Assembly: GCA_016800925.1 (NCBI GenBank)
Contig: JABCPU010000247.1
Location: forward strand, 1 to 64,000
DNA from: Suillus spraguei
Taxonomy: Eukaryota; Basidiomycota; Agaricomycetes; Boletales; Suillaceae
Direction: 5' to 3'
Length of the DNA: 64,000 nt
Within the stretch, counting starts at the first letter, position 1. Each line of letters begins with the position of its first letter. Under the pieces are notes generated by a model. That model ran no database searches and was not told the origin of the DNA. It was given only the letters and a program-made list of their open reading frames with translations. Both the position numbers and the translations under genes were made by a program. Shown piece after piece: positions 1 to 64,000 of this stretch.

Positions 1-1341
1 TGCCTCCTTGTCAGCCGTCTCATTTCCGTGAATTTCTTCATGTCCTGGAGACCATCATAATGTGACGTCGAAGTCCGGGTATCGTCTGGCTAGCGGTTTC
101 ATTTCCCGTGTTCTTGTCTTTTGGCTTGCTTGCCCGATGTTAGCTGCTTGTCACAGTCTCTCGCTGTTCAACAACGAGGAAGTGCGTAATTTCAACGGTG
201 GTGCTTTGGCGACGGCCCATTCTCATACGTCTGTGTTGAAATGTTCACTGCTTCTTTTGACCTTGACAACGCCAGAATGAGTTTCTCTGCGACGGCCCAA
301 CCCAACCAAGTCACGTTTCGCCCTCACACGGTTATCTTCCCAGGTGAATAGCTTTTCTCATTGCCTCGTCAGAAGGTGCGTGTTTCCATATCACACATGT
401 GTTATGTGGCACGCACTTGCTGTCTTCTAGAAAGTTGAAATGGGAGCCGTACATCGTGGTGGTGAGAGGCAGGAACAACGACTGAAAGTGTTCGGGAGCG
501 GGGCAGATCCATAGGAGAGGATATAGTCATATGATAGCTTCGTATTCGTATTCAGATGCTAATCCGATACAATTATGATGGTATTCAGACTGAAATCAGA
601 CATATGGACACTACAAACCAGATAAAATTCAGTTGTCGGAATAGCACTAGAATTACACATCCAGACTCTGCAAGAACCAGTGATCCTACGTCGGATTAGA
701 ACCAGAAACGGGTACTTCCCACTACTCTGTCACCTCGACTTTCCACCTCTGATTACATACTGGTTATGTCGTCTTTTCACACCCTGCCCAGACCTGATCA
801 AATTCTCGTTTCCGCAGTGATATTCTTGCTGAACCAACAACCGTGACGTGACGACCCTCCGTATCCCCTGATATGTGGCAGAGATCGAATCTGTGTTTAA
901 ATACAAGTCTTGCAACTTCCGGAATGCATCTTTGTATACGGGCTTTGAAAACTACGTAATATGAACCGTTAGCTCAAACCTTGCCTTGGCTCCCACGATT
1001 AGGGTTTTGTCAGATGCCAAACGTTACAAGATTGAATATTGAGTTTTGACCTATTGTGTACAGCGTCCTCACACGTGCAAATAATGTACCTTGGGATTCA
1101 TACATTATTTGTGCTCGATGTGCTCGATTATAATCGAAGCACGCATTCTGGAGGATTTTCATGCGGTGAGCTTACAAAGGCCGTATCCGTATTTCACGTG
1201 TCAACGTTCGCAGGCAAGTACTCTGAAGCGGTAACCGTGAAGTCACGGTGACATCACTTGCAGTCCAGACCCGATTCGCACCAGCTCCCGAAAAGCACAC
1301 GTCGTCGCACCAATCCTCCACATCACCCAGACTGCGACACT
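1..1341. other. intergenic, no supported gene
   Basis: Only short open frames without a convincing start, splice structure or protein resemblance are seen here. The right end is the upstream region of the Pmp3-type gene. An exon of a neighbouring gene beyond the left edge cannot be excluded. Confidence 0.5.
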
Positions 1342-1961
1342 ATGGAATCCAACGGCGCTGCTGACTGCGTGCTTATTTTGGTGTGCCGTTCTTGCGCAAG
1401 CAAGTCTATTTGACATCATGATGCTCACACAAGGAATCAACAGGTCGCCGTCATCTTCCCCCCTGCTGCAGCAGCTTTCGTCTCAGGCTGCGGCTGTGAT
1501 CTCTTCGTGAATATCTTGTTGACTTTGTAAGTACTTCTTACCAGCGCTGCCAACTCTGGATTTCACTCATGCACCGTTCCAGGCTCGGATACCTTCCTGG
1601 GCTCATCGTGCGGAATTGTGCTCGTTTGTGTGATTGTTGTAACTGACTTTTTCCTTTTTTAAACACATTTGTAGCACGCGCTCTGGCTCGTATTCAAGCG
1701 TGCTAATGGTCAGACGCGACGTGCTCGGGGTAGTTATCAATGTGAGTACTGAGAATATTGCGCATGTCATGTGTGCAACTTTCCCATGCAGACGCTGGCG
1801 CTGTAACACCTGCTCCTGCGCCCCAGCAAAGTGCCCCGGCACCCCAGCAAAGTGCTCCGCCGCCTGAATATGTTACAACGAACCAGTCAGGTGCCCCGCA
1901 GCCGACTACATATGCAGCCACGAGCCAGCCTGTTGATGCTCCTCCAGTCGGCAAGAATTGA
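1342..1961 (+). CDS. Pmp3/Sna-type plasma-membrane or vacuolar proteolipid with PPxY tail
   Basis: Small hydrophobic two-helix protein of the Pmp3/UPF0057 family (yeast Pmp3, Sna3, Sna4), which influences membrane potential and ion tolerance. Five exons (1342-1380, 1444-1526, 1583-1607, 1675-1741, 1792-1961) join in phase to 127 residues. The exons show the family hallmarks in order: ADCVLIL, VAVIFPPAAAAF, GCGCDLFVNILLTLLGYLPG and IHALWLVFKR. A polar tail of about 65 residues follows, rich in Pro and Gln, with a doubled APQQSAP element and a PPEY motif at 1860-1871. Pmp3 itself is only about 55 residues, so the tail makes this Sna3/Sna4-like. PPxY motifs of Sna proteins bind the Rsp5 ubiquitin ligase, so endosomal or vacuolar sorting is the likely fate (inference). 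The start Met gives the usual short polar N-terminus before the first helix. Confidence 0.9.
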
Positions 1962-2221
1962 AGAATAGCATGGTTCAACACACGTGCGTAGTGGCAAGAA
2001 GTTAATTCCCAGGCCGCCTGTACTGTAATTTGAGTCATACAAGTCGATATATGTCTGTCGAGTCTGTGTCTGTTGCTTGAATCACCAGAGCATTCTTCGC
2101 TGGAACTAGATCTCAATGTAGGAGTGACGAAATTATGTGGCGCGCGTCATGAGAAATCTTACAAGTGATCAGAGGTGCTGTAGCACTGAGCTAGAATCAA
2201 AAAATAGACTTTATCGGTTTG

Positions 2222-3349
2222 CTAGATCAGAATTGAGTGAGGAAAATCGCCGATATCCCTTCTTGTCATCCTCCAACCATGTACTGTAGCCCGAACTTCC
2301 TCTTCGCCTGGGTCTTCTGGGAACATGGGCTGTGCACCATCGAATCATCAGAAAAGAATTCATCAATGTGTGGGTCAAGCAAACCGAATATTTATGTGTT
2401 ACTATCTCCTCGCAAACCCAGCCTGCAGCTTGAGCTTTGCAGAAAAATTCAAGATCCCTGTCTGCCAAATGCGGTCGATGATGGGAGTAGAAAACCAGCA
2501 CGCATGGTGTAGTTGAAGCATCGCCACTTGCTGACCGAGAAGTTAAGCACATATCGCAAGATTTCAATAATGCGTCATGCTACGTGCGTTCAGACACCGA
2601 TGATCAGATGGTGCACAGCAATCTCACCTGTGAGTGATTAAAAATTAGGTCTGATAATATGATTAAGTGAAATCCAGTTAAAGCATCCTTTGGGAGTGCC
2701 CGCATTATGTTATCTACGGAATGGCCCCAGATATATCCCTGGAAAAAGGAGCGATCAGGTAAGTCGGGAGTGCTCCAAAAAAAATACCTGAGTCTCAACA
2801 TGATCCTGCTCATCAGGAGATAGATTTTGTCTCGTGTTGAAGTCTAAGTTATCGATGAGGGCCGCTTCCGGGTAATCCGTCAGTACAACCTGTTGGATGA
2901 GTGAGGCAAGGCGATGGAACTGGCGTGGATGTTCAGACTTTTTTAGCGCCGTTTTGTGCTGCAACGAGTCCTGGGAGGCCTCCACCAGCCCCAAGTTCAA
3001 GTACGCAGCGATTACGTGCTATCTCTGGATTTGAATCTATATATGATGCAAATGCTAATGCTGCATTCCATCTGAATTGAACGGAAAGAATTAGTAGTGT
3101 TCGATGGGCGCAGAGTCCAAATAGTAGTACAGGTGATGTGCCCATAGCGGATGCGATCCTACCAGGCGGATTTTAAGATCGGGGAAGGTGTTTCGGGTGT
3201 ATGTTGCAAAGGTTGGCGGGGGTGTTGGTGGACGCGGAGGTTCCTGTAGTTGAACAAATGAATTGATATTTATATTTTGGATGGTAGTATCTATTAGCAC
3301 AAACCGTGAAAACATCCCCGAGAGAAAGATCCTCTTCACTGTCTTGCAT
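2222..3349 (-). CDS. EFM7: eEF1A N-terminal/lysine methyltransferase (EFM7/Nnt1 type)
   Basis: Class I SAM-dependent methyltransferase of the EFM7 family, which in yeast trimethylates the N-terminal Gly and dimethylates Lys of elongation factor eEF1A. Exons on the minus strand read in phase: 3305-3349, 3131-3243, 2939-3071, one starting at 2889, and three further ones down to the TAG at 2222-2224. The N-terminal part has the family signature EPPRPPTPPPTFATYTR and KIRLVGSHPLWAHHLWNAA. The SAM-binding motif I is VLELGAGGGLPGL, followed by VVLTDYPEAALIDNL (acidic residue of motif Post I), YIWGHSVD, LILSDLIFNHSQHDALL and the C-terminal YSHHRPHLADRDLEFF and MFPEDPGEEEVR. Seven small exons are needed; donor GTCTGA of the third intron is unusual. 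The gene is divergent from CCH1 with about 118 bp between start codons. Complete, no lesion seen. Confidence 0.93.
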
Positions 3350-3467
3350 TTGTGATTGAATGGACTTGTGAGAACGACGATCAGATCTTGGATCTGCCCA
3401 TATCGATCCAAATCGAGAATATGTTTCGCAGGATGTCGGGGGCCGAGTACTTTCAAGTTGTGCATTA
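3350..3467. promoter_or_regulatory. compact divergent promoter region EFM7/CCH1
   Basis: About 118 bp separate the divergent start codons of the methyltransferase and the calcium channel gene. Both 5' untranslated regions and core promoters must lie here or overlap the opposite coding sequence. No clear TATA box was found. Confidence 0.5.
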
Positions 3468-6400
3468 ATGACCCCGTCGCTAGTGACGGTAGGGAACCCG
3501 CATGAGATGGATAGCCAACATCTGGATGGCCAACATCATTCATCCCTCAGTCATTCAACCCAAAGTTCTTCTTCTTCTGCTATCGACTTAACTATCACTA
3601 TCACAGGCCTTGCCACTTCAGCTCCTTCGAGTCCGCTTCCGTCTCCGACACTTCATCCTTCAGTGGATGGTGGTCGTTCTGTTGCTCGCAGACGAACGAG
3701 CTGGGCGAGGTTAGACGTAGGGCAGGACCCATTACGTCCGAATCTTTCAATAACTACGGAGGCGGGTCCTTCAACAACATCACCTCGGTCGTTTACTCCG
3801 AGTCCGGATGAGAATCCAGTTTATTCTCCTGACAACGGATTCTTTGCAAACACATTAGCGTACAATAAGAGTTCGATTTATAACGCCTTGCCCCACACTG
3901 CTACACAAGCTGGCCCTTCCTCCGCTTCGCTAATGTCGACTCCAGAGTCTGACCTTGACTCATCCAAGGACGGAGACGATGTCCACCTCACTGGCACCAA
4001 ATCTCGATGGAAATCTGCAAATGGGAGTTGGAATAGTGCTAATGATTTGACCATCGACTCCGAGCGAACAGGAGGTGCTACAGGTCCCGCCAGGCGGAGG
4101 ACGCTGCGTTATAATTCCTCACCTTCACCTCTCAAGCGAACGGGCTCAGCGCTCAGGGTAATGTCAAAGCACCTTCACCGCGCGTCTCTCCGCGTCGTTA
4201 ATCTTGCTGGACACTCCTTGGACAATTCCATCCGCATACCAGACGAAGACTGCGACGATAACAAGTACTCTCCTACACAAGATAACAAGGAACTCTTCGA
4301 AGAGCAATGGAACGAAGAAGAAGTTTCCCTCACCAGAAAGCTGACTCCCTTACGAGGGCGTACTCTTGGATTCTTGGAGTCTTCAAGCACAATTCGACTT
4401 CGCCTTTATCGCCTCCTTTCTCACACGTAGGCCTCTTCTAGATTTTTCCCGCCCGACAATATTAATCATCTCCGCAGATGGACGGAACCTTTGATACTTT
4501 GTTTAATAATTCTTAATGCTTGTGTATTGATATCTCAGGCGTCTCACTCTGTCCTTCTTCCCTCGGGGCAGTCTACGCCGACCCCACAAAAGGGGTTTTT
4601 TCGTGCTTGGGAGGATTATGTTCTTTTTGTATTGTTCATCCTATTCACGTAGGTTTCATACTGATCACCGTCCTCAGCCTAATCCTTCCTGTTAGGTTTG
4701 AAGCAGTTGCTCGAATATGCGTTTCTGGATTTCTGCTAGATCCTGAAGTTCAAATATCAGCTTTTTTTGTACCTTCAACCTCTACGTTGACTTCGAGGGT
4801 GGGTTCTTCCGCGTCCAGTTCCTTGTCATGCGGCCCCTCCTTGAGGTCCTTCTATGATCGTATATCACGGCCTTTCAAACTCTCCAAGGCGACCCCGTCA
4901 CGCTCAATGCCTCACATAGTAGTTGGTCCAAGCAATTTTCTCCGCGGCGCTTCGCATCAAGAAATACAGGCCATTGTAGATGAGCCTTCTCCACGCACTC
5001 ATCTCCGAAATCCCTCGCAGCCAACTTTTTTCTCCCGTGCCCTTCGGTCAGACCAAACGCCTCCGGACGTGATCTCGCTACCATTCCGACTGAACATCGA
5101 CGACGCACGCGACAAGTTGTATCGTAACTTGCCATACTTGCGCCAGAGCTGGGGAAGAATCGACTTCATCGCCATTCTCAGCTTCTGGTTGAGCTTTGCA
5201 CTCGCGATGGCAGGCGTGGAGCGCGGTTCCCATCATGTCGCTGCATTCAGAGCGATGACTGTGTTACGAATCGCAAGACTTCTCACTATCACTTCTGGAA
5301 CCACTGTGAGTGTTTGGGCACGGCATTTTATGCATGGGCCATGACATTATTCTACAGACAATCATGCATTCATTGAAGATAGCTCGGCCGCTGCTTACTA
5401 ACGTGGCATACTTTGTTGTCTTCGCTGCAGTGTTATTCTCGTGAGTGTATGCGGTCTCTCTTTGAATGCTTATCGAACATGAATCATTCTTAAAGGATAA
5501 TTGGAATACAGTCTTTCAAGGGTTCGTTTCGACGGAAATGCTATCTTCAGCCCACCTTGGGAGAAAATCAAACGCAGACAACCCAATCTTGCGGTGGTTA
5601 TATTGAACCGAGTACCCTGAACGTCTCACCTTATTTACAATTGGACGGCACGCCAGGTCCTGCGTTCAAGGGTTTCATCTGCCCTCTGGGTCAGGTTTGT
5701 CAGGTTTGTCACTCGGAGTTTGCTCGACGGACGACGATCTCATAAATCGAATCAGGAAGGAAATAATCCCTACAATGGCATCCAGAGCTTCGACAATATT
5801 TATTATGCCGCACTTCAAGTTGTCGTTGTGACCTCAGCTAATGGCGTACGTATTCTTTATCCATATTTCTATCACGCTAATTTCTTCTCAGTGGTCTTCT
5901 ATCATGTACTCGATCATCGACGCCGAGTTTTTCGTTTCCTGCTTCTTTTTCATCGTCTGCATCCTCGTATTAAACATCTGGCTGATTAATCTATTCGTCG
6001 CTGTGATCACACATACGTTCTCTGCCATACGTGTGGATACGCGGAAGAGTGCATTTGGTGCTGCACCGTGTGTTTCTTGACTTTTACATATGCCAATTCT
6101 AATGTCGTCCCAATTTCACAGACTAGGACCTGTCGTCGAAGAGCGAGAAGAGGGTTGGTTGGACGGGAAACACGTGTCTCAGAATAGCTCGCTCAAGGAA
6201 TTTTACACCAATACACGCTGGTGCTGGATATTTCTGGCTCTCGCGTCGCTCGTCGTAGAAGCTACCGCGAGTGCTGACATGAGTTCCCTGCATCAACAGA
6301 TACTTGACAAGTCAGAGTTAGCGCTTACAATGGCCTTCGACATCGAGATCATCATGCGCATCGTAGCAGAGCTCCCAGCTTGGCGAAGGTTCTTCCAGCA

Positions 6401-9400
6401 AGGGAACAACTGGCTGGATCTTGTGTTGGCTGTGGGGTCGAGCATCATTCAGATTCCGGTTATTTATAACTCAGAGTTATACCCCTGGTTGACGATATTC
6501 CAACTAGGGAGGTTCTACAGGGTGATTCTAGAGTTCCCGAGAATGAGGCCGCTCATGGTGAGGCTAGTCACCATCTGAATGCTTGACACAACTAAACCAT
6601 CTCAGCTTACTGTCTTTGGGAACCTGTACGGTCTAGTGAATATGACACTTTTCTTGCTAATCGTCAACCTCCTTGCCGCGTTGGTCTGTGTGGAGCTCAT
6701 TCGTGGTGATATGTCCGATTTGATTACGTTGAATTTCGGACAGTTGTGGAATTCGTTCCTCGCCGTGTACCAGATCTTTTCCTCCGAGAATTGGACGAAC
6801 GTCTTGTACTCAGCGGCAGCTGCAGAGATTCCCCTAGGGCAGGCGGTAATCGTAATCGTTTTCTTATGCTCCTGGCTTATATTTGCGAATTGCAAGTCAC
6901 AAGTACTCATGCGTATTGCCTTCCTTCATTGACGCTCATTTCTTCTCCAGTCATCGTGATGCAGATGTTTATCGCTGTCATTAACGAGAACTTCAGCGTC
7001 GCGGAAGAAACGAAGAAGAGTAAGCAGGCATCGGACTACTGGGCTCAACACCACCCGCAAAGGGTCATGCACAACAGCTGGACTCGCAAATTGAATCCGT
7101 ATCGATGGATCAAGGCGGATCCCGTTCGCGTCAAGGTTGAAAACCTTCCTTCAAATCTGGTCTTGCCGATGCAGAAAACGCTTGTGCAAGATTACGGGAT
7201 TATTGGAAAAGACAACCGAAACGGGGCTGTATGTATTTTTGAGTCTGAGATGACGGGCTGCTGATACTTTAATGCAGCAGAAACCTATTCAGTTGAAGGG
7301 TGCGAAGCATCTCCCTTCGAAATCATTGACGATGCTTCAACAACTGTTTTCTGGGACTACGAGTTCTAATGACGTGCCATTGGTAGCTCTACGACAGGAC
7401 CATCGTGAGTCGACAGCCGTTCAAGACGAAGAAAGAGAGCATTATCTGTGAGTGCTCTGGTACCTGCGAGTGGCAGCTTTGCTCATACGAGCTCGTAGCG
7501 ATATTTTGACCAACGGCGTCGACACAACTGAAAACGACCATGATGAATACTCCGAGAGGAAAGCGCAGAAGGCGGACTTCATCATTGACCACCCGACGTA
7601 CGACAAGACCTTCTGGCTTTTTTCGCAGGAAGATCGTGTCCGGAATATGTGCCAGAAGGTCGTCAAGCCTGCTGGTGGAGAGCGCCTATTCGGAGCCCCA
7701 CCTTCCGACATTGCCCATACACTATTTCAGCTCCTAATCTTGTTGACTGTGCTTGGTGGTATCTTCACGGAGGGCGTAGCCACCCCTTTGTACCGGCGCA
7801 ATTACTACATGGAGCACGGTATGGTTCGCGGTACTTGGTTCAACATCGCCGAGACAGCGTTCGGCGTTTTTTTGTTAGTTGAATTCATTGTCAAGATAAT
7901 CGCCGATGGTTTTTTGTTCACTCCAAATGCCTACGTCAAGAGCATATGGAATATCCTGGACTTCATTATACTCATCGGTATCCTAGTGAACTTGTCATTC
8001 ACGCTTATTTTCGTCAGCGGATTGACCCGTTCTATCCACGCACTCAAGGCTCTTCGAGCTCTCCGCCTCGTGACCTTGATCGAGAAGATGCGAAACACAT
8101 TTGAATCACTCATTATTTCCGGAGCGATTCGTATCTTGGATGCCGCCGTTTTGGCGGTCCTGTATATGATTCCCTTTAGCGTTTGGGGCGTCAACATTTT
8201 TGCAGGATTAATGAATGAGTGCAACGATACCAATGTTCAAGGCATGAACAATTGCACCAACGAGTTTGTCAACACAATATATGGCACCTCTTTCGGATAT
8301 TTGACCCCTCGTGCCTGGGACAATCCTTCACCCTCCACGACGTTCTCCTTCGACAACTTCCGATCCTCGATGCTCATTCTTTTTGAGATTGTATCGTTGG
8401 AAGGGTGGATCGATGTCATGTCGGTCGCCATGAATATTACTGGGAAGAACCAACAACCGCAGATCGACGCTTCGCAGATCAACGCTATTTTCTTCGTCAT
8501 CTACAACTTGCTTGGAGGTGTCGTGATTCTGACTCTCTTTGTCAGGTGAGATTTGTCCTTTGTGGGTCACCCGCCTGTTGGCTTACGGCTTGCTCAGTAT
8601 CATCATTGGCAACTTCTCATCTAAGACCGGCTCTGCATTCCTGACCCAACCTCAGCGAGAATGGATCGATATGCAGAAACTGATCAAACGTCAGAAACCG
8701 TCGAAGCATCCTCAGACTCGGCCTACTCAGCTGTTTCGAGGATGGTGCTACGACCGTGCGATTCACAAGCACGGCTGGTGGACGCGAATGATGACGTGCT
8801 TCTTTGTCTTACAAATTATTGTTCTCATGTTTGTTCCTCTTAGATTACTGGTTAGATATCTAGACTCATGTTTTTCAGGACGCAAACATTTACGGTCAAT
8901 GTAGCTGTTGCCCAATTTCAGGGTTAGTCGCCGGTTTGATTGCATTTCCTTTCGATACCTCTCAATGTGATTCTTTTCAGACGACTTCTCGCTCATCATT
9001 ACAATGATGTATGTCATTGATATCGCAGTCAGGTTCTACGGTGTTGGGTGGAGGAGTTTCCGAGCCAACGGGTGGAACTTGTTCGATGTTTTGGTGGCCA
9101 GCGGCAGTTTCATCACAACGTTGGTTGTCCGGTTCGGGTACACGCATTTTGTCGTCGAGCAGCTACAGAAGCTGTTCCTCGTCAGCATCGCGTTCAAGCT
9201 TGTGCAGAGGACCAACAGCCTTAATCAGCTCTTCAAGACTGTGATGTAAGTGGGGCGATCATATTCTGATTAGCTGCTGACTTTTTATAGGGCAAGCTTG
9301 CCCGTTATCTTGAACCTCCTTGGCCTGTGGTTCATCCTTTTTATCTTCTTCGCCATCATGTACATGGAAGCCTTTGGTTTGACAAAGTGGTATTCTGCAG

Positions 9401-11021
9401 AAACTCACACTCAGAACTACCAAACCATGGGTTCTGCACTCCTGATGCTCGCATTCATGAGTACGGGGTAGGCATTTTCAACGCTTTCTCGTGATGTTTT
9501 CTGAGATATCTACTTGTAGCGAGGGCTGGAACCAATACATGCATGACTAGTACGTGATCAAACGGTCTTTGTTTTTATGAAATTGACACTGGTTAGTACT
9601 CTGGCGTATCCGCGGTGCACTATCAAAGCTGGTACGCTGGTGGAAACGGATTGTGGAAGTACTGCTTGGGCATTCTCCCTCTTCATAGCTTGGAACCTCC
9701 TGAGCATGGTGTGTGAACCTTGGTCATTTCGCGTGTGCTTTCTGATGCTATCCCAAACAGTATATATTCCTGAACATGTTTACTGGAGTCATGGTGCAGA
9801 ATTTCTCCTACGTTTTCCAGTCCACTGGCGGAGCGAAGGCCATCAATCGTGAAGAAATTCGTTCGTTCAAGAAAACGTGGGCGGAGTATTCAAACCCAAA
9901 GACTGGGCTGCTTGAACAAAGTCAATTGGTTCCCTTCCTCGGTGTAAGTTCCGTGCGAATTAATGTTCACGAGACTTATTTGAGCCAATTTTCAGAAATT
10001 GAGTGGGATTTTCGAGGTTCGCATATACCCGACTGAGTACTCCGTTCCGTCCATTGTCTCGATGTGCAAAGACATCCAGAAAATTGTGACCAAAGAAGGG
10101 ACCAAAGAAGAGACGATATTGAATCCGCGAAAAGTAAACAAGGTGCTAAGGAAGATCGACTTCGACGTCATAAGACAGCGAAGAGCAGTATATTGTCGGC
10201 TATTTCACGAAGCCAGTATTATTGTAAACCATCGCAAAGGCATCTCGTTCACTGACATGCTTTTCCTTTTGGCCCACCATAAGCTGATTGTGGACCGCGA
10301 CGCACTAGAGTGAGTGTTTTAATTTGCGTACGATACTGATACAGTTCTGACCACAAGACAGGCTGAAGGATCTTATCGTGAGGCAAGGGACGAACAAACT
10401 TGTCTCAGATTCAGTGAATCTCGACCGTGTTCGTTCTTTGCTAAAAATGATATCACTACGGCGAAGATATTTAGCCGAGCGAGAAATGACGCTCAACGCA
10501 CAGAGAGGTAAGCTGCTCTTCAGCGTCATCAACACGGTAAATGATGATCCAGTGGGCATTGTAGACATCCCCGCTATTCAAGTGGACCCTGCACCGTCCA
10601 CTCCACCCCCATTGACTCGCGATATCACTTCACCTCGTAGTGACCACAGCCGTTCGGACAATAGCCCTTCTAGCCCAACTCCCTCTCCCCGAACTCTTGG
10701 CCATTCCCTGGAGCTTAATGCCTGGGATGTTTCGTCCCGAAGTAGTCTTCAGCGCTCCCGCAGAATAAGCGATGTCAGCATGCTTTCTGCCGACATGGGT
10801 CACGGTTACTGGTTTGTGCTCATCGTCGCTCATACTTAATGCTCTATTGATAGTTTTGACACAGGAGAGATAGTTCATTAGATATCGGCGATCAAGCCGA
10901 TATCATGTCGTCCATGCAGCGTTCTATGTGGGGCGGTATGTTATCAGTCTTTTAAGCCTCGTCGATTGCCTGATTTCCACCCCTAGAAATCATGCAGCAA
11001 GCTGCAGAAGAGGATGCTTAA
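3468..11021 (+). CDS. CCH1: voltage-gated high-affinity calcium channel Cch1
   Basis: Pore subunit of the plasma-membrane Cch1-Mid1 calcium channel, which admits Ca2+ during stress, mating and store depletion. It is a four-domain 6-TM channel of roughly 2,000-2,200 residues, encoded by many exons; every exon junction I checked keeps frame. The N-terminal about 310 residues are Ser/Pro/Thr-rich and cytosolic. Domain I spans about 4.5-6.05 kb (pore TSANGWSS), II about 6.2-7.0 kb (pore FSSENWTN), III about 7.7-8.6 kb (S4 with regular Arg at [15 protein letters not shown]; pore VSLEGWID) and IV about 8.8-9.85 kb (pore STGEGWNQ). The C-terminal region at 9.8-10.3 kb has the EF-hand-like segment and the family sequence [15 protein letters not shown]. 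The tail is low complexity and ends [11 protein letters not shown]. The first ATG at 3468 is used; a second in-frame Met lies at about 3507. MID1 is not in this window. Confidence 0.95.
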
Positions 11022-11182
11022 CTCGATCTTATTGTTTCAACTAAATGATGGGACATATTGCGGACACTAACTATATTGCATGTGTACTCCCAACAATCAA
11101 TACACTCACTTGTATGGTATTGGATAGAAATAGATGCATATAATGGTAAAACAACATGGTGTGAAATGCAAGCATACAGTAT

Positions 11183-14100
11183 CTATGCCTGGCCCTGGAC
11201 TCTCCGAGATTTCCACACCTTCTTCTCCTGAACAGTCTCGAATCCATCATCATTCCTCCTGGGTTCAGGCGGTGGGGCATTACGAGATGTAAGAGGGGCA
11301 GGAGGGGCAGGAGATGCAGTCCGAGCAGGTGCGGCAGCCGGAAGTTTCGCTTGGCGCTCTCTCCAGCCTCCGGCATTACCACCAAGTGCAGGAGGTCGGT
11401 ATGTGCCTGTGGCAGAAGCAGCAGGGGCAGAGGGCAAAGGGCTTTCAACCCGCGGTGGTGTAGATATAGCAGCGGTGACACGCGCGGGCGCAGAGGGCGC
11501 TCCTCCACGCCGCCAAGTTCCTTGGGGCTGAGCTGGTTGCGCTGCTAGTTGGTTACGCTGCTCCGCGCGGCGTTGAGCAGCATGTGCTTCAGCCTCAGCC
11601 TCCCGTTCGGCACGTTTCCTTGCCTCCTCTTGAATTTTGGCACGCTCCTCTTCCCGTTTCCTGCGTGCTTCGGCGGCTTTCTCTTTCTCTTCCCGTTCCC
11701 TGGCCTCGGCTTCTTCCTCGGCTGCACGCCTCTCTGAAAAAAATGAGAAAACGACGACTACATGTAATCAAGTGTACTCACCAGCTTCTAATCGAGCTTC
11801 CTCCTCCTCCTGCTCTCTGCGTATACTGTCGGCCTCAAGACGTTCTTGTTCTTCCTTGTCTTTCATCTTCTGATGCGCAGCCCGCATCTTCTCCTTCTCC
11901 TCCTCAATTTTCTTGCATGACTCTGCGAGCTTGGCTGCATGCTCTTCACTCCGTTGTGCAATGATGAGTTGCTTCCTCTGTTGATAATCCTGCATCATGC
12001 GGCTCAGGCGCTTCTTGGACGCCATATCCTCTTCGAACGCCTGGCGCGCGCCCTCAATACGTGAGCGCTGAAGCGTTTCGAAGATTGTGCGGTCGGTGGC
12101 TTGCTGTTCCGCATAGTCCTCTGCAACCAGTGGCCGCTCTTCCTTGCGGTACGCACGCTCGATGTGGTCGATTCGCTTGGCAGCGGTGCGCAAACGCTGA
12201 TTGAGCTCTTTCTTCTCGCGTTCAAGCTGCTCAACTTGCATGCGCATGAGTGAATCTGTGGATAGATCTTCCATTTCCTGTGGACAGCCATATGAGTAAC
12301 CCTTAAGTAGATGGTTTGAAAAAGGGATACACACATCCACCGACACTTTCAGGTTGCCCTTCTTGATCAGCGTCTGTGCGAGCTTCTTGGCTTCCTCCGC
12401 ACGAATAGAATCCACCTCCTTTTGTGCGCGTTCCCGCTCCTTCTTCGCCATCTCGAGTTTGGCGCGTCGCACCTCCTCATCCTTCTCGCGCCGTGTCGTT
12501 TCCGCACGACGGCTGGCTTCCTCCTTCTCTTTGCGAGCGGAGAGCTCAGAGAGGAGCTCGCGGCGGCGCGCGACGAGTGCACGACGGAGCGACAGCGCAT
12601 GCCGCTCAGCGTTTGCAGCTGCGACAAGCTCTGCAAACTTGGCATGTTGAGCAGCTTCTTCTTCCTCGGGAGAGAGTTGAGGGGGCGGGTACAGAACCGC
12701 AAGGGAATTGTGCAGTGTCACCGCGAGCGTGCTCAGCCGTGTCCGTACGAGTTCCGCGGCGCTAGGCTGGACACTGGCCTCTGTGTTGGTGCTTGTGGAC
12801 GGGATGGGGTCTTCGGAACTAACCACGAAACCCTCGTCGATGAAGGTGATTGTGCCGGTGGCGTGATCGACATATACGTTGCGCTCACCGCGGCGTGCAC
12901 AACCCATGAGGAACGCCTCCACCTGCTCTGGGCCAAGCCCTTCGAGGGGTGTGACAAGTTCAAGGAGCGAGGTGATGGTAAGGGTGGAATAAACTTGGGA
13001 AAGTTGCGCAAGCAGACGGGAGAGTAGTGCACGTTCCAGGAGAGAACGGTAGCCAAAGTATGGTGTGTCTGGTGCACACAGTTCTGCGAGAAGCGGAGCG
13101 GTGGAGGAGCAAAGCGTCAGGGGTCGAATGAAGCTTCGAGAAGCGTGTACAGAGACTTGATGGGCGCTGGGGAAAGATGGAGGACGTCACGGGAAAGCTG
13201 TGAGTGGGTAAACATGTGTTCAGTTCAAAGATGGCAAATATACATACGGCGTCTTTGATCAGCCCGGCGCGAGTGGGTGCTCTGGTGAGACCAAGAAGAG
13301 CGGTGAGTCGCGATGTTTTGCCCTTGCCATCCTCATCTTCATTCTGTAGACCAACAGGGACGGCCAATGCACTAACAAGTACCTGGCCGGCGAGTTTTGT
13401 CATCTCCTCCTCACTCTTTCCCCCAATACTGGTAACAATTGCATGGTACCGACCCCATGCAGCGGCATGATATAAAGCATTTCCACTCATCAAGAAAATC
13501 TTAGTCAACTTTTCATAATAGTTCGCCATCATTGCCGGACGGGGAGCCTTTTTTGCCATCGTGAGCAAATTGTGCACATCTTCGACACTACGGAACGCCT
13601 CCTGCCAAAGCTCGAGTTCAACAGAGGTATTAAGCTGAGCGAATCGGGTGTCAAGATGATGTTGCAGTGTCTCCGCATCCGATAAGTTGATTGCATGTGT
13701 TTGATGCGCATATTTTGCGACATTGGAAAGGTGCAGTCGGAGAGTTTCACAAAGTCTCCGGAACTCGACCTTTCGTTGGTGCTTTAGGCAGAAACGGAAA
13801 GCTTGCTGCGCAACTTGCTAAAGAATTCATGTTAGAGAATATAGAATCAGGGTCGTCCCGCATTACACCTGAGGCAATTATCATGAAGGCCATGAGGCGC
13901 TAATACTTGCCTAAACCAGTAGCCTTCCCTTCAGGAAGCATATGAAGGACCGAAAATTAGAAAAAGAATGAAATTGCTCTCCAAAGCGTATGCAAGTAGC
14001 CAAGAGGAAAATGAGCTCACCTGATAAATAACTTCCAGCCGAGCATTATTCTTGAGAGTCTCGAGTGATGTACGATAGCTCTCCCACAGGAATTTGAGCC

Positions 14101-14551
14101 AAGGTGTGACGAGTGCACGATCCGTGCGGTCCTTGCTCTGATCACCGCTAACTGCACCGAGGAGAATGCTCTCGGGCGTTTCGCTTGCCTCAAGATCGTC
14201 AACATCGACAGGTCCGGTGACTTTGTCCGCTTTCTCCTGCGCTTCGTGAACTTTGGCATCCGAGAGCTGAATAAAACGGTTAATGACAACTTCGATGCTT
14301 CCAACGCTCGAATTTTGAGCGATATTCTTGTATTGCATGAGACCCTCTTTGGCAGTACGGCCTTTACGCATATCGACGCAAAGCTCGACGAAGCGGATCA
14401 CAATTGGTTCGAGCGTAGTGAGTGGCGTCGAGCGAAAACGTTTTGAAGAGAACATCTCTACGAGCGATTGAAGGGCCGCATGAGACTGACCAACAGAGAC
14501 GAGGCCCTCTGCTTGCTTGAGCACGGCCTCGGGTTTTGTGAACGGTGCCAT
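11183..14551 (-). CDS. TIF32: eukaryotic translation initiation factor 3 subunit a (TIF32/RPG1), with apparent frameshift
   Basis: Largest scaffold subunit of eIF3, acting on the 40S ribosome in initiation. The start at 14551 gives [15 protein letters not shown], the conserved eIF3a N-terminus, followed by [13 protein letters not shown] and [10 protein letters not shown]. The middle exons give [46 protein letters not shown] and the PCI region ending near [19 protein letters not shown] long coiled coil of charged residues follows (about 11.5-12.7 kb), then a Pro/Ala-rich tail with [14 protein letters not shown] and the stop at 11183. Introns lie at about 13.82-14.02, 13.20-13.25, 12.28-12.33 and 11.73-11.78 kb. 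The frame breaks at a CCCC run (13120-13123): [13 protein letters not shown] runs into TGA, while [15 protein letters not shown] continues one base out. Because eIF3a is essential, a lost C in the assembly is more likely than a real lesion. Confidence 0.93.
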
Positions 14552-14899
14552 GTTTGGGCTGTGGGTTGTTAGTTGTGCTTGTCCTAGACCAACGAGCAGG
14601 ACGCCGTACGCACTGTTCAAGTGAGTTTCGAGCGTGACTTTTCCCGCTCGAAGTGTCTTGTACAGCTCTCAGAGTTTGCTGTGAGTCGGGGTAATGGGCC
14701 TACTCGATATCGGTACCGTTAATGACAACGAAAAAAACTAAGTTCGGCGTCCCCGTGGGAAACATCATCCGTTTTCGACTTTTTTAACACCGAGTCTGCG
14801 ACATATCGATATCATCTAACCTACTATTCTTCGTGAACGTCGTAATTTTACAAGGATAATGCATACATCTATCTCATCCCCAGCTAATTACTTTTCACT
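14552..14899. other. intergenic spacer between tandem minus-strand genes
   Basis: Spacer of 348 bp holding the eIF3a 5' region and the 3' end of the downstream-oriented Shp1-type gene. No feature was recognised. Confidence 0.5.
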
Positions 14900-16371
14900 T
14901 CAAACCCACCGTTGAACAATAACACTGTTAACTAGTCCAGCACCCTCAATTGTTTGAGTATCATCTTCCAAGGTGCGATTAGGGAATGTCGTTCCAATCG
15001 TATACGGGCGTGACAAATTCTCGGGACGAGAACTATAAAGAAATAATTAGTACCTCTGGCAAGTTTCCAGGGGGTAAACGCAACGTACGCATTGATGAAC
15101 GAACGAAGATCACCAACGGTATGCGTGAGGTTCATTCTGCATGGCATGCGCGTGCCGTCTGCCAAACGGATCTGCATGCTCGTAGTAGGCTGTGTCTGGT
15201 CGACCTCAAAGCGAGTGCTAATATTATGTCTCTCGACACTGGCACTGGAACCAGCGGCACCGCTGCTGCCAGACGGAAATGATCCTGGCATCAAAGGTGC
15301 TGTATTAGGGGTAACAGCAGGAGTTGGTGCACCAAGCCTCTGTCCAGATCCTGAAAAGTTGCCCCTCTTTGGGGCAACATATTCCTCGCTAAGCCGAGTT
15401 GCCACGTTAAGGTTGACACGTTGACCAGGTGTGACGTTCATGACGGATATGGGTGCAGTACTGTAAAGAATAATGAAGGAAATATCATGATGACAGAGTT
15501 TACATACCCTTGCTGGATGGACCTCAAAAGTTCTTGGTTACCGGGTTCGTCATATCGCATCAGTGCTCCATCCTCAAGGCTGAACCCGTCTCTCCAAAGA
15601 TGCAGGTGCCGGACAACAATGTCATCTTCGTCTTCGCATAGAGTACCGGGTCAGCCATAGGTAACAACCACCAGAACAGTAAGAGAAAACGAAATTCACC
15701 ATCTTCTGCAGTCGGATCTGGTACGTATGAGCTCTCCACTTCGTCACTCCCAAGTGTGTGCCCGCCGCCACTGAAAGGTCCAGCTGCTTTGCGGGCGCCA
15801 GGTAGAGGTCCCACCCCACCCCTTCAAAACAAGGAAGTCTCAGTCAGGATTAAAAAATTCGATGCAGGCGCTGAACGACGTACTCTGCAGCCTGTCTTAA
15901 TATATCTCTCACGAGACGCCCACCAGGACGAGCGCCGGCAGAGTTAGGGTTCTGCACTGAAATGCCACTGCCCGGCTAGTAAGCTCAAGTACTATTATAC
16001 AGGATAAAGCTTCTACACACCTCCGTTCGCCACCTGCAAACCAGTTCTCACCTTCTTTGTTCTCGTCGTCGTCGTCATCGTCATCGTCATCGTCGTCAAC
16101 CTGTGGTCCTCCTGGTATCCTGGCACTACCAGATGTAGGGAGATTCGAAAGACTTCCAAAACCACCTCTATTGAAATCTAATGATTAGAAATTTGTCAAA
16201 GATAACGGTGCTGGAAGCGCACCGAGATGAGGATGAGGTGTTCCTGCTGGGGTTGTTAGTGCCACTCCAGTCTCCAACCCGACCCACGCGAGGTGCAGAT
16301 GGTCGGCCCCATCCAGCGGGTAGAGGCTCGTTGTTCTGGTTTCCTCCGAGAGATTGACCTCCGCTTGACAT
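14900..16371 (-). CDS. SHP1: SEP/UBX-domain Cdc48 cofactor (p47/Shp1 family)
   Basis: Adaptor of the AAA ATPase Cdc48/p97 in protein degradation, membrane fusion and phosphatase regulation. The first exon (from 16371) reads [11 protein letters not shown] and [11 protein letters not shown] run of 11 Asp residues follows (coded about 16.06-16.10 kb) ending in [12 protein letters not shown], a conserved p47 segment. The SEP domain has [33 protein letters not shown] and [17 protein letters not shown]. After a Ser/Gly/Pro linker comes the UBX domain: [27 protein letters not shown] and [14 protein letters not shown], ending SVIVQRWV. The p47 interaction loop of the UBX domain (TFPN) is present. Full p47 has an N-terminal UBA domain; none is coded here, and the protein starts directly before the NWFAGG region. 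The last intron (15.03-15.09 kb) splits the UBX domain in phase. Confidence 0.92.
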
Positions 16372-17660
16372 CGTTCAAGTCAATGATATCGATCTATATA
16401 ATCACGTTGAGTCCAATACTGCGCTAAACGATAAACAATTGTCATTGGCTGACTGGCGAATCGTATTACATAATAAGTTAGTAAGAAAGTAAATGCGGTC
16501 TTCTACCCGGTGTCTGGGTCACTGTAGCACTAACTGAATTCACTCAGAAGGATGTACTGCTTAATGCAAAGACTCGGTCCATGGTTGTTCCACATTACTG
16601 AAACCCGACCCTGGATCATGCACTTGGCCGCCCGAGTTATCCGTCAGCTGCAATGACTAGATTCTGGGTGGGACAGGAAACTATAATCATTGCGCCGCAG
16701 TAAGAAATCTGGATTCTGTGTCATATTGTGTTGAACGTTGAACTTTAGCACGTCAACCCTAGTGTCAAATTTGTTTTGAACTAGCCGAGTAATAACAAAT
16801 TTCACTTGTAGTACTCCTACTTTTTTGAGTCGGCCATCTGAAAGAAGGTAGGACAGACAGCCCCCATGATCAGAGTTCCCACCTCGACATTCAGCCTCCT
16901 CCGGAAAAGGATTCCGTACGGTTTGCCAAGGAGTAATTCACAGCTTCCTGGGATCTCAGCGTCTCAGATAAAGTGGAGAGGAAATTTCTCTACAAGTTGG
17001 TGTTGAAGCTGTCATCAGGAATGTAAGCGTTTCTACCCCGATGCTTTTGCGCCCACCTTACACGAGTTGCAGCTCAGCCACTAGAACCTCATATAAATGT
17101 CTGCGTTGGCTGTGTTGTTTCGATCTGCATTCTCAGAAAAAGGTCACTAACTCTGAAGCACAATCACTCAGTCAGAACCTGGACATTGTATTCAGGAATC
17201 GGTACCTTAAGCTCAAGCTGCTAAATATATTCACCAGCTCTCTTGAAATGCCTAGTATTCAAGTGGCTGCTTGAGACATTCACGGATCCTGGAATATTTC
17301 TTGTCATTGCTAGCTTTTTCCACAGATCGAATGGCCTCTGGGTCCCAACGTCTCAGACATACTGTATCAACTATATGATGTTTACACGACCTGCTCGGAC
17401 ATTCAGGACCGAATCGTACTGTCTGCAAAGGAGAAGGCATCCACGTGTACGGTGACTCTTTGTCGTCTATATTATGAACGTACATTTCAGGCATTTCCTA
17501 CTTGGCATGAACTTCTTGGTCAGAGAAGAGAATACTTTGACGTGTTTGATCAGATAAGGACGGTATTTTTGCCACGACTACCGCGCTGGCTGCTGCGAAA
17601 GATAGAACATTCAGAGATGAACCGCTTTCAGATAGCATATCGACACTGAAGCAATAGCAC
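16372..17660. other. intergenic, no supported gene
   Basis: AT-rich stretch upstream of the Shp1-type gene. Short open frames between 17.0 and 17.65 kb have no recognisable similarity. Part of it may be decayed body of the retrotransposon whose 3' end lies just to the right. Confidence 0.4.
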
Positions 17661-18083
17661 GAAGACGCACTAAACAAGAGCTGGACAACTGCCTGGCAAA
17701 AATCGCCCCGCTATGCAAGAACCAAGGCAGTCGATCCCACCATGCCGTCAAATAAGTACATCAAACTCGTAGCTACCTTCCCGAGAAAACAAACCAGTGT
17801 ATACGCGCAACTCCGCACCCGCCACCTCCCCCTCAACTACTATCTCCATCGTATCGGAAAGAGCGCGTCACCCCACTGCCCTATATGCCCCAACGTGAAC
17901 AAAACCATCCATCACTACCTCTTCGACTGCCCCCAATATGTCAGAGAACGCCACTCCCTACGACGTCAATCAACATCCTTGTCCTATATCCTAACGTCTG
18001 AAAAAGCCACTCAGCCCCTCGTGCACTATATTAGTAAAACCGGAAGATTCAAACCTACGTTCGGTGAGATTTCGGACAGCTAA
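17661..18083 (+). mobile_element. non-LTR retrotransposon relic (3' end of reverse transcriptase ORF)
   Basis: An open frame bounded by a stop at about 17658 ends with a CPICPNVNKTIHHYLFDC zinc-binding pattern (C-x2-C-x7-8-H-x4-5-C) preceded by QLRTRHLPLNYYLHRIGKS. This is the typical C-terminal tail of LINE-type reverse transcriptase proteins of basidiomycetes, downstream of the RNase H region. The catalytic reverse transcriptase and endonuclease domains are absent upstream, so it is a truncated fossil. The following stretch to about 18290 may be its 3' untranslated tail. Confidence 0.75.
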
Positions 18084-20214
18084 GAACGTCCCCATGTTCA
18101 CTTCGTTTACAATACTACCACCAACTAATCTACCTTACGCCCACCTCCACCATTATCATCATCAAAGCCAATTATCTCCGAGACTGGAGGGAAGACGTCT
18201 CGCCGGCCGAGACACCCGTGTAGGAAAAGAGGGATCATTCCCCACATCTGTAAGGATTGTATATGCATATCCTCTACGCGCGGACGCACTTTGACCGCAA
18301 TCAGGTGTAACGACTGGCAATGACAATGCTGAGTTCTTCGATTATCACTGCGACTTGTACTATCTCGAACTGATTTTTTCTCCGAGCAATTTTAACTAGC
18401 ATCCTCATTTGTTCGTGGATCACCCCATAGATTGATGCATGAGCATGACTCCAGAGTGCTGCAGATTGCCTGGGCCTCGTTGCCTTTTACTTCTTTAGCA
18501 TCCTGCCTAAAACATCGTCGGTCGTATCGCTCGATTTTATCACAGTAGCAGTGGTAGAGCGTAATACGTATGGCACGGATGGATACTTCTTCCATATTCC
18601 AAGATAACACACTATTTCGAATTCCTTCCTATCCTTACGGACGGCACAAAGAAGTGCATGCAGGCTGCTTCAGAATTTGATCTCAAGATGCTTATCGGGA
18701 GGTATGGATTATGTTCTCGAAAGACTGAGTAGCGAGGTCCAGAGCAGGGAGAGAGAGCAGCTGTTGCTGTGAAGGGGTTGAGAGGTGTAGCCAGCAACAT
18801 GCTTCAGAGGTTGTGAGCAGGGCTTACTATGCGATCGCGAACTGCTTCGTAATTGGGCACGCCGAATTATCATGACTTGAATGCCGTTCATTAGCAAATT
18901 GCTTGGAAGCGAAGCCTAAGCCAGAAGCATTCAGCAGAGCATCGTGAAGCAGACCGGGTCGTTAGCACCCGCTGCAGCCACCCGTCTCTGATAAGAGGGA
19001 TCCTAGGTGGTAGGGATGGTAACTTGTGAAAGTTTAGGGCTACCACTACCCCAACCGCGCCGACCGTCTTGCTGTGTTTAGGCATGATACTACCGGGCCC
19101 ATATTCCCGGTGGTAGTACGAGTTTCGAGGCACGACTGCAACCGCGTCGGTGACTGGCCACGCAAGGTATCTATGACCCACCGGGAGGGTAGTCCATGGT
19201 CGAGGGGGGAAACTTCAGATCCCAGATCCGGCGGCCTTCAGACCCTGAAACCTACTCACCATCATGATCATGGGACCCTAGTCAACCGTTTCCAAACCGA
19301 CCGGGAATTTGGCGTCCCCGTGCAAAGACGATGCTGAATTGCATATATAATCTGTTGCTTACCTTATCCTTTACCCTCGAGATCTGACGCTCATCCACGT
19401 TTTCTCGTTTGAACTCTTCGTTTGTTTTACGGGCAAGCTTCCTGTTGGGCAGAAAACATGTCATTAGATGGTGCTTATTATACTAGGGTTGATGAAGGGA
19501 TGTTTGGATGGTCCAACAGCTGTACAGGCCTCGCAGAGTCGCACTCAATATCATGCATCTTCAAGTTGGTATTTTGGAGTATTCGCTTTCAGGTCTTCAA
19601 CATGCGACATACGCATACGAATGCAACATATGCTGTACAGCTGTACAGCCGCCGCTCTGTCGAACCCTATTTGTGAGAAGCGGAGGCTCCACAAGGTTAC
19701 CCCACTTTCCCATCACATTCAGTAATGACCCGAAAAAACACCCAAGCACCAACCGTCCTCATCGTAAATCAACCCTAGTAAATTCTGAAGAACGCCAGTG
19801 GTAATCAGCGAATCAGGGTACAAGCTGCGTAGGTTCTAAATGATCACGTCTTCCGGTTAATAAGACTCCACAAAATTACCATAAACTTCCTCGTACTTGC
19901 GGCTGTGCCGGGAACCAGATGATGATTGGACGATGCCGTCGCAAAGTCGAGAAACGCGTAAAAGGGCTTTAGAATGGTATCGATGCTCCACTTGAAGTCA
20001 GGATGTGAGACATGTGATGAACCTTCGACAAAACGGTGTGTAAATCAACTTACATAAGTCACCTAGGGGAGAAGTTGCCGCGTCATGGTCACGTGCTTCG
20101 AAAATCAAGGCTTTTTGGCAAACTACTTTAAATTCGACGACGCAGCGGTCAGGTTTGCCCTTTGACCGACACTACATTGAACCTGAGTGCCGCTCGAGAG
20201 CCTCGATACCATTA
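18084..20214. other. gene-poor region
   Basis: No coding frame could be supported. The 18.95-19.35 kb part is GC-richer, with short inverted elements such as CCGGGCCCATATTCCCGG near 19.1 kb, and may be promoter-like or repeat-derived; no identity is claimed. Confidence 0.35.
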
Positions 20215-20998
20215 ATGCGTGCGCCATCCCCACAATTTTCTCTCACATCTTCCGTACATTCGAGCAGGAAACATGCGTTCAAGAAAAGAAAACTCAACCA
20301 TATTCAATCGTCCACGCGCCACGACACAGGCTTATGTCCCTCAAAGGCAGAACAATCTACAACACCAAACGCACATAAAGCCTCGACCTTGACATGTTCT
20401 TCATGCCACCGCGTGTTGTCTGCGTCGATGAGGTCTGGTGCTGGTGCTGGTGCGAGTGCAGGCGTAACTTGTGCAAAGTGGGTGGACACCTTCCCTCCAA
20501 TTGTTCGTCTCTCAAATCTGATAAATTTTCAGGTGTGGATTAGCTGTATGTGCTATTTGTTCTCGCACATGCTCCTCGATGTTACGACAATCCTCGTTCC
20601 CACCAACACCAGCATTAACACGCTGTCCCTCTCTGTCAGGGTCGCCATCACCGTCACCTTCTGGATCTCCCAAACGAGTCGCATTAAGCCTAAATATCTC
20701 TACCATGAACTGTAATATACTCCTCTCTCCATCTTCTGGCAAGCGGAAGAAGTCTTCAGAAAAAGATGACGTTGATGTAGACCATCCTTCGAAATCTCGA
20801 GGCATGCTTTTCGGGCTGGACGATGGAGCTCTCCTTGTTCCTGGATGTGGTCGACCTATCTGTCGAACGTGCTGCGTAGAGAGTGTTCAGAAGTAAGCTT
20901 TTGATGATTACTATGTGAACAACGATTGAGGCTTTTCTAATCACAGCGATGGGACTCTTTGTGTAGATTGTTACGCCGTTGTTGGAAACGTGCTCTAG
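20215..20998 (+). CDS. small Cys-rich (putative zinc-binding) protein of unknown function
   Basis: Three exons (20215-20477, 20533-20892, 20947-20998) join in phase to a 224-residue protein. It contains spaced Cys pairs: TCSSCHRVL, TCAKCGLAVCAICSRTC and, after about 90 residues of Ser/Pro-rich linker with basic and acidic patches (GKRKKSSEKDDVDVD), PGCGRPICRTCC and TLCVDCY. The pattern resembles a cross-brace zinc finger interrupted by a long loop, as in several fungal B-box/RING-like or FYVE-like folds, but I cannot assign a named family. It is cytosolic or nuclear by lack of a signal peptide or membrane helix; KKRKLNH is a possible nuclear localisation signal. The ATG at 20215 is the first in frame; the open frame extends further upstream without ATG. 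Confidence 0.8.
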
Positions 20999-23492
20999 AA
21001 CAAGGAACAATCCAACCATGAAGAGTCTCGTGCTCTCCGGAGGACCCTTCCAGCGTACCGACATAATTTGCATTGTCAATGTTTTGCTTGCTTTCTTTGT
21101 TGCTCGGACTATTACAAGCCACGGTGATTCCTCATATTGTATACTATGCATTCATTACCATATGTTCGCAAGCATTCATACGCTAGATGGAGTACGACGA
21201 CATTTGACGACGCTCTGTGATGTTTGTTGAATTGCCAGTTTAACTGGTCTTACTATATTATCCTGGAAATGGGCAAGGCAGATTGAGACGATGTATGAAT
21301 GGAGTGTTGGCATGCAGGTGGACGCAGAGTCCATGTATCCGACGAACGCATTATTCTATCTGGAAGGCGAACAGCCTGGTGCCAGAGGATGCGTCATACT
21401 ACTATCATTGGTAACGTTGATTGAATATTGATTGCCGTGACGTGCGGGGGATCACTCGCACGACGGAAATGCAGCGGTCCAGGTGGCCCGTGAGCAGCCA
21501 CTGCAGAGATACTGCGCATGAGTGTTCAAACGTTCACCGACAACTCTTGAGGACATGCTGCAAGAAGGAGCTCTGCAATTCACGAACTGACGTTTGCAAG
21601 ATCCTGACGTCAGGTGGAAAGAGTCCCTGATGGTACATCCCACCATCCAGTTCCAACTCTCGCAAAAATCACTTTCCCTTGATTGAACCCACACTACAAG
21701 TATTGCAATAAGCTTGCAACCTCGGACCCAGCGTTGAGTTACTGTTGATGTGCGATGAACGGCGCCAAGAGTTGCACTAGAGTTTAGAGACATCACTGAT
21801 CAGCCGCAGCGGTACATTCTACTAGATCCAGGCTCCAGCTGGTAGGATTTGGAGTGGTCTTAACCAGAACCGTACCAAGTCCGGAAGAATGGACTTGGAT
21901 TTATGATGAGATGTGATAAGCAGTAACGCTTCGAAGTGCTGAACTGGCCGATTGCCAGCGAAGGTTATATGACTCTGGCACATTTAAAGAAAGGCATAAT
22001 AGGCTACAATGTCCTCTTCAAGAGTTTGGTTCAGTACGCTTTGCTCTAATACTGGCTGTTTGGCCGATGCTAAGTACCATGCACAGTAATGGGGTCGTCG
22101 TCAGGGATCCATGTTGGAGTATGCCCTCAGGCAAGGGGACATTGTGGTAGCGACTCTCCGCGCAAACCAGAAGTCCTACCCGATTTAGCAGCTCGGCATC
22201 CTGCAGACAAGCTCGTGTTGAAAGTTGATGTTCTCTAGGAAGAAGACATTGATGCAGCGTTTTCCCGCACGCGGGAGGTCTAGATTTCGTGTCCAACAGT
22301 ACAGTCTATGGAATTGCTGGAAAACTGGCAGGCGCGCCTGATGACGAAACACGTGAGATTTTTGAACAAATTTCTGGGGCGCGATGAGCATTAGTCGTTC
22401 TGGTCAAATCTTTCAAGGAGGAAGTCCTCCAAATGAGTTCGACTATTGTCATTGACCCACGTCCTGTTAATTACTGAGTTACTATGCTGCAATATTGTGA
22501 GTGGCATATTTTGTCAATGATTGATCAAATGCTAATTCTCGATTCTATGCAGCAGATACGGTAGGCCGAAAATAAAAATATTCTCGAGTCCACACACTCA
22601 GCGCTGCATGTAGTGATAGCAATTGAGGGCTTCTCGAGAGCTGCTACCTCAGTGAAACATACAGGCCGTCGCTCTAACATTCAATAAATTCGTACTCACA
22701 AAAGAAGCCAGATTTGCATCATCGAACCTGGCGCTTTCAAGACATGACTCGAATGTAATGAAAAGCAGAGAACTGATACCCCAACATCCGACACATGCTA
22801 CCGACAAGTCAAGTCCTCTGAGACTTTCGCACGGCACCGCATCGGTTAACAGAGCATGGTATACAAGATTGGAGAAAAGTTCACGCGGACTGTTTACCAG
22901 GACATTCTGGCGAAAAAGACCCCCTAGCACTTGCCGATGGGTTTGGGTGCCATTAAGATACTGGCCGTCAACTTGATCGAAAGTTTGAAGGCAACCTTGG
23001 CTGAGGCGTGATGCCGTGGTCGGCGGACCTAACCTAAAGTAGCTAGTTAATAGGGACTGGTCATACCTGCGCGAGCTATTACATTAATATTCCGCAGCGG
23101 AGGGATAATGAACTCGAGTGCGTCCACACCATGTCGGTCTATCGGAAAATCACGATTTGTGTTGAGGTTTCGCCCACGACAGTAATAGAGCTTTCTAGAT
23201 GCATGGTATGCACTCAGATTCTGATAGTCGAGCTATGAGCAACATTTCCTGAAGCGTGGGCCAATTATGAGTATTATCTGTCTTTGTCGTCTAATTGTTG
23301 GGGCTAGGAACCAGACCATAGAGGGATGATGATAGTCATTATGAACATTCTTCTTTACGGTGGATCTTGTCATGCGCGGTACCTTTCGGACGTATATGAT
23401 ATAAGACATCCTGGTGCAAGTAGAAGATGAAGATGAAGAGTGGTGATTAGATGTCGTTATTGACAGTGAATAATGGTGCCCCGTGAAGACAG
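20999..23492. other. gene-poor region
   Basis: About 2.5 kb without a coding frame I can support. The longest minus-strand frame (about 22.65-22.93 kb) has no recognisable family. MTO1 terminates at the right end. Confidence 0.4.
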
Positions 23493-26400
23493 TCATGCAG
23501 TTGCAGCCTTCACAAGAGGCCGATGATCAGCCAAATGTACTGCCTCAACTTGCTCTTCACTGATACGTTCTAGTGTGTCAGTTGCTCTCCATGTCCTCCT
23601 GGCATGCTTCAGCAGGTAGATCGCAGAAGTCGGAGTCATGCCTTCCATGCGTTTGGCGGCACCCTAACGCGCGATCAATTAAATATTGCACTACATCGTT
23701 AAAATAAAGAACTCACCAAAGTCGTGGGCCTGATCCTCTGTAAGCGCTCCCTCACCTCCTCACTCAATCCTTGCACTTTAGAGTAGTCCATGTCAGGATC
23801 CAGTTGTAGCGACTCATCGGCATGGAATAATGCAAGGTCTGCCAGCTGTCGTGGGAGGTGAGGCGCGTAGGATGCTATTTAAAAGTCCATTAGTGTTGAA
23901 ATAAAGAACGGAAAGAGTGTTCACCTTCGATGTTGATCCGTGCCCTGATATGAGGCTCCACAAAATCAAGACCTGGAACAGCTCCGGAACGTACGAGATT
24001 GGCGGCAGTCATGCCTGGAATCGTCAACATGTCGTACGCACTATTGCAGAATTACAACGGGAGTTACACCATAGAGACGCAACCACGAACCTCCTCATGA
24101 TGCCATCTCGTCGAATATCAAATCCATATCTCCCCCAACCCTGAACCAAGATAAATGGAATGATTCAGACAAGCTCAGGGCGGCACTCACCTGCGGGCTG
24201 AGCACAATATTTTTGAGGAGCTCAGTGCCTTGTTGTATAGCGTCTCGATCGTTCAAAAAGGCTGACCATCTGTCAGGAGAGATAATTCCAGCAGAATGCC
24301 CTATAAACAACCCATTAGGTCGTAAAAAAGCCAGAATGGAATCTACGGGGTGTACCAATCTCGGTTAGCCGCATGTCAGCGTTGTCGCTCCTGAGCGTCA
24401 TCCGATATTCCGAACGAGAAGTGAACATTCGGTCTCCATAAGAGACAAAAATTAGCCTCACATCAGAAGTGGATAAATCAGGGGTCACTCATACATGGTT
24501 CCTCCGCTCCCTTTCCTATTAGATCGTCTACCATCACTCCCAGGAATCCATCCGCTCGGGTGAGCAACATTGGAGGATGGTCTCGGGCCGAAAGACCCGC
24601 ATTAATTCCTGCAAGGCAACCTTGCGCAGCGGCTTCTTCGTAACCTGTCGTACCGTTTATCTGACCAGCGAGGTAAAGACCCTACAAGTTGCCTTTCAGG
24701 CAACGATACAAAGTGCAGACACGAGAGTTACCTTGATGCGTTTTGTTTCCAATGTCGCTTTGGAGATCGTGAGTTGGGTATGAGGTCACATTCTTGTGCA
24801 ACTTACAGGTCAGTTCGCGAGGGTCGACATGATCATATTCGACACCATATGCCGGCCGCAGCATCTTGACTTGTTCCAGACCTGGTATTGTTCTCACCAT
24901 TGGTTCTTGAAGCTCCTCGGGCATCGAGCATGACAACCCGTTGGGATATATCAGGTCTATAGAAGATTCGGGATGTGCAGTCTGCATTCAATACTAAAGC
25001 ACACCTGAATCATATCCTTCTGGCTCAAGCCAGATGGTATGACTGCCCTTGTGTCCAAAGCGGGTAACTTTGGCTTCCAGTGAGGGGCAATATCGCGGAC
25101 CTGTGATATCATAGTAGCAGATCAATAAATAGAGAATAACCATGAGCTAGAAACCTTTTTTGGTCTCCTGGATATGTACGCTAAGATGCATGCTCTCCTT
25201 AATGAGCTGATGCGTTTCCATTGTGGTGTGCGTTTGAAAACACGGAATTTGGTTGTTCTATAACAAATTCGTTCCTCTCATCTAGTTCATGAACATTGAA
25301 AACTTACAGCATGGTCTACTTCCCGATGAACAAATGAAAATGGCTGAGGTTTTTCATCTCCATCTTGCCGTTCCATCCGGCTGAAGTCAATACTATGCTT
25401 ATCTAGCCTTGCAGGAGTACCAGTTTGCAGGCGTCCAAGCTTGAACCCTGCAGCCTTGAGGGATGCAGAAAGACCTGCCGAGGGTGCCTCTCCGATACGC
25501 CCTGCAGGTATACGACGCATCCCTACCGTGGAGTTAATCATGGATGTATAAAGAGTACAAGATAATTTGAAATGAAAGCATGAGTCATGCAACATAATTT
25601 GGCTGAAGCCACAACATACCAATGTGAATTTCACCGCCAAGAAAGGTCCCAGTGCAAATAACGACTTTGGAACACCTGATCACATCTCCCGTTTCTGGAA
25701 AAATATACTGGTGAGATCTATATCGTGTACGGGTAACGCGCGCACCTAGCCGGACGCCTGTCACCGTCCCCCACGTTGACGAGGATGTGGATGTACAGTG
25801 ACTGTGATCAAATACGAGGTCAAATACACTTGCAGCAAGTACGTCCAAGTTTGTGTAGTTAAAGATGATGTCTTGCATATGACGCTTATAGATTTTACGG
25901 TCTACCTGCGCTCTAGGTCCCTGTTTCTCGAATGTAGTGAGACAAGACGAGCATAATCCACGACTGCTCACCCAAACAGCTGCACCCTTCGAAGCATTGA
26001 GCATGCGGAACTGTATCCCAGCCTTATCTGTACGAAAAGTTTTAGGTATTTACGGTTACACCGATCCACAAATAACGTACCCGCAATCCTTCCCATAAGG
26101 CCATCCAGGGCATCGACTTCCCTTACTAGTGTACCCTTTCCAACACCACCAATAGAAGGATTGCATGAGAGCTCGCCCACAGTATCAGTCCGCTGGGTTA
26201 GTAGTACGGTTCGTGCGCCTGTACGAGCAGCACCTGTCGCCGCTTCGCAGCCAGCATGTCCTCCGCCGATAACGCACACTACCGAAAAGGTTAGCTAAAA
26301 CACACAACTTGATAGTACACTACAAACCATCATAGGTATTCGGAATTGAGTTTGAAGTCGCTGTGTGTATGGCCCGAATACGTGCGAGGCGAGAACGACG

Positions 26401-26517
26401 CGAAAGTAGTAGTATTGCAGATGGGTCAGGTATACGGATATACAGCGATGTTGAGGAGCTTCCTGTGCTAAGAACCCGCCGTCGCCGCAGTAGAGTAGTC
26501 CAGTTTCTCGATAGCAT
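23493..26517 (-). CDS. MTO1: mitochondrial tRNA uridine-34 carboxymethylaminomethyl modification enzyme MTO1 (GidA/MnmG)
   Basis: FAD-dependent enzyme that, with Mss1/MnmE, modifies U34 of mitochondrial tRNAs. The first exon from ATG 26517 codes about 60 Arg/Ser-rich residues, a mitochondrial presequence, ending PNTYDG. The next gives the FAD dinucleotide motif [14 protein letters not shown] and [13 protein letters not shown] with REVDALDG. Further exons give [113 protein letters not shown] and the C-terminal [17 protein letters not shown]. These are all GidA family blocks in order, so the gene is complete, split by about ten introns. It is divergent from BUD32 with 366 bp between starts. Confidence 0.94.
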
Positions 26518-26883
26518 TGTCACGGTGCAGCCTAGCAGACGGTTTGCTCAGTGCTGGGCAAGTGAAAATTTTGAGGATGCAGAAACAATCTATACGTAAA
26601 TGGTATGGATCAATCTTTGGAACGGGTAGCTTGCTATCATGTGCAAGGGCTCGAGACTGAGTTTGAGAGAAGCATAACGCAAGTTGCTAAAGTCATCATT
26701 CCATGTTTGGGTCGCCTAATACGTATCCAAAAGAAGTATCCGAAGGTCAACTGCACAGCACTTATTCAAAGTAAGCAGCGATTTTCACACGATTTTCTCG
26801 TCTCTATGATAATCACACGCAGAATCGCTCCATAATCGTTCACTCTATTTGAGTTGAATCTTATCGATTATCAAACCTTAAGC
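26518..26883. promoter_or_regulatory. divergent intergenic region MTO1/BUD32
   Basis: 366 bp between the start codons of two divergently transcribed tRNA-modification genes. No TATA box or named element was recognised. Short plus-strand open frames here have no support. Confidence 0.5.
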
Positions 26884-27988
26884 ATGCTTTCTTCATCGTT
26901 TTCTAAACCACCGACGCAGCAACTCCTACAGTCTGCAGTTCTCATTTCCCAGGGCGCTGAAGCTGCAAGTCCTCTTAACTAATTTCTGTCTCACTTCATG
27001 CTCACTTCAAGAACCCCCGAACACCCTTTCTAATGCGCCACACAGAAAGTCTACAAAGCACATCTCCATCAATTTTCGACGTCAGGTCATGACGTGGACC
27101 ACAGTACAGCTCCTGAAGACTCGGAGCCGGTTCTCTTGAAGTACCGGTTCCACAAGCACTACCGCCACCCGTCACTCGATGCATCGCTCACCCGGCAACG
27201 CATAGCCGGTGAAGCTCGCGCGTTGATGAGATGTATGCGGTATGTCCAGATGTGCCGTCTTGTGGAGAAACGTGGCGATGAGCTGACGTGGGGCTTCGGC
27301 AGGTCTGGTGTTACGGTACCCGGAATCAGGATGGTGGATGTGAACGAAGGTGTACTGGGTATTGAGTGGATAGATGGCAAGAGTGTACGGCAACTTCTAC
27401 CCGGTGGGGCTGAACTCGAGGATATCAGCGAACCTGAAGAGGTGGATGAAATTTATGAAAATGATGCTGCAGGCACAGTCGCTGATTATGGAGTTTCTCG
27501 AGGTAGGACTATTCGTACGCTGATTGGATTATACTCAAGTTTTGTAGATGCCCTGATGAATATGATCGGTGTTGAGATCGCAAAGATGCACTTGGCCGAC
27601 ATAATTCATGGTGATTTGACGACCTCGAACATGATGTTGAGGAAACAAACAAATGATTTGGTACATGACAGTACCAGATGATGCGATCGTCTTTTTAATG
27701 TCATTTTCAGGTTCTTATCGATTTTGGACTCGCCTATCATTCTACTCTCGTAGAGGATAAGGCTGTGGACCTTTATGTCCTGGAACGCGCCTTTGCTTCA
27801 ACTCATCCTGACTCGGAGCCACTGTTCGCAGGTGTGCTGAGCGCGTATGAGAAACGCATGTCCAAAAATTGGCCGCCAATTAAAAAGAGATTAGATGATG
27901 GTAAGCTGAGCTCAGTGCATGACCAGATTGTGTGCTCACTACTTGTCTAGTGCGACTAAGAGGGAGGAAACGGAGCATGGTTGGTTAG
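26884..27988 (+). CDS. BUD32: KEOPS/EKC complex kinase Bud32 (PRPK)
   Basis: Small atypical Ser/Thr kinase/ATPase of the KEOPS complex, needed with Kae1 for t6A37 on ANN-decoding tRNAs and for telomere maintenance. Four exons (26884-26964, 27046-27660, 27711-27900, 27951-27988) give 307 residues. The glycine-poor nucleotide loop is SQGAEAKVYKA, the kinase Lys lies in VLLKYRF, and the family signature YRHPSLDASLTRQR follows. The catalytic loop is IIHGDLTTSNMML and the metal motif IDFGLA. The C-terminus is VRLRGRKRSMVG, the basic tail typical of Bud32. The protein is longer than yeast Bud32 (261 residues) because of an acidic insert near LEDISEPEEVDEIYEND. Intron 1 has a GC donor (GCAAGT) and is supported by the unbroken QGAEA|KVY junction. 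Confidence 0.96.
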
Positions 27989-28298
27989 CATACATGCTAG
28001 ACTGCTTGAAAAATGCGTAAGTGAGCTCAAATGAAAGTTAATTACCCTTTGATGTACTAGATATAATCGAGGTGATATTATTCACCCGTCCTGTCAGGTT
28101 TGATTCATGTTTGAACACGAACACGTCTTTCGGGCTAAATACGACCTCTCTCATTGGAATCCTTCTCCGATTTCCATGTTCACGGCAGATCTGGCAGGTT
28201 ACATTTCAGGAATTGGATGTGAGTACATTTTCCGGCTTCTTGTTACATCCCCCTGGTTTGTATTTACATTACAATAGTCAAAATGCTGTTGGCGGGTC

Positions 28299-28886
28299 TC
28301 ATCCATCAACATCCCGACCCTTTCCCCGCCACCCTCCGCAGATTGAGAGTGTTATTTTTCTCATCCTTGACCCCAATGTCGGGCATTTTCGTGACCGTGC
28401 CATGGCTTCTTTTTCGAGAGCTTCGTCGTGGGCAAGGATTGAATCGATATATTCGAGGTCAGATGGGTGTATAGATAGGTCTACACTGTCTCGGGGGCTT
28501 GTAGGGCGTGATTGAGCGCGTCCACCATGGCTGCCCTCTGAGTAGGATAAAGGGCAGCCTTGAAGAGGCTCATCGTTGGTCATCTTCAACCTTACGAGGG
28601 CTGCTAGCCTCTGGGCATCTGATTGAGCGATCAGAGGTGCCGTGTCTCCATCCTCTACGAGCTCTTCGATGTTTGTCGTTGATGGCTTGTCAGTGGTGGA
28701 ATGCGTCAGCTCACTGAACATTGTAAAGCTGGAGTCGTCCATCGTTGAAGGTGCTATGCCCACCAAACTGTCAGGACGCTGATGGGAGTGTTTCTTGAGC
28801 ACGAGGGTTACAAGAGCGTCAACATGAGCGTCTTGATGGTCTGCGGAACTTTCGAGAAGTGTGTTGTTGTCTGGTGCACACTGCAT
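28299..28886 (-). CDS. possible small hypothetical protein
   Basis: An uninterrupted 195-codon frame opens at ATG 28886 and stops at 28299. On the same strand upstream there is a TATATAAAG at about 28984-28992, roughly 100 bp before the ATG. The protein is Ser/Asp/His-rich with a C-terminal half containing DSVDLSIHPSDLEYIDSI and a basic end. No signal peptide or domain is recognised. The 3' end faces BUD32 (convergent). It may be a genuine lineage-specific gene or a chance frame; codon evidence is not decisive. Confidence 0.4.
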   Translation of the reverse strand: MQCAPDNNTLLESSADHQDAHVDALVTLVLKKHSHQRPDSLVGIAPSTMDDSSFTMFSELTHSTTDKPSTTNIEELVEDGDTAPLIAQSDAQRLAALVRLKMTNDEPLQGCPLSYSEGSHGGRAQSRPTSPRDSVDLSIHPSDLEYIDSILAHDEALEKEAMARSRKCPTLGSRMRKITLSICGGWRGKGRDVDG

Positions 28887-30309
28887 GATGCAATCGGAAT
28901 CGACGAGAGTATTATGGATGAAGGAAGGAGTGTTTCGTTTCCACTGAGCTATTTCTTTTTGCCCTACATGGGCTCGGCCTTGATCTTTATATACGGTTCC
29001 AATTATGCATGACAGTGGTTGTACATTTGTCCACAGTCCACAGTCCACACCCTGTTTTAGTCTTAATCGAAACCCATTGTCGGACAAAGGAAATGGAGTT
29101 ACTTTAGTGGCAAGTCTACCACGACTATATGCGATGATTCTGATACTGTCACACTGCGCTTTCCACTTCCCTTAAGGTATGTACCACTGGCCGGCTGACA
29201 CATACTATGTAGTACTACTTAGTATGATTCATTGATTCAAGACTTCAATCAGTTGGGTGGCCTGTGACAAGTGACCAGTGACCTCTCTCTTTCGCCATAC
29301 CAAACTTGAACGTGCAAGTTGTGCGCGCCGAATCCCGATTTAAGGATGCTCTCGTGCACCTCATCATGGAGCGCTCAACATGCCTGTCAATGGTATCCAA
29401 TGCGTAAGTATTATGCAGATTAAATTTCAGAAGCAACTTGTCCATCTTTCTGTGGCATGCCAAGTCGCTAACTCATAGACTTTTCATCACGGCATTTCAA
29501 GCCTCCGCCATCTACCAGTACAACTTGAATGGATTGCTCGAAGTTACATTCAACATCTACTGTTTAACAATACCGTGAGTCTGATGTATCGTACCTTTGA
29601 ATTGGCGTTCAGCACAATACAGATGACAAGTTATCCACTAGTAAGTTCAGGTTGAACTCAACTAAAGATAATAACCAGCGTCGGAATTTATCCATTAGAA
29701 ACAGTATGATATAGAATGACGGTTCAACAACCTGGAACAACTATAGTCTCGGGCTTTGTTCTACAGAACCTTGTACTTTCAAATCCAGCCAGGCACTTTG
29801 AAATAATGCTAAAATTTCGTCAGACCGAATATCCTTCTTGGTGACTCATTGGCACGTTCTCCTTTCAACCTCCCTCCAGCTTTATCGTCGCAGGTATCGA
29901 AGTCGCTCCTTATGGAATTTCACTGTAATATTCCACCTGGCTTACCATCTTTCTGGTGAGTTCTCATTCACCCCCGCAACCCCATTAGAAATGAGCAGTG
30001 GGTTGGTTCTGTGCGGGTCAACGTGTTGCTGTGTTAGCGATTGTTTTAATTCAGATGAGCAGTCATGCCAGTTCTGCGTTCGGTAATATCATTACCGCTC
30101 GCGGCTCTTGTTCTGAAACGATAACTCATGGCCTCTGAGAAAGGTAGAGTTACTTGTTCAATTTATTCTTGACTGCATAGAAATCGCAGCGAACCATATG
30201 GAAAGAGAAATCAGTCTGATGACGAGTGTGATGGCGGCGATGGCACTCTTGCGAATATCCGAGTCAGTACTAGTGAGTACTATTCACCTTCCGGAAGTTA
30301 TACGTCGAG
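28887..30309. other. no supported gene
   Basis: AT-rich sequence with only short frames. The stretch before 30.3 kb may include decayed exons of the secreted module family remnant listed next, but their frames do not join. Confidence 0.35.
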
Positions 30310-30386
30310 CTCGTTTCTCGGTCATAGAAAACCTTCTCAACAACGTCACCATTCATATTCTCAGCCAAGATGTCAACGAGAATTAA
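30310..30386 (+). pseudogene. remnant exon of the phase-1 module secreted protein family
   Basis: The plus strand codes VIENLLNNVTIHILSQ followed by DVNEN and a stop at 30384-30386. This closely resembles the last exon of the copy at 50.8-51.2 kb (VDDLLNNVSISVMSQ, stop) and the modules of the 38.9-40.2 kb copy (VxxNVLNNxxINxLSS). It is the only plus-strand member. Upstream exons with a signal peptide could not be joined in frame, so I call it a remnant, though a functional gene with unrecognised exons is possible. Confidence 0.55.
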
Positions 30387-30736
30387 TCAAATCTTTTTAC
30401 GACACGCCTGCCTTGAAACCCAGCTCTTGTAGCAATCGTCGTGCCTTATATGGTCAAGGCCACTCTCATTTTACACTATTGTTACTGTCTTGCCAAAACT
30501 CATACTGTTGAGTCTCGAACCTGAAGCTTCTTGCGTAGCCTCCTACCAGTTGTTTGCATGTGTCTTTCCTTGTGACCCTTCCGTAGGACCCCTGATTATC
30601 ATATATGTGAATACGGGGCATTACCGCCGCGGCTCTGAGTGGATGGAGCTCTGGGGGAGCCATCCCTTTAACCACACGGCACCGCGGCTGCCTTGCCAGA
30701 AGAAGTCGAATATGAGACACATCATTTAAAATCAAG

Positions 30737-31237
30737 CATGTTCGCGCAGAACGTTGTTACGAAAACAATAATAAAGGTATATACAATCCTCCACAGAAGA
30801 AAGAATAGTCATAAAACACCCTGTGGGACCATCATACATTTCTTTCAACTTTTCTACCTGAGGAGGTAAATTTAAACCTGGCATCCACCAGACACAAAAT
30901 TAGTCAAATTTAATGCTCACGACGGCGACTAGCGATGATGCCAATGCACAACGCATAAATTACATAACGAGTGAATACTAGCCAAGTAGGAACAAGAAGT
31001 CCATATGTCGATCGACCATGGAAGATACCAAAGTTGTACATTCCGTCAGTATTTACGAATGCAGCAGACGTAAATATAAAAGACGAGAGAAATGATATGA
31101 TGTACAGAGATTGACTAACTAAAGCACATCGACAAAAGCCTTGTTCGCGTCGTTGTTCAGGTCTGTGAATGCCAGTTAGTTCATATCTCTACCGCAAAGT
31201 TGCACAGGCACGTGCCAGGACTTCAGTCACATTATCA
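30737..31237. other. 3' flank of secreted module gene copy 1, with relic exon
   Basis: On the minus strand downstream of the stop of copy 1, an acceptor-like TTCACAG near 31182 precedes a frame reading DLNNDANKAFVDVL and a stop (about 31139-31181). It looks like a former last module that is now beyond the stop codon. Confidence 0.5.
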
Positions 31238-31577
31238 TCACGCGGGATGTGAGGCAATCTCCTGACGAATTTTATTCACATCGTCCCGGAGGTCTGGAAA
31301 ACCTTAAGCGGTGAACTGTGAGCTAAAGGAAATGTCATACCAGTGATGACTTGAAGGATACTATCACACTTGTGGATTTCAGCGAAAGCGTTGTCTAGTT
31401 CCTGGCCCACTTCTACGTGTGCAAGTTAGTTCATATTTCTATCGCAAAGTTGGACACAGCCTCACGTGCAAGGATTTGAGCCACATCCGAGTCATTAAGG
31501 CCACCGCGGCGCAAAGAAGAGGCAGCGAGAGAAACATTGCAGAGGACAGCCATAATTGCTAAGTGAGTGAGCTGCAT
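31238..31577 (-). CDS. small secreted phase-1 module protein, copy 1
   Basis: Three exons encode 79 residues. Exon 1 (31466-31577) gives a signal peptide MQLTHLAIMAVLCNVSLAAS followed by LRRGG. Two module exons follow, with junctions all in phase 1: QVGQELDNAFAEIHKCDSIL and DLRDDVNKIRQEIASHPA, stop. The same exon layout and intron sequences occur in copy 2 (33.5-34.3 kb). A TATA box lies 82 bp upstream. It is probably extracellular; function unknown. Compared with copy 2, the Lys-Arg of the first module is replaced (HKCD versus LKRD), and only one exon pair is present. It could be a drifting paralogue losing function. Confidence 0.7.
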
Positions 31578-31657
31578 AGTGAACGGGGGACTTTCAATCT
31601 AAACGATGGTCAACTTGGCCTGAGGACGGATGAACATCAAAGGCCAATATGTGACGG

Positions 31658-31665
31658 TTTTTATA
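31658..31665 (-). promoter_or_regulatory. TATA box of module protein copy 1
   Basis: TATAAAAA on the minus strand, 82 bp before the start codon, inside a block conserved with the copy-2 promoter (GCTAGCTATAAAAACCGTC). Confidence 0.65.
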
Positions 31666-33473
31666 GCTAGCATCGAGTATGTGCAAGTTATTATCTCCAG
31701 TCCAAATGGAATATCATAGCGACCACCGGTTATAGTTCTTCGAACTAGAAGCTGGTCTATCGGCGGTACTTACTTCACAGTAAGTAGTACCATTCGTACC
31801 TTATTTGCAAGGTCATGAGTATGCTATGTCGAAAGTTCTGGTTAATCGCCGAGGCCGAGCACTCGATATACAAGCATTGAGAGTCTTCGACAGTTCGAGA
31901 ACACTATAAGGGTGCACAATAGAGGGGATAGAGAAGATTAATAGCCTGCAAGCTATCATCATGCTACTGAGTACGTTGATTAGTTATGATGTCAAGTTAT
32001 CGACGTGACGACGCTTATTACCTTCGAAAGGTCACAGTACTGTAGCCTAGTAGAATCAACTCAATAACTCAGGCCTGTGACATGTATGTGATACGTTGGA
32101 TTATTACAGCGCTGCTAGAATTCAAAATTTGGTACTGCAGGCGCGGATGCTGGACTCGGAGGGTCGTATATCCTGATATTCTGTAATTTCGACTGTGACG
32201 CGTGACCGTACATGTAGGTCACGGGTTGCCTGGAGTTACCATCAAGCCAAGTTGCCAACTATATCCGCCCAAGGCCATCTTTTCTATTACAACTTGAACT
32301 TGCTGAAACCAAAACTCAGTCTCAGTCTAGCAGTACTGTCAAGCATCCATGTTCAGTTACTTACACCGATATAAAGACACAGGAAGTGTCGGGCTACACT
32401 CAAGCCTGGCCGCAGGCTGCAAGCCACTGGTAGACCCTTCCAAATGCCGTGTCGTCGCGTTCGCCGATCAGCAATCCTTCGTCTGCGGCCTACGTAAAAT
32501 TTTGGGTTCAATGACGCGTGCGGTCGAGTGTGGTATGAGAATGACTTTAACAGGTAGCTACATCAATGAGGAACTGAAGTAGGCAATTTTGCGCTGGGAA
32601 CGTTTGATCATGAAACGTTATGGGGAACATAACATGACTTACCACTGCACACACCGGACGAGAGATACTTATGTCCGACTCATCAAAAACACATACAGGA
32701 GCCGTACGAAGCAGCCTCAGTGGATTGAGGCTTGATGGTATCCGGAGTCTGGAGTTACAACCCACACGGGCCGCCTGTGGCTGTGGAGTCTCGACCCTGG
32801 AGTTTCTTGTCTAGCCTTCAATACCAGGAGTCGCATGACCCTTTTCTTATGATCCTTCCGTAGGATTCCTGTATGCAAATACGGGGTATCACTGCGGCTC
32901 TCACCACGAGCGGATGGAGCTCTGGGGGAGCCATCCATTTAGCCACACCATGACGACGCCGCGGCCGCCTCGCTAGGAGAAGTTGAATATGAAACACCAT
33001 TTAAAATTGAGCACGTTCACGCAGAACGTTCTTGCGAAAACAATAACAAAAGTATATCCAATCCTCCACAGAAGAAAGAAGTCATGAAACACCCTATGGG
33101 ACCTTCACGCATTTCAACTTTTCTACATAAGGTGAGTTTCACCCTGGCGTTCATCGGACACAAAATTGTTGAACATAACTCTGATGACGACGATTAAAAA
33201 TGACGCCAATGCATAACGCACAAAATACTAGTTGAGTAGTAGCAAGAAGTCCATAAGGTCGACCGACAGTGGAAGACACCAAATGTTCGTCACGGGTATA
33301 TTCGCAAATTACATGAATGAAGCAGACATAAAAGTGGAGGCCGAGAGGTAGAAATGATGTGATCGACTAGCTAAAGCACATCGACAAAAGTCGTGTTCAT
33401 GTCATTTTTCATGCCAGTCAGTCCATATTTCTACCGCAAAGTTGGACAGGCATATGGAAGGACATCATTATCA
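31666..33473. other. promoter of copy 1, duplication junction and 3' flank of copy 2
   Basis: No gene is supported. It contains the distal promoter-side part of duplication unit 1, the junction near 32.72-32.79 kb and the downstream flank of copy 2, where a relic frame ends in FVDVL and a stop near 33.37 kb. Confidence 0.45.
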
Positions 33474-34325
33474 TTACGCAGGAGGTGCGAGAATCTTGAT
33501 ATCAAGACCATTTAAATCGTCCTGGATGTCTGAAAAACCTTCAACGGCGAACTGTGAGCTGCAGGAAATGCCATACCAGCGACGATTTGGGCGACATCAT
33601 CACGCTTCAGAATGTCGACGGAGGCATTGTTTAGAACGTGGTCCAGATCTACGTATACAAGTCAGTTCATATTTCTACCGTGAAGTTGGACGCGCACATG
33701 CAAGGACTTGAACCACATCATCATCGTCACTACGCGACTGAGGTGCGAGAATCTTGATATCGAGACCATCTAAATCGTCCTGGATGTCTGGAGAACCTTC
33801 AGCGGCGAACTGTGAGCAGAAGGAAATACCATACCAGCGACGATTTGGGCGACATCATCACGCTTCAGAACGTCAACGGAAGCGTTGTCTAGAACGTGGT
33901 CCAGATCTACGTACACAAGTCAGTTCATATTGTTACCATGGAGTTGGACACGCACATGCAAGGACTTGAACGACATCATCATCATCGCCACGCGACTTGG
34001 GTGTGAGAACCTTGATATCAATATCATTTAAATCGTCCTGGATGTCTTAAAAACCTTCAGCGGCGAACTGTGAGCTGAAGGAAATGCCATACCAGCGACG
34101 ACTTGGGCGACATCATCACGCTTGAGAATGTCAACGGAAGCGTTGTTTAGATCATGGTCCAGATCTACGTATGCAATTCAGGTCATATTTCTACAAGAAG
34201 GTTCGAGTTTGACACGCACAGGCAAGGACCTGAATCAGATCGTCAGAGTCACCGCGGCGCAGAGAAGGGGCAGCGAGAACAACACTGCAGAGAACAGCGA
34301 AAGGTACAAAGTAAGTGAGCTGCAT
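33474..34325 (-). CDS. small secreted phase-1 module protein, copy 2, with triplicated exon pair
   Basis: Seven exons encode about 185 residues. The signal peptide MQLTYFVPFAVLCSVVLAAP is followed by SLRRGDSDDLIQVLA. Three exon pairs follow. The first exon of each pair reads YLDHxLxNASVDxLKRDDVA; the second reads DIQDDLxxxDIKxL, then (first two copies) a linker with SRxDDDDVVQVLA. The last pair ends ILAPPA and a stop. All junctions are phase 1, so exon pairs can be multiplied without breaking frame. Each pair contains one Lys-Arg. The genomic period is exactly 258 bp. No Cys remain in the mature part. Function unknown; secreted by signal peptide. Confidence 0.82.
33480..34250 (-). repeat. 258-bp tandem repeat (exon-intron-exon-intron unit, three copies)
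   Basis: The landmark CTTGATATC (plus strand) recurs at 33495, 33753 and 34011, spacing 258 and 258 bp. Each unit includes two short exons and two introns of the copy-2 gene. Units are about 85-90 percent alike by eye. Confidence 0.9.
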
Positions 34326-34381
34326 AATGGATAGGGGGAAACTTCAAGGGCTAATGAACAATAAAGGTCAGGATGTGACGG

Positions 34382-34389
34382 TTTTTATA
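34382..34389 (-). promoter_or_regulatory. TATA box of module protein copy 2
   Basis: TATAAAAA on the minus strand, 57 bp before the start codon, in the promoter block shared with copy 1. Confidence 0.65.
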
Positions 34390-36756
34390 GCTAGCATCGA
34401 TTGAATATGTGAAGACTGCGGTCCGAATGGAACATCATGGTGACCACGAATTACAGTTCTTCGAACGAGAAGCTAGCCTATCGGCGGTACGTGCATACCA
34501 TTCGCACCCTGTTTGCAAGGACATATGCAATGTCGAAAGTTACGCCGCACAAATGGTATATCCCGAGAAGTCCTCGAGAACACCAGTGTGCAAAACGATT
34601 TGAGAGAAGGTCAGTGGCCTGCTCATCATGCCACGTCACACAAGTGACGAGTCAAATAACCCAAGGTCCACCTGCGACTGCACTGCATACTATTAAAGTA
34701 AGATTTGCGTGATTTCGCTCGTGATTGCCATTGCTCACCGAGGCGTTCAATGGATCTCGCACTTACATGGCATCATACACTTTTGCTAGAGACTGAACCC
34801 ATCCGTAGTACGGTTTGTTTCTGCACTTTTTTTTCAATTGACGTTGACACCACCTTGATCTCAGGGCGATCCACCCTGGCAGCATCAGTCAGATAAGTAC
34901 TTATCAGCTTCGAAGGGTTGTGACGCACCCTGATCTGTAGATCACGTGCTGACTGGAGTGTTGCAACTTCGGATTGATGCGATACAACGGTCCATCACGG
35001 CATACCGCCTAAGGCCATTTCTTTGTCTTTAGTAATATTATGTATTTCAAGCTGAAGCCGAAACTCACTATAGCGGCGTCAAGCATCCATGCTCAGTTCC
35101 GCTGGTATAAATGTCAAGCCCGCATAGCTGCTTCGGCTGAGAGCCAATAGCTTTACCAGCAGACCCCCTCCTGCGTTCTGGGGTCACCCTTCAAAATGCC
35201 GTGTCGTCGCGATCACCAATCCTTTGCCGGCGGCCTACGTAATTTTTTTTGGATTTAATGACTCGGTCGGGCATGGTGTGAGAACGACTTTAATAAATGG
35301 CCCAGGACCGGAAGTGCGCTGAGAATGTTCTTTTTTGATTATGGGGAACACGGCATGCGACCTACCACGGCGCGGCATCGGACGAGAGACACTTGCGTTT
35401 GACTCATCAAAAACAGATAAAGACGCTGGCGTAAGCCTAACCTCTGCATTCCTCTGCATGAGTTATGAGTTATGTGGCTCGTCAGTGATCTTCAGTGTTG
35501 CCATTGGAAATTCACATACAGGAGCCGTACGAAGCAGCCTCAGTGACCGCGGAAGATTGGAAGATGGAAAATATATCTTTCAGCAAAATCCAGCCATGTA
35601 TGATTCTTGATAGAATATATTATTATTTTCTGGCCGAATATAAAGCGGGTTAGTACACCATCGCTTCTAGATTTCTACGCACCGAACAGACCATACTGGT
35701 CAAGGGCACCGAACTTCTTGAAAGATTTGTTCTGAATGGAAGCTGATTATCCCGCTGATCGCGGCGAGCCCAACTAAGCATCTATCTTCGACTCCCACAG
35801 TAGGGAGGGTATAGGGTCAACGTGCCTCAAGGGGTGACAGAGTTCGGAACCCTCCACAATACACACGGCCCATCTCCAATGTTCAGCCGACTCGAAGAAT
35901 CCACATGGGTCGTATGGCAGTAATTTGAGGCGAGATCAGCCGTTTACTGTGTACCAGTGCCTGAAATTTGCCAAGACTGACAATTGCAGTGACGAAAAAA
36001 AGCTTTCCTGTGTAACGTTGAATCCTGCGCACGAAATGATAGGCTCTGAATGCGCTCGACATATACTGACGTACCCTGGACGTTGTAATTTTAATTTTCC
36101 GTGTTGCACTAGGGTCCATCGCCCTTCACGCATACCGGAAACGAGTGTAGTATATCCTGTATAAGTAGAATGCAGTGGATTACTTACATGCTATAAACTC
36201 CTGTGGCTTCGTGAACTAGGCCGAAAAAAATGTTGAGGTTTGTGTTAAGAAAAGGAAAGGTTCAGGACAAGTTATCATGACACAACACTCATATATGTAT
36301 GTCAAACGAACCAACAATACAGTTCTTCGGGCAGCGGGCACTAACAGGAATCAGAACTCTTCAATGTAAAGAACGACTCCCTTCCTTTTCCCCTAAGTTT
36401 GGCTAGACGAAATTCAACAGAACTGGCGCAGATGAAATTAAATGTCACGTACCTCGTCGGTGTACGTGTTAGAACCGAACAAACTCTTAAGCAGAGTATG
36501 AGCCGACGGACTGACCGAACACCAATCTTATTTCACAGCTTGAAGTGCAAAAACATTCAGTCACACACACGCACAAGGATGGGAGCTAGAATCTCGGAGC
36601 GGTGCATAATAAGAATTACCATCCAAGCACGAAGCATTGAAATATGCGTTGTAATATACCCTCCAACTACCACAGGAATAGGATATCTGCCTTACTATCT
36701 GGGAGACAAACATTTACATTTTCAGTTCATCATCTTGGAACGGTCCAGCTGCTGAC
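34390..36756. other. no supported gene
   Basis: Up to 35.55 kb it is the distal part of duplication unit 2. From 35.6 to 36.75 kb only short frames without recognisable products are seen. Confidence 0.45.
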
Positions 36757-38120
36757 TCACCTCCGCACACTGTTTTGAATGTCTCCCCATCTCAAGTTTT
36801 GAATGCCTTCACCCTCACGTCCGACACGTCGTGGCCCCATGATGACGCTGTCGTCGAGACGCTCTAGTCGTAAAATTTCACGGCGGATGTAGGAGACAAG
36901 TGTGACCATAAGTTCTGGGTAACCGATATATCTGAAGTAGGGACAATTAGTAAGAAATGATACGCAGCATTGACGCATGCGCATTGAGGAAGTGCCAGAA
37001 GGAATAATACACATACCGGTCATTTTCCGAAGGAGCAAAGTCATGCACACCACTGTTGTCGTCCTTCAACTCCTCCTTGTCTACGTCCAATTTTCTCACA
37101 TCCTCCACAAGTCCACCAACCAGGTTGACCGCTCTCCGATAACTTTTACCGTCGCCCTCCTGGCCCAACCCAATCCCACTTGCACCCCGCGCACCTAATA
37201 AATTCCTCCAAACTGCTGCAGCCATCTCAGCATCGCCCCTGACGAGGCCAAGGTCCAAAGTCATTCCCATCCCAGCCCATTGCTCTTTCAAAATTTTCAT
37301 TTGCCTGGTGATCAACTTTTCTGGTGCACGAGAGCGCTTCTGGAGTTTTACGGCCTCTTGATAGGCTTTGGTTGAAGGAAAGGTGCTTTTAGGCGCAAGG
37401 GGGGCAGGCGTGGTGTAAAATGAGCTGTGTGGATAAGGTGAACCATCTTCTGCAGCAGCACTAGATAAATTTGGTGATGAAGAACGAGGAGGCAGGACGC
37501 CTGGTTGGAGGACGGCGCGCAAGCGTTCCTCGACATCCTGAAAGAAGTGGTCAATGAGCCCTTGCACATGATGTGTCCCGTGTGGTGCAGGGAGGGCACG
37601 GAGTCGGACAGTGAGCAGCCAGACATGCAGATTCGTGACTGTAAACCAGGACTGGAAAGTTGGCGGGAGAGCGCATTCTTACTTAGGAATTAATTAAGAT
37701 TCACATAAAGTCGCTGGGCATACCTTCTGTCCAAAATGCAAAGGCTTCATCAGCACGCGTGGCACATAAGGTGTTGTACAAGAGCAGCGCACGCCGATTA
37801 GCAAATTGTTGTGGCGAGCCATAGCCAAGAACGCGTGCTACAGAGAGGAATATTGAGAAAAGGAGTGGAGATGACTTGACTTTCGTGGTCAACCATGACT
37901 GCTCCCGCTGTGGTGTGGGCTCGGAAGACGGGGGGGGAGGTGTCGAGGTCGGTGTCGGCTTCAGCTTCGATGCAGCCACTGCCGAGCGCGTGACTGAAGA
38001 TGAAATTACGCGCACATTTCTGTGCACTTTTAGAGGAATATTTGCCCTAACTTTATGATACGCCCTAACTTGGTGAGCTGAACGAACAACTTGACGGACG
38101 AGAAGTTGTTGTGAAGACAT
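36757..38120 (-). CDS. CBP3: ubiquinol-cytochrome c reductase assembly chaperone Cbp3 (UQCC1)
   Basis: Mitochondrial chaperone that, with Cbp6, binds the mitoribosome exit and newly made cytochrome b for Complex III assembly. Exon 1 from ATG 38120 starts MSSQQLLVRQVVRSAHQVRA, an Arg-rich presequence without acidic residues. After a Pro/Ser linker comes LLYNTLCATRADEAFAFWTE. Exon 2 gives the family hallmark ECALPPTFQSWFTVTNLHVW, LTVRLRALPAPHG and LIDHFFQDVEERLR, then a Ser/Pro insert, LITRQMKILKEQWAGMGM and LDLGLVRGDAEMAAAVWRNL. Exon 3 gives YIGYPELMVTLVSYIRRE. Junctions are in phase (G|AA and CG|A). The insert between LR-AVL and LITRQMK (about 65 residues) is longer than in yeast. Complete gene. 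Confidence 0.93.
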
Positions 38121-38925
38121 GGAGACCTTTCGAGCAAACTGGTGCTCCACAACAAAATATTAGCTTATGTAAGCGACGATCTTCCACTTCACCCGGCCGC
38201 GGCAACGTTTCCCCAGCAGTCACTAGTGGGATTACAACACAGTATGTTCTGACCAAAAAACAAGTGATAGGTTCGTGCGCTATAACGGTGACGAGTTCGT
38301 GGCTCACTCATGGTATAGCATCATGACACACATCGGTCTCGTCATGGACCCGAACACGCCAACCTCGTTGTACAAGGTTTCTACCGGTCCATCAATGCCA
38401 TCATTGTCCGACCTTGTCGTGGCAGATGCTTATGAGAATGTACTATTGTCTAGTCAAACTAATACAAGGAATTAATCAAGGTAACATCATTATTATATTA
38501 CAGCAAGCCTTATTGTGCAACTGTTACGAGTAACGCGCAGCTGTGCTAACGAGGATTATTGGCACCGCACCTCAAAGGCCATACCATCAAACGTGAGGCT
38601 GCCCGCCTGCAAACATCAACATGCAAGCGTTCATCACGGCATATGGTGACCAGAATCCGTTCATTGTTCTGATGAGGACAAATTCATGACTTCGATCAGG
38701 GATCGGATCGAACAGCGTAAGGCTAACTCCGAGGACAGAAAACCTACGGGCAACTGCTTTATGTTCTACAAGTATAATTTTCACTAAAGCCTTTTGATAG
38801 CAAGGAAACTCCATTACGCGGCTATGTATTACGGATCCTAACGAATGACAGTGATAAACGAAGGGCAAGTTGCGCGCGCAACGTCGGGTATGAATATGAA
38901 GAGCCCCCTCTAGAGATAGTTAACC
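38121..38925. other. intergenic, no supported gene
   Basis: About 0.8 kb between the CBP3 promoter and the 3' end of the secreted module protein copy 3. Short frames only. Confidence 0.45.
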
Positions 38926-40230
38926 TTATGTTGATGCAACTGCGATGTTTGCGTCGTTGGCAATGTTCTCGGCAACTATATTCGACAATTCAGTAGATCT
39001 TCATGTTGTGACCATGACACTACCTACCAACAACGGCCTTGACAACATCGCGCTTCAGGGGAGGAATGGCCGAGCCAATAAGCGAGTTCGTGGCGCCATC
39101 GAAAAGGAACATGAGGTCATTTGGGTTGGCAATCTCTCCGTCCGCCGAGCGCGACGACAGAACATTGAGATCGAGGTTGTTCAGGACGTTCGTCACAAAA
39201 ACGTTGAGGCCAACAAGATCACATGCGCCACGGGAACTCAACACGTTGATGTTCGCGTTGTTCAACACGTTACTTATGACTGCATACTCATTAGACTGAC
39301 GATTACGGAGTACAACAGTGACTTACCCGCAGTAACATCAGCAAGTGAGCAACCCTCGAATTGACCGCGCTTGCCCTTGGAGCTGATAGCATTGATGTCT
39401 GCATTGTTCAACACGTTGTCAACCACTGTCAAAACATTCAACATTTGAATTGATCCCCTAGAGAGAAGCACCTACCAACACCAGCATTGACAACATCACG
39501 CTTTACCCCAGAGGTAATAGCATTGACCTTGAGGTCGTCCAATACATCGGTGACCACTGTCAAAACAATGAACTTTCGAAACAACAATCGACAAGAAAAT
39601 ACTCACCGACACCAACATCGGCAACTTGACGCTTAACGTTGGAGCTCAGAATATTGATATGGAGATTGTTCAATACGTTCTGGACGACTAGTAAAACGGT
39701 AAATATTTGAACCAGTAACTGAGAAGGAAATTCCTACCAGCGGTGACACCGAGAACGTCACAGCCACTACGCTTCGTCGACAAAATGTTAATAGTCGCAT
39801 TGTTAAGGACGTTGTTAATAACTTTTCAGTGCCGATCAGAACTGACCTCGACCAAAAATAAATAAATGACTTACTAGCGTCGATTTGGATGACGCTGCAT
39901 CCGTAGTCGTAACCTCCGGACTGTTGTTCGAATCCTTTGACGACATCATCGAACGCTAAAACATTATTCTGGTCAACATTGCCGACTGATCATCAAATAT
40001 TTCATGCTTACAGGGAGAACCGCCACGAGCTGAGATGGCGTTCAATTTGAGGTTGTTCGCGTCATTTGTGACAGCTACAACAAAGGCTCAGTCAAGAAGC
40101 TGGACATCACATGAAGAGCTAACTTACCGACAACAGCGCCAACGACGTCGTTGGAAAGGGGAAGGGGCGATGCTAATGCAGGAGCAACAGCAGCCAAAGC
40201 AGCAAAGAGCGCAAAGGATTTAGATAGCAT
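38926..40230 (-). CDS. secreted phase-1 module protein, copy 3 (eight-module, Lys-Arg containing)
   Basis: Nine exons join without a break to about 300 residues. Exon 1 gives the signal peptide MLSKSFALFAALAAVAPALA then SPLPLSNDVV. The following exons each begin and end in phase 1 and encode one module: VINNVLNNATINILSTKR, VVQNVLNNLHINILSS-NVKR, VVTDVLDDLKVNAITSGVKR, VVDNVLNNADINAISSKGKR, VISNVLNNANINVLSSRG with fused VFVTNVLNNLDLNVLSS, and a terminal short module VAENIANDANIAVAST. Five modules carry Lys-Arg after the hydrophobic stretch, in the position expected of Kex2 cleavage. Two Cys pairs may exist (Cys in modules 1, 4, 5 and the YDYGCSV exon). Probably extracellular or wall-associated; no known domain recognised. 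Promoter has a TATA box about 110 bp upstream. Confidence 0.88.
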
Positions 40231-40338
40231 ATTGGCAGTGGGGGGCGATTGAAGGAAGTAGGGATGACGTGCGCAAAGGAAGGGCAGAACGAGAATCGAA
40301 GACGAGCAGTCTGAAGTTGGATGGTTTGAGCACCTGTA

Positions 40339-40345
40339 CTTTATA
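40339..40345 (-). promoter_or_regulatory. TATA box of module protein copy 3
   Basis: TATAAAG on the minus strand about 110 bp before the ATG at 40230. Confidence 0.5.
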
Positions 40346-40925
40346 GTGCAAGACGAGCTTACCGAGATTCGGTCTCATGGATAAGGTCCCGAGTAATACG
40401 AACGGCCATTTGCCATAAAACAAAGAAGCAAAAGAAAAACTAAAAGGAGTTGTAATGTTTGTGGTGAGGGATGTCTCTCTACCAATCAGATTGCTTGTTT
40501 AAACGTAAACCTACGTAAACTCAGCATGAGGGCTGATCGGCTTTTATGCAAGCCTAGAATGCATAATTTTTTAGACCGCGCCACTGATGGACTATTCTCG
40601 AGAATTTTTTTAGTAAAACACTAAAAATCATGGAAAAATAGTATATGATACGTTTGAGGGCATAATAGGCCAATCATCTCCAGAGCCCTCGGTTGGTGTA
40701 GTGCGCCCACCCTAAGTGCGGTGAGCACGATCCCTCGCACCTCCGAGCTAAAAAGCTATGCGTCCATACTAAATATTGACAGATAAATGCGGCAGCTTTA
40801 CGAGAAATAACGTGATAGAGAACCAACGTTCTAAGCGGTAGCGACGGAATCGATCAAGTCGAGTACTACTAGGTACGACTTTACGACTTCTGCAGTACGT
40901 ACTTTTTGCTCGTTTCCTTGACGCC
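40346..40925. other. intergenic, no supported gene
   Basis: AT-rich DNA with a short GC-rich island near 40.68-40.75 kb. No gene supported. Confidence 0.4.
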
Positions 40926-41530
40926 TGCTTATGACACCAACTTGACCTCTTTTGACGATTGGTATTATCATGCGCCGCATCCTGGTGTGCACATCATCAT
41001 CATCATCTACCTCAAGGTATCAACAAATCACACCGGAGTATTTTGATTTACTCGGATCAGAAAGGAAGCTGATCAGCTACCAAGTAGAATGGTCAGAAAA
41101 ACCGGATAGAACGTACGTACCGAGTTACCAAGCCAAATTCAGCCCGAGTTCATGATGCTTCTGCGAATAGCAATAAATGGTGGGTGTTCACGATATTTTC
41201 GCAATGAATAATAAAAAGTAATTATTCGGTTTTAATATCGACAGAAACAGACAATGAAACCCTCCAGCCTACTGCCTCCTCATGACACATATTACTTACC
41301 AGGAATATTTGTATATCCCCATGTGAGTACACAGTGCAAACTGCAATCGTTCATGTACTTCATGGCTCGAAGATGCCATTCTCTCGCCGAAATCACCACT
41401 TCGAACGAGTACCGGAAATGCTGCGGGCGACTTCGGACTTAAACTTAGCTGTATCTTGCATGTACATCTAGGTCACTTGCATCGCCAAGCCTCCTGTTTC
41501 CATTCGAGTCTCTGATATGAAGGATTGAAT
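40926..41530 (-). pseudogene. cytochrome P450 3' fragment with downstream flank (third copy)
   Basis: This stretch repeats the 3' end and downstream flank of the two P450 copies to the right. Shared landmarks are GTGCAAACTGCAATCGT near 41330 (compare 42094 and 44744), GGCTCGAAGATGCC and CATTCGAGTCTCTG near 41500. Only the last part of the gene is present; the catalytic part is missing, so it is a fragment of a duplication unit. Confidence 0.7.
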
Positions 41531-42214
41531 CATTGGTTGTCTTCATCTTAACCTGCACGAGTCAGTGAACTACTGAAAATAATACCAATTATGAGGTATT
41601 CGCCTGCCATGACTGAACGCAAAATCTGTACGTACTTCAATCGCCTGTTTCCTTGACGCCGATTGCACTCTCGCAGGCTTATGAAAATAACTTGACGTCT
41701 TTTGTTGATACCAATATTAAATATGCGTCGCATCATGTGCATGACCCTTCAAACTTCAAGTTATGAGCATATGATGATCCTACCTATTTAGATTGATCAA
41801 GTTGTGTTGTATATCAACATATCACATCGGTGTATTTTAATTTGCTCCTTGTGGGAGGAAAGGAAGCTGCTCAGTTACTCGGTCGCTCAGTAATATGGCA
41901 AAACGTACGCATCAAATTCAGCGTCAGTGCATGATGCACGTCAATAACAATGATGGGGATTCACCAGATTTTGGCAATGAATGATCAGTGTATTATTATC
42001 ATTTTCAATATCGACAAAAACAAACCACAAAACCTCCGGCCTGGGCCTCCTGAACATTTGTATTTCCCGTGTGAGTACTCGATGCCACGCTGCAAACTGC
42101 AATCGTCTACTTCAAATTCATCATCGCTCGAAGATGCCCCTCTCTCGCCGAATTCACGACCTCGAACGAGTATCCGAAAGGCTGTGGGCGACTTTGGACG
42201 TAAAGTTAGACCAC

Positions 42215-44230
42215 TTACATCACCAAGCCGGTGGTGATTTCCGGCTTGATCTCAATTATGTCTCCGTTCGAGTCTCTGGCATGACTAATGCGCAAGACAG
42301 CCAGTATGGCGGCCGTCGCAGTCCACAGACTGTTATCTACAAACCTAAATCATTAGTTATCTTACCAGGACGAACGCGCCTGTACGAATCAGTGAGCGAC
42401 TGAAGACCATACTAATTGTGAGGTATTCATCTGCCATGCCCAAAGGCAAAGTGGTGGACCAAATGGACCTTCAGCTGCCCTTCGGCCGTGAAATGGCGAG
42501 TGGGATCGAAGCGTGATGCATCAGGAAATACGTTTTCGTCACGAGACAGTGACCTAAGTCATGCTCAGCCGAGCATTTAGGCACACTGCATCTTACATAC
42601 CATTGATTGACCATCACCATCGTACCTAATTGAACTATAGATCACTCAATGCAACTCTGATTCATATGACGAACCTTTGGGTATAAAGTACCCGTCGTAA
42701 ACATCATCATCTGTTGTCACATGAGCTACTCCTGTGCAAGCAGTTAGCTACATAATTGCGTAAACATCAAGGCACATCGCTTGACCAACCTAAAGGAAAA
42801 TGAGAATACCATCTTAGAACTTCATAGAGAACGGCATCAAGGTAGGGTAACGATGGTCTATCATCAATAGACGGCATTTTATCGTGCATCACGACTTGAT
42901 CAATTTCTGCACGAGCCCTGGCTTGGACATCGGGATAAAGCATCATAGCCATTGAGAATATGTGCAATGCAGATGTAGACTGAGGGACACCAAGGTAAGG
43001 GAAGAAGTGATAAAGATTGCCTAAACCAATGACTCACTATGTTTATGCCCGCTAGGACACCATGTCCGCATCAAGTAATGAACCCCGTGTCTTGAAAAAA
43101 AACAATTACCTATGTATCCCATCAATGCCACAGCTTTCATTGTGTCTTCATCAGCACCATGGCCAGCTTGGCTGAGAAAGCCGGTGACTAATGATTTCGA
43201 AGCAGTGCCATTTGCCTGCAGGTAAGTAGATCATGTAAATCAAATCTTCCATCAGCGGTGATAAAACGTACCATCCGTGCCTTCACCTCGTCGAATGGCT
43301 CATCTAAAAGCTGTTGACTTAATTCTCTACAGCGCCCCATCAGGGCATGGGCACCACCAAAACACCAATCTGGCAGCCTTTTCACTGCAAGTGACCGACA
43401 TGCCAAAAGTTCAAATCAACGTCATTGATAGCATTGGCGTACTCACGGAAAAGAAAGACCGTGAAGATGGCAGCCTTCTCCGGAGAAATAAGATGTCTCA
43501 CAATATCCAAGAGTTCTTGCGTACGCGTAAAGAATGGGTCTTAAGGTGTCCATATGTCACAGCCATAATCAGTGATGCCGTGTATCTGTGACAGTTATGT
43601 GATTGTCAGCTGGGTCGGATGTTACAATATCAGGGACGAACGCTTGAATGGGTTCCTGTAGGTCACCGGTGGCTTTCAAAAGATCGAACATTAGTTCATT
43701 CGCGTGACGAGAGTACATATGAGAAAGAGGCTTCAGCCCTAAGGACTTGATGAAATATCTTGCGATATTGCCGCAAAGTCTCGCCATACCAGTATTGAAT
43801 CCGATCTACCTCGTCAGCCAATCAAGAATAGGCCGGATGAAAGCAAGACGTACATTTCACTGGTGGGAATGACGGGGGGTTCCGAGAATTGTAGAACACT
43901 TGTCTATTGACTCCCGTGCAATTGACTCAGAGTTTATGATGATCATGTCAATCCCAAGGATGCGAGCATGGATGATTTTGCCTAAGAAAAGGGATAAAGT
44001 TAAATCCAAGGGCGTGAAAAGTTGATCCACCCCCCATATGTCTTTCCCCATGTACTATATGTGGGCCAAGGTCGTTTGATGTCCAATTGCAGCGCATTAC
44101 CCAGGAATGGTAAACCACGAGGGCCAGGCGGCAGAGCCAAAGGGTGAACGCGTCTGCGGCTCAGACATAAAGCGGCAATCAGAAAAACAACTAACGAGGT
44201 TACTGCAGCGAGAATACGAGCAGAGAACAT
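42215..44230 (-). pseudogene. cytochrome P450 copy A (heme-Cys lost)
   Basis: Microsomal class II P450 of the basidiomycete type. The first exon from ATG 44230 gives an anchor helix MFSARILAAVTSLVVFLIAA, basic CLSRRR, and the hinge LPPGPRGLPFLGN. Then come LGIDMIIINSESIA, KSLGLKPLSH, an I-helix-region exon, YPDVQARARAEIDQV, YLDAVLYEVLRW (ExxR region), FPDASRFDPTRHF and HFAFGHGR, and the end DNSLWTATAAILAVLRISHA. Lesions: the exon after GHGR starts RRVRPG, so the heme-ligand Cys codon TGT has become CGT (Arg); the preceding intron donor is GA instead of GT; and the exon after SESIA runs out of frame compared with copy B, where IYSDRPVIP is kept. It cannot bind heme as read. Confidence 0.85.
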
Positions 44231-44886
44231 TGGGAAAGATCATTGTTGACTGAGACGTTCGTTCGCCTTATAAGGGGGTCCTTGACATCCGAAGATCGGA
44301 GAGCTACTTGCACGAATAGGGATCCTGAAATTCGCGCCAGGTAGTACCTATCGAGCGCTGATGTACTCATCCAGTCAACGTCCATTGCTGAAAACCTGGA
44401 GTCACTATGTAGGCTATTGACAAATCCACACTCTCGACTCAGAGCTGCTGTTTAGCGAAGTCAGGATCAACTGCGGAAGATTTGGTGAGTTTTTCTCAGT
44501 TGTCTGAATTCTTGTTGTTGAATAGCATACATATTTTAGAAACATGCTACTCAACTGCTGGTTGCTTGAAGCTATCAAGACTGCAATTTGGAACTTCGTT
44601 TTCTTCATGGGCATGTAGTACCAACTCGCAGTGCTACTCTTCTGATCGAAATTTATAGCGTATATAGCGATACCACCGGGTTGAAAACCTCCGGCCTGGG
44701 CCTCCTGGACATTTGTATATCCCGTGCGAGTCCTTGATGCCACGCTGCAAACTGCAATCGTCCACTTCAAATTCATCATCGCTCGAAGATGTCCCTCTCG
44801 CTGAATTCACGACCTCGAACGTATCGGAAAGGCTGTGGGCGACTTCGGACGTCAAGTTAGATGTATCTCGTGGACATCTAGGCCAC

Positions 44887-46844
44887 TTACATCACCAAGC
44901 CGGTGGAGATTTCCGGCTTTACCTCGATCATGTCTCCGTTCGAGTCTCTGGCATGATCAATACGCAACACAACGAGTATGGCAGCCGTCGCAGTCCACAG
45001 ACTGTTCTCTACAAACCAACGACCTGCCGGAGAGGACAAACGCGCCTGTACGAGTCAGTGAGCGACTGAAGATGATACTGACTGTGAGGTATTCACCTGC
45101 CATGCCCAAAGGCAAAGTGGTGAACCAAATGATCCTTCAGCTGCCCATCAGCCGTGAGATGGCGAGTGGGATCGAAGCGTGATGCATCAGGAAATACGTC
45201 TTCGTCACGAGACAGTGACCTAAATCATGCTCAACTCAACCATTTAGGTGCATCGCATCTTACACACCATTGATTGACCATCACCATCGTACCTAATTGA
45301 ACTATAGATCAATCGACGTAACTCTGATTCACACGACGAACCTTTGGGTATAAAGTACCCGTCGTAAACATTCCTGTGCAAGGAGTTAGCTGTAAACACT
45401 GAGGCACGTCACTTGACCAACCTAGGGGAAAAGGAGAATGCCATCTTAGAACCTCATAGAGAGCGGCGTCAAGGTTGGGTAACGATGGTCTATCATCAAT
45501 TTTATCGGGCATCACGACTTGATCAATTTCTGCACGAGCCCTGGCTTGGACATCGGGATAAAGCATCATAGCCATTAAGAATATGTGCAATGCAGATGTA
45601 GACTGCGGGACACCAAGGTAAGGGAAAAAGTGATAAGGATTCCCTAAACCAATGACTCACCATGTTTATGCCCGCTAGGACACCATGTCCGTGTCAAGTA
45701 ATGAATCCCGTGTCTTGGAAAAAAACAATTGCCTATGTATCCCACAGCTTTCATCGTGTCTTTATCAGCACTGTGGCCAACTTGGCTGAGAAAGTCGGTG
45801 ACTAATGATTTCGAAGCAGTGCCATGTGCCTGCAGGTAAGCAGATCATGTAAATCAAATCTTCCATCAGCGGTGATAAAACGTACCATCCATGCTTTCAC
45901 CTGGTCAAACGGCTCGTTTAAAAGCTGTTGACATAATTCCCTACAGCGTCCCATTAGGGCATAGGCTCCACCAAAACACCAATCTGGTGGCCTTTTCACT
46001 GCAAGTAACCGACGTGCCGAAAGTTCAAATCAACGTCATTGATAGCATTGGCGTACTCACGGAAAGGAAAGGCCGTGAAGATGGCAGCCTTCTCCGGAGA
46101 AATAAGATGTCTGGCAATATCCAAGAGTCCTTGCGTACGCGCAAAGAATGGGTCTTAAGGTGTCCATATGTCACAGTCATAATCAGTGATGCCGTGTATC
46201 TGTGACAGCTATGTGATTGTCAGCTGCCAGGTCAGATGTTACGATGTCAGGGGCGAACGGTTGAATGGGTTCCTGCAGGTCACCAGTGGCTTTCAAAAAA
46301 TCGAAGAAGTTTATTCGCGTGACGAGAGTACATCTCGTGGTATGAGACAAGCTTCAGCCCTGAGGACTTGATGAAATATCTTGCGATATTGTAGCAAAGT
46401 CTCGCCATACCGGTATTAAATCCGATCTACCTCGTCAGCCAATCAAGAATAGGCCGGATGAAAGCAAGACGTACATTCACTGGTGGGAATGACGGGGCGA
46501 TCTGAGTAAATCGATGAACGCTTGTCTATTAACTCCCGTGCGATCGATTCAGAGTTTATGATGATCATATCAATCCCAAGGATGCGAGCATGAATGATTT
46601 TGCCTAAGAAAAGGGACAAAGCTAAATCCAAGGGCGTGAGAAGTTGATCCATCCACCATGTCTTTCCCCACGTAGTATATGTGAGCCAAGGTCGTTGGCA
46701 TTTAATTGCAGCGCATTACTAATGGTAAACCACGAGGGCCAGGCGGCAGAGGCAAAGGGTGAACGCGTCTGTGACTCAGGCGCAAAGCGGCAATTATAAA
46801 AATAACAGCGAGGTCACTGCAATGAGAATACGAGCGGAGATCAT
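44887..46844 (-). pseudogene. cytochrome P450 copy B (anchor frameshift)
   Basis: Second copy of the same P450. It retains the heme-ligand Cys (RRVCP) with an intact GT donor after FGHGR, LGIDMIIINSESIA with SSIYSDRPVIP, and DNSLWTATAA-type C-terminal sequence. The start ATG (46844) opens MISARILIAVTSLLF and then meets TAA within the membrane anchor, where copy A reads on; a short deletion explains it. After VCPLRQ the frame into the last exon is also disturbed. Loss of the membrane anchor and the C-terminal break make it a pseudogene, decayed at different sites from copy A. Confidence 0.82.
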
Positions 46845-46850
46845 TGGGAA

Positions 46851-47862
46851 AGATCATTGTTGAGACTGAGGACGTTCGTTCGCCTTATAAAGGTGGTCTT
46901 TGATATCAGAAGATGAGAACTCGGATCCTGGAGATCACCAGTCACCACTTGCACGAATAGCGAAACTTTTAGGACAGAAGGCTATAAGTCTTTAGGAAGA
47001 CGCTTAGTTTTGTAGATAGTAGTGCGTTGACAATAGGCGATACATAGTTCCTAAAACATATATATGCTATTTATACTCCGATACTCCGAAGTTCCGCTAT
47101 GCTCGACTCGTTACTCTCAACAGGAAACTCACGCTAGCGCTGATGTACCAGTCAACGCCCATCGCTATAAACAATTAGCAACCATAAGCTAAGTTGAATT
47201 GAATAAGCAATGTTATCGCATCGAATACCTAGGGTATCGATCTGAGACATCTGCACCACCACAATGACAAACAATTGGATTGTCATAAAGTGAAGATACC
47301 AATCGTCTGAGCGCTCTGACGCTGTTATAAGATGATTGTACATAACCCAACATCGTACTGATCACTCCCGGAATAGGTTTTGTCGCTGTCCAAAGAACTC
47401 GAATCTGTTGGCACAAGAATATCGGTGATCGCATTGGTCGATGCGGCTTTGTTGCAGGGATCTTGTATAGATGACCAAACTCACTCTGCATCGCGAGTAG
47501 ACGATTAGCATCATATTCTCACATTCAACTGTATTGCTTACCCATCGTATCAACTACGAAGGACTCAACCTCTTTCGTACAATCTATCATCACTCAAAAC
47601 AACACGCGTTTCATGCCACTCAAGACCAGTGATAGACCACAGTGGACCACCTGTCAAAATCGGCAGTCAAAGAGAGACGAACAAAGACACATGCCACTAG
47701 GTTTGCACACTGACCCATTACAGGCACTGTGGATGGTCAAACGCGCCAAAGCCGTCCACAGTGCTTGGGATATAAAGATGCGCCTCGCAGTATCTATGGG
47801 AGTCACCACAAATCCCTCACGCCGTCTTGCGTGTTTCATCCTTGACTCCAGTCTTGCAAACT
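46851..47862. other. intergenic, no supported gene
   Basis: AT-rich region with a C-terminal edge of the P450 promoter on the left and the upstream region of the 47.9-kb gene on the right. Only short overlapping frames are seen. Confidence 0.4.
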
Positions 47863-48812
47863 ATGGAAAACATACCCATCCAAACAGTCATAACGCGCTC
47901 CGGTAGCGCTACTTCAACGAGTATCAGCAATGCTTTGGTACCCTCTCCCACAGACAGACTCACTCCAGCCGAGCGTAAGGCCTTTGGCAAATCAGATAAC
48001 AAGGCTGCCAAGATCCTCGGTATTACACTCACACGCAATCATGTGGACCAGGATGGGAGACTTGCTCGAGTGCTATCTGCAGATCAAGAGAATCCCCAAA
48101 TTGGCAACACCCTAGGAGAGATGATGGGTCTCATAGGAGCGAAGCGTGCACGTAGCCGTAATTCAAGCGTCTTTAGGCCACGTAAGGGCCCACAACTTGC
48201 TTCAGGTATGGGGATGGACTTGGTAGAGAGGAACAAGAGGCGCAGAGTGGCTGGAGAGTATACGCAACGCGTGATCTTGGGACCCTTGCGCTCTAACGGG
48301 CCACTGCCGAGGAAAGCGAAGAATTACCGACTACCGTCGGCGACGACAGTGCATGCTCGTTCTTGGATCCTAGTGACATTGAGGAGACCGAAACACCTCT
48401 AGCAGAAAATAATGAAGAAGAGCTGGAAGATCTATTCGACAGTTCAAGAGGCTTTGTTTGGGACGTCCAAAATCCGTTTGCCACGCCTCCCAATACCGTC
48501 CTTCAGCAATATGTCAAAGCAAGGCGGCTTGGTGACACGATTGGGCCCTTTGATATTGCGCCGGTGGCATCGTCCTGCTACACAACTCCATCACCCGAAG
48601 AAGCAATTCCGGCACTCCATTCCGATGACTCGTTCAACGACATACTTTGTCCGGCGGAACGAGCTTACTTGGATTTTTTGATTGCACAAGACGAAGCTGA
48701 GGAACAGCCAAGGGAGAAGAGAAGGCAAAGAAGAGCGGCGGTGCGGTCGAGGAATAAAATGTTGGATGTGTTAGGAGCGGAGGCACGACAAGCTATCGAT
48801 GGGCAATGTTAG
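47863..48812 (+). CDS. conserved-looking acidic/basic protein of unknown function
   Basis: Two exons, 47863-48270 and 48312-48812, give 302 residues. The 41-bp intron (GTGATC...CGAG) contains the branch site CTCTAAC; without it the second frame (open from about 48295) would be out of phase. The N-terminal half is basic, with RLTPAERKAFGKSDNKAAKI, LGITLTRNH and RNKRRRV (possible nuclear signal). The C-terminal half is acidic (NNEEELEDLFD) and Ser/Thr/Pro-rich, ending REKRRQRRAAVRSRNKMLD, a charged segment that may be helical. It has no signal peptide or membrane helix, so it is probably nuclear. I do not recognise the family; a securin-like or chromatin-associated role cannot be judged from sequence. 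No neighbour hints at function. Confidence 0.82.
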
Positions 48813-49796
48813 CCTTCTGTTGAAAATGTATAATTACTATAATATGCCTATATATTCAATCACTGTAATGACAGAGACTCGTGCTTTGAAGGAGACGCCG
48901 ACGAGTTGTGGGGAAGACAGGCGAGCGAACAGAGCTAGGTACGATCTCAACTTCTATTCAAGAACTCATATTAATATTAACGTGCTTTGTACCTAGTAGT
49001 CACGCTAGTCAGCTAATGCTAACGTACAGGAAGGACTTGTCTCAGCTTCTATTCAAGAACCGAGATGTTCATATGTTACGGCGCTTGAAGTGAACAAGGA
49101 ACAAGATAAAACACAACTCGTTGACATACATCAGCGCACCGCTGCCCATTTGGCCTGCGCTCGGACCACTGTCTCTCCCTCGTACCTATCTCGGATCGTT
49201 CGGCCTTTTTCCTCTCTCCCTTGTCCGATTCTTCAGAGTTCAACACGAGTCGTACTCAGTTGAACCGCTTCAAGTTAGATTGGGACCAACTGGCTTGAAG
49301 CTTGAATTCGGCAGGGAGTCACATGACATGTTTAGCATCGGCGTTAAGTCAAGTCTCAACTCTCTTAACGCCGCAAAACGCCGCAAACTCGGATGCAACA
49401 CATTGCCTCAAACGCGTCCCTCTCGACTATAGTATTCGTACCGTACATCTAACTTCAAGTTATATTCGTCACCATATCCATATCTCCCTAACACAGCCCA
49501 CAGAGCACCGCGTAACACTTTCCTTTGTTTGCAGCGGTAATGATATAAATACAGAAATTCCCTAATTTGTCCACTGACCGGAAAATCGTCCTACACTTCG
49601 AATCTTCCATATCAAAGGAAGCCGTCAGTAAGTAGTACCGCCAAGTTCGAATGGAAGCCATCTATCTTTGGAATCCGGAGAGCGGTCATGGCATCACTTA
49701 CGAAACAAAAATTAGCATATAAGTGACCTACTCCGCACGTCCGATTTAACGTTCCCTTACCTCAGATCTCCTACAGAATTATCATCAAAGAGCAGA
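48813..49796. other. intergenic, no supported gene
   Basis: Short frames only; no recognised feature. Confidence 0.4.
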
Positions 49797-50130
49797 ATGC
49801 GCATTTCAGCTCTCCCCACACTCTTTTCCAGCTTTTTTCTTACTGAGATGGCGTTTTGTATCCCTTTATTGACTCCAGGTAGGGGTTATGCTCCTGATAC
49901 CCGTGGTGAGCTTCTTTTTAAACCATTTCTTGATTATGGCTAATATGTTCATGTTTTCGCTTACGATCTTGAAGAAATTCTCGGTTTACAAAACATCCGC
50001 ATCATGGACGTTGTAACTAGCCCTATCGGAATATTCCTAGGGGAGTTGAGCATGCCAACCTTGCGTGCAATGCAATTGCAGATAGACGATTATTGTTCCA
50101 AATTTCCGTGTCCTATGCCAAGTAAGTGTG
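49797..50130 (+). CDS. possible small secreted protein (low confidence)
   Basis: ATG 49797 opens MRISALPTLFSSFFLTEMA, a possible signal peptide, and reaches TPGRGYAPDTR before a GTGAGC donor. After a plausible intron ending GAAG (about 49978), the frame continues EILGLQNIRIMDVV and IGIFLGELSMPTLRAMQ up to SKFPCPMPSKCE and a stop near 50130. A longer Cys-containing frame follows (about 50128-50343) that would need an implausibly short 28-nt intron. Single copy, no known family; could be a chance frame. Confidence 0.3.
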
Positions 50131-50767
50131 AATAAGCTTATTTGTCCAGAGCTCATAAGCAATACCCAGGAGGGACATCCGAAATTTAATATTTGCATCA
50201 GACAGCAAGAGTTGTCCTCGCGGCGTTGCAAGACTTTCAATCGTATACCCTTCGAATTGTTGTATCTCTGGCAGGCATGCTATGTTCCAGTCTATCGTTG
50301 TTGTTCTAACATTTCAAATTATTTGCAAGTATATAACATGTAACTCAAGCTGGAGGAGTTTGTTTGCCTCACATAGTACATTGAAGTTACTCGTGATATA
50401 GGACAACAGGCCGTTGTAGTTTCTTGCACAAAATTCTTTGTTGCACAGCTTATATTATACCTATTACCAGCCATTGGAAGGCCTTACTTTCACCTTAATG
50501 GAAACGAACACTTGTCTTCTCGCTACCTACCAACTTGGGTCCTGCGCCGTGTCATGAAAAGTGTGATAGTCGCAAGTGTTGATACAGACTGATCAATCGT
50601 AGTTATCGTACAGCCATTGCTTAATAACACAGAGCGCATATGTGGGTGTTATAGCGACACTGCATGCAACTGTATCTGCTTAACAAACCTATAACAACAA
50701 TCGGCGGAAAGCTACCAGACTAAGGAAATCTGGCGTTTCACAACTCGTCGGATGAACCGGGCATCCT
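50131..50767. other. no supported gene
   Basis: Only short frames; 3' flank of module protein copy 4 at the right end. Confidence 0.4.
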
Positions 50768-51211
50768 CTACTGACTCATCACACTTATGCTAACATTGTT
50801 CAGAAGGTCATCGACATCTGAATGAAATACCATCAAATACTAGCCACCAAATTGGATAAAGACGGTACTGACCAACATCAATGCTAACCAGGCTGCTGTC
50901 ATCGCGCTTTTGGCTGAGGAGATCGACAACATCTCCGATGAAAGATTTAGCTAGGAGGGACGCCAAAATAGATAAATGCCTACTAGCGTCAATGTTGACT
51001 CTAACAATCAAGTCATCATGTTGATCCAAAGCATTCACGGTACGGTTGTTGAGAATATTGGCAATTACTGGACCACATCATCAGTAAGGAAACGGGCAGT
51101 TTGACGCTCAGTGAACTCACATACACTCACATCACGCTTCGTAGGTGAGGCAGCAGCACAGGCGACAATGTTGAGGGCGCAAGCGAGAGTAGCAACGGAG
51201 TGGAACAACAT
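50768..51211 (-). CDS. secreted phase-1 module protein, copy 4
   Basis: Four exons joined in phase 1 give 92 residues. Exon 1 is the signal peptide MLFHSVATLACALNIVACAAA followed by SPTKRDV, with Lys-Arg just after the cleavage region. Then come IIANILNNRTVNALDQHDD, NVVDLLSQKRDDSS and the terminal DVDDLLNNVSISVMSQ, stop. It is the shortest full member and shares the LLNN-xxx-xVL/M pattern and the exon phases with copies 1-3. Two Lys-Arg sites are present. A TATA box lies about 100 bp upstream. Isolated by 10 kb from copy 3; not in a recognisable segmental duplication. Confidence 0.78.
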
Positions 51212-51305
51212 GGCAATAGTGGCAGCAGTAAATAACACAGGAGACCACTGGTAAACCAGAAGATCAGTGATAAATGTTAAACACTTGATCCTCATCATGA
51301 GCTAT

Positions 51306-51313
51306 CTTTTATA
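51306..51313 (-). promoter_or_regulatory. TATA box of module protein copy 4
   Basis: TATAAAAG on the minus strand, about 95 bp before ATG 51211. Confidence 0.6.
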
Positions 51314-52502
51314 CCTAGAGTGTAGAAACGGGCATCGGCGAGAGACACAACCGAAGATCAGAAGGAATGCATGGACAGTCACTAGTGCTCCAACTATGAA
51401 AGATTCACGCGAATGATCTCTAAAGTCGAACAAGATAAAGAGTTGCCAGTGATAGAACTCTTGGTTATACACTCGCCAAAGCATACTAGAACTGAAAACA
51501 ATTCGGCTCCTGCAAGAAGACATGATGTCGCAGCGAATACAAGGATTCTGACGTAGTAGTAAAGCTGTCAGGTCAACGTCAAAAAGCATCTGGCCATGTC
51601 AACGGACTCACAAAAATGCATGCATCGATTTTAGCTTGATACAAGACTCTTTTGATTCGAATACGAATAACCTTGCATAATCCAAACATAGATGGAGTCA
51701 TATCCGGTGATGATAACTTCCTCTAATATGGCAATGCATGGCTTACCTTCGGTAAAATCTAACCATCATGGATCTGAAGATGGCGTGTCCTGGGTCTCTT
51801 CATGAGCACTAGTATATTATTCATGTATTCTGGAAATGCATGAGCACAAGGAGAGATATGAGCAAGGTTGCATAAGCGGAGAAAACCAAACGGTTAGAAG
51901 GAAGTCAATGCAGCTGCTAATGACTCACCGCAACGTCCCCCCGCCCTGAATCTAGAGGATAAGCCAGTAAAAATTCAATACCTGGGGACCACGTCACTGA
52001 CTCAGAGTATACCCTATTTCCTTATCCGCAGGGTAATCATCAGGACCGCTACTCTGGTGTAGAATGGGTGAGTCAGTGGTGTGCAAGCCGTCGACTTGGA
52101 TTTAGTCTCAAGGCTTTCAAGTTGATCTGATGGACTTCAGAATAGAGACTGCGTAGTGCAGGAGACGTTCGCTGGTTGCCCACTGAGATTTGTTTTCTAC
52201 ATACACGCATTTTGCAAGTACTTAGTGTAGTTTTAACTTTGGATGCAGTCGATCGACGATAAGGCCATGGGCGTTTACATAAGCGAACCCCCGTGAATAG
52301 CAAGTTTTCGTACGGTATATTACGGTCGGCTCGTTTGAATACAAGTTCGGGGCATGATAAACAGACCTGGGAATACGACGACTTATCGATATATCAACAT
52401 GTCATTAAAAGCTATTAAGTGGTATATTGAACAGATGTTGAAAATATCGTCCGTTAGAAGGGCACTATCTCGGGTGCATGCATCTGAACGGTATGGTGTA
52501 AT
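51314..52502. other. intergenic, no supported gene
   Basis: About 1.2 kb between module protein copy 4 and the 3' end of the ABC transporter. No coding frame supported. Confidence 0.4.
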
Positions 52503-55500
52503 TTACTTGCGACGAGCTAACTTCTGCTTGAGAGAGGAAAACACGCTGACAGTGCGAATGCGCATGAAATATGTGAGCCAGAAAGTCGCAATAACCTAAA
52601 GAGTACGTCAGCACCAGATCTGAGGGACGAAGTGCAGGCAGTAACTCACGTTAAACGCAATGAATCCAAAGATGATACCCAAGTCACGCCAGTGATCACT
52701 GAATTTGATGTTGAACCTCGAGTACAAATACTCATCCGTAGTCGTGTAGGGGCAGTACTGGCAGATCTCTGAAGCTCCGGGATCCGTGAGGTAGCCACCA
52801 GCGAATTCAATGAACGGATTCAAGTACGCGCCGCAAGTCAGACCATTCGGCGGGTTAACGGAGACTAATTCCGTGGAGGCGCAGTTGATAGCTTGACCGC
52901 CAATGGCTACGAGAACTAACATGAGGACGATTGTTCAGCAAGAAATCATTCACGAACCTTGACCAAGGAGGCCTTGGATCATGTACGTGAAAGGAGAGGC
53001 CCTATACATCCATCTCCACCAATTCAGCTCGAAGAACGGCTGGATGACGCCATCACTGGTGGACTGTTAGCGTGAACTCGGGTGGCTCAAAGCGTGCATC
53101 TCACAAGATTAGGATAAAGATAATAAGAGTTGTGAAGCATATGGATGCAATTGGAGGGGTTGGCGACATGGACGCAATAGCATGTCCAAACGTGGTGTAG
53201 TAGAACGGGAAGGTGACGGCGAGAATGAGGAACGTGTAGCCTGCCCGGTCTGTGGGGTATCCAACGGTCCAGTACCAGCAGAAAAAGAACATCGCAGAAC
53301 TTGTCACATTAAAAGGAAGCTCAGTGACAAGCTGAGATATGACGAGGGCCGTCCAATTATACATTCTAGTGGGACGTTCACGTATCTCGTACACGGTGCG
53401 AATCTCGATATAGACGGCCATGAGCTGATGGATGAGGGCAACGCAGATCACAAGGGAGAGGAAGATTGACTGAAAAGGAGTGAGAAAGTGATTGGACGAA
53501 GAATCTAAATTGATATGCTTACGAATAGCTTATCTTGGGTGCCCTGCAACGAGTCCTTTGCATGGAAGAATGTGAAACCCACAAGGAGACCACCAACGAT
53601 ATTAAGCAAAAACTTGGAGCGAATATAAGCAGGATTGCGCCAGTACGCTTGAAAATTCCTCTGAGTGAGCACATTGAACTGGTGCAACCACGATGTGGCG
53701 AAAACAGGGTGCCGGACTCGGGCGTCAGGCTTCTGTGGGTGAGAACGACCCTGTTCATGCAGGCCGTCGACATGATCTTGAAGCGCCGCCGCTTCTGGCG
53801 AGCGCTTCCACACACTGTACCAATCAGTGGTGGAGACCGCAGTTGCTCCGGCACCTATTACATCAAGCATGTATTCCGCCCTTTAAATTCCTGGTAAGCA
53901 CCTGACTCACATGATTACACCTTACTTACGGATTGTCATCAGAGCCGCAGCGTGGAGCACCATTACGCTCAAAGTAGTTCAGCATGGTCGACGAACTCTC
54001 GCCAATGTCGCCAAAGTAGACTGTCTGTCCACCCTTGCGGAGGAGTAACAATCTGTCGAAGACCTGGAAGAGCTCCGCCGAAGGTTGATGGATTCTAGTA
54101 CAGCTCATAAGCGTTGAAAAACTCTCATGTTAAAATGTTACTCACGTGCAGAGAATGGCCTGACCACGGTCAGCAAGCTCACGAAGTACCTGTACGATAG
54201 CCCAGGCAGATTGAGAGTCAAGACCGGATGTGGGCTCATCCAAGAAGAGTAGAAGTTTAGGCTGTTGGTCTCTTAGCACAATTGTAATTTGAAGAAATTG
54301 CGTTCAAACCTTGGCGGCGAGCTCCACTGCAATAGTGGTGCGTTTACGGTACTCAACCCCAAGGGAGCCAACGATAGCATCGGCATGGTCCTCTAGACCA
54401 CACATCTGAAGGCACTTGTCAACGCTACACTGGAAAGTTAGGTGGGTGACGGTCACAGGGAGAAATCGTACGCACTATGCTTCCTTGTCAGCGAGAGGAA
54501 CAGACTGTGGCTGGCGAAGATTAGCAGAGAAAAGGACCGCTTCACGGACAGTCGCCTCGGGAAGGTGGGTGTCGAGTTGTTGGCAGTAACCACTAAACAT
54601 GACAGTCAGGTGAGATCAGATAAATTATGACGACACTTACGTCTGAGCCTGGAAGTCTATGGGGAGCGGCTGTCCGCCAAATAATCGCTCACCAGTTATC
54701 ACACCCACACCGGCACGTTGTGCAAGAACATTCAAGAGCGTAGTCTATAAGTAGTCAAGTAAATGGTATGCGCGATTGGTATCATAGGAAGACATACCTT
54801 GCCAGCCCCAGACTCACCCATTAATGCGGTGAGTTTTCCAGGGACGACGAAGCCCGTGACATCATCAAGAAGGCGTTTCATCCCTCCTTCAACTGGAACT
54901 TCATATTGCAGGTGCTGCCACGTGAAGAGGTGCTCAACCTTGGGATTGTCGACAGTTGAGGGGTCAGCTACCCCAGAGTGAGATCTAGAACGAAACTCGG
55001 TATCAGCCTTTTCCTCATCGGGGACTTTAGAATTCCCATTGACAGCGTCAGATCCCTGCTTGAAGAGAACGACAGCACTGTCTATAGCAGACACAGTATT
55101 CAACTCTGTGGCAACTAGGAGAATCACCAAGAACCCAACGAAGAAGGCGCAAAGGATACCGAAGTTCTACGACGATGTTATAAGCCATTCGCAAAGTATA
55201 GAGTGACCACCCTACCCTCCAAAGTTGACTATACAAAAAGTCAAACGTCAATGCAACATAGGGGCTACCATCAACGAAACGCTGCCCGGGTTGCGATCCG
55301 ACAGTTGTGCAGACCTGATTTGCAAGCGTAACATTCTCGTACCCCGGACCCTGTGGGATAAGAGTGGAGCAAACTCCGTCGAGCGTATGGAATTCGTTCA
55401 CGATGAGTCCACCGAACGCCCACCACAATGGCTAAGACAGTAACGTCAATGTTGAACGAAGAAAAGTGTCATACAAGGTATGACGTACGTTCAACCACAT

Positions 55501-57787
55501 AATCCACCGCAAGCCTTTTGTAGCAGTTGGCCAAGGAACTGTGTATCCACCATAGAGCGACATCAAGAGAATGAAAATGCCACTAAAAGCTATTGCGCTA
55601 GAACGTGTTTTAAAGCTTGCAGCAATAGCTCTGAAGAATGATTTCATGGTTTGTGACATTGTGAAGATGAAAAGGTAAAAAATGCTATTGTGCAACAGGG
55701 TGAGCATTAATGCGGAGAAGAGACGACTTCAAGGACTTACAAAAACTGCGACGCAGTACGTTGCAACCCGACCAAGAAGTAAAGTATTACACCAAACACA
55801 AATTGGACGATTATGGTGACCGGAATATCAACTATGGTGTGCGCGAGACTCTGAATAAAAGGGTGGTGTAACGCGGCTTTCTGGTGACGAAGTACGATAG
55901 GACGCTGGAAGAAGAGCGAGGGGACTTCTGAAACGGATGTGATAGCATTGAAGAAGAGGCAGCTGAAAGAACCGTGAGGCACAAATTATGTGAGGGCAGA
56001 GGAAGATAGTTACAAGAACAGAACACCTTCACGAGAAAAATAGGCCAAGCTGTTATTTGGAACGTTCAGAAAGACGGTGCCCATAATTATTGCTTGAAAG
56101 ATTTGGGAACTATCATCTGACATTACTAAGGGCGGGTCAAACAAAAATGTCACTTACGCCAATCGTATAAAGAACTCAAGCCTATCACCAATGATGACTT
56201 GTACGCGGCGCTTCATGACCGTTTTGACTTGCTCGAGGACAGATGTCATATACACAGTAGATGTGTTGCCATGTTCAGCTGCCAAGCTGGCAAGATACGC
56301 CTGCTTATGTTCGTGATTACCAACGTATTGCTCGCAGCGCTGTTCAACGGCTTCCTGATTCTGACGACCGAGGTCAGAATCCTTGAAGTAGCTAGCCAAT
56401 TCATCTGATGTTCGCGGGATAGGGCCCGCATGTCCAGGACGGATTTTCCTCCCGTTCGGGTCCGTAACTGATAATGATGGTTATAAGGCGATACAAGACA
56501 ATCGCGATGCCATACCTGTAACCAGGAAGTCGGGAGTGGTCTGTCTGTCATGTGGTTCGAAGCCCAGACGAATGAAATAATCTTTGGCCGACTTTGCTGG
56601 ACCAAAATAGGCCATTTTCCCCTCTGCGATAACACAAACCTTATCAAATAGGTTGTATAATGGCTCGCCCGCCTGGTAGAGGGAGACAACCGTCGTTGTG
56701 CGTTTGATGTCTGTAATCTGACGCAATGTGCGGACAAACTCAAAGGCAGTCGAGGAGTCTAGTCCACGAGTAGAACTGAATGGAAAAACAAGTTAGAAGC
56801 ATGACACCTTGGATGATGATAACACCTTACTTATCCCACATACCAACTGAGCCTGCAGAGCCTAAAGATTCTGCGATAGAAACTCGCTTTCTCTCGCCGC
56901 CGGAAATACCTTGGATCTGAGCATTACCAACTATTGTGTGTCTTGAATTATAGAGGCCAAGAACTTTCATAAGCATCGTGGTGGTATCCTCAACATAGTC
57001 GTCGCGCGTCTGGCCGGAACGACGAATTGCAGGAGTACGGTTTCTAACAGCGAAAGAGAGCGTCTGGTCGACGGTCAGCGTCGGGAAATGGATATCATCC
57101 TCTGGACAGTAAGTGATATCGCCACGGAAGGAGTTATATACCTCCTCGGGGGTGAATGAATCATAGAAAATCTGACCCTCGACAGCATGATACTCCCTGT
57201 GTTGAGTAGCGAGCGTCTTGAGGAAGGTTGAGCATCCTGCACCAGGACGGCCAAGAACCACTGTACGGAAGCTCAAGCTCAAGAATGGAGACCGAGGAAA
57301 GGGCTGTGCTTACAAAGCATTTCACCAGGAGTGACCACACCCTCGAATCCAGACAAGATATCTCTAACTGAGGGTTGGCGAATTCCTCTTATCTTGGCGA
57401 GAAACGTGGACGGATGGAAAATTGCACCCACGGTGGGCTGGAACGAGGTGCGCGAACCTGCACCAATGACACGCAAATCCTTGAATACGACACCAAGTTG
57501 GCGGTCCTTTATACCTTCATCTTGACGGCTAATGGAGAGATAATGGAATGTTGGATTAGATAGTTTTATAAATAGCCACAGAATACTTGCTGTTTCACGT
57601 TGTCTCTGAGTGCTTGACTGAAGTCAAAGGATGAATCACTTTTCTCGGAGGGAGGTACATCTGAAGAATTTTTAATGAATGGAGGTGTAGATGTGTCCAC
57701 TGGCAGGTCTGGTTCTGAAGGAAGAATTGAAGTAGTTTCCGGGCTAGCTGGGAAGTCGACTAGTCCACCGGTTTCATGGAGGGCCAT
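52503..57787 (-). CDS. full-size PDR/CDR-type ABC transporter (ABCG)
   Basis: Plasma-membrane efflux pump of the fungal pleiotropic drug resistance family, reverse topology (NBD-TMD)2, about 1,450 residues in many exons. Start [17 protein letters not shown] at 57787. NBD1 (about 56.8-57.5 kb) has the fungal variant Walker [10 protein letters not shown] (Cys instead of Lys), [15 protein letters not shown] as signature and [15 protein letters not shown]1 spans about 55.0-56.2 kb. NBD2 has a canonical Walker A GESGAGKTT, Walker [17 protein letters not shown] and [12 protein letters not shown] (54.0-54.9 kb). The signature motif of NBD2 is degenerate in the PDR manner ([16 protein letters not shown]). 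TMD2 (52.6-53.7 kb) includes [16 protein letters not shown] and [13 protein letters not shown], then the luminal loop with Cys (SEICQYCPY). C-terminus ends [12 protein letters not shown]. Substrate is not predictable; xenobiotic or metabolite export is the family role. Confidence 0.93.
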
Positions 57788-58965
57788 GGCAAGATCGTAT
57801 CAAGGAACGGGAAAAGCGGGAACATTTTCTAGAGGGAATCACGGAATATATGGTCAACGTGTTGTTCGGTTCGGCATGTATAGTCTTGATCAAACCTTTT
57901 TTACATATACTTGAGAAGCGTAGATTGGGATGTCCCGCCACTTAACATTACCGTGGGATTCATTCGTTCTTCCACCAAAACGGGTTCCGTGGGTCTTGGT
58001 AGGAGCATAGGTCTATATTAATGTTATCATTCGGAATCCGCCTTTACCTTTACCTCATGAAAAGACCCCAGTGATGTACGAATGCTCTGCCACAGATAAT
58101 GGCACACCTAGAAGTGTCAAGTTTACACACCATCATAGTGGTATATTTAATCTGGATATGCATGATGTTACTGGAGTCATGCGGCACAACGCAGCGAGCG
58201 TGCTGCAGCCTGCAGGTTCATATCCTGCTCGGAGAGTTGTATTATCAAGTTAGAAGTTAAGATATCGAAGGCTAAGTACTCAACGATGCATGCATGAAGC
58301 GAAGAGTGTCTGAGGTCTTTTTAATTGTTCACCGAACGCGGTTGTGCCACACATCGGAACCTTGCGGCCCCTGACAAGAACGTTTGCACCGCTGTTATCA
58401 CCGCCTCCTAGCGTTGTCCTTGTCCTACCTTATCCTAGGGACACCTGCAATGCACTAAGTACGTGGTCTACCTCATGACGCCGTGCTGGACGCTTCTAGC
58501 TCAGGCTTAAGCGCTTCCATGTATATATGAACCAAAAACATGCAACGGAACATGCATGAAATAATAGATTGTTCCACATGTTACTACCATGATTGTATCA
58601 CCCTGACGTTTGATCACGGTCTACTGGGCACCAGGTGACAGGTATCATGGTACCATCATGACCGAGGAAGTCACAAGCTCCGTAACCATCAAAGTCCTGC
58701 ATAGGTCAGAACCAGTGAGCATATGGAAGTGAATTTTGCAGAAATGCGATGGCAGGCTATACACGAACTTGATCTCACCAATATGTAACCCTGACATGGA
58801 GGCGAGCTAACCGAACAATTGAAAAAGGGCCATGTACGCCCCACACAACTCGACATTGCAATAGCTGTTTTGCTGACGCGAGGCCAGCATCCGACCTTGT
58901 GGAAGCTAAATAATGAGGCATGTACAACAGATCCTTGTGCTATAGACTACCATGTCCCAGGTGGC
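57788..58965. other. intergenic; no hydantoinase-B exons seen
   Basis: About 1.2 kb between the ABC transporter promoter and the end of the hydantoinase-A-like gene. I looked on the minus strand for the missing hydantoinase-B half and found no frame resembling it. Confidence 0.5.
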
Positions 58966-61806
58966 TTATTCTCCGAGTGTGATATACAAGTGTTTGCTAG
59001 TGAGCACGGCGCGTGCGCCTGGCACGATGACTATAGTCTGCGTGTTATCAATTATCATCGCAGGACCCGTGATTTCATCGCCCACGCCTAGGTTATCCAA
59101 GAGGAACACAGGCGTATCGGTCACTCGGCCGACTTTATCGAAGTATACGCTATACGTCGAATCTGCTCGACCACGTGCGACGGGCCTCTTCTCAAGCCGA
59201 TCTACCTCAGAGTAGACGGACTCCCCGAGGTGGTCAAATGTCTTTCCGATTCCACGAACCTAGGGGGATCTTTACCCGGCCGGTAGCTAGAAGTTACTTG
59301 GAATAGAACTTACCTTCACGTCGTCCACGATGATACTTTTGGTATCAAGCAGGAAGCCAAACTCTGCCTTGTATACACGTCTAAACGCCGCCTCGAAGTC
59401 CTCGGTACCGTCACCGTCGCTCTCATTAGGGAGAACCATGAGCGCAGTGTCAGTGCCATCGAATCGCATGTTTAACATCCGCTCAACCCTCACACGGTCG
59501 CCTTCAAACCCCTGGCGTTTGAGTTCGGTCTTGACGTCGCTAGTAAGTTTATCAAGGCGGACGATAAGCTGCTGGCGTGTCTGCGCAGAGTAGAATGTCG
59601 ATGAGGGCTCTTGGAGCTCATATGCGCTGTTGACCTCAGTTCAGGGACGAAATAAATAGCGCCGTGAGATAAGCACTTGCCGGTCTGCTAATGCCAGTCC
59701 ATATGCGGACAAGATGGAGCTGTATCGATGTACGAGAATGGTCTTTATGCCAAGCAAACTTGCAATCTCGCAGGCGTGTTGACCACCTGCACCACCGAAG
59801 CTTGCGAGTCTGTGAACAGGTGTATAAGGGTAACAGAGGTGCAACACAGACACCATACGTACACATGTTTTCCCGTTGAATATCCCCGCGCCTCCGTTAG
59901 TGCACGTATGGGTCGACACATCGTCTCGTTGGCAACTTTGATGAACCTAACCTTGAGTATGAGTGTATATCACCATGAATAACCATGTTTTACGAACCCG
60001 TATACAATGTCATCCAAGCCTAGGTTCATTTCATGACTTTCGTTGATCTCTTTCGCAACCTTCTCAAAGGCCACACGTGATGCTTCTGAGTCCAGAAGTT
60101 CCTTCTCTGATTTTCCGAATATTTTTGGAAAATAATCTGGGATGAGGCGGCCTAGAAGCAAGTTGGCATCTGTAACCGCCAGCGGTCCGCCTTTCCTGGA
60201 TGCAGGTTTAATTAAATTCTTCAACCTTCCGTTTCCACACACCTGTAGCAGGCAGGACCTGGTTGTGCACCAGCGCTTTCGGGTCCTGCGAGAAACAAGC
60301 CGTTTCGGAAGGTCAAGCAAGAACCTCCACCAGCTGCGACAGTGTTGATGTCTAACTGTGGAGACTGAATGGTGACTCCGGCGGTTGTCGTCTCGTAAAC
60401 CACTTCGTAGCGGCCATCAAAGCGAGATACATCAGTCGATGTCCCACCTACATCAAGGCTGCGGAGTAAGAGCATAAGTCAGGCAGAGAATACTGAATAA
60501 AACATAGTATATACCCAATGATAGGGTATTTCCTGTCTGCGTCCCAGCTCGTCAATGCATACCCTACGACGCCTCCGGCTGGTCCACTTAGAATGCTCTT
60601 CAAGCCCGAGAAGTTATTAAGGTCTAAAAGTCCCCCATCACTACCCATGAACTCCACACGGGGACTCTTTATCCGTCCGTCCTTCAACTTTGCGTCAAAA
60701 CCGTAAAAGAAGCCGTCTAGATACTCTCGCAAGACAGGGGTGAGATATGCGTCCGCTGTGGACGATACACCTCGAGGAACCATCTTGATCATGGGCAGCA
60801 ATTGCGAAGATTCTGAAACCTGGGTAAACCCGACTTCCCGTGCGAGTTTGCCGATCTGTATTTCATGCTCGGGGAAGGTGTAAGAATGAACAAAGACGAT
60901 CGCGAGGGAGCGATATCCACTGTCGTACAATCGCTGTAGGTCTTGCCTAACAAGGTCCAGGTCTGATAAATTATCATAAACGAACAGAATGCTATAATGC
61001 TATGATAAGACGCGCACCTGGTCTCTTCAAGATCCTCACTGCTTCTCCTGAGATCCCTCGAACGATATCTCCCGGGCCTTCAGCATTACCCTCTCCATCC
61101 CATCCTGGACCTCTATAGCCTCTTATAATGGACGACCCATCATCATTCCACTGAATAGCGTTCTCCTCTGACTTGGGATCCGACGTGTACCCAACAAGAG
61201 TCACACGCTCGTCCACCTCGACGACCTCGGAGTACAAAGGACTCGGGCGGCGAATGTTCAAGTCGAAGATGCGTGGACGTGACTGATTCCCGATGAGCAG
61301 GAGGTCCTTGAATCCTTTCGTAATGAGTAACGCATGACGATGTCCCTTGCGCTCTAGCAGCGCGTTTGTCGCCACTGTTGTCGACAGACGAATGTAATCT
61401 GCACGCCGGGTATTGTTAGGAGATAAGCGAACTCGAACGCATCAAGAGGAGTAGCACGGACCAATCTTGCTAGTATCAAGCACAGACCCACGGGGGATCG
61501 TCTGTCCCGTCGCAATCTCAAGCACCCTGCGGATACCCTCCGTTGGTGCATCGCCGTAGTTGGCTGTGTCTTGTGACACTGCAGGGCAATTAAGCAGCTA
61601 GAGAATATGCACCCAAGGACTCGACGCACGGAGTTTGACAATGATGTCTTTGCGTTCGTTTGGATTGTCTGGATCAGGATATGATCTGTTCCATCTCAGC
61701 TTCGAAGGCAATTGAGAAATTGAACTTGGCTTTACGCATGAATATCACAAAACGTCCCTCCTCTGTCTGCACAGATACGAATGGATCTATCGGGAACTTC
61801 AATCAT
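58966..61806 (-). CDS. 5-oxoprolinase/hydantoinase-A-like protein, lacking the HyuB half
   Basis: ATP-dependent 5-oxoprolinase (OXP1) opens 5-oxoproline to glutamate in the glutathione cycle; it is a fusion of hydantoinase A and B halves of about 1,280 residues. Here the A half is complete: start at 61806 with [14 protein letters not shown] (normally DRGGTFTDC), [167 protein letters not shown] and [18 protein letters not shown]. It then ends HLYITLGE, stop (58966). The HyuB part expected immediately after is absent. Either a truncated gene or a stand-alone A-type protein; the start Cys replacing Thr in GGTFC is unusual. Confidence 0.87.
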
Positions 61807-62480
61807 GCTGGTAGAAAAGAGTCAGAAATACAGCAATGGCGAATGGGTGAGGATGATCCTTGAAACATTATAGCAGTAGAAAATAATTAGTCTTAATCTA
61901 GTGACCAAGGTCAGGTGAATTGGATCCGGAGGGCCGCTAGCCCGCAGTCGCTCAACTCATTGTTAATCGAGCAAGCATCATAAATCAAATAAATTCCACT
62001 ATATAACAGGGCAAACGAGTGGGACAACATAGAAAGGGGAGGGTTATGACAATAGAGACAAACCCGGGAACATTAGCATGAGGTAGCAAAAGGCCAAGAA
62101 AGTAACAGTTTCAAAAGAATGGCGTCGTGGTGTACGTATGCTGTCGAATAAACAAATAATCCAGAGTTCACTTGACCAGTTTCGAGATACGATATTGGTC
62201 CAATTTGACGAAACGTGATTCTTTGCAACGCTTCGAGGAGATTTGGTATCGAAAGAAAACTAGGGAGCGGTGGTGGTATTTAGAATAGGATGTATGTCGA
62301 TGATGTTGGGGACGAAGACCGGTTGGATGGTTCATATACACGTAGGCGTTCAAATACACATGATAGATAGACGAGTTGCATGGTGCGTTCCTCGGTGGAT
62401 TGGTTTTTGGATCAATGATGGTGATAGCGAATGAAAGAAAGGCCAGCATAGGTGATTAAGGGGGTGAAGGCTATAATCAC
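61807..62480. other. intergenic, no supported gene
   Basis: About 0.67 kb between the hydantoinase-A-like gene and the 3' end of the gene on the right edge. Nothing recognised. Confidence 0.4.
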
Positions 62481-64000
62481 TCACTCCTCCTCTTCCTCCT
62501 CTATCACATTATGCAACGGTGCACCATGCACATACCTAGCGGGACTATCCCGCCCGTTCCCCTCGTACAACAAATTCAGAGGCTGTAGAAGTTCCTCACC
62601 CTGCGAACCTTCTGTACGCACAGGTTCCTGGATAACCTCTTCCACAGGGGTCACTACAACAGGTTCCAGCCCGACCACAGGTACGGGCGGCAACGCACAC
62701 TCCTTCGTTTGAGGATGCAGTAAACTCGAATGCGCGGGAGGCCTTGATACCGGCGTGGGACTAGTCACGGACAACTTCTTCTCGCGCTCGCGGTACATCT
62801 CAATCAGCGCAGCCGTCCGGCTCTTTTCCTTAGATGTTTCTCCTTTCTCCGGCGTCACGGGTGCCACAGCTATAAGCTGCGGCATAGTCATAACTCCCAT
62901 TCCCGAGTACCTGCCCTCTTTATCCTGGGCTGTGCGGTGGTCTTCGTATACCGAATCTGGCGAGTCGAGCTGGAGGGAGTGCGTGGAAGTCGGTGCATAG
63001 TCGCTTTCTTCGGTGTCCATCGAGCCTCGCAGCGGCTGGGGGTAAGGGCTTGTATCGGTTTTTACAGGCATGGTAAACTTTAACGGTGGGGGTCTCTCCC
63101 GGCTTCCATAGCGCACCTCATCTCCATCCGAGTCCTCAGCTAAGCTTATTGGGTGCGGCGAAGGCCCAGGCCTGCGTTCTGGATGGAGATCAAAGTACCC
63201 CAAGCGTTTCGGTATACTGGATGTCGTCGTCTTTGGATACGACATTACACTGTCCACATCCACATCCTCGCTCATTACGCTTGTCGCCACAACGGACTTA
63301 CGTATTGCCTCAGGCTCATCGTCACTTGACGGTAACTGCGCAAGCGCCACGCCCGCAAGCACTTGTGCTACCTCGTGGCTTGCCATCTCCGGGTCTTGCA
63401 TGCTCTTCTCGCGCGCATTGAACGGGCGGATTTCCGCATCCTGCCCACCCAGTCGCCGGCTGTGTGTCGCAACCAAGATATCCACCCACGCATCGTCCTT
63501 CGAGCGCCTTCTCTCCTCCCTGTCTCTCCCTCCTGAAGATGAAGATGCCATGTTATTCAGTTCATCATCTGAGTAGCTCGCCAGCCTCGTTTCAAAATCC
63601 ACTATGGCCTCTGTGTATTCAGCAGGGACGGCCCCTGAGCGACGAAAACTGGGATGGACACGAAAGCGCGAAGTAAGCTTACGTGCAGATGCAGATGTCG
63701 CGGAAAGGGGTGAGCCAGAGACTCTGCGTTCAATCTTTGAGTCTCTGTCCTTGTCTTTTGCGGGCGGCACTGGTATCTTGTCCTTGTCTTTTGGCCGGGT
63801 ATAGAGCGGTGCAGAGATAGTCACAGCCGGTCGAGTCGAGGGAGCTGGGCGTGGGGTGCAGGGTCGTTCGTCTGAAGTGGTGGGAAAAAGGACCCCTGCT
63901 GTACCGGACAACATCGGACCCCCACTACCTGGAACGCCAGGTATGTCTAGTGAAAGAACTTTGCTCCCATTTGATCTTAGCAGACCTTCAAATTCGACTT
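62481..64000 (-). CDS. 3' part of a large low-complexity protein, runs off the right edge
   Basis: The minus-strand frame is open from the window edge to the TGA at 62481; a Met at 63914 is internal because the frame continues upstream (GLLRSNGSKVLSLDIPGVPG) without a stop. The visible 500 residues are Ser/Pro/Thr/charged, disordered-looking, with KDKDKIPVPPAKDKDRDSK, SRFRVHPSFRRSG, EYTEAIVDFETRLASYSDDELNNMASSSSG, DDAWVDILVATHSRR and an acidic tail VIEEEEEE. A Ser/Arg-rich stretch and DDELNNM may be conserved among basidiomycetes, but I cannot name the protein. The upstream GLLRxxGSKVLSLDIPG motif suggests a domain boundary just outside the window. Confidence 0.75.
   Translation of the reverse strand, partial: VEFEGLLRSNGSKVLSLDIPGVPGSGGPMLSGTAGVLFPTTSDERPCTPRPAPSTRPAVTISAPLYTRPKDKDKIPVPPAKDKDRDSKIERRVSGSPLSATSASARKLTSRFRVHPSFRRSGAVPAEYTEAIVDFETRLASYSDDELNNMASSSSGGRDREERRRSKDDAWVDILVATHSRRLGGQDAEIRPFNAREKSMQDPEMASHEVAQVLAGVALAQLPSSDDEPEAIRKSVVATSVMSEDVDVDSVMSYPKTTTSSIPKRLGYFDLHPERRPGPSPHPISLAEDSDGDEVRYGSRERPPPLKFTMPVKTDTSPYPQPLRGSMDTEESDYAPTSTHSLQLDSPDSVYEDHRTAQDKEGRYSGMGVMTMPQLIAVAPVTPEKGETSKEKSRTAALIEMYREREKKLSVTSPTPVSRPPAHSSLLHPQTKECALPPVPVVGLEPVVVTPVEEVIQEPVRTEGSQGEELLQPLNLLYEGNGRDSPARYVHGAPLHNVIEEEEEE

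What the first reader, a model, noticed from the sequence alone, without database searches (positions are those of the whole stretch)
31238..51211. Family of small secreted proteins built from symmetric phase-1 module exons
Four genes (31.2-31.6, 33.5-34.3, 38.9-40.2, 50.8-51.2 kb, all minus strand) share one architecture seen directly: an N-terminal signal peptide, then short exons of 15-35 codons, all beginning and ending in phase 1, each encoding a variant of a VxxxLNNxxxNxLS module. Phase-symmetric exons allow free duplication and loss of modules. I know no named family with this combination; it may be an undescribed basidiomycete secreted repeat family.
Basis: partly seen in the sequence, partly recalled or inferred. 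Interest (0 to 1): 0.78.

Follow-up and report, generated by a model that had tools for sequence, protein, structure and literature searches.

The report
Fungal precursors cut into repeat peptides
A pine-symbiotic mushroom carries a small family of secreted precursor proteins that look built to be cut into several similar short peptides, and the gene's exons are staggered so that most peptides are encoded by two neighbouring exons; the class is known, this lineage-specific family and its exon layout appear undescribed.

Summary
Four minus-strand genes with leader-like N-termini, 19 of 19 introns in phase 1 and repeated V..NVLNN..INVLS modules are in the window. Phase-1-only splicing gives 7 and 9 exons for the two large genes, against 1-2 for phases 0 or 2; 0 of 100 shuffles score as well. 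The host is almost certainly Suillus spraguei: my 7-exon model of gene B equals a deposited protein of that species letter for letter. The interpretation needs correcting. [quoted passage not shown] No Pfam model reaches its cut-off; 18 of 18 relatives with an organism name are Suillus or Rhizopogon. The exon is a staggered copy of the peptide: KR sits mid-exon, and 20 of 20 KR-bounded fragments behind the first site in five genes cross an exon junction. Units are copied with their introns (87-98% alike in B and E). Best reading: KEX2/KEX1 release linear amphipathic peptides that act outside the hypha, perhaps surface-active like Ustilago Rep1. Processing is well supported by sequence; function is inferred. 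Genes A and D are marginal or decaying.

The parts
33474..34325 (-). Gene B: KEX2-type repeat precursor, 185 aa, 7 exons (34325-34220, 34164-34093, 34045-33956, 33906-33835, 33787-33698, 33648-33577, 33529-33474), all introns phase 1, three KR sites
   Evidence: identical to S. spraguei protein P0020
33482..34189 (-). Tandem 258-bp units of gene B, each two exons and two introns; 450-bp block 90% identical at distance 258, starting inside intron 1
   Evidence: intron identities
38926..40230 (-). Gene C: KEX2-type repeat precursor, 297 aa, 9 exons (40230-40128, 40074-40012, 39955-39875, 39821-39738, 39687-39607, 39556-39476, 39425-39327, 39279-39028, 38975-38926), all introns phase 1, five KR sites
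   Evidence: relatives P0001-P0018
39028..39279 (-). Exon 8 of gene C, 84 codons, two modules without an intron between them; paralog E exon 7 has the same two-module fusion, and P0036/P0037 run through the corresponding place without an insert
31238..31577 (-). Gene A: short tandem relative of B, 79 aa, 3 exons, no KR, modules diverged; probably decaying
50768..51211 (-). Gene D: short diverged relative, 94 aa in 4 exons (or 3 exons if intron 50983-50933 is retained), two KR sites, one of them at the end of the leader
31119..31162 (-). Remnant terminal exon behind gene A (ends FVDVL-stop), cut off by an earlier stop
   Evidence: read by eye
33371..33410 (-). Matching remnant behind gene B, acceptor site not recognisable
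   Evidence: read by eye

Best explanation
B and C (with paralog E on contigs C661/C236) are KEX2-processed repeat precursors of Suillus; A, D and paralog F are short or diverged relatives. Each has a secretion leader followed by repeats of an amphipathic module with Lys-Arg between them. In the Golgi, KEX2 would cut after KR and KEX1 would trim the basic residues, releasing linear, mostly acidic peptides: 23-29 aa for 9 of 12 fragments in C and E (the others 43, 56 and 88 aa), 25-52 aa in B. The gene evolves by tandem copying of exon-plus-intron units. Because the introns are all phase 1 and KR lies inside the exon, gain or loss of a unit keeps both the frame and the cleavage register. Shown: the gene anatomy, the excess and spacing of KR, the duplications, conserved intron places. 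Inferred: cleavage and secretion (about 0.85). Inferred more weakly: the peptides are surface-active and coat hyphae or contact surfaces, like Ustilago Rep1 (about 0.4), rather than acting as signals to pine roots (about 0.3).
For: KR counts against shuffles: B 3 vs 0.31 expected (1 of 2000 shuffles reach it), C 5 vs 0.29 (0 of 2000), E 7 vs 0.43 (0 of 2000). KR/RR-bounded fragments resemble each other: one fragment of C is linked to all five others, 7 of 8 fragments in E and 4 of 5 in B are linked (z above 4). Of 36 database relatives (P0020, gene B itself, left out), 33 have a fragment similar to at least two others; several of the 36 are near-copies of each other. Junction geometry: 20 of 20 KR-bounded fragments behind the first one in B, C, D, E, F cross a junction, 16 exactly one, always 7-13 residues into the fragment, and 4 two. 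Introns copied with exons: B introns 2/4/6 87-94%, 3/5 88%, E introns 4/5 98%, shuffles about 50%. Constraint in B units: dN/dS 0.70, 0.34, 0.28 over 41 codons. Splicing: five relatives carry six read-through inserts, all starting with Gly and within one residue of C junctions 1, 2, 4 or 7, while short contigs (983 bases for 258-aa P0005, 927 for 227-aa P0024) hold the uninterrupted frame. A kexin P-domain gene is present on two contigs 99.8% alike. Only 2 of 254 KR/RR sites are followed by XA/XP, and none of 45 UstYa matches lies on C422, C661, C236 or C113, so linear peptides are expected.
Against: No peptide or RNA was measured. A has no KR, and D and F do not reach three similar fragments. 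The C fragments are diverged; I did not apply the published 70% identity (Vogt), FIMO (Le Marquer) or 0.6 repeat (Umemura) tests exactly. The exon models of E and F come from a program that allowed phase 1 only; for E the other phases were tried, for F not. Crossing a junction is itself likely for fragments about as long as an exon; the constant offset is the firmer fact. The two alleles of E differ by 4 amino-acid and 1 silent change, which does not speak for constraint. Both AlphaFold2 models (relative P0007 and gene B) are poor (mean pLDDT 37 and 42), so a surface-active structure has no firm support. The hydrophobic periodicity test was weak (p 0.03 and 0.10) and partly imposed by the motif used to collect the 132 modules.
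Confidence: 0.8

Rival explanations
1. The modules fold together as one secreted repeat protein (a solenoid or adhesin-like rod), and KR merely marks exposed loops.
For: Module length and hydrophobic pattern are regular; both AlphaFold2 models show strand-turn-strand for most modules. In C exon 8 two modules lie in one exon without KR between them.
Against: Models have mean pLDDT 37 and 42. KR recurs between modules in most relatives, which a stable rod would not need. No solved structure matches the C-family profile (best E 1.3).
Confidence: 0.12
2. The released peptides are symbiosis effectors or signals acting on pine roots rather than hyphal-surface material.
For: 18 of 18 named relatives are in Suillus and Rhizopogon. 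Suillus species switch on species-specific small secreted proteins with pine hosts (PMC5065116, passages). The Kex2-site protein MiSSP8 is needed for mycorrhization in Laccaria (PMC7329392, passage).
Against: No expression data for these genes were available. The peptides are amphipathic and diverse within one precursor, unlike the near-identical copies expected of a receptor ligand.
Confidence: 0.3
3. Precursors of cyclic RiPPs of the dikaritin type.
For: Same precursor plan: leader, repeats, KR (PMC9769878, introduction).
Against: None of 45 UstYa-domain matches listed for the genome lies on the four family contigs; cores of 23-88 aa are longer than I recall for known dikaritin cores.
Confidence: 0.03
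4. Decaying repeat sequence without function, the phase pattern being a by-product of tandem duplication.
For: A and D are short and diverged; remnant exons lie behind A and B; paralogs on C1202, C1020 and C313 look truncated; the E alleles show 4 amino-acid against 1 silent change.
Against: Open frames over 9 exons in C and E with relatives across Suillus and Rhizopogon; dN/dS below 1 in three of three B unit comparisons (not independent); transcript-like contigs of relatives.
Confidence: 0.05

Closest known systems
KEX2-processed repeat proteins (KEPs; PMC6339444, PMC7329392, PMC9769878)
   Same: Leader, several similar fragments between KR sites, almost no STE13 motif, lineage-specific sequence.
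   Different: Introns inside nearly every repeat, all phase 1, staggered against the peptide. In the main text of the two surveys the words intron, exon and Suillus do not occur; the third paper mentions introns once, for cDNA cloning. Their supplementary lists were not seen, so single Suillus members may already be listed there.
Ustilago maydis Rep1 (repellent precursor; described in PMC4617103, passages)
   Same: Amphipathic imperfect tandem repeats separated by Kex2 sites, released as short peptides.
   Different: Rep1 repeats are 34-55 aa and its peptides form amyloid-like fibrils experimentally; nothing of that kind is shown here, and no sequence comparison with Rep1 was made.
MiSSP8 of Laccaria bicolor (mentioned in PMC7329392, passage)
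   Same: Small secreted protein with Kex2 sites in an ectomycorrhizal fungus.
   Different: No sequence comparison made; expression in symbiosis is unknown for this family.
Class 1-1 exon-shuffled modules of Metazoa (PMC8001218, passages)
   Same: Symmetric phase-1 exons in secreted proteins, duplicated in frame.
   Different: A fungus; the exon is out of register with the functional unit; duplication within a gene, not demonstrated shuffling between genes.
Schistosome micro-exon genes (PMC8293314, passages)
   Same: Proteins exposed outside, lineage-specific, many symmetric exons.
   Different: Internal exons here are 60-252 nt rather than up to 36; exon skipping is not shown; repeats carry KEX2 sites.

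Membership tests
KEX2-processed repeat proteins | N-terminal signal peptide | tested here: inconclusive
   Hydrophobic leaders ending in small residues are seen by eye in A-F; no predictor available.
KEX2-processed repeat proteins | At least four fragments at KR/RR, at least three of them similar | tested here: met
   B, C and E meet it by my own alignment z-scores, not the published programs (B counts a 3-residue piece behind the leader as its fifth fragment). A, D and F do not meet it.
KEX2-processed repeat proteins | Repeats cover at least 15% of the protein and are at most 100 aa | tested here: met
   Fragments behind the first are 23-88 aa in B, C, E; 25 aa times 3, 5 or 7 copies is 40-58% of the protein by my arithmetic.
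KEX2-processed repeat proteins | A KEX2 protease in the organism | tested here: met
   P-domain PF01483 on C925 and C1201, 99.8% alike over about 3.2 kb.
KEX2-processed repeat proteins | Released peptides detected | not testable with these tools
   Needs mass spectrometry.
Dikaritin RiPP precursors | UstYa (DUF3328) gene close by | tested here: not met
   45 matches listed for the genome (a lower bound), none on C422, C661, C236 or C113.
Alpha-pheromone-type KEPs | STE13 dipeptides XA/XP after the cleavage site | tested here: not met
   2 of 254 KR/RR sites in the window genes, E, F and 36 relatives.
Hydrophobins | Hydrophobin domain | tested here: not met
   No hydrophobin family among Pfam hits at E up to 1 for A-D; relative P0017 bears the name Hydrophobin in one source but has no precomputed domain.
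Rep1-type repellents | Surface-active amyloid-like assembly of released peptides | not testable with these tools
   Amphipathic pattern only.
Class 1-1 exon modules | All module exons flanked by phase-1 introns and duplicated in frame | tested here: met
   19 of 19 introns in A-D; unit duplications including introns in B and E.
Class 1-1 exon modules | One exon or exon set corresponds to one functional module | tested here: not met
   Exon and KR-bounded peptide are out of register.

The most novel reading that the evidence does not exclude
The stagger is used as a combinatorial peptide generator. Most peptides join the tail of one exon to the head of the next, and all exons are phase 1, so skipping or recombining an exon makes a new peptide with an intact frame and intact KEX2 ends. 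Suillus would thereby vary its secreted peptide set by splicing or by rapid unit turnover between species, a fungal parallel to the exon-module shuffling that a review calls restricted to animals.
Probability: 0.2. Interest if true: 0.78.

Novelty: new variant of a known kind. Interest (0 to 1): 0.5.

Why it matters
It places an unnamed Suillus/Rhizopogon secreted family into a class with a testable mechanism, and predicts exact peptides to look for in mycelium and mycorrhiza. It also gives a fungal case of symmetric phase-1 module exons in secreted proteins with duplication events still visible in the introns, relevant to the published question why exon shuffling is restricted to Metazoa and favours class 1-1 modules (PMC8001218, passages).

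Tried and rejected
A first, phase-free gene finder read through introns and was discarded; that script also failed to read its locus files. My first exon coordinates for B, C and D were off by a few bases and were corrected. Pfam and NCBIfam gave only hits below their cut-offs, for example a Pfam 'KR' ketoreductase hit to B at 20.6 bits against a cut-off of 22.6. AlphaFold2 on a 15-sequence and a 5-sequence alignment was poor, so no fold search was run. A profile search of solved structures gave nothing (best E 1.3). A hydrophobic-moment test suggested a helix-like first half and a strand-like second half, while AlphaFold2 suggested hairpins; neither is strong. Nine paper searches were made; judged by titles and abstract starts, none lists a description of this family or its exon layout, but most listed papers were not opened. 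One search (Suillus with Kex2) listed two papers, each naming Suillus once, which I did not open. Supplementary lists of the KEP surveys could not be read. I noticed no isoform with a skipped exon among the relatives, but the database is clustered at 90% and no dedicated test was made.
Full report
What was checked. The four genes were read from the minus strand and exon models were built and corrected. A has 3 exons, B 7, C 9, D 4. All 19 introns are in phase 1 and 47-56 nt long. A splice-chain program restricted to one phase, with a generic donor table, explains B (7 exons, 186 codons with stop), C (9 exons, 298) and paralog E (9 exons, 301) only in phase 1; phases 0 and 2 give one or two exons. 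Of 100 dinucleotide shuffles each, 0 reached the real phase-1 score for B, C, E and D, and 1 for A; for D the margin is thin (18.8 against 18.3). Gene D is uncertain in detail: its second intron ends in GAG and is open when retained, and the program chose 3 exons for it.

Host and independent support. The model of B equals protein P0020 of Suillus spraguei letter for letter, so the window is almost certainly that species; it forms ectomycorrhiza with white pines (PMC5065116, abstract passage). C alone found 19 proteins at E up to 1, a 15-member profile 31 at E up to 0.1, B five: 37 distinct proteins. 18 of them carry an organism name: 15 Suillus and 3 Rhizopogon. The rest come from environmental contigs or bear no organism. 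In the two C-family searches only about 8000 candidates sharing most words were scored, so absence elsewhere is not proven. Two contigs (983 bases for a 258-aa frame, 927 bases for a 227-aa frame) are shorter than such a frame plus seven or eight 50-nt introns, so they are probably transcripts. Five other relatives carry six read-through inserts of 16-21 residues, each starting with Gly as a phase-1 GT donor behind G would give; all six lie within one residue of C junctions 1, 2, 4 or 7. Together these support splicing and conserved intron places, short of RNA data for the species itself.

The modules are separated by Lys-Arg. Counts against composition shuffles of the sequence behind the leader are 3 vs 0.31 for B, 5 vs 0.29 for C, 2 vs 0.12 for D, 7 vs 0.43 for E, 2 vs 0.16 for F and 0 vs 0.13 for A. 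Fragments between the sites resemble each other in B, C and E. By the published criteria that I could imitate (PMC6339444 section 24; PMC7329392 section 13; PMC9769878 section 14) B, C and E qualify as KEX2-processed repeat proteins; A, D and F alone would not. I used my own alignment scores, not the published programs. A kexin P-domain gene is present on two contigs that are 99.8% alike. The peptides lack the STE13 signature (2 of 254 sites), and no UstYa gene lies on the family contigs (0 of 45 listed matches), so plain linear peptides are the expectation.

The staggered exon. In C a typical peptide is SGCDVLGVTA^VVQNVLNNLHINILSSNVKR, where ^ is the intron. KR lies inside the exon and the intron a few residues into the peptide. 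In B, C, D, E and F, 20 of 20 KR-bounded fragments behind the first one of each gene cross a junction: 16 cross exactly one, 7-13 residues behind the cut, and 4 cross two. I left out the first, leader-bearing fragment of each gene, and A, which has no KR. F and D rest on less certain models. The exon is thus a circularly permuted copy of the peptide.

How it grows. In B, a 258-bp unit of two exons and two introns is repeated; introns 2, 4 and 6 are 87-94% alike and introns 3 and 5 88%, where shuffles give about 50%. The repeated block starts inside intron 1. In E, introns 4 and 5 are 98% alike at a distance of 133 bp (one exon plus one intron), but that block starts within an exon, so not every duplication is bounded by introns. 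In C the introns are old (46-65%). S. luteus P0007 lacks a 54-residue stretch, about two modules, that S. decipiens P0001 has; C has the P0001 arrangement by eye. Remnant terminal exons behind A and B (by eye) show loss as well. Selection: B units give dN/dS 0.70, 0.34 and 0.28 over 41 codons, while the two E alleles differ by 4 amino-acid changes and 1 silent one, with 6 differences in 408 intron bases; neither is decisive.

What it probably does. In B, C and E 15 of 16 released fragments are acidic. The common core reads V.AVV.NVLNNL.INVLS, an amphipathic pattern. Rep1 of Ustilago is cut by Kex2 into amphipathic peptides that form fibrils on hyphae (PMC4617103, passages). I hold a similar surface role slightly more likely than a signal to the pine root, for which Suillus' species-specific secreted proteins give general support (PMC5065116, passages). 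Neither is shown. AlphaFold2 models were poor and no solved structure matches.

Novelty. The class is known. The window proteins reach no Pfam cut-off. The intron-per-repeat layout and Suillus are not mentioned in the main text of the two surveys (words intron, exon and Suillus: 0 occurrences each) and the third paper has one unrelated mention of introns; my nine paper searches listed no description. The surveys' supplements were not seen. I rate it a new variant of a known kind. A review asks why exon shuffling is restricted to Metazoa and why class 1-1 modules prevail (PMC8001218, passages); this family is a fungal case of class 1-1 units duplicating within a gene, which bears on that question without contradicting it.

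Noticed in passing
L043 512-1822 (G000:C661) and L044 552-1862 (G000:C236): Paralog E, 9 phase-1 exons, seven KR sites; the two contigs look like alleles (5 coding and 6 intron differences). The kexin gene is likewise on two contigs 99.8% alike, so the assembly may hold both haplotypes.
   Followed up: partly
L045 553-1302 (G000:C113): Paralog F, related to B, about 6 exons and two KR sites; behind the model lies a stretch that by eye resembles the remnant terminal exons of A and B.
   Followed up: partly
L046 801-1517 and L047 839-1606 (G000:C1020, C313): Mosaic gene: upstream stretch like that of A and B and a copy of B intron 2 with its flanks, a truncated leader, joined by a phase-1 intron to a long SYGSSNND repeat exon; the two copies differ in repeat length and reading frame.
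   Followed up: partly
L048 454-880 (G000:C1202): Short gene whose first two exons resemble paralog E and then diverge, possibly truncated.
   Followed up: no
G000:C536, C969, C1213: Clusters of UstYa-domain matches, candidate dikaritin-type clusters in this genome.
   Followed up: no
window 3468-8549, 27094-27681, 56827-57282, 60448-60930: By eye from the ORF list (recalled, no search run): a voltage-gated calcium channel, a BUD32-like kinase, a PDR-type ABC transporter and an oxoprolinase-like frame.
   Followed up: no
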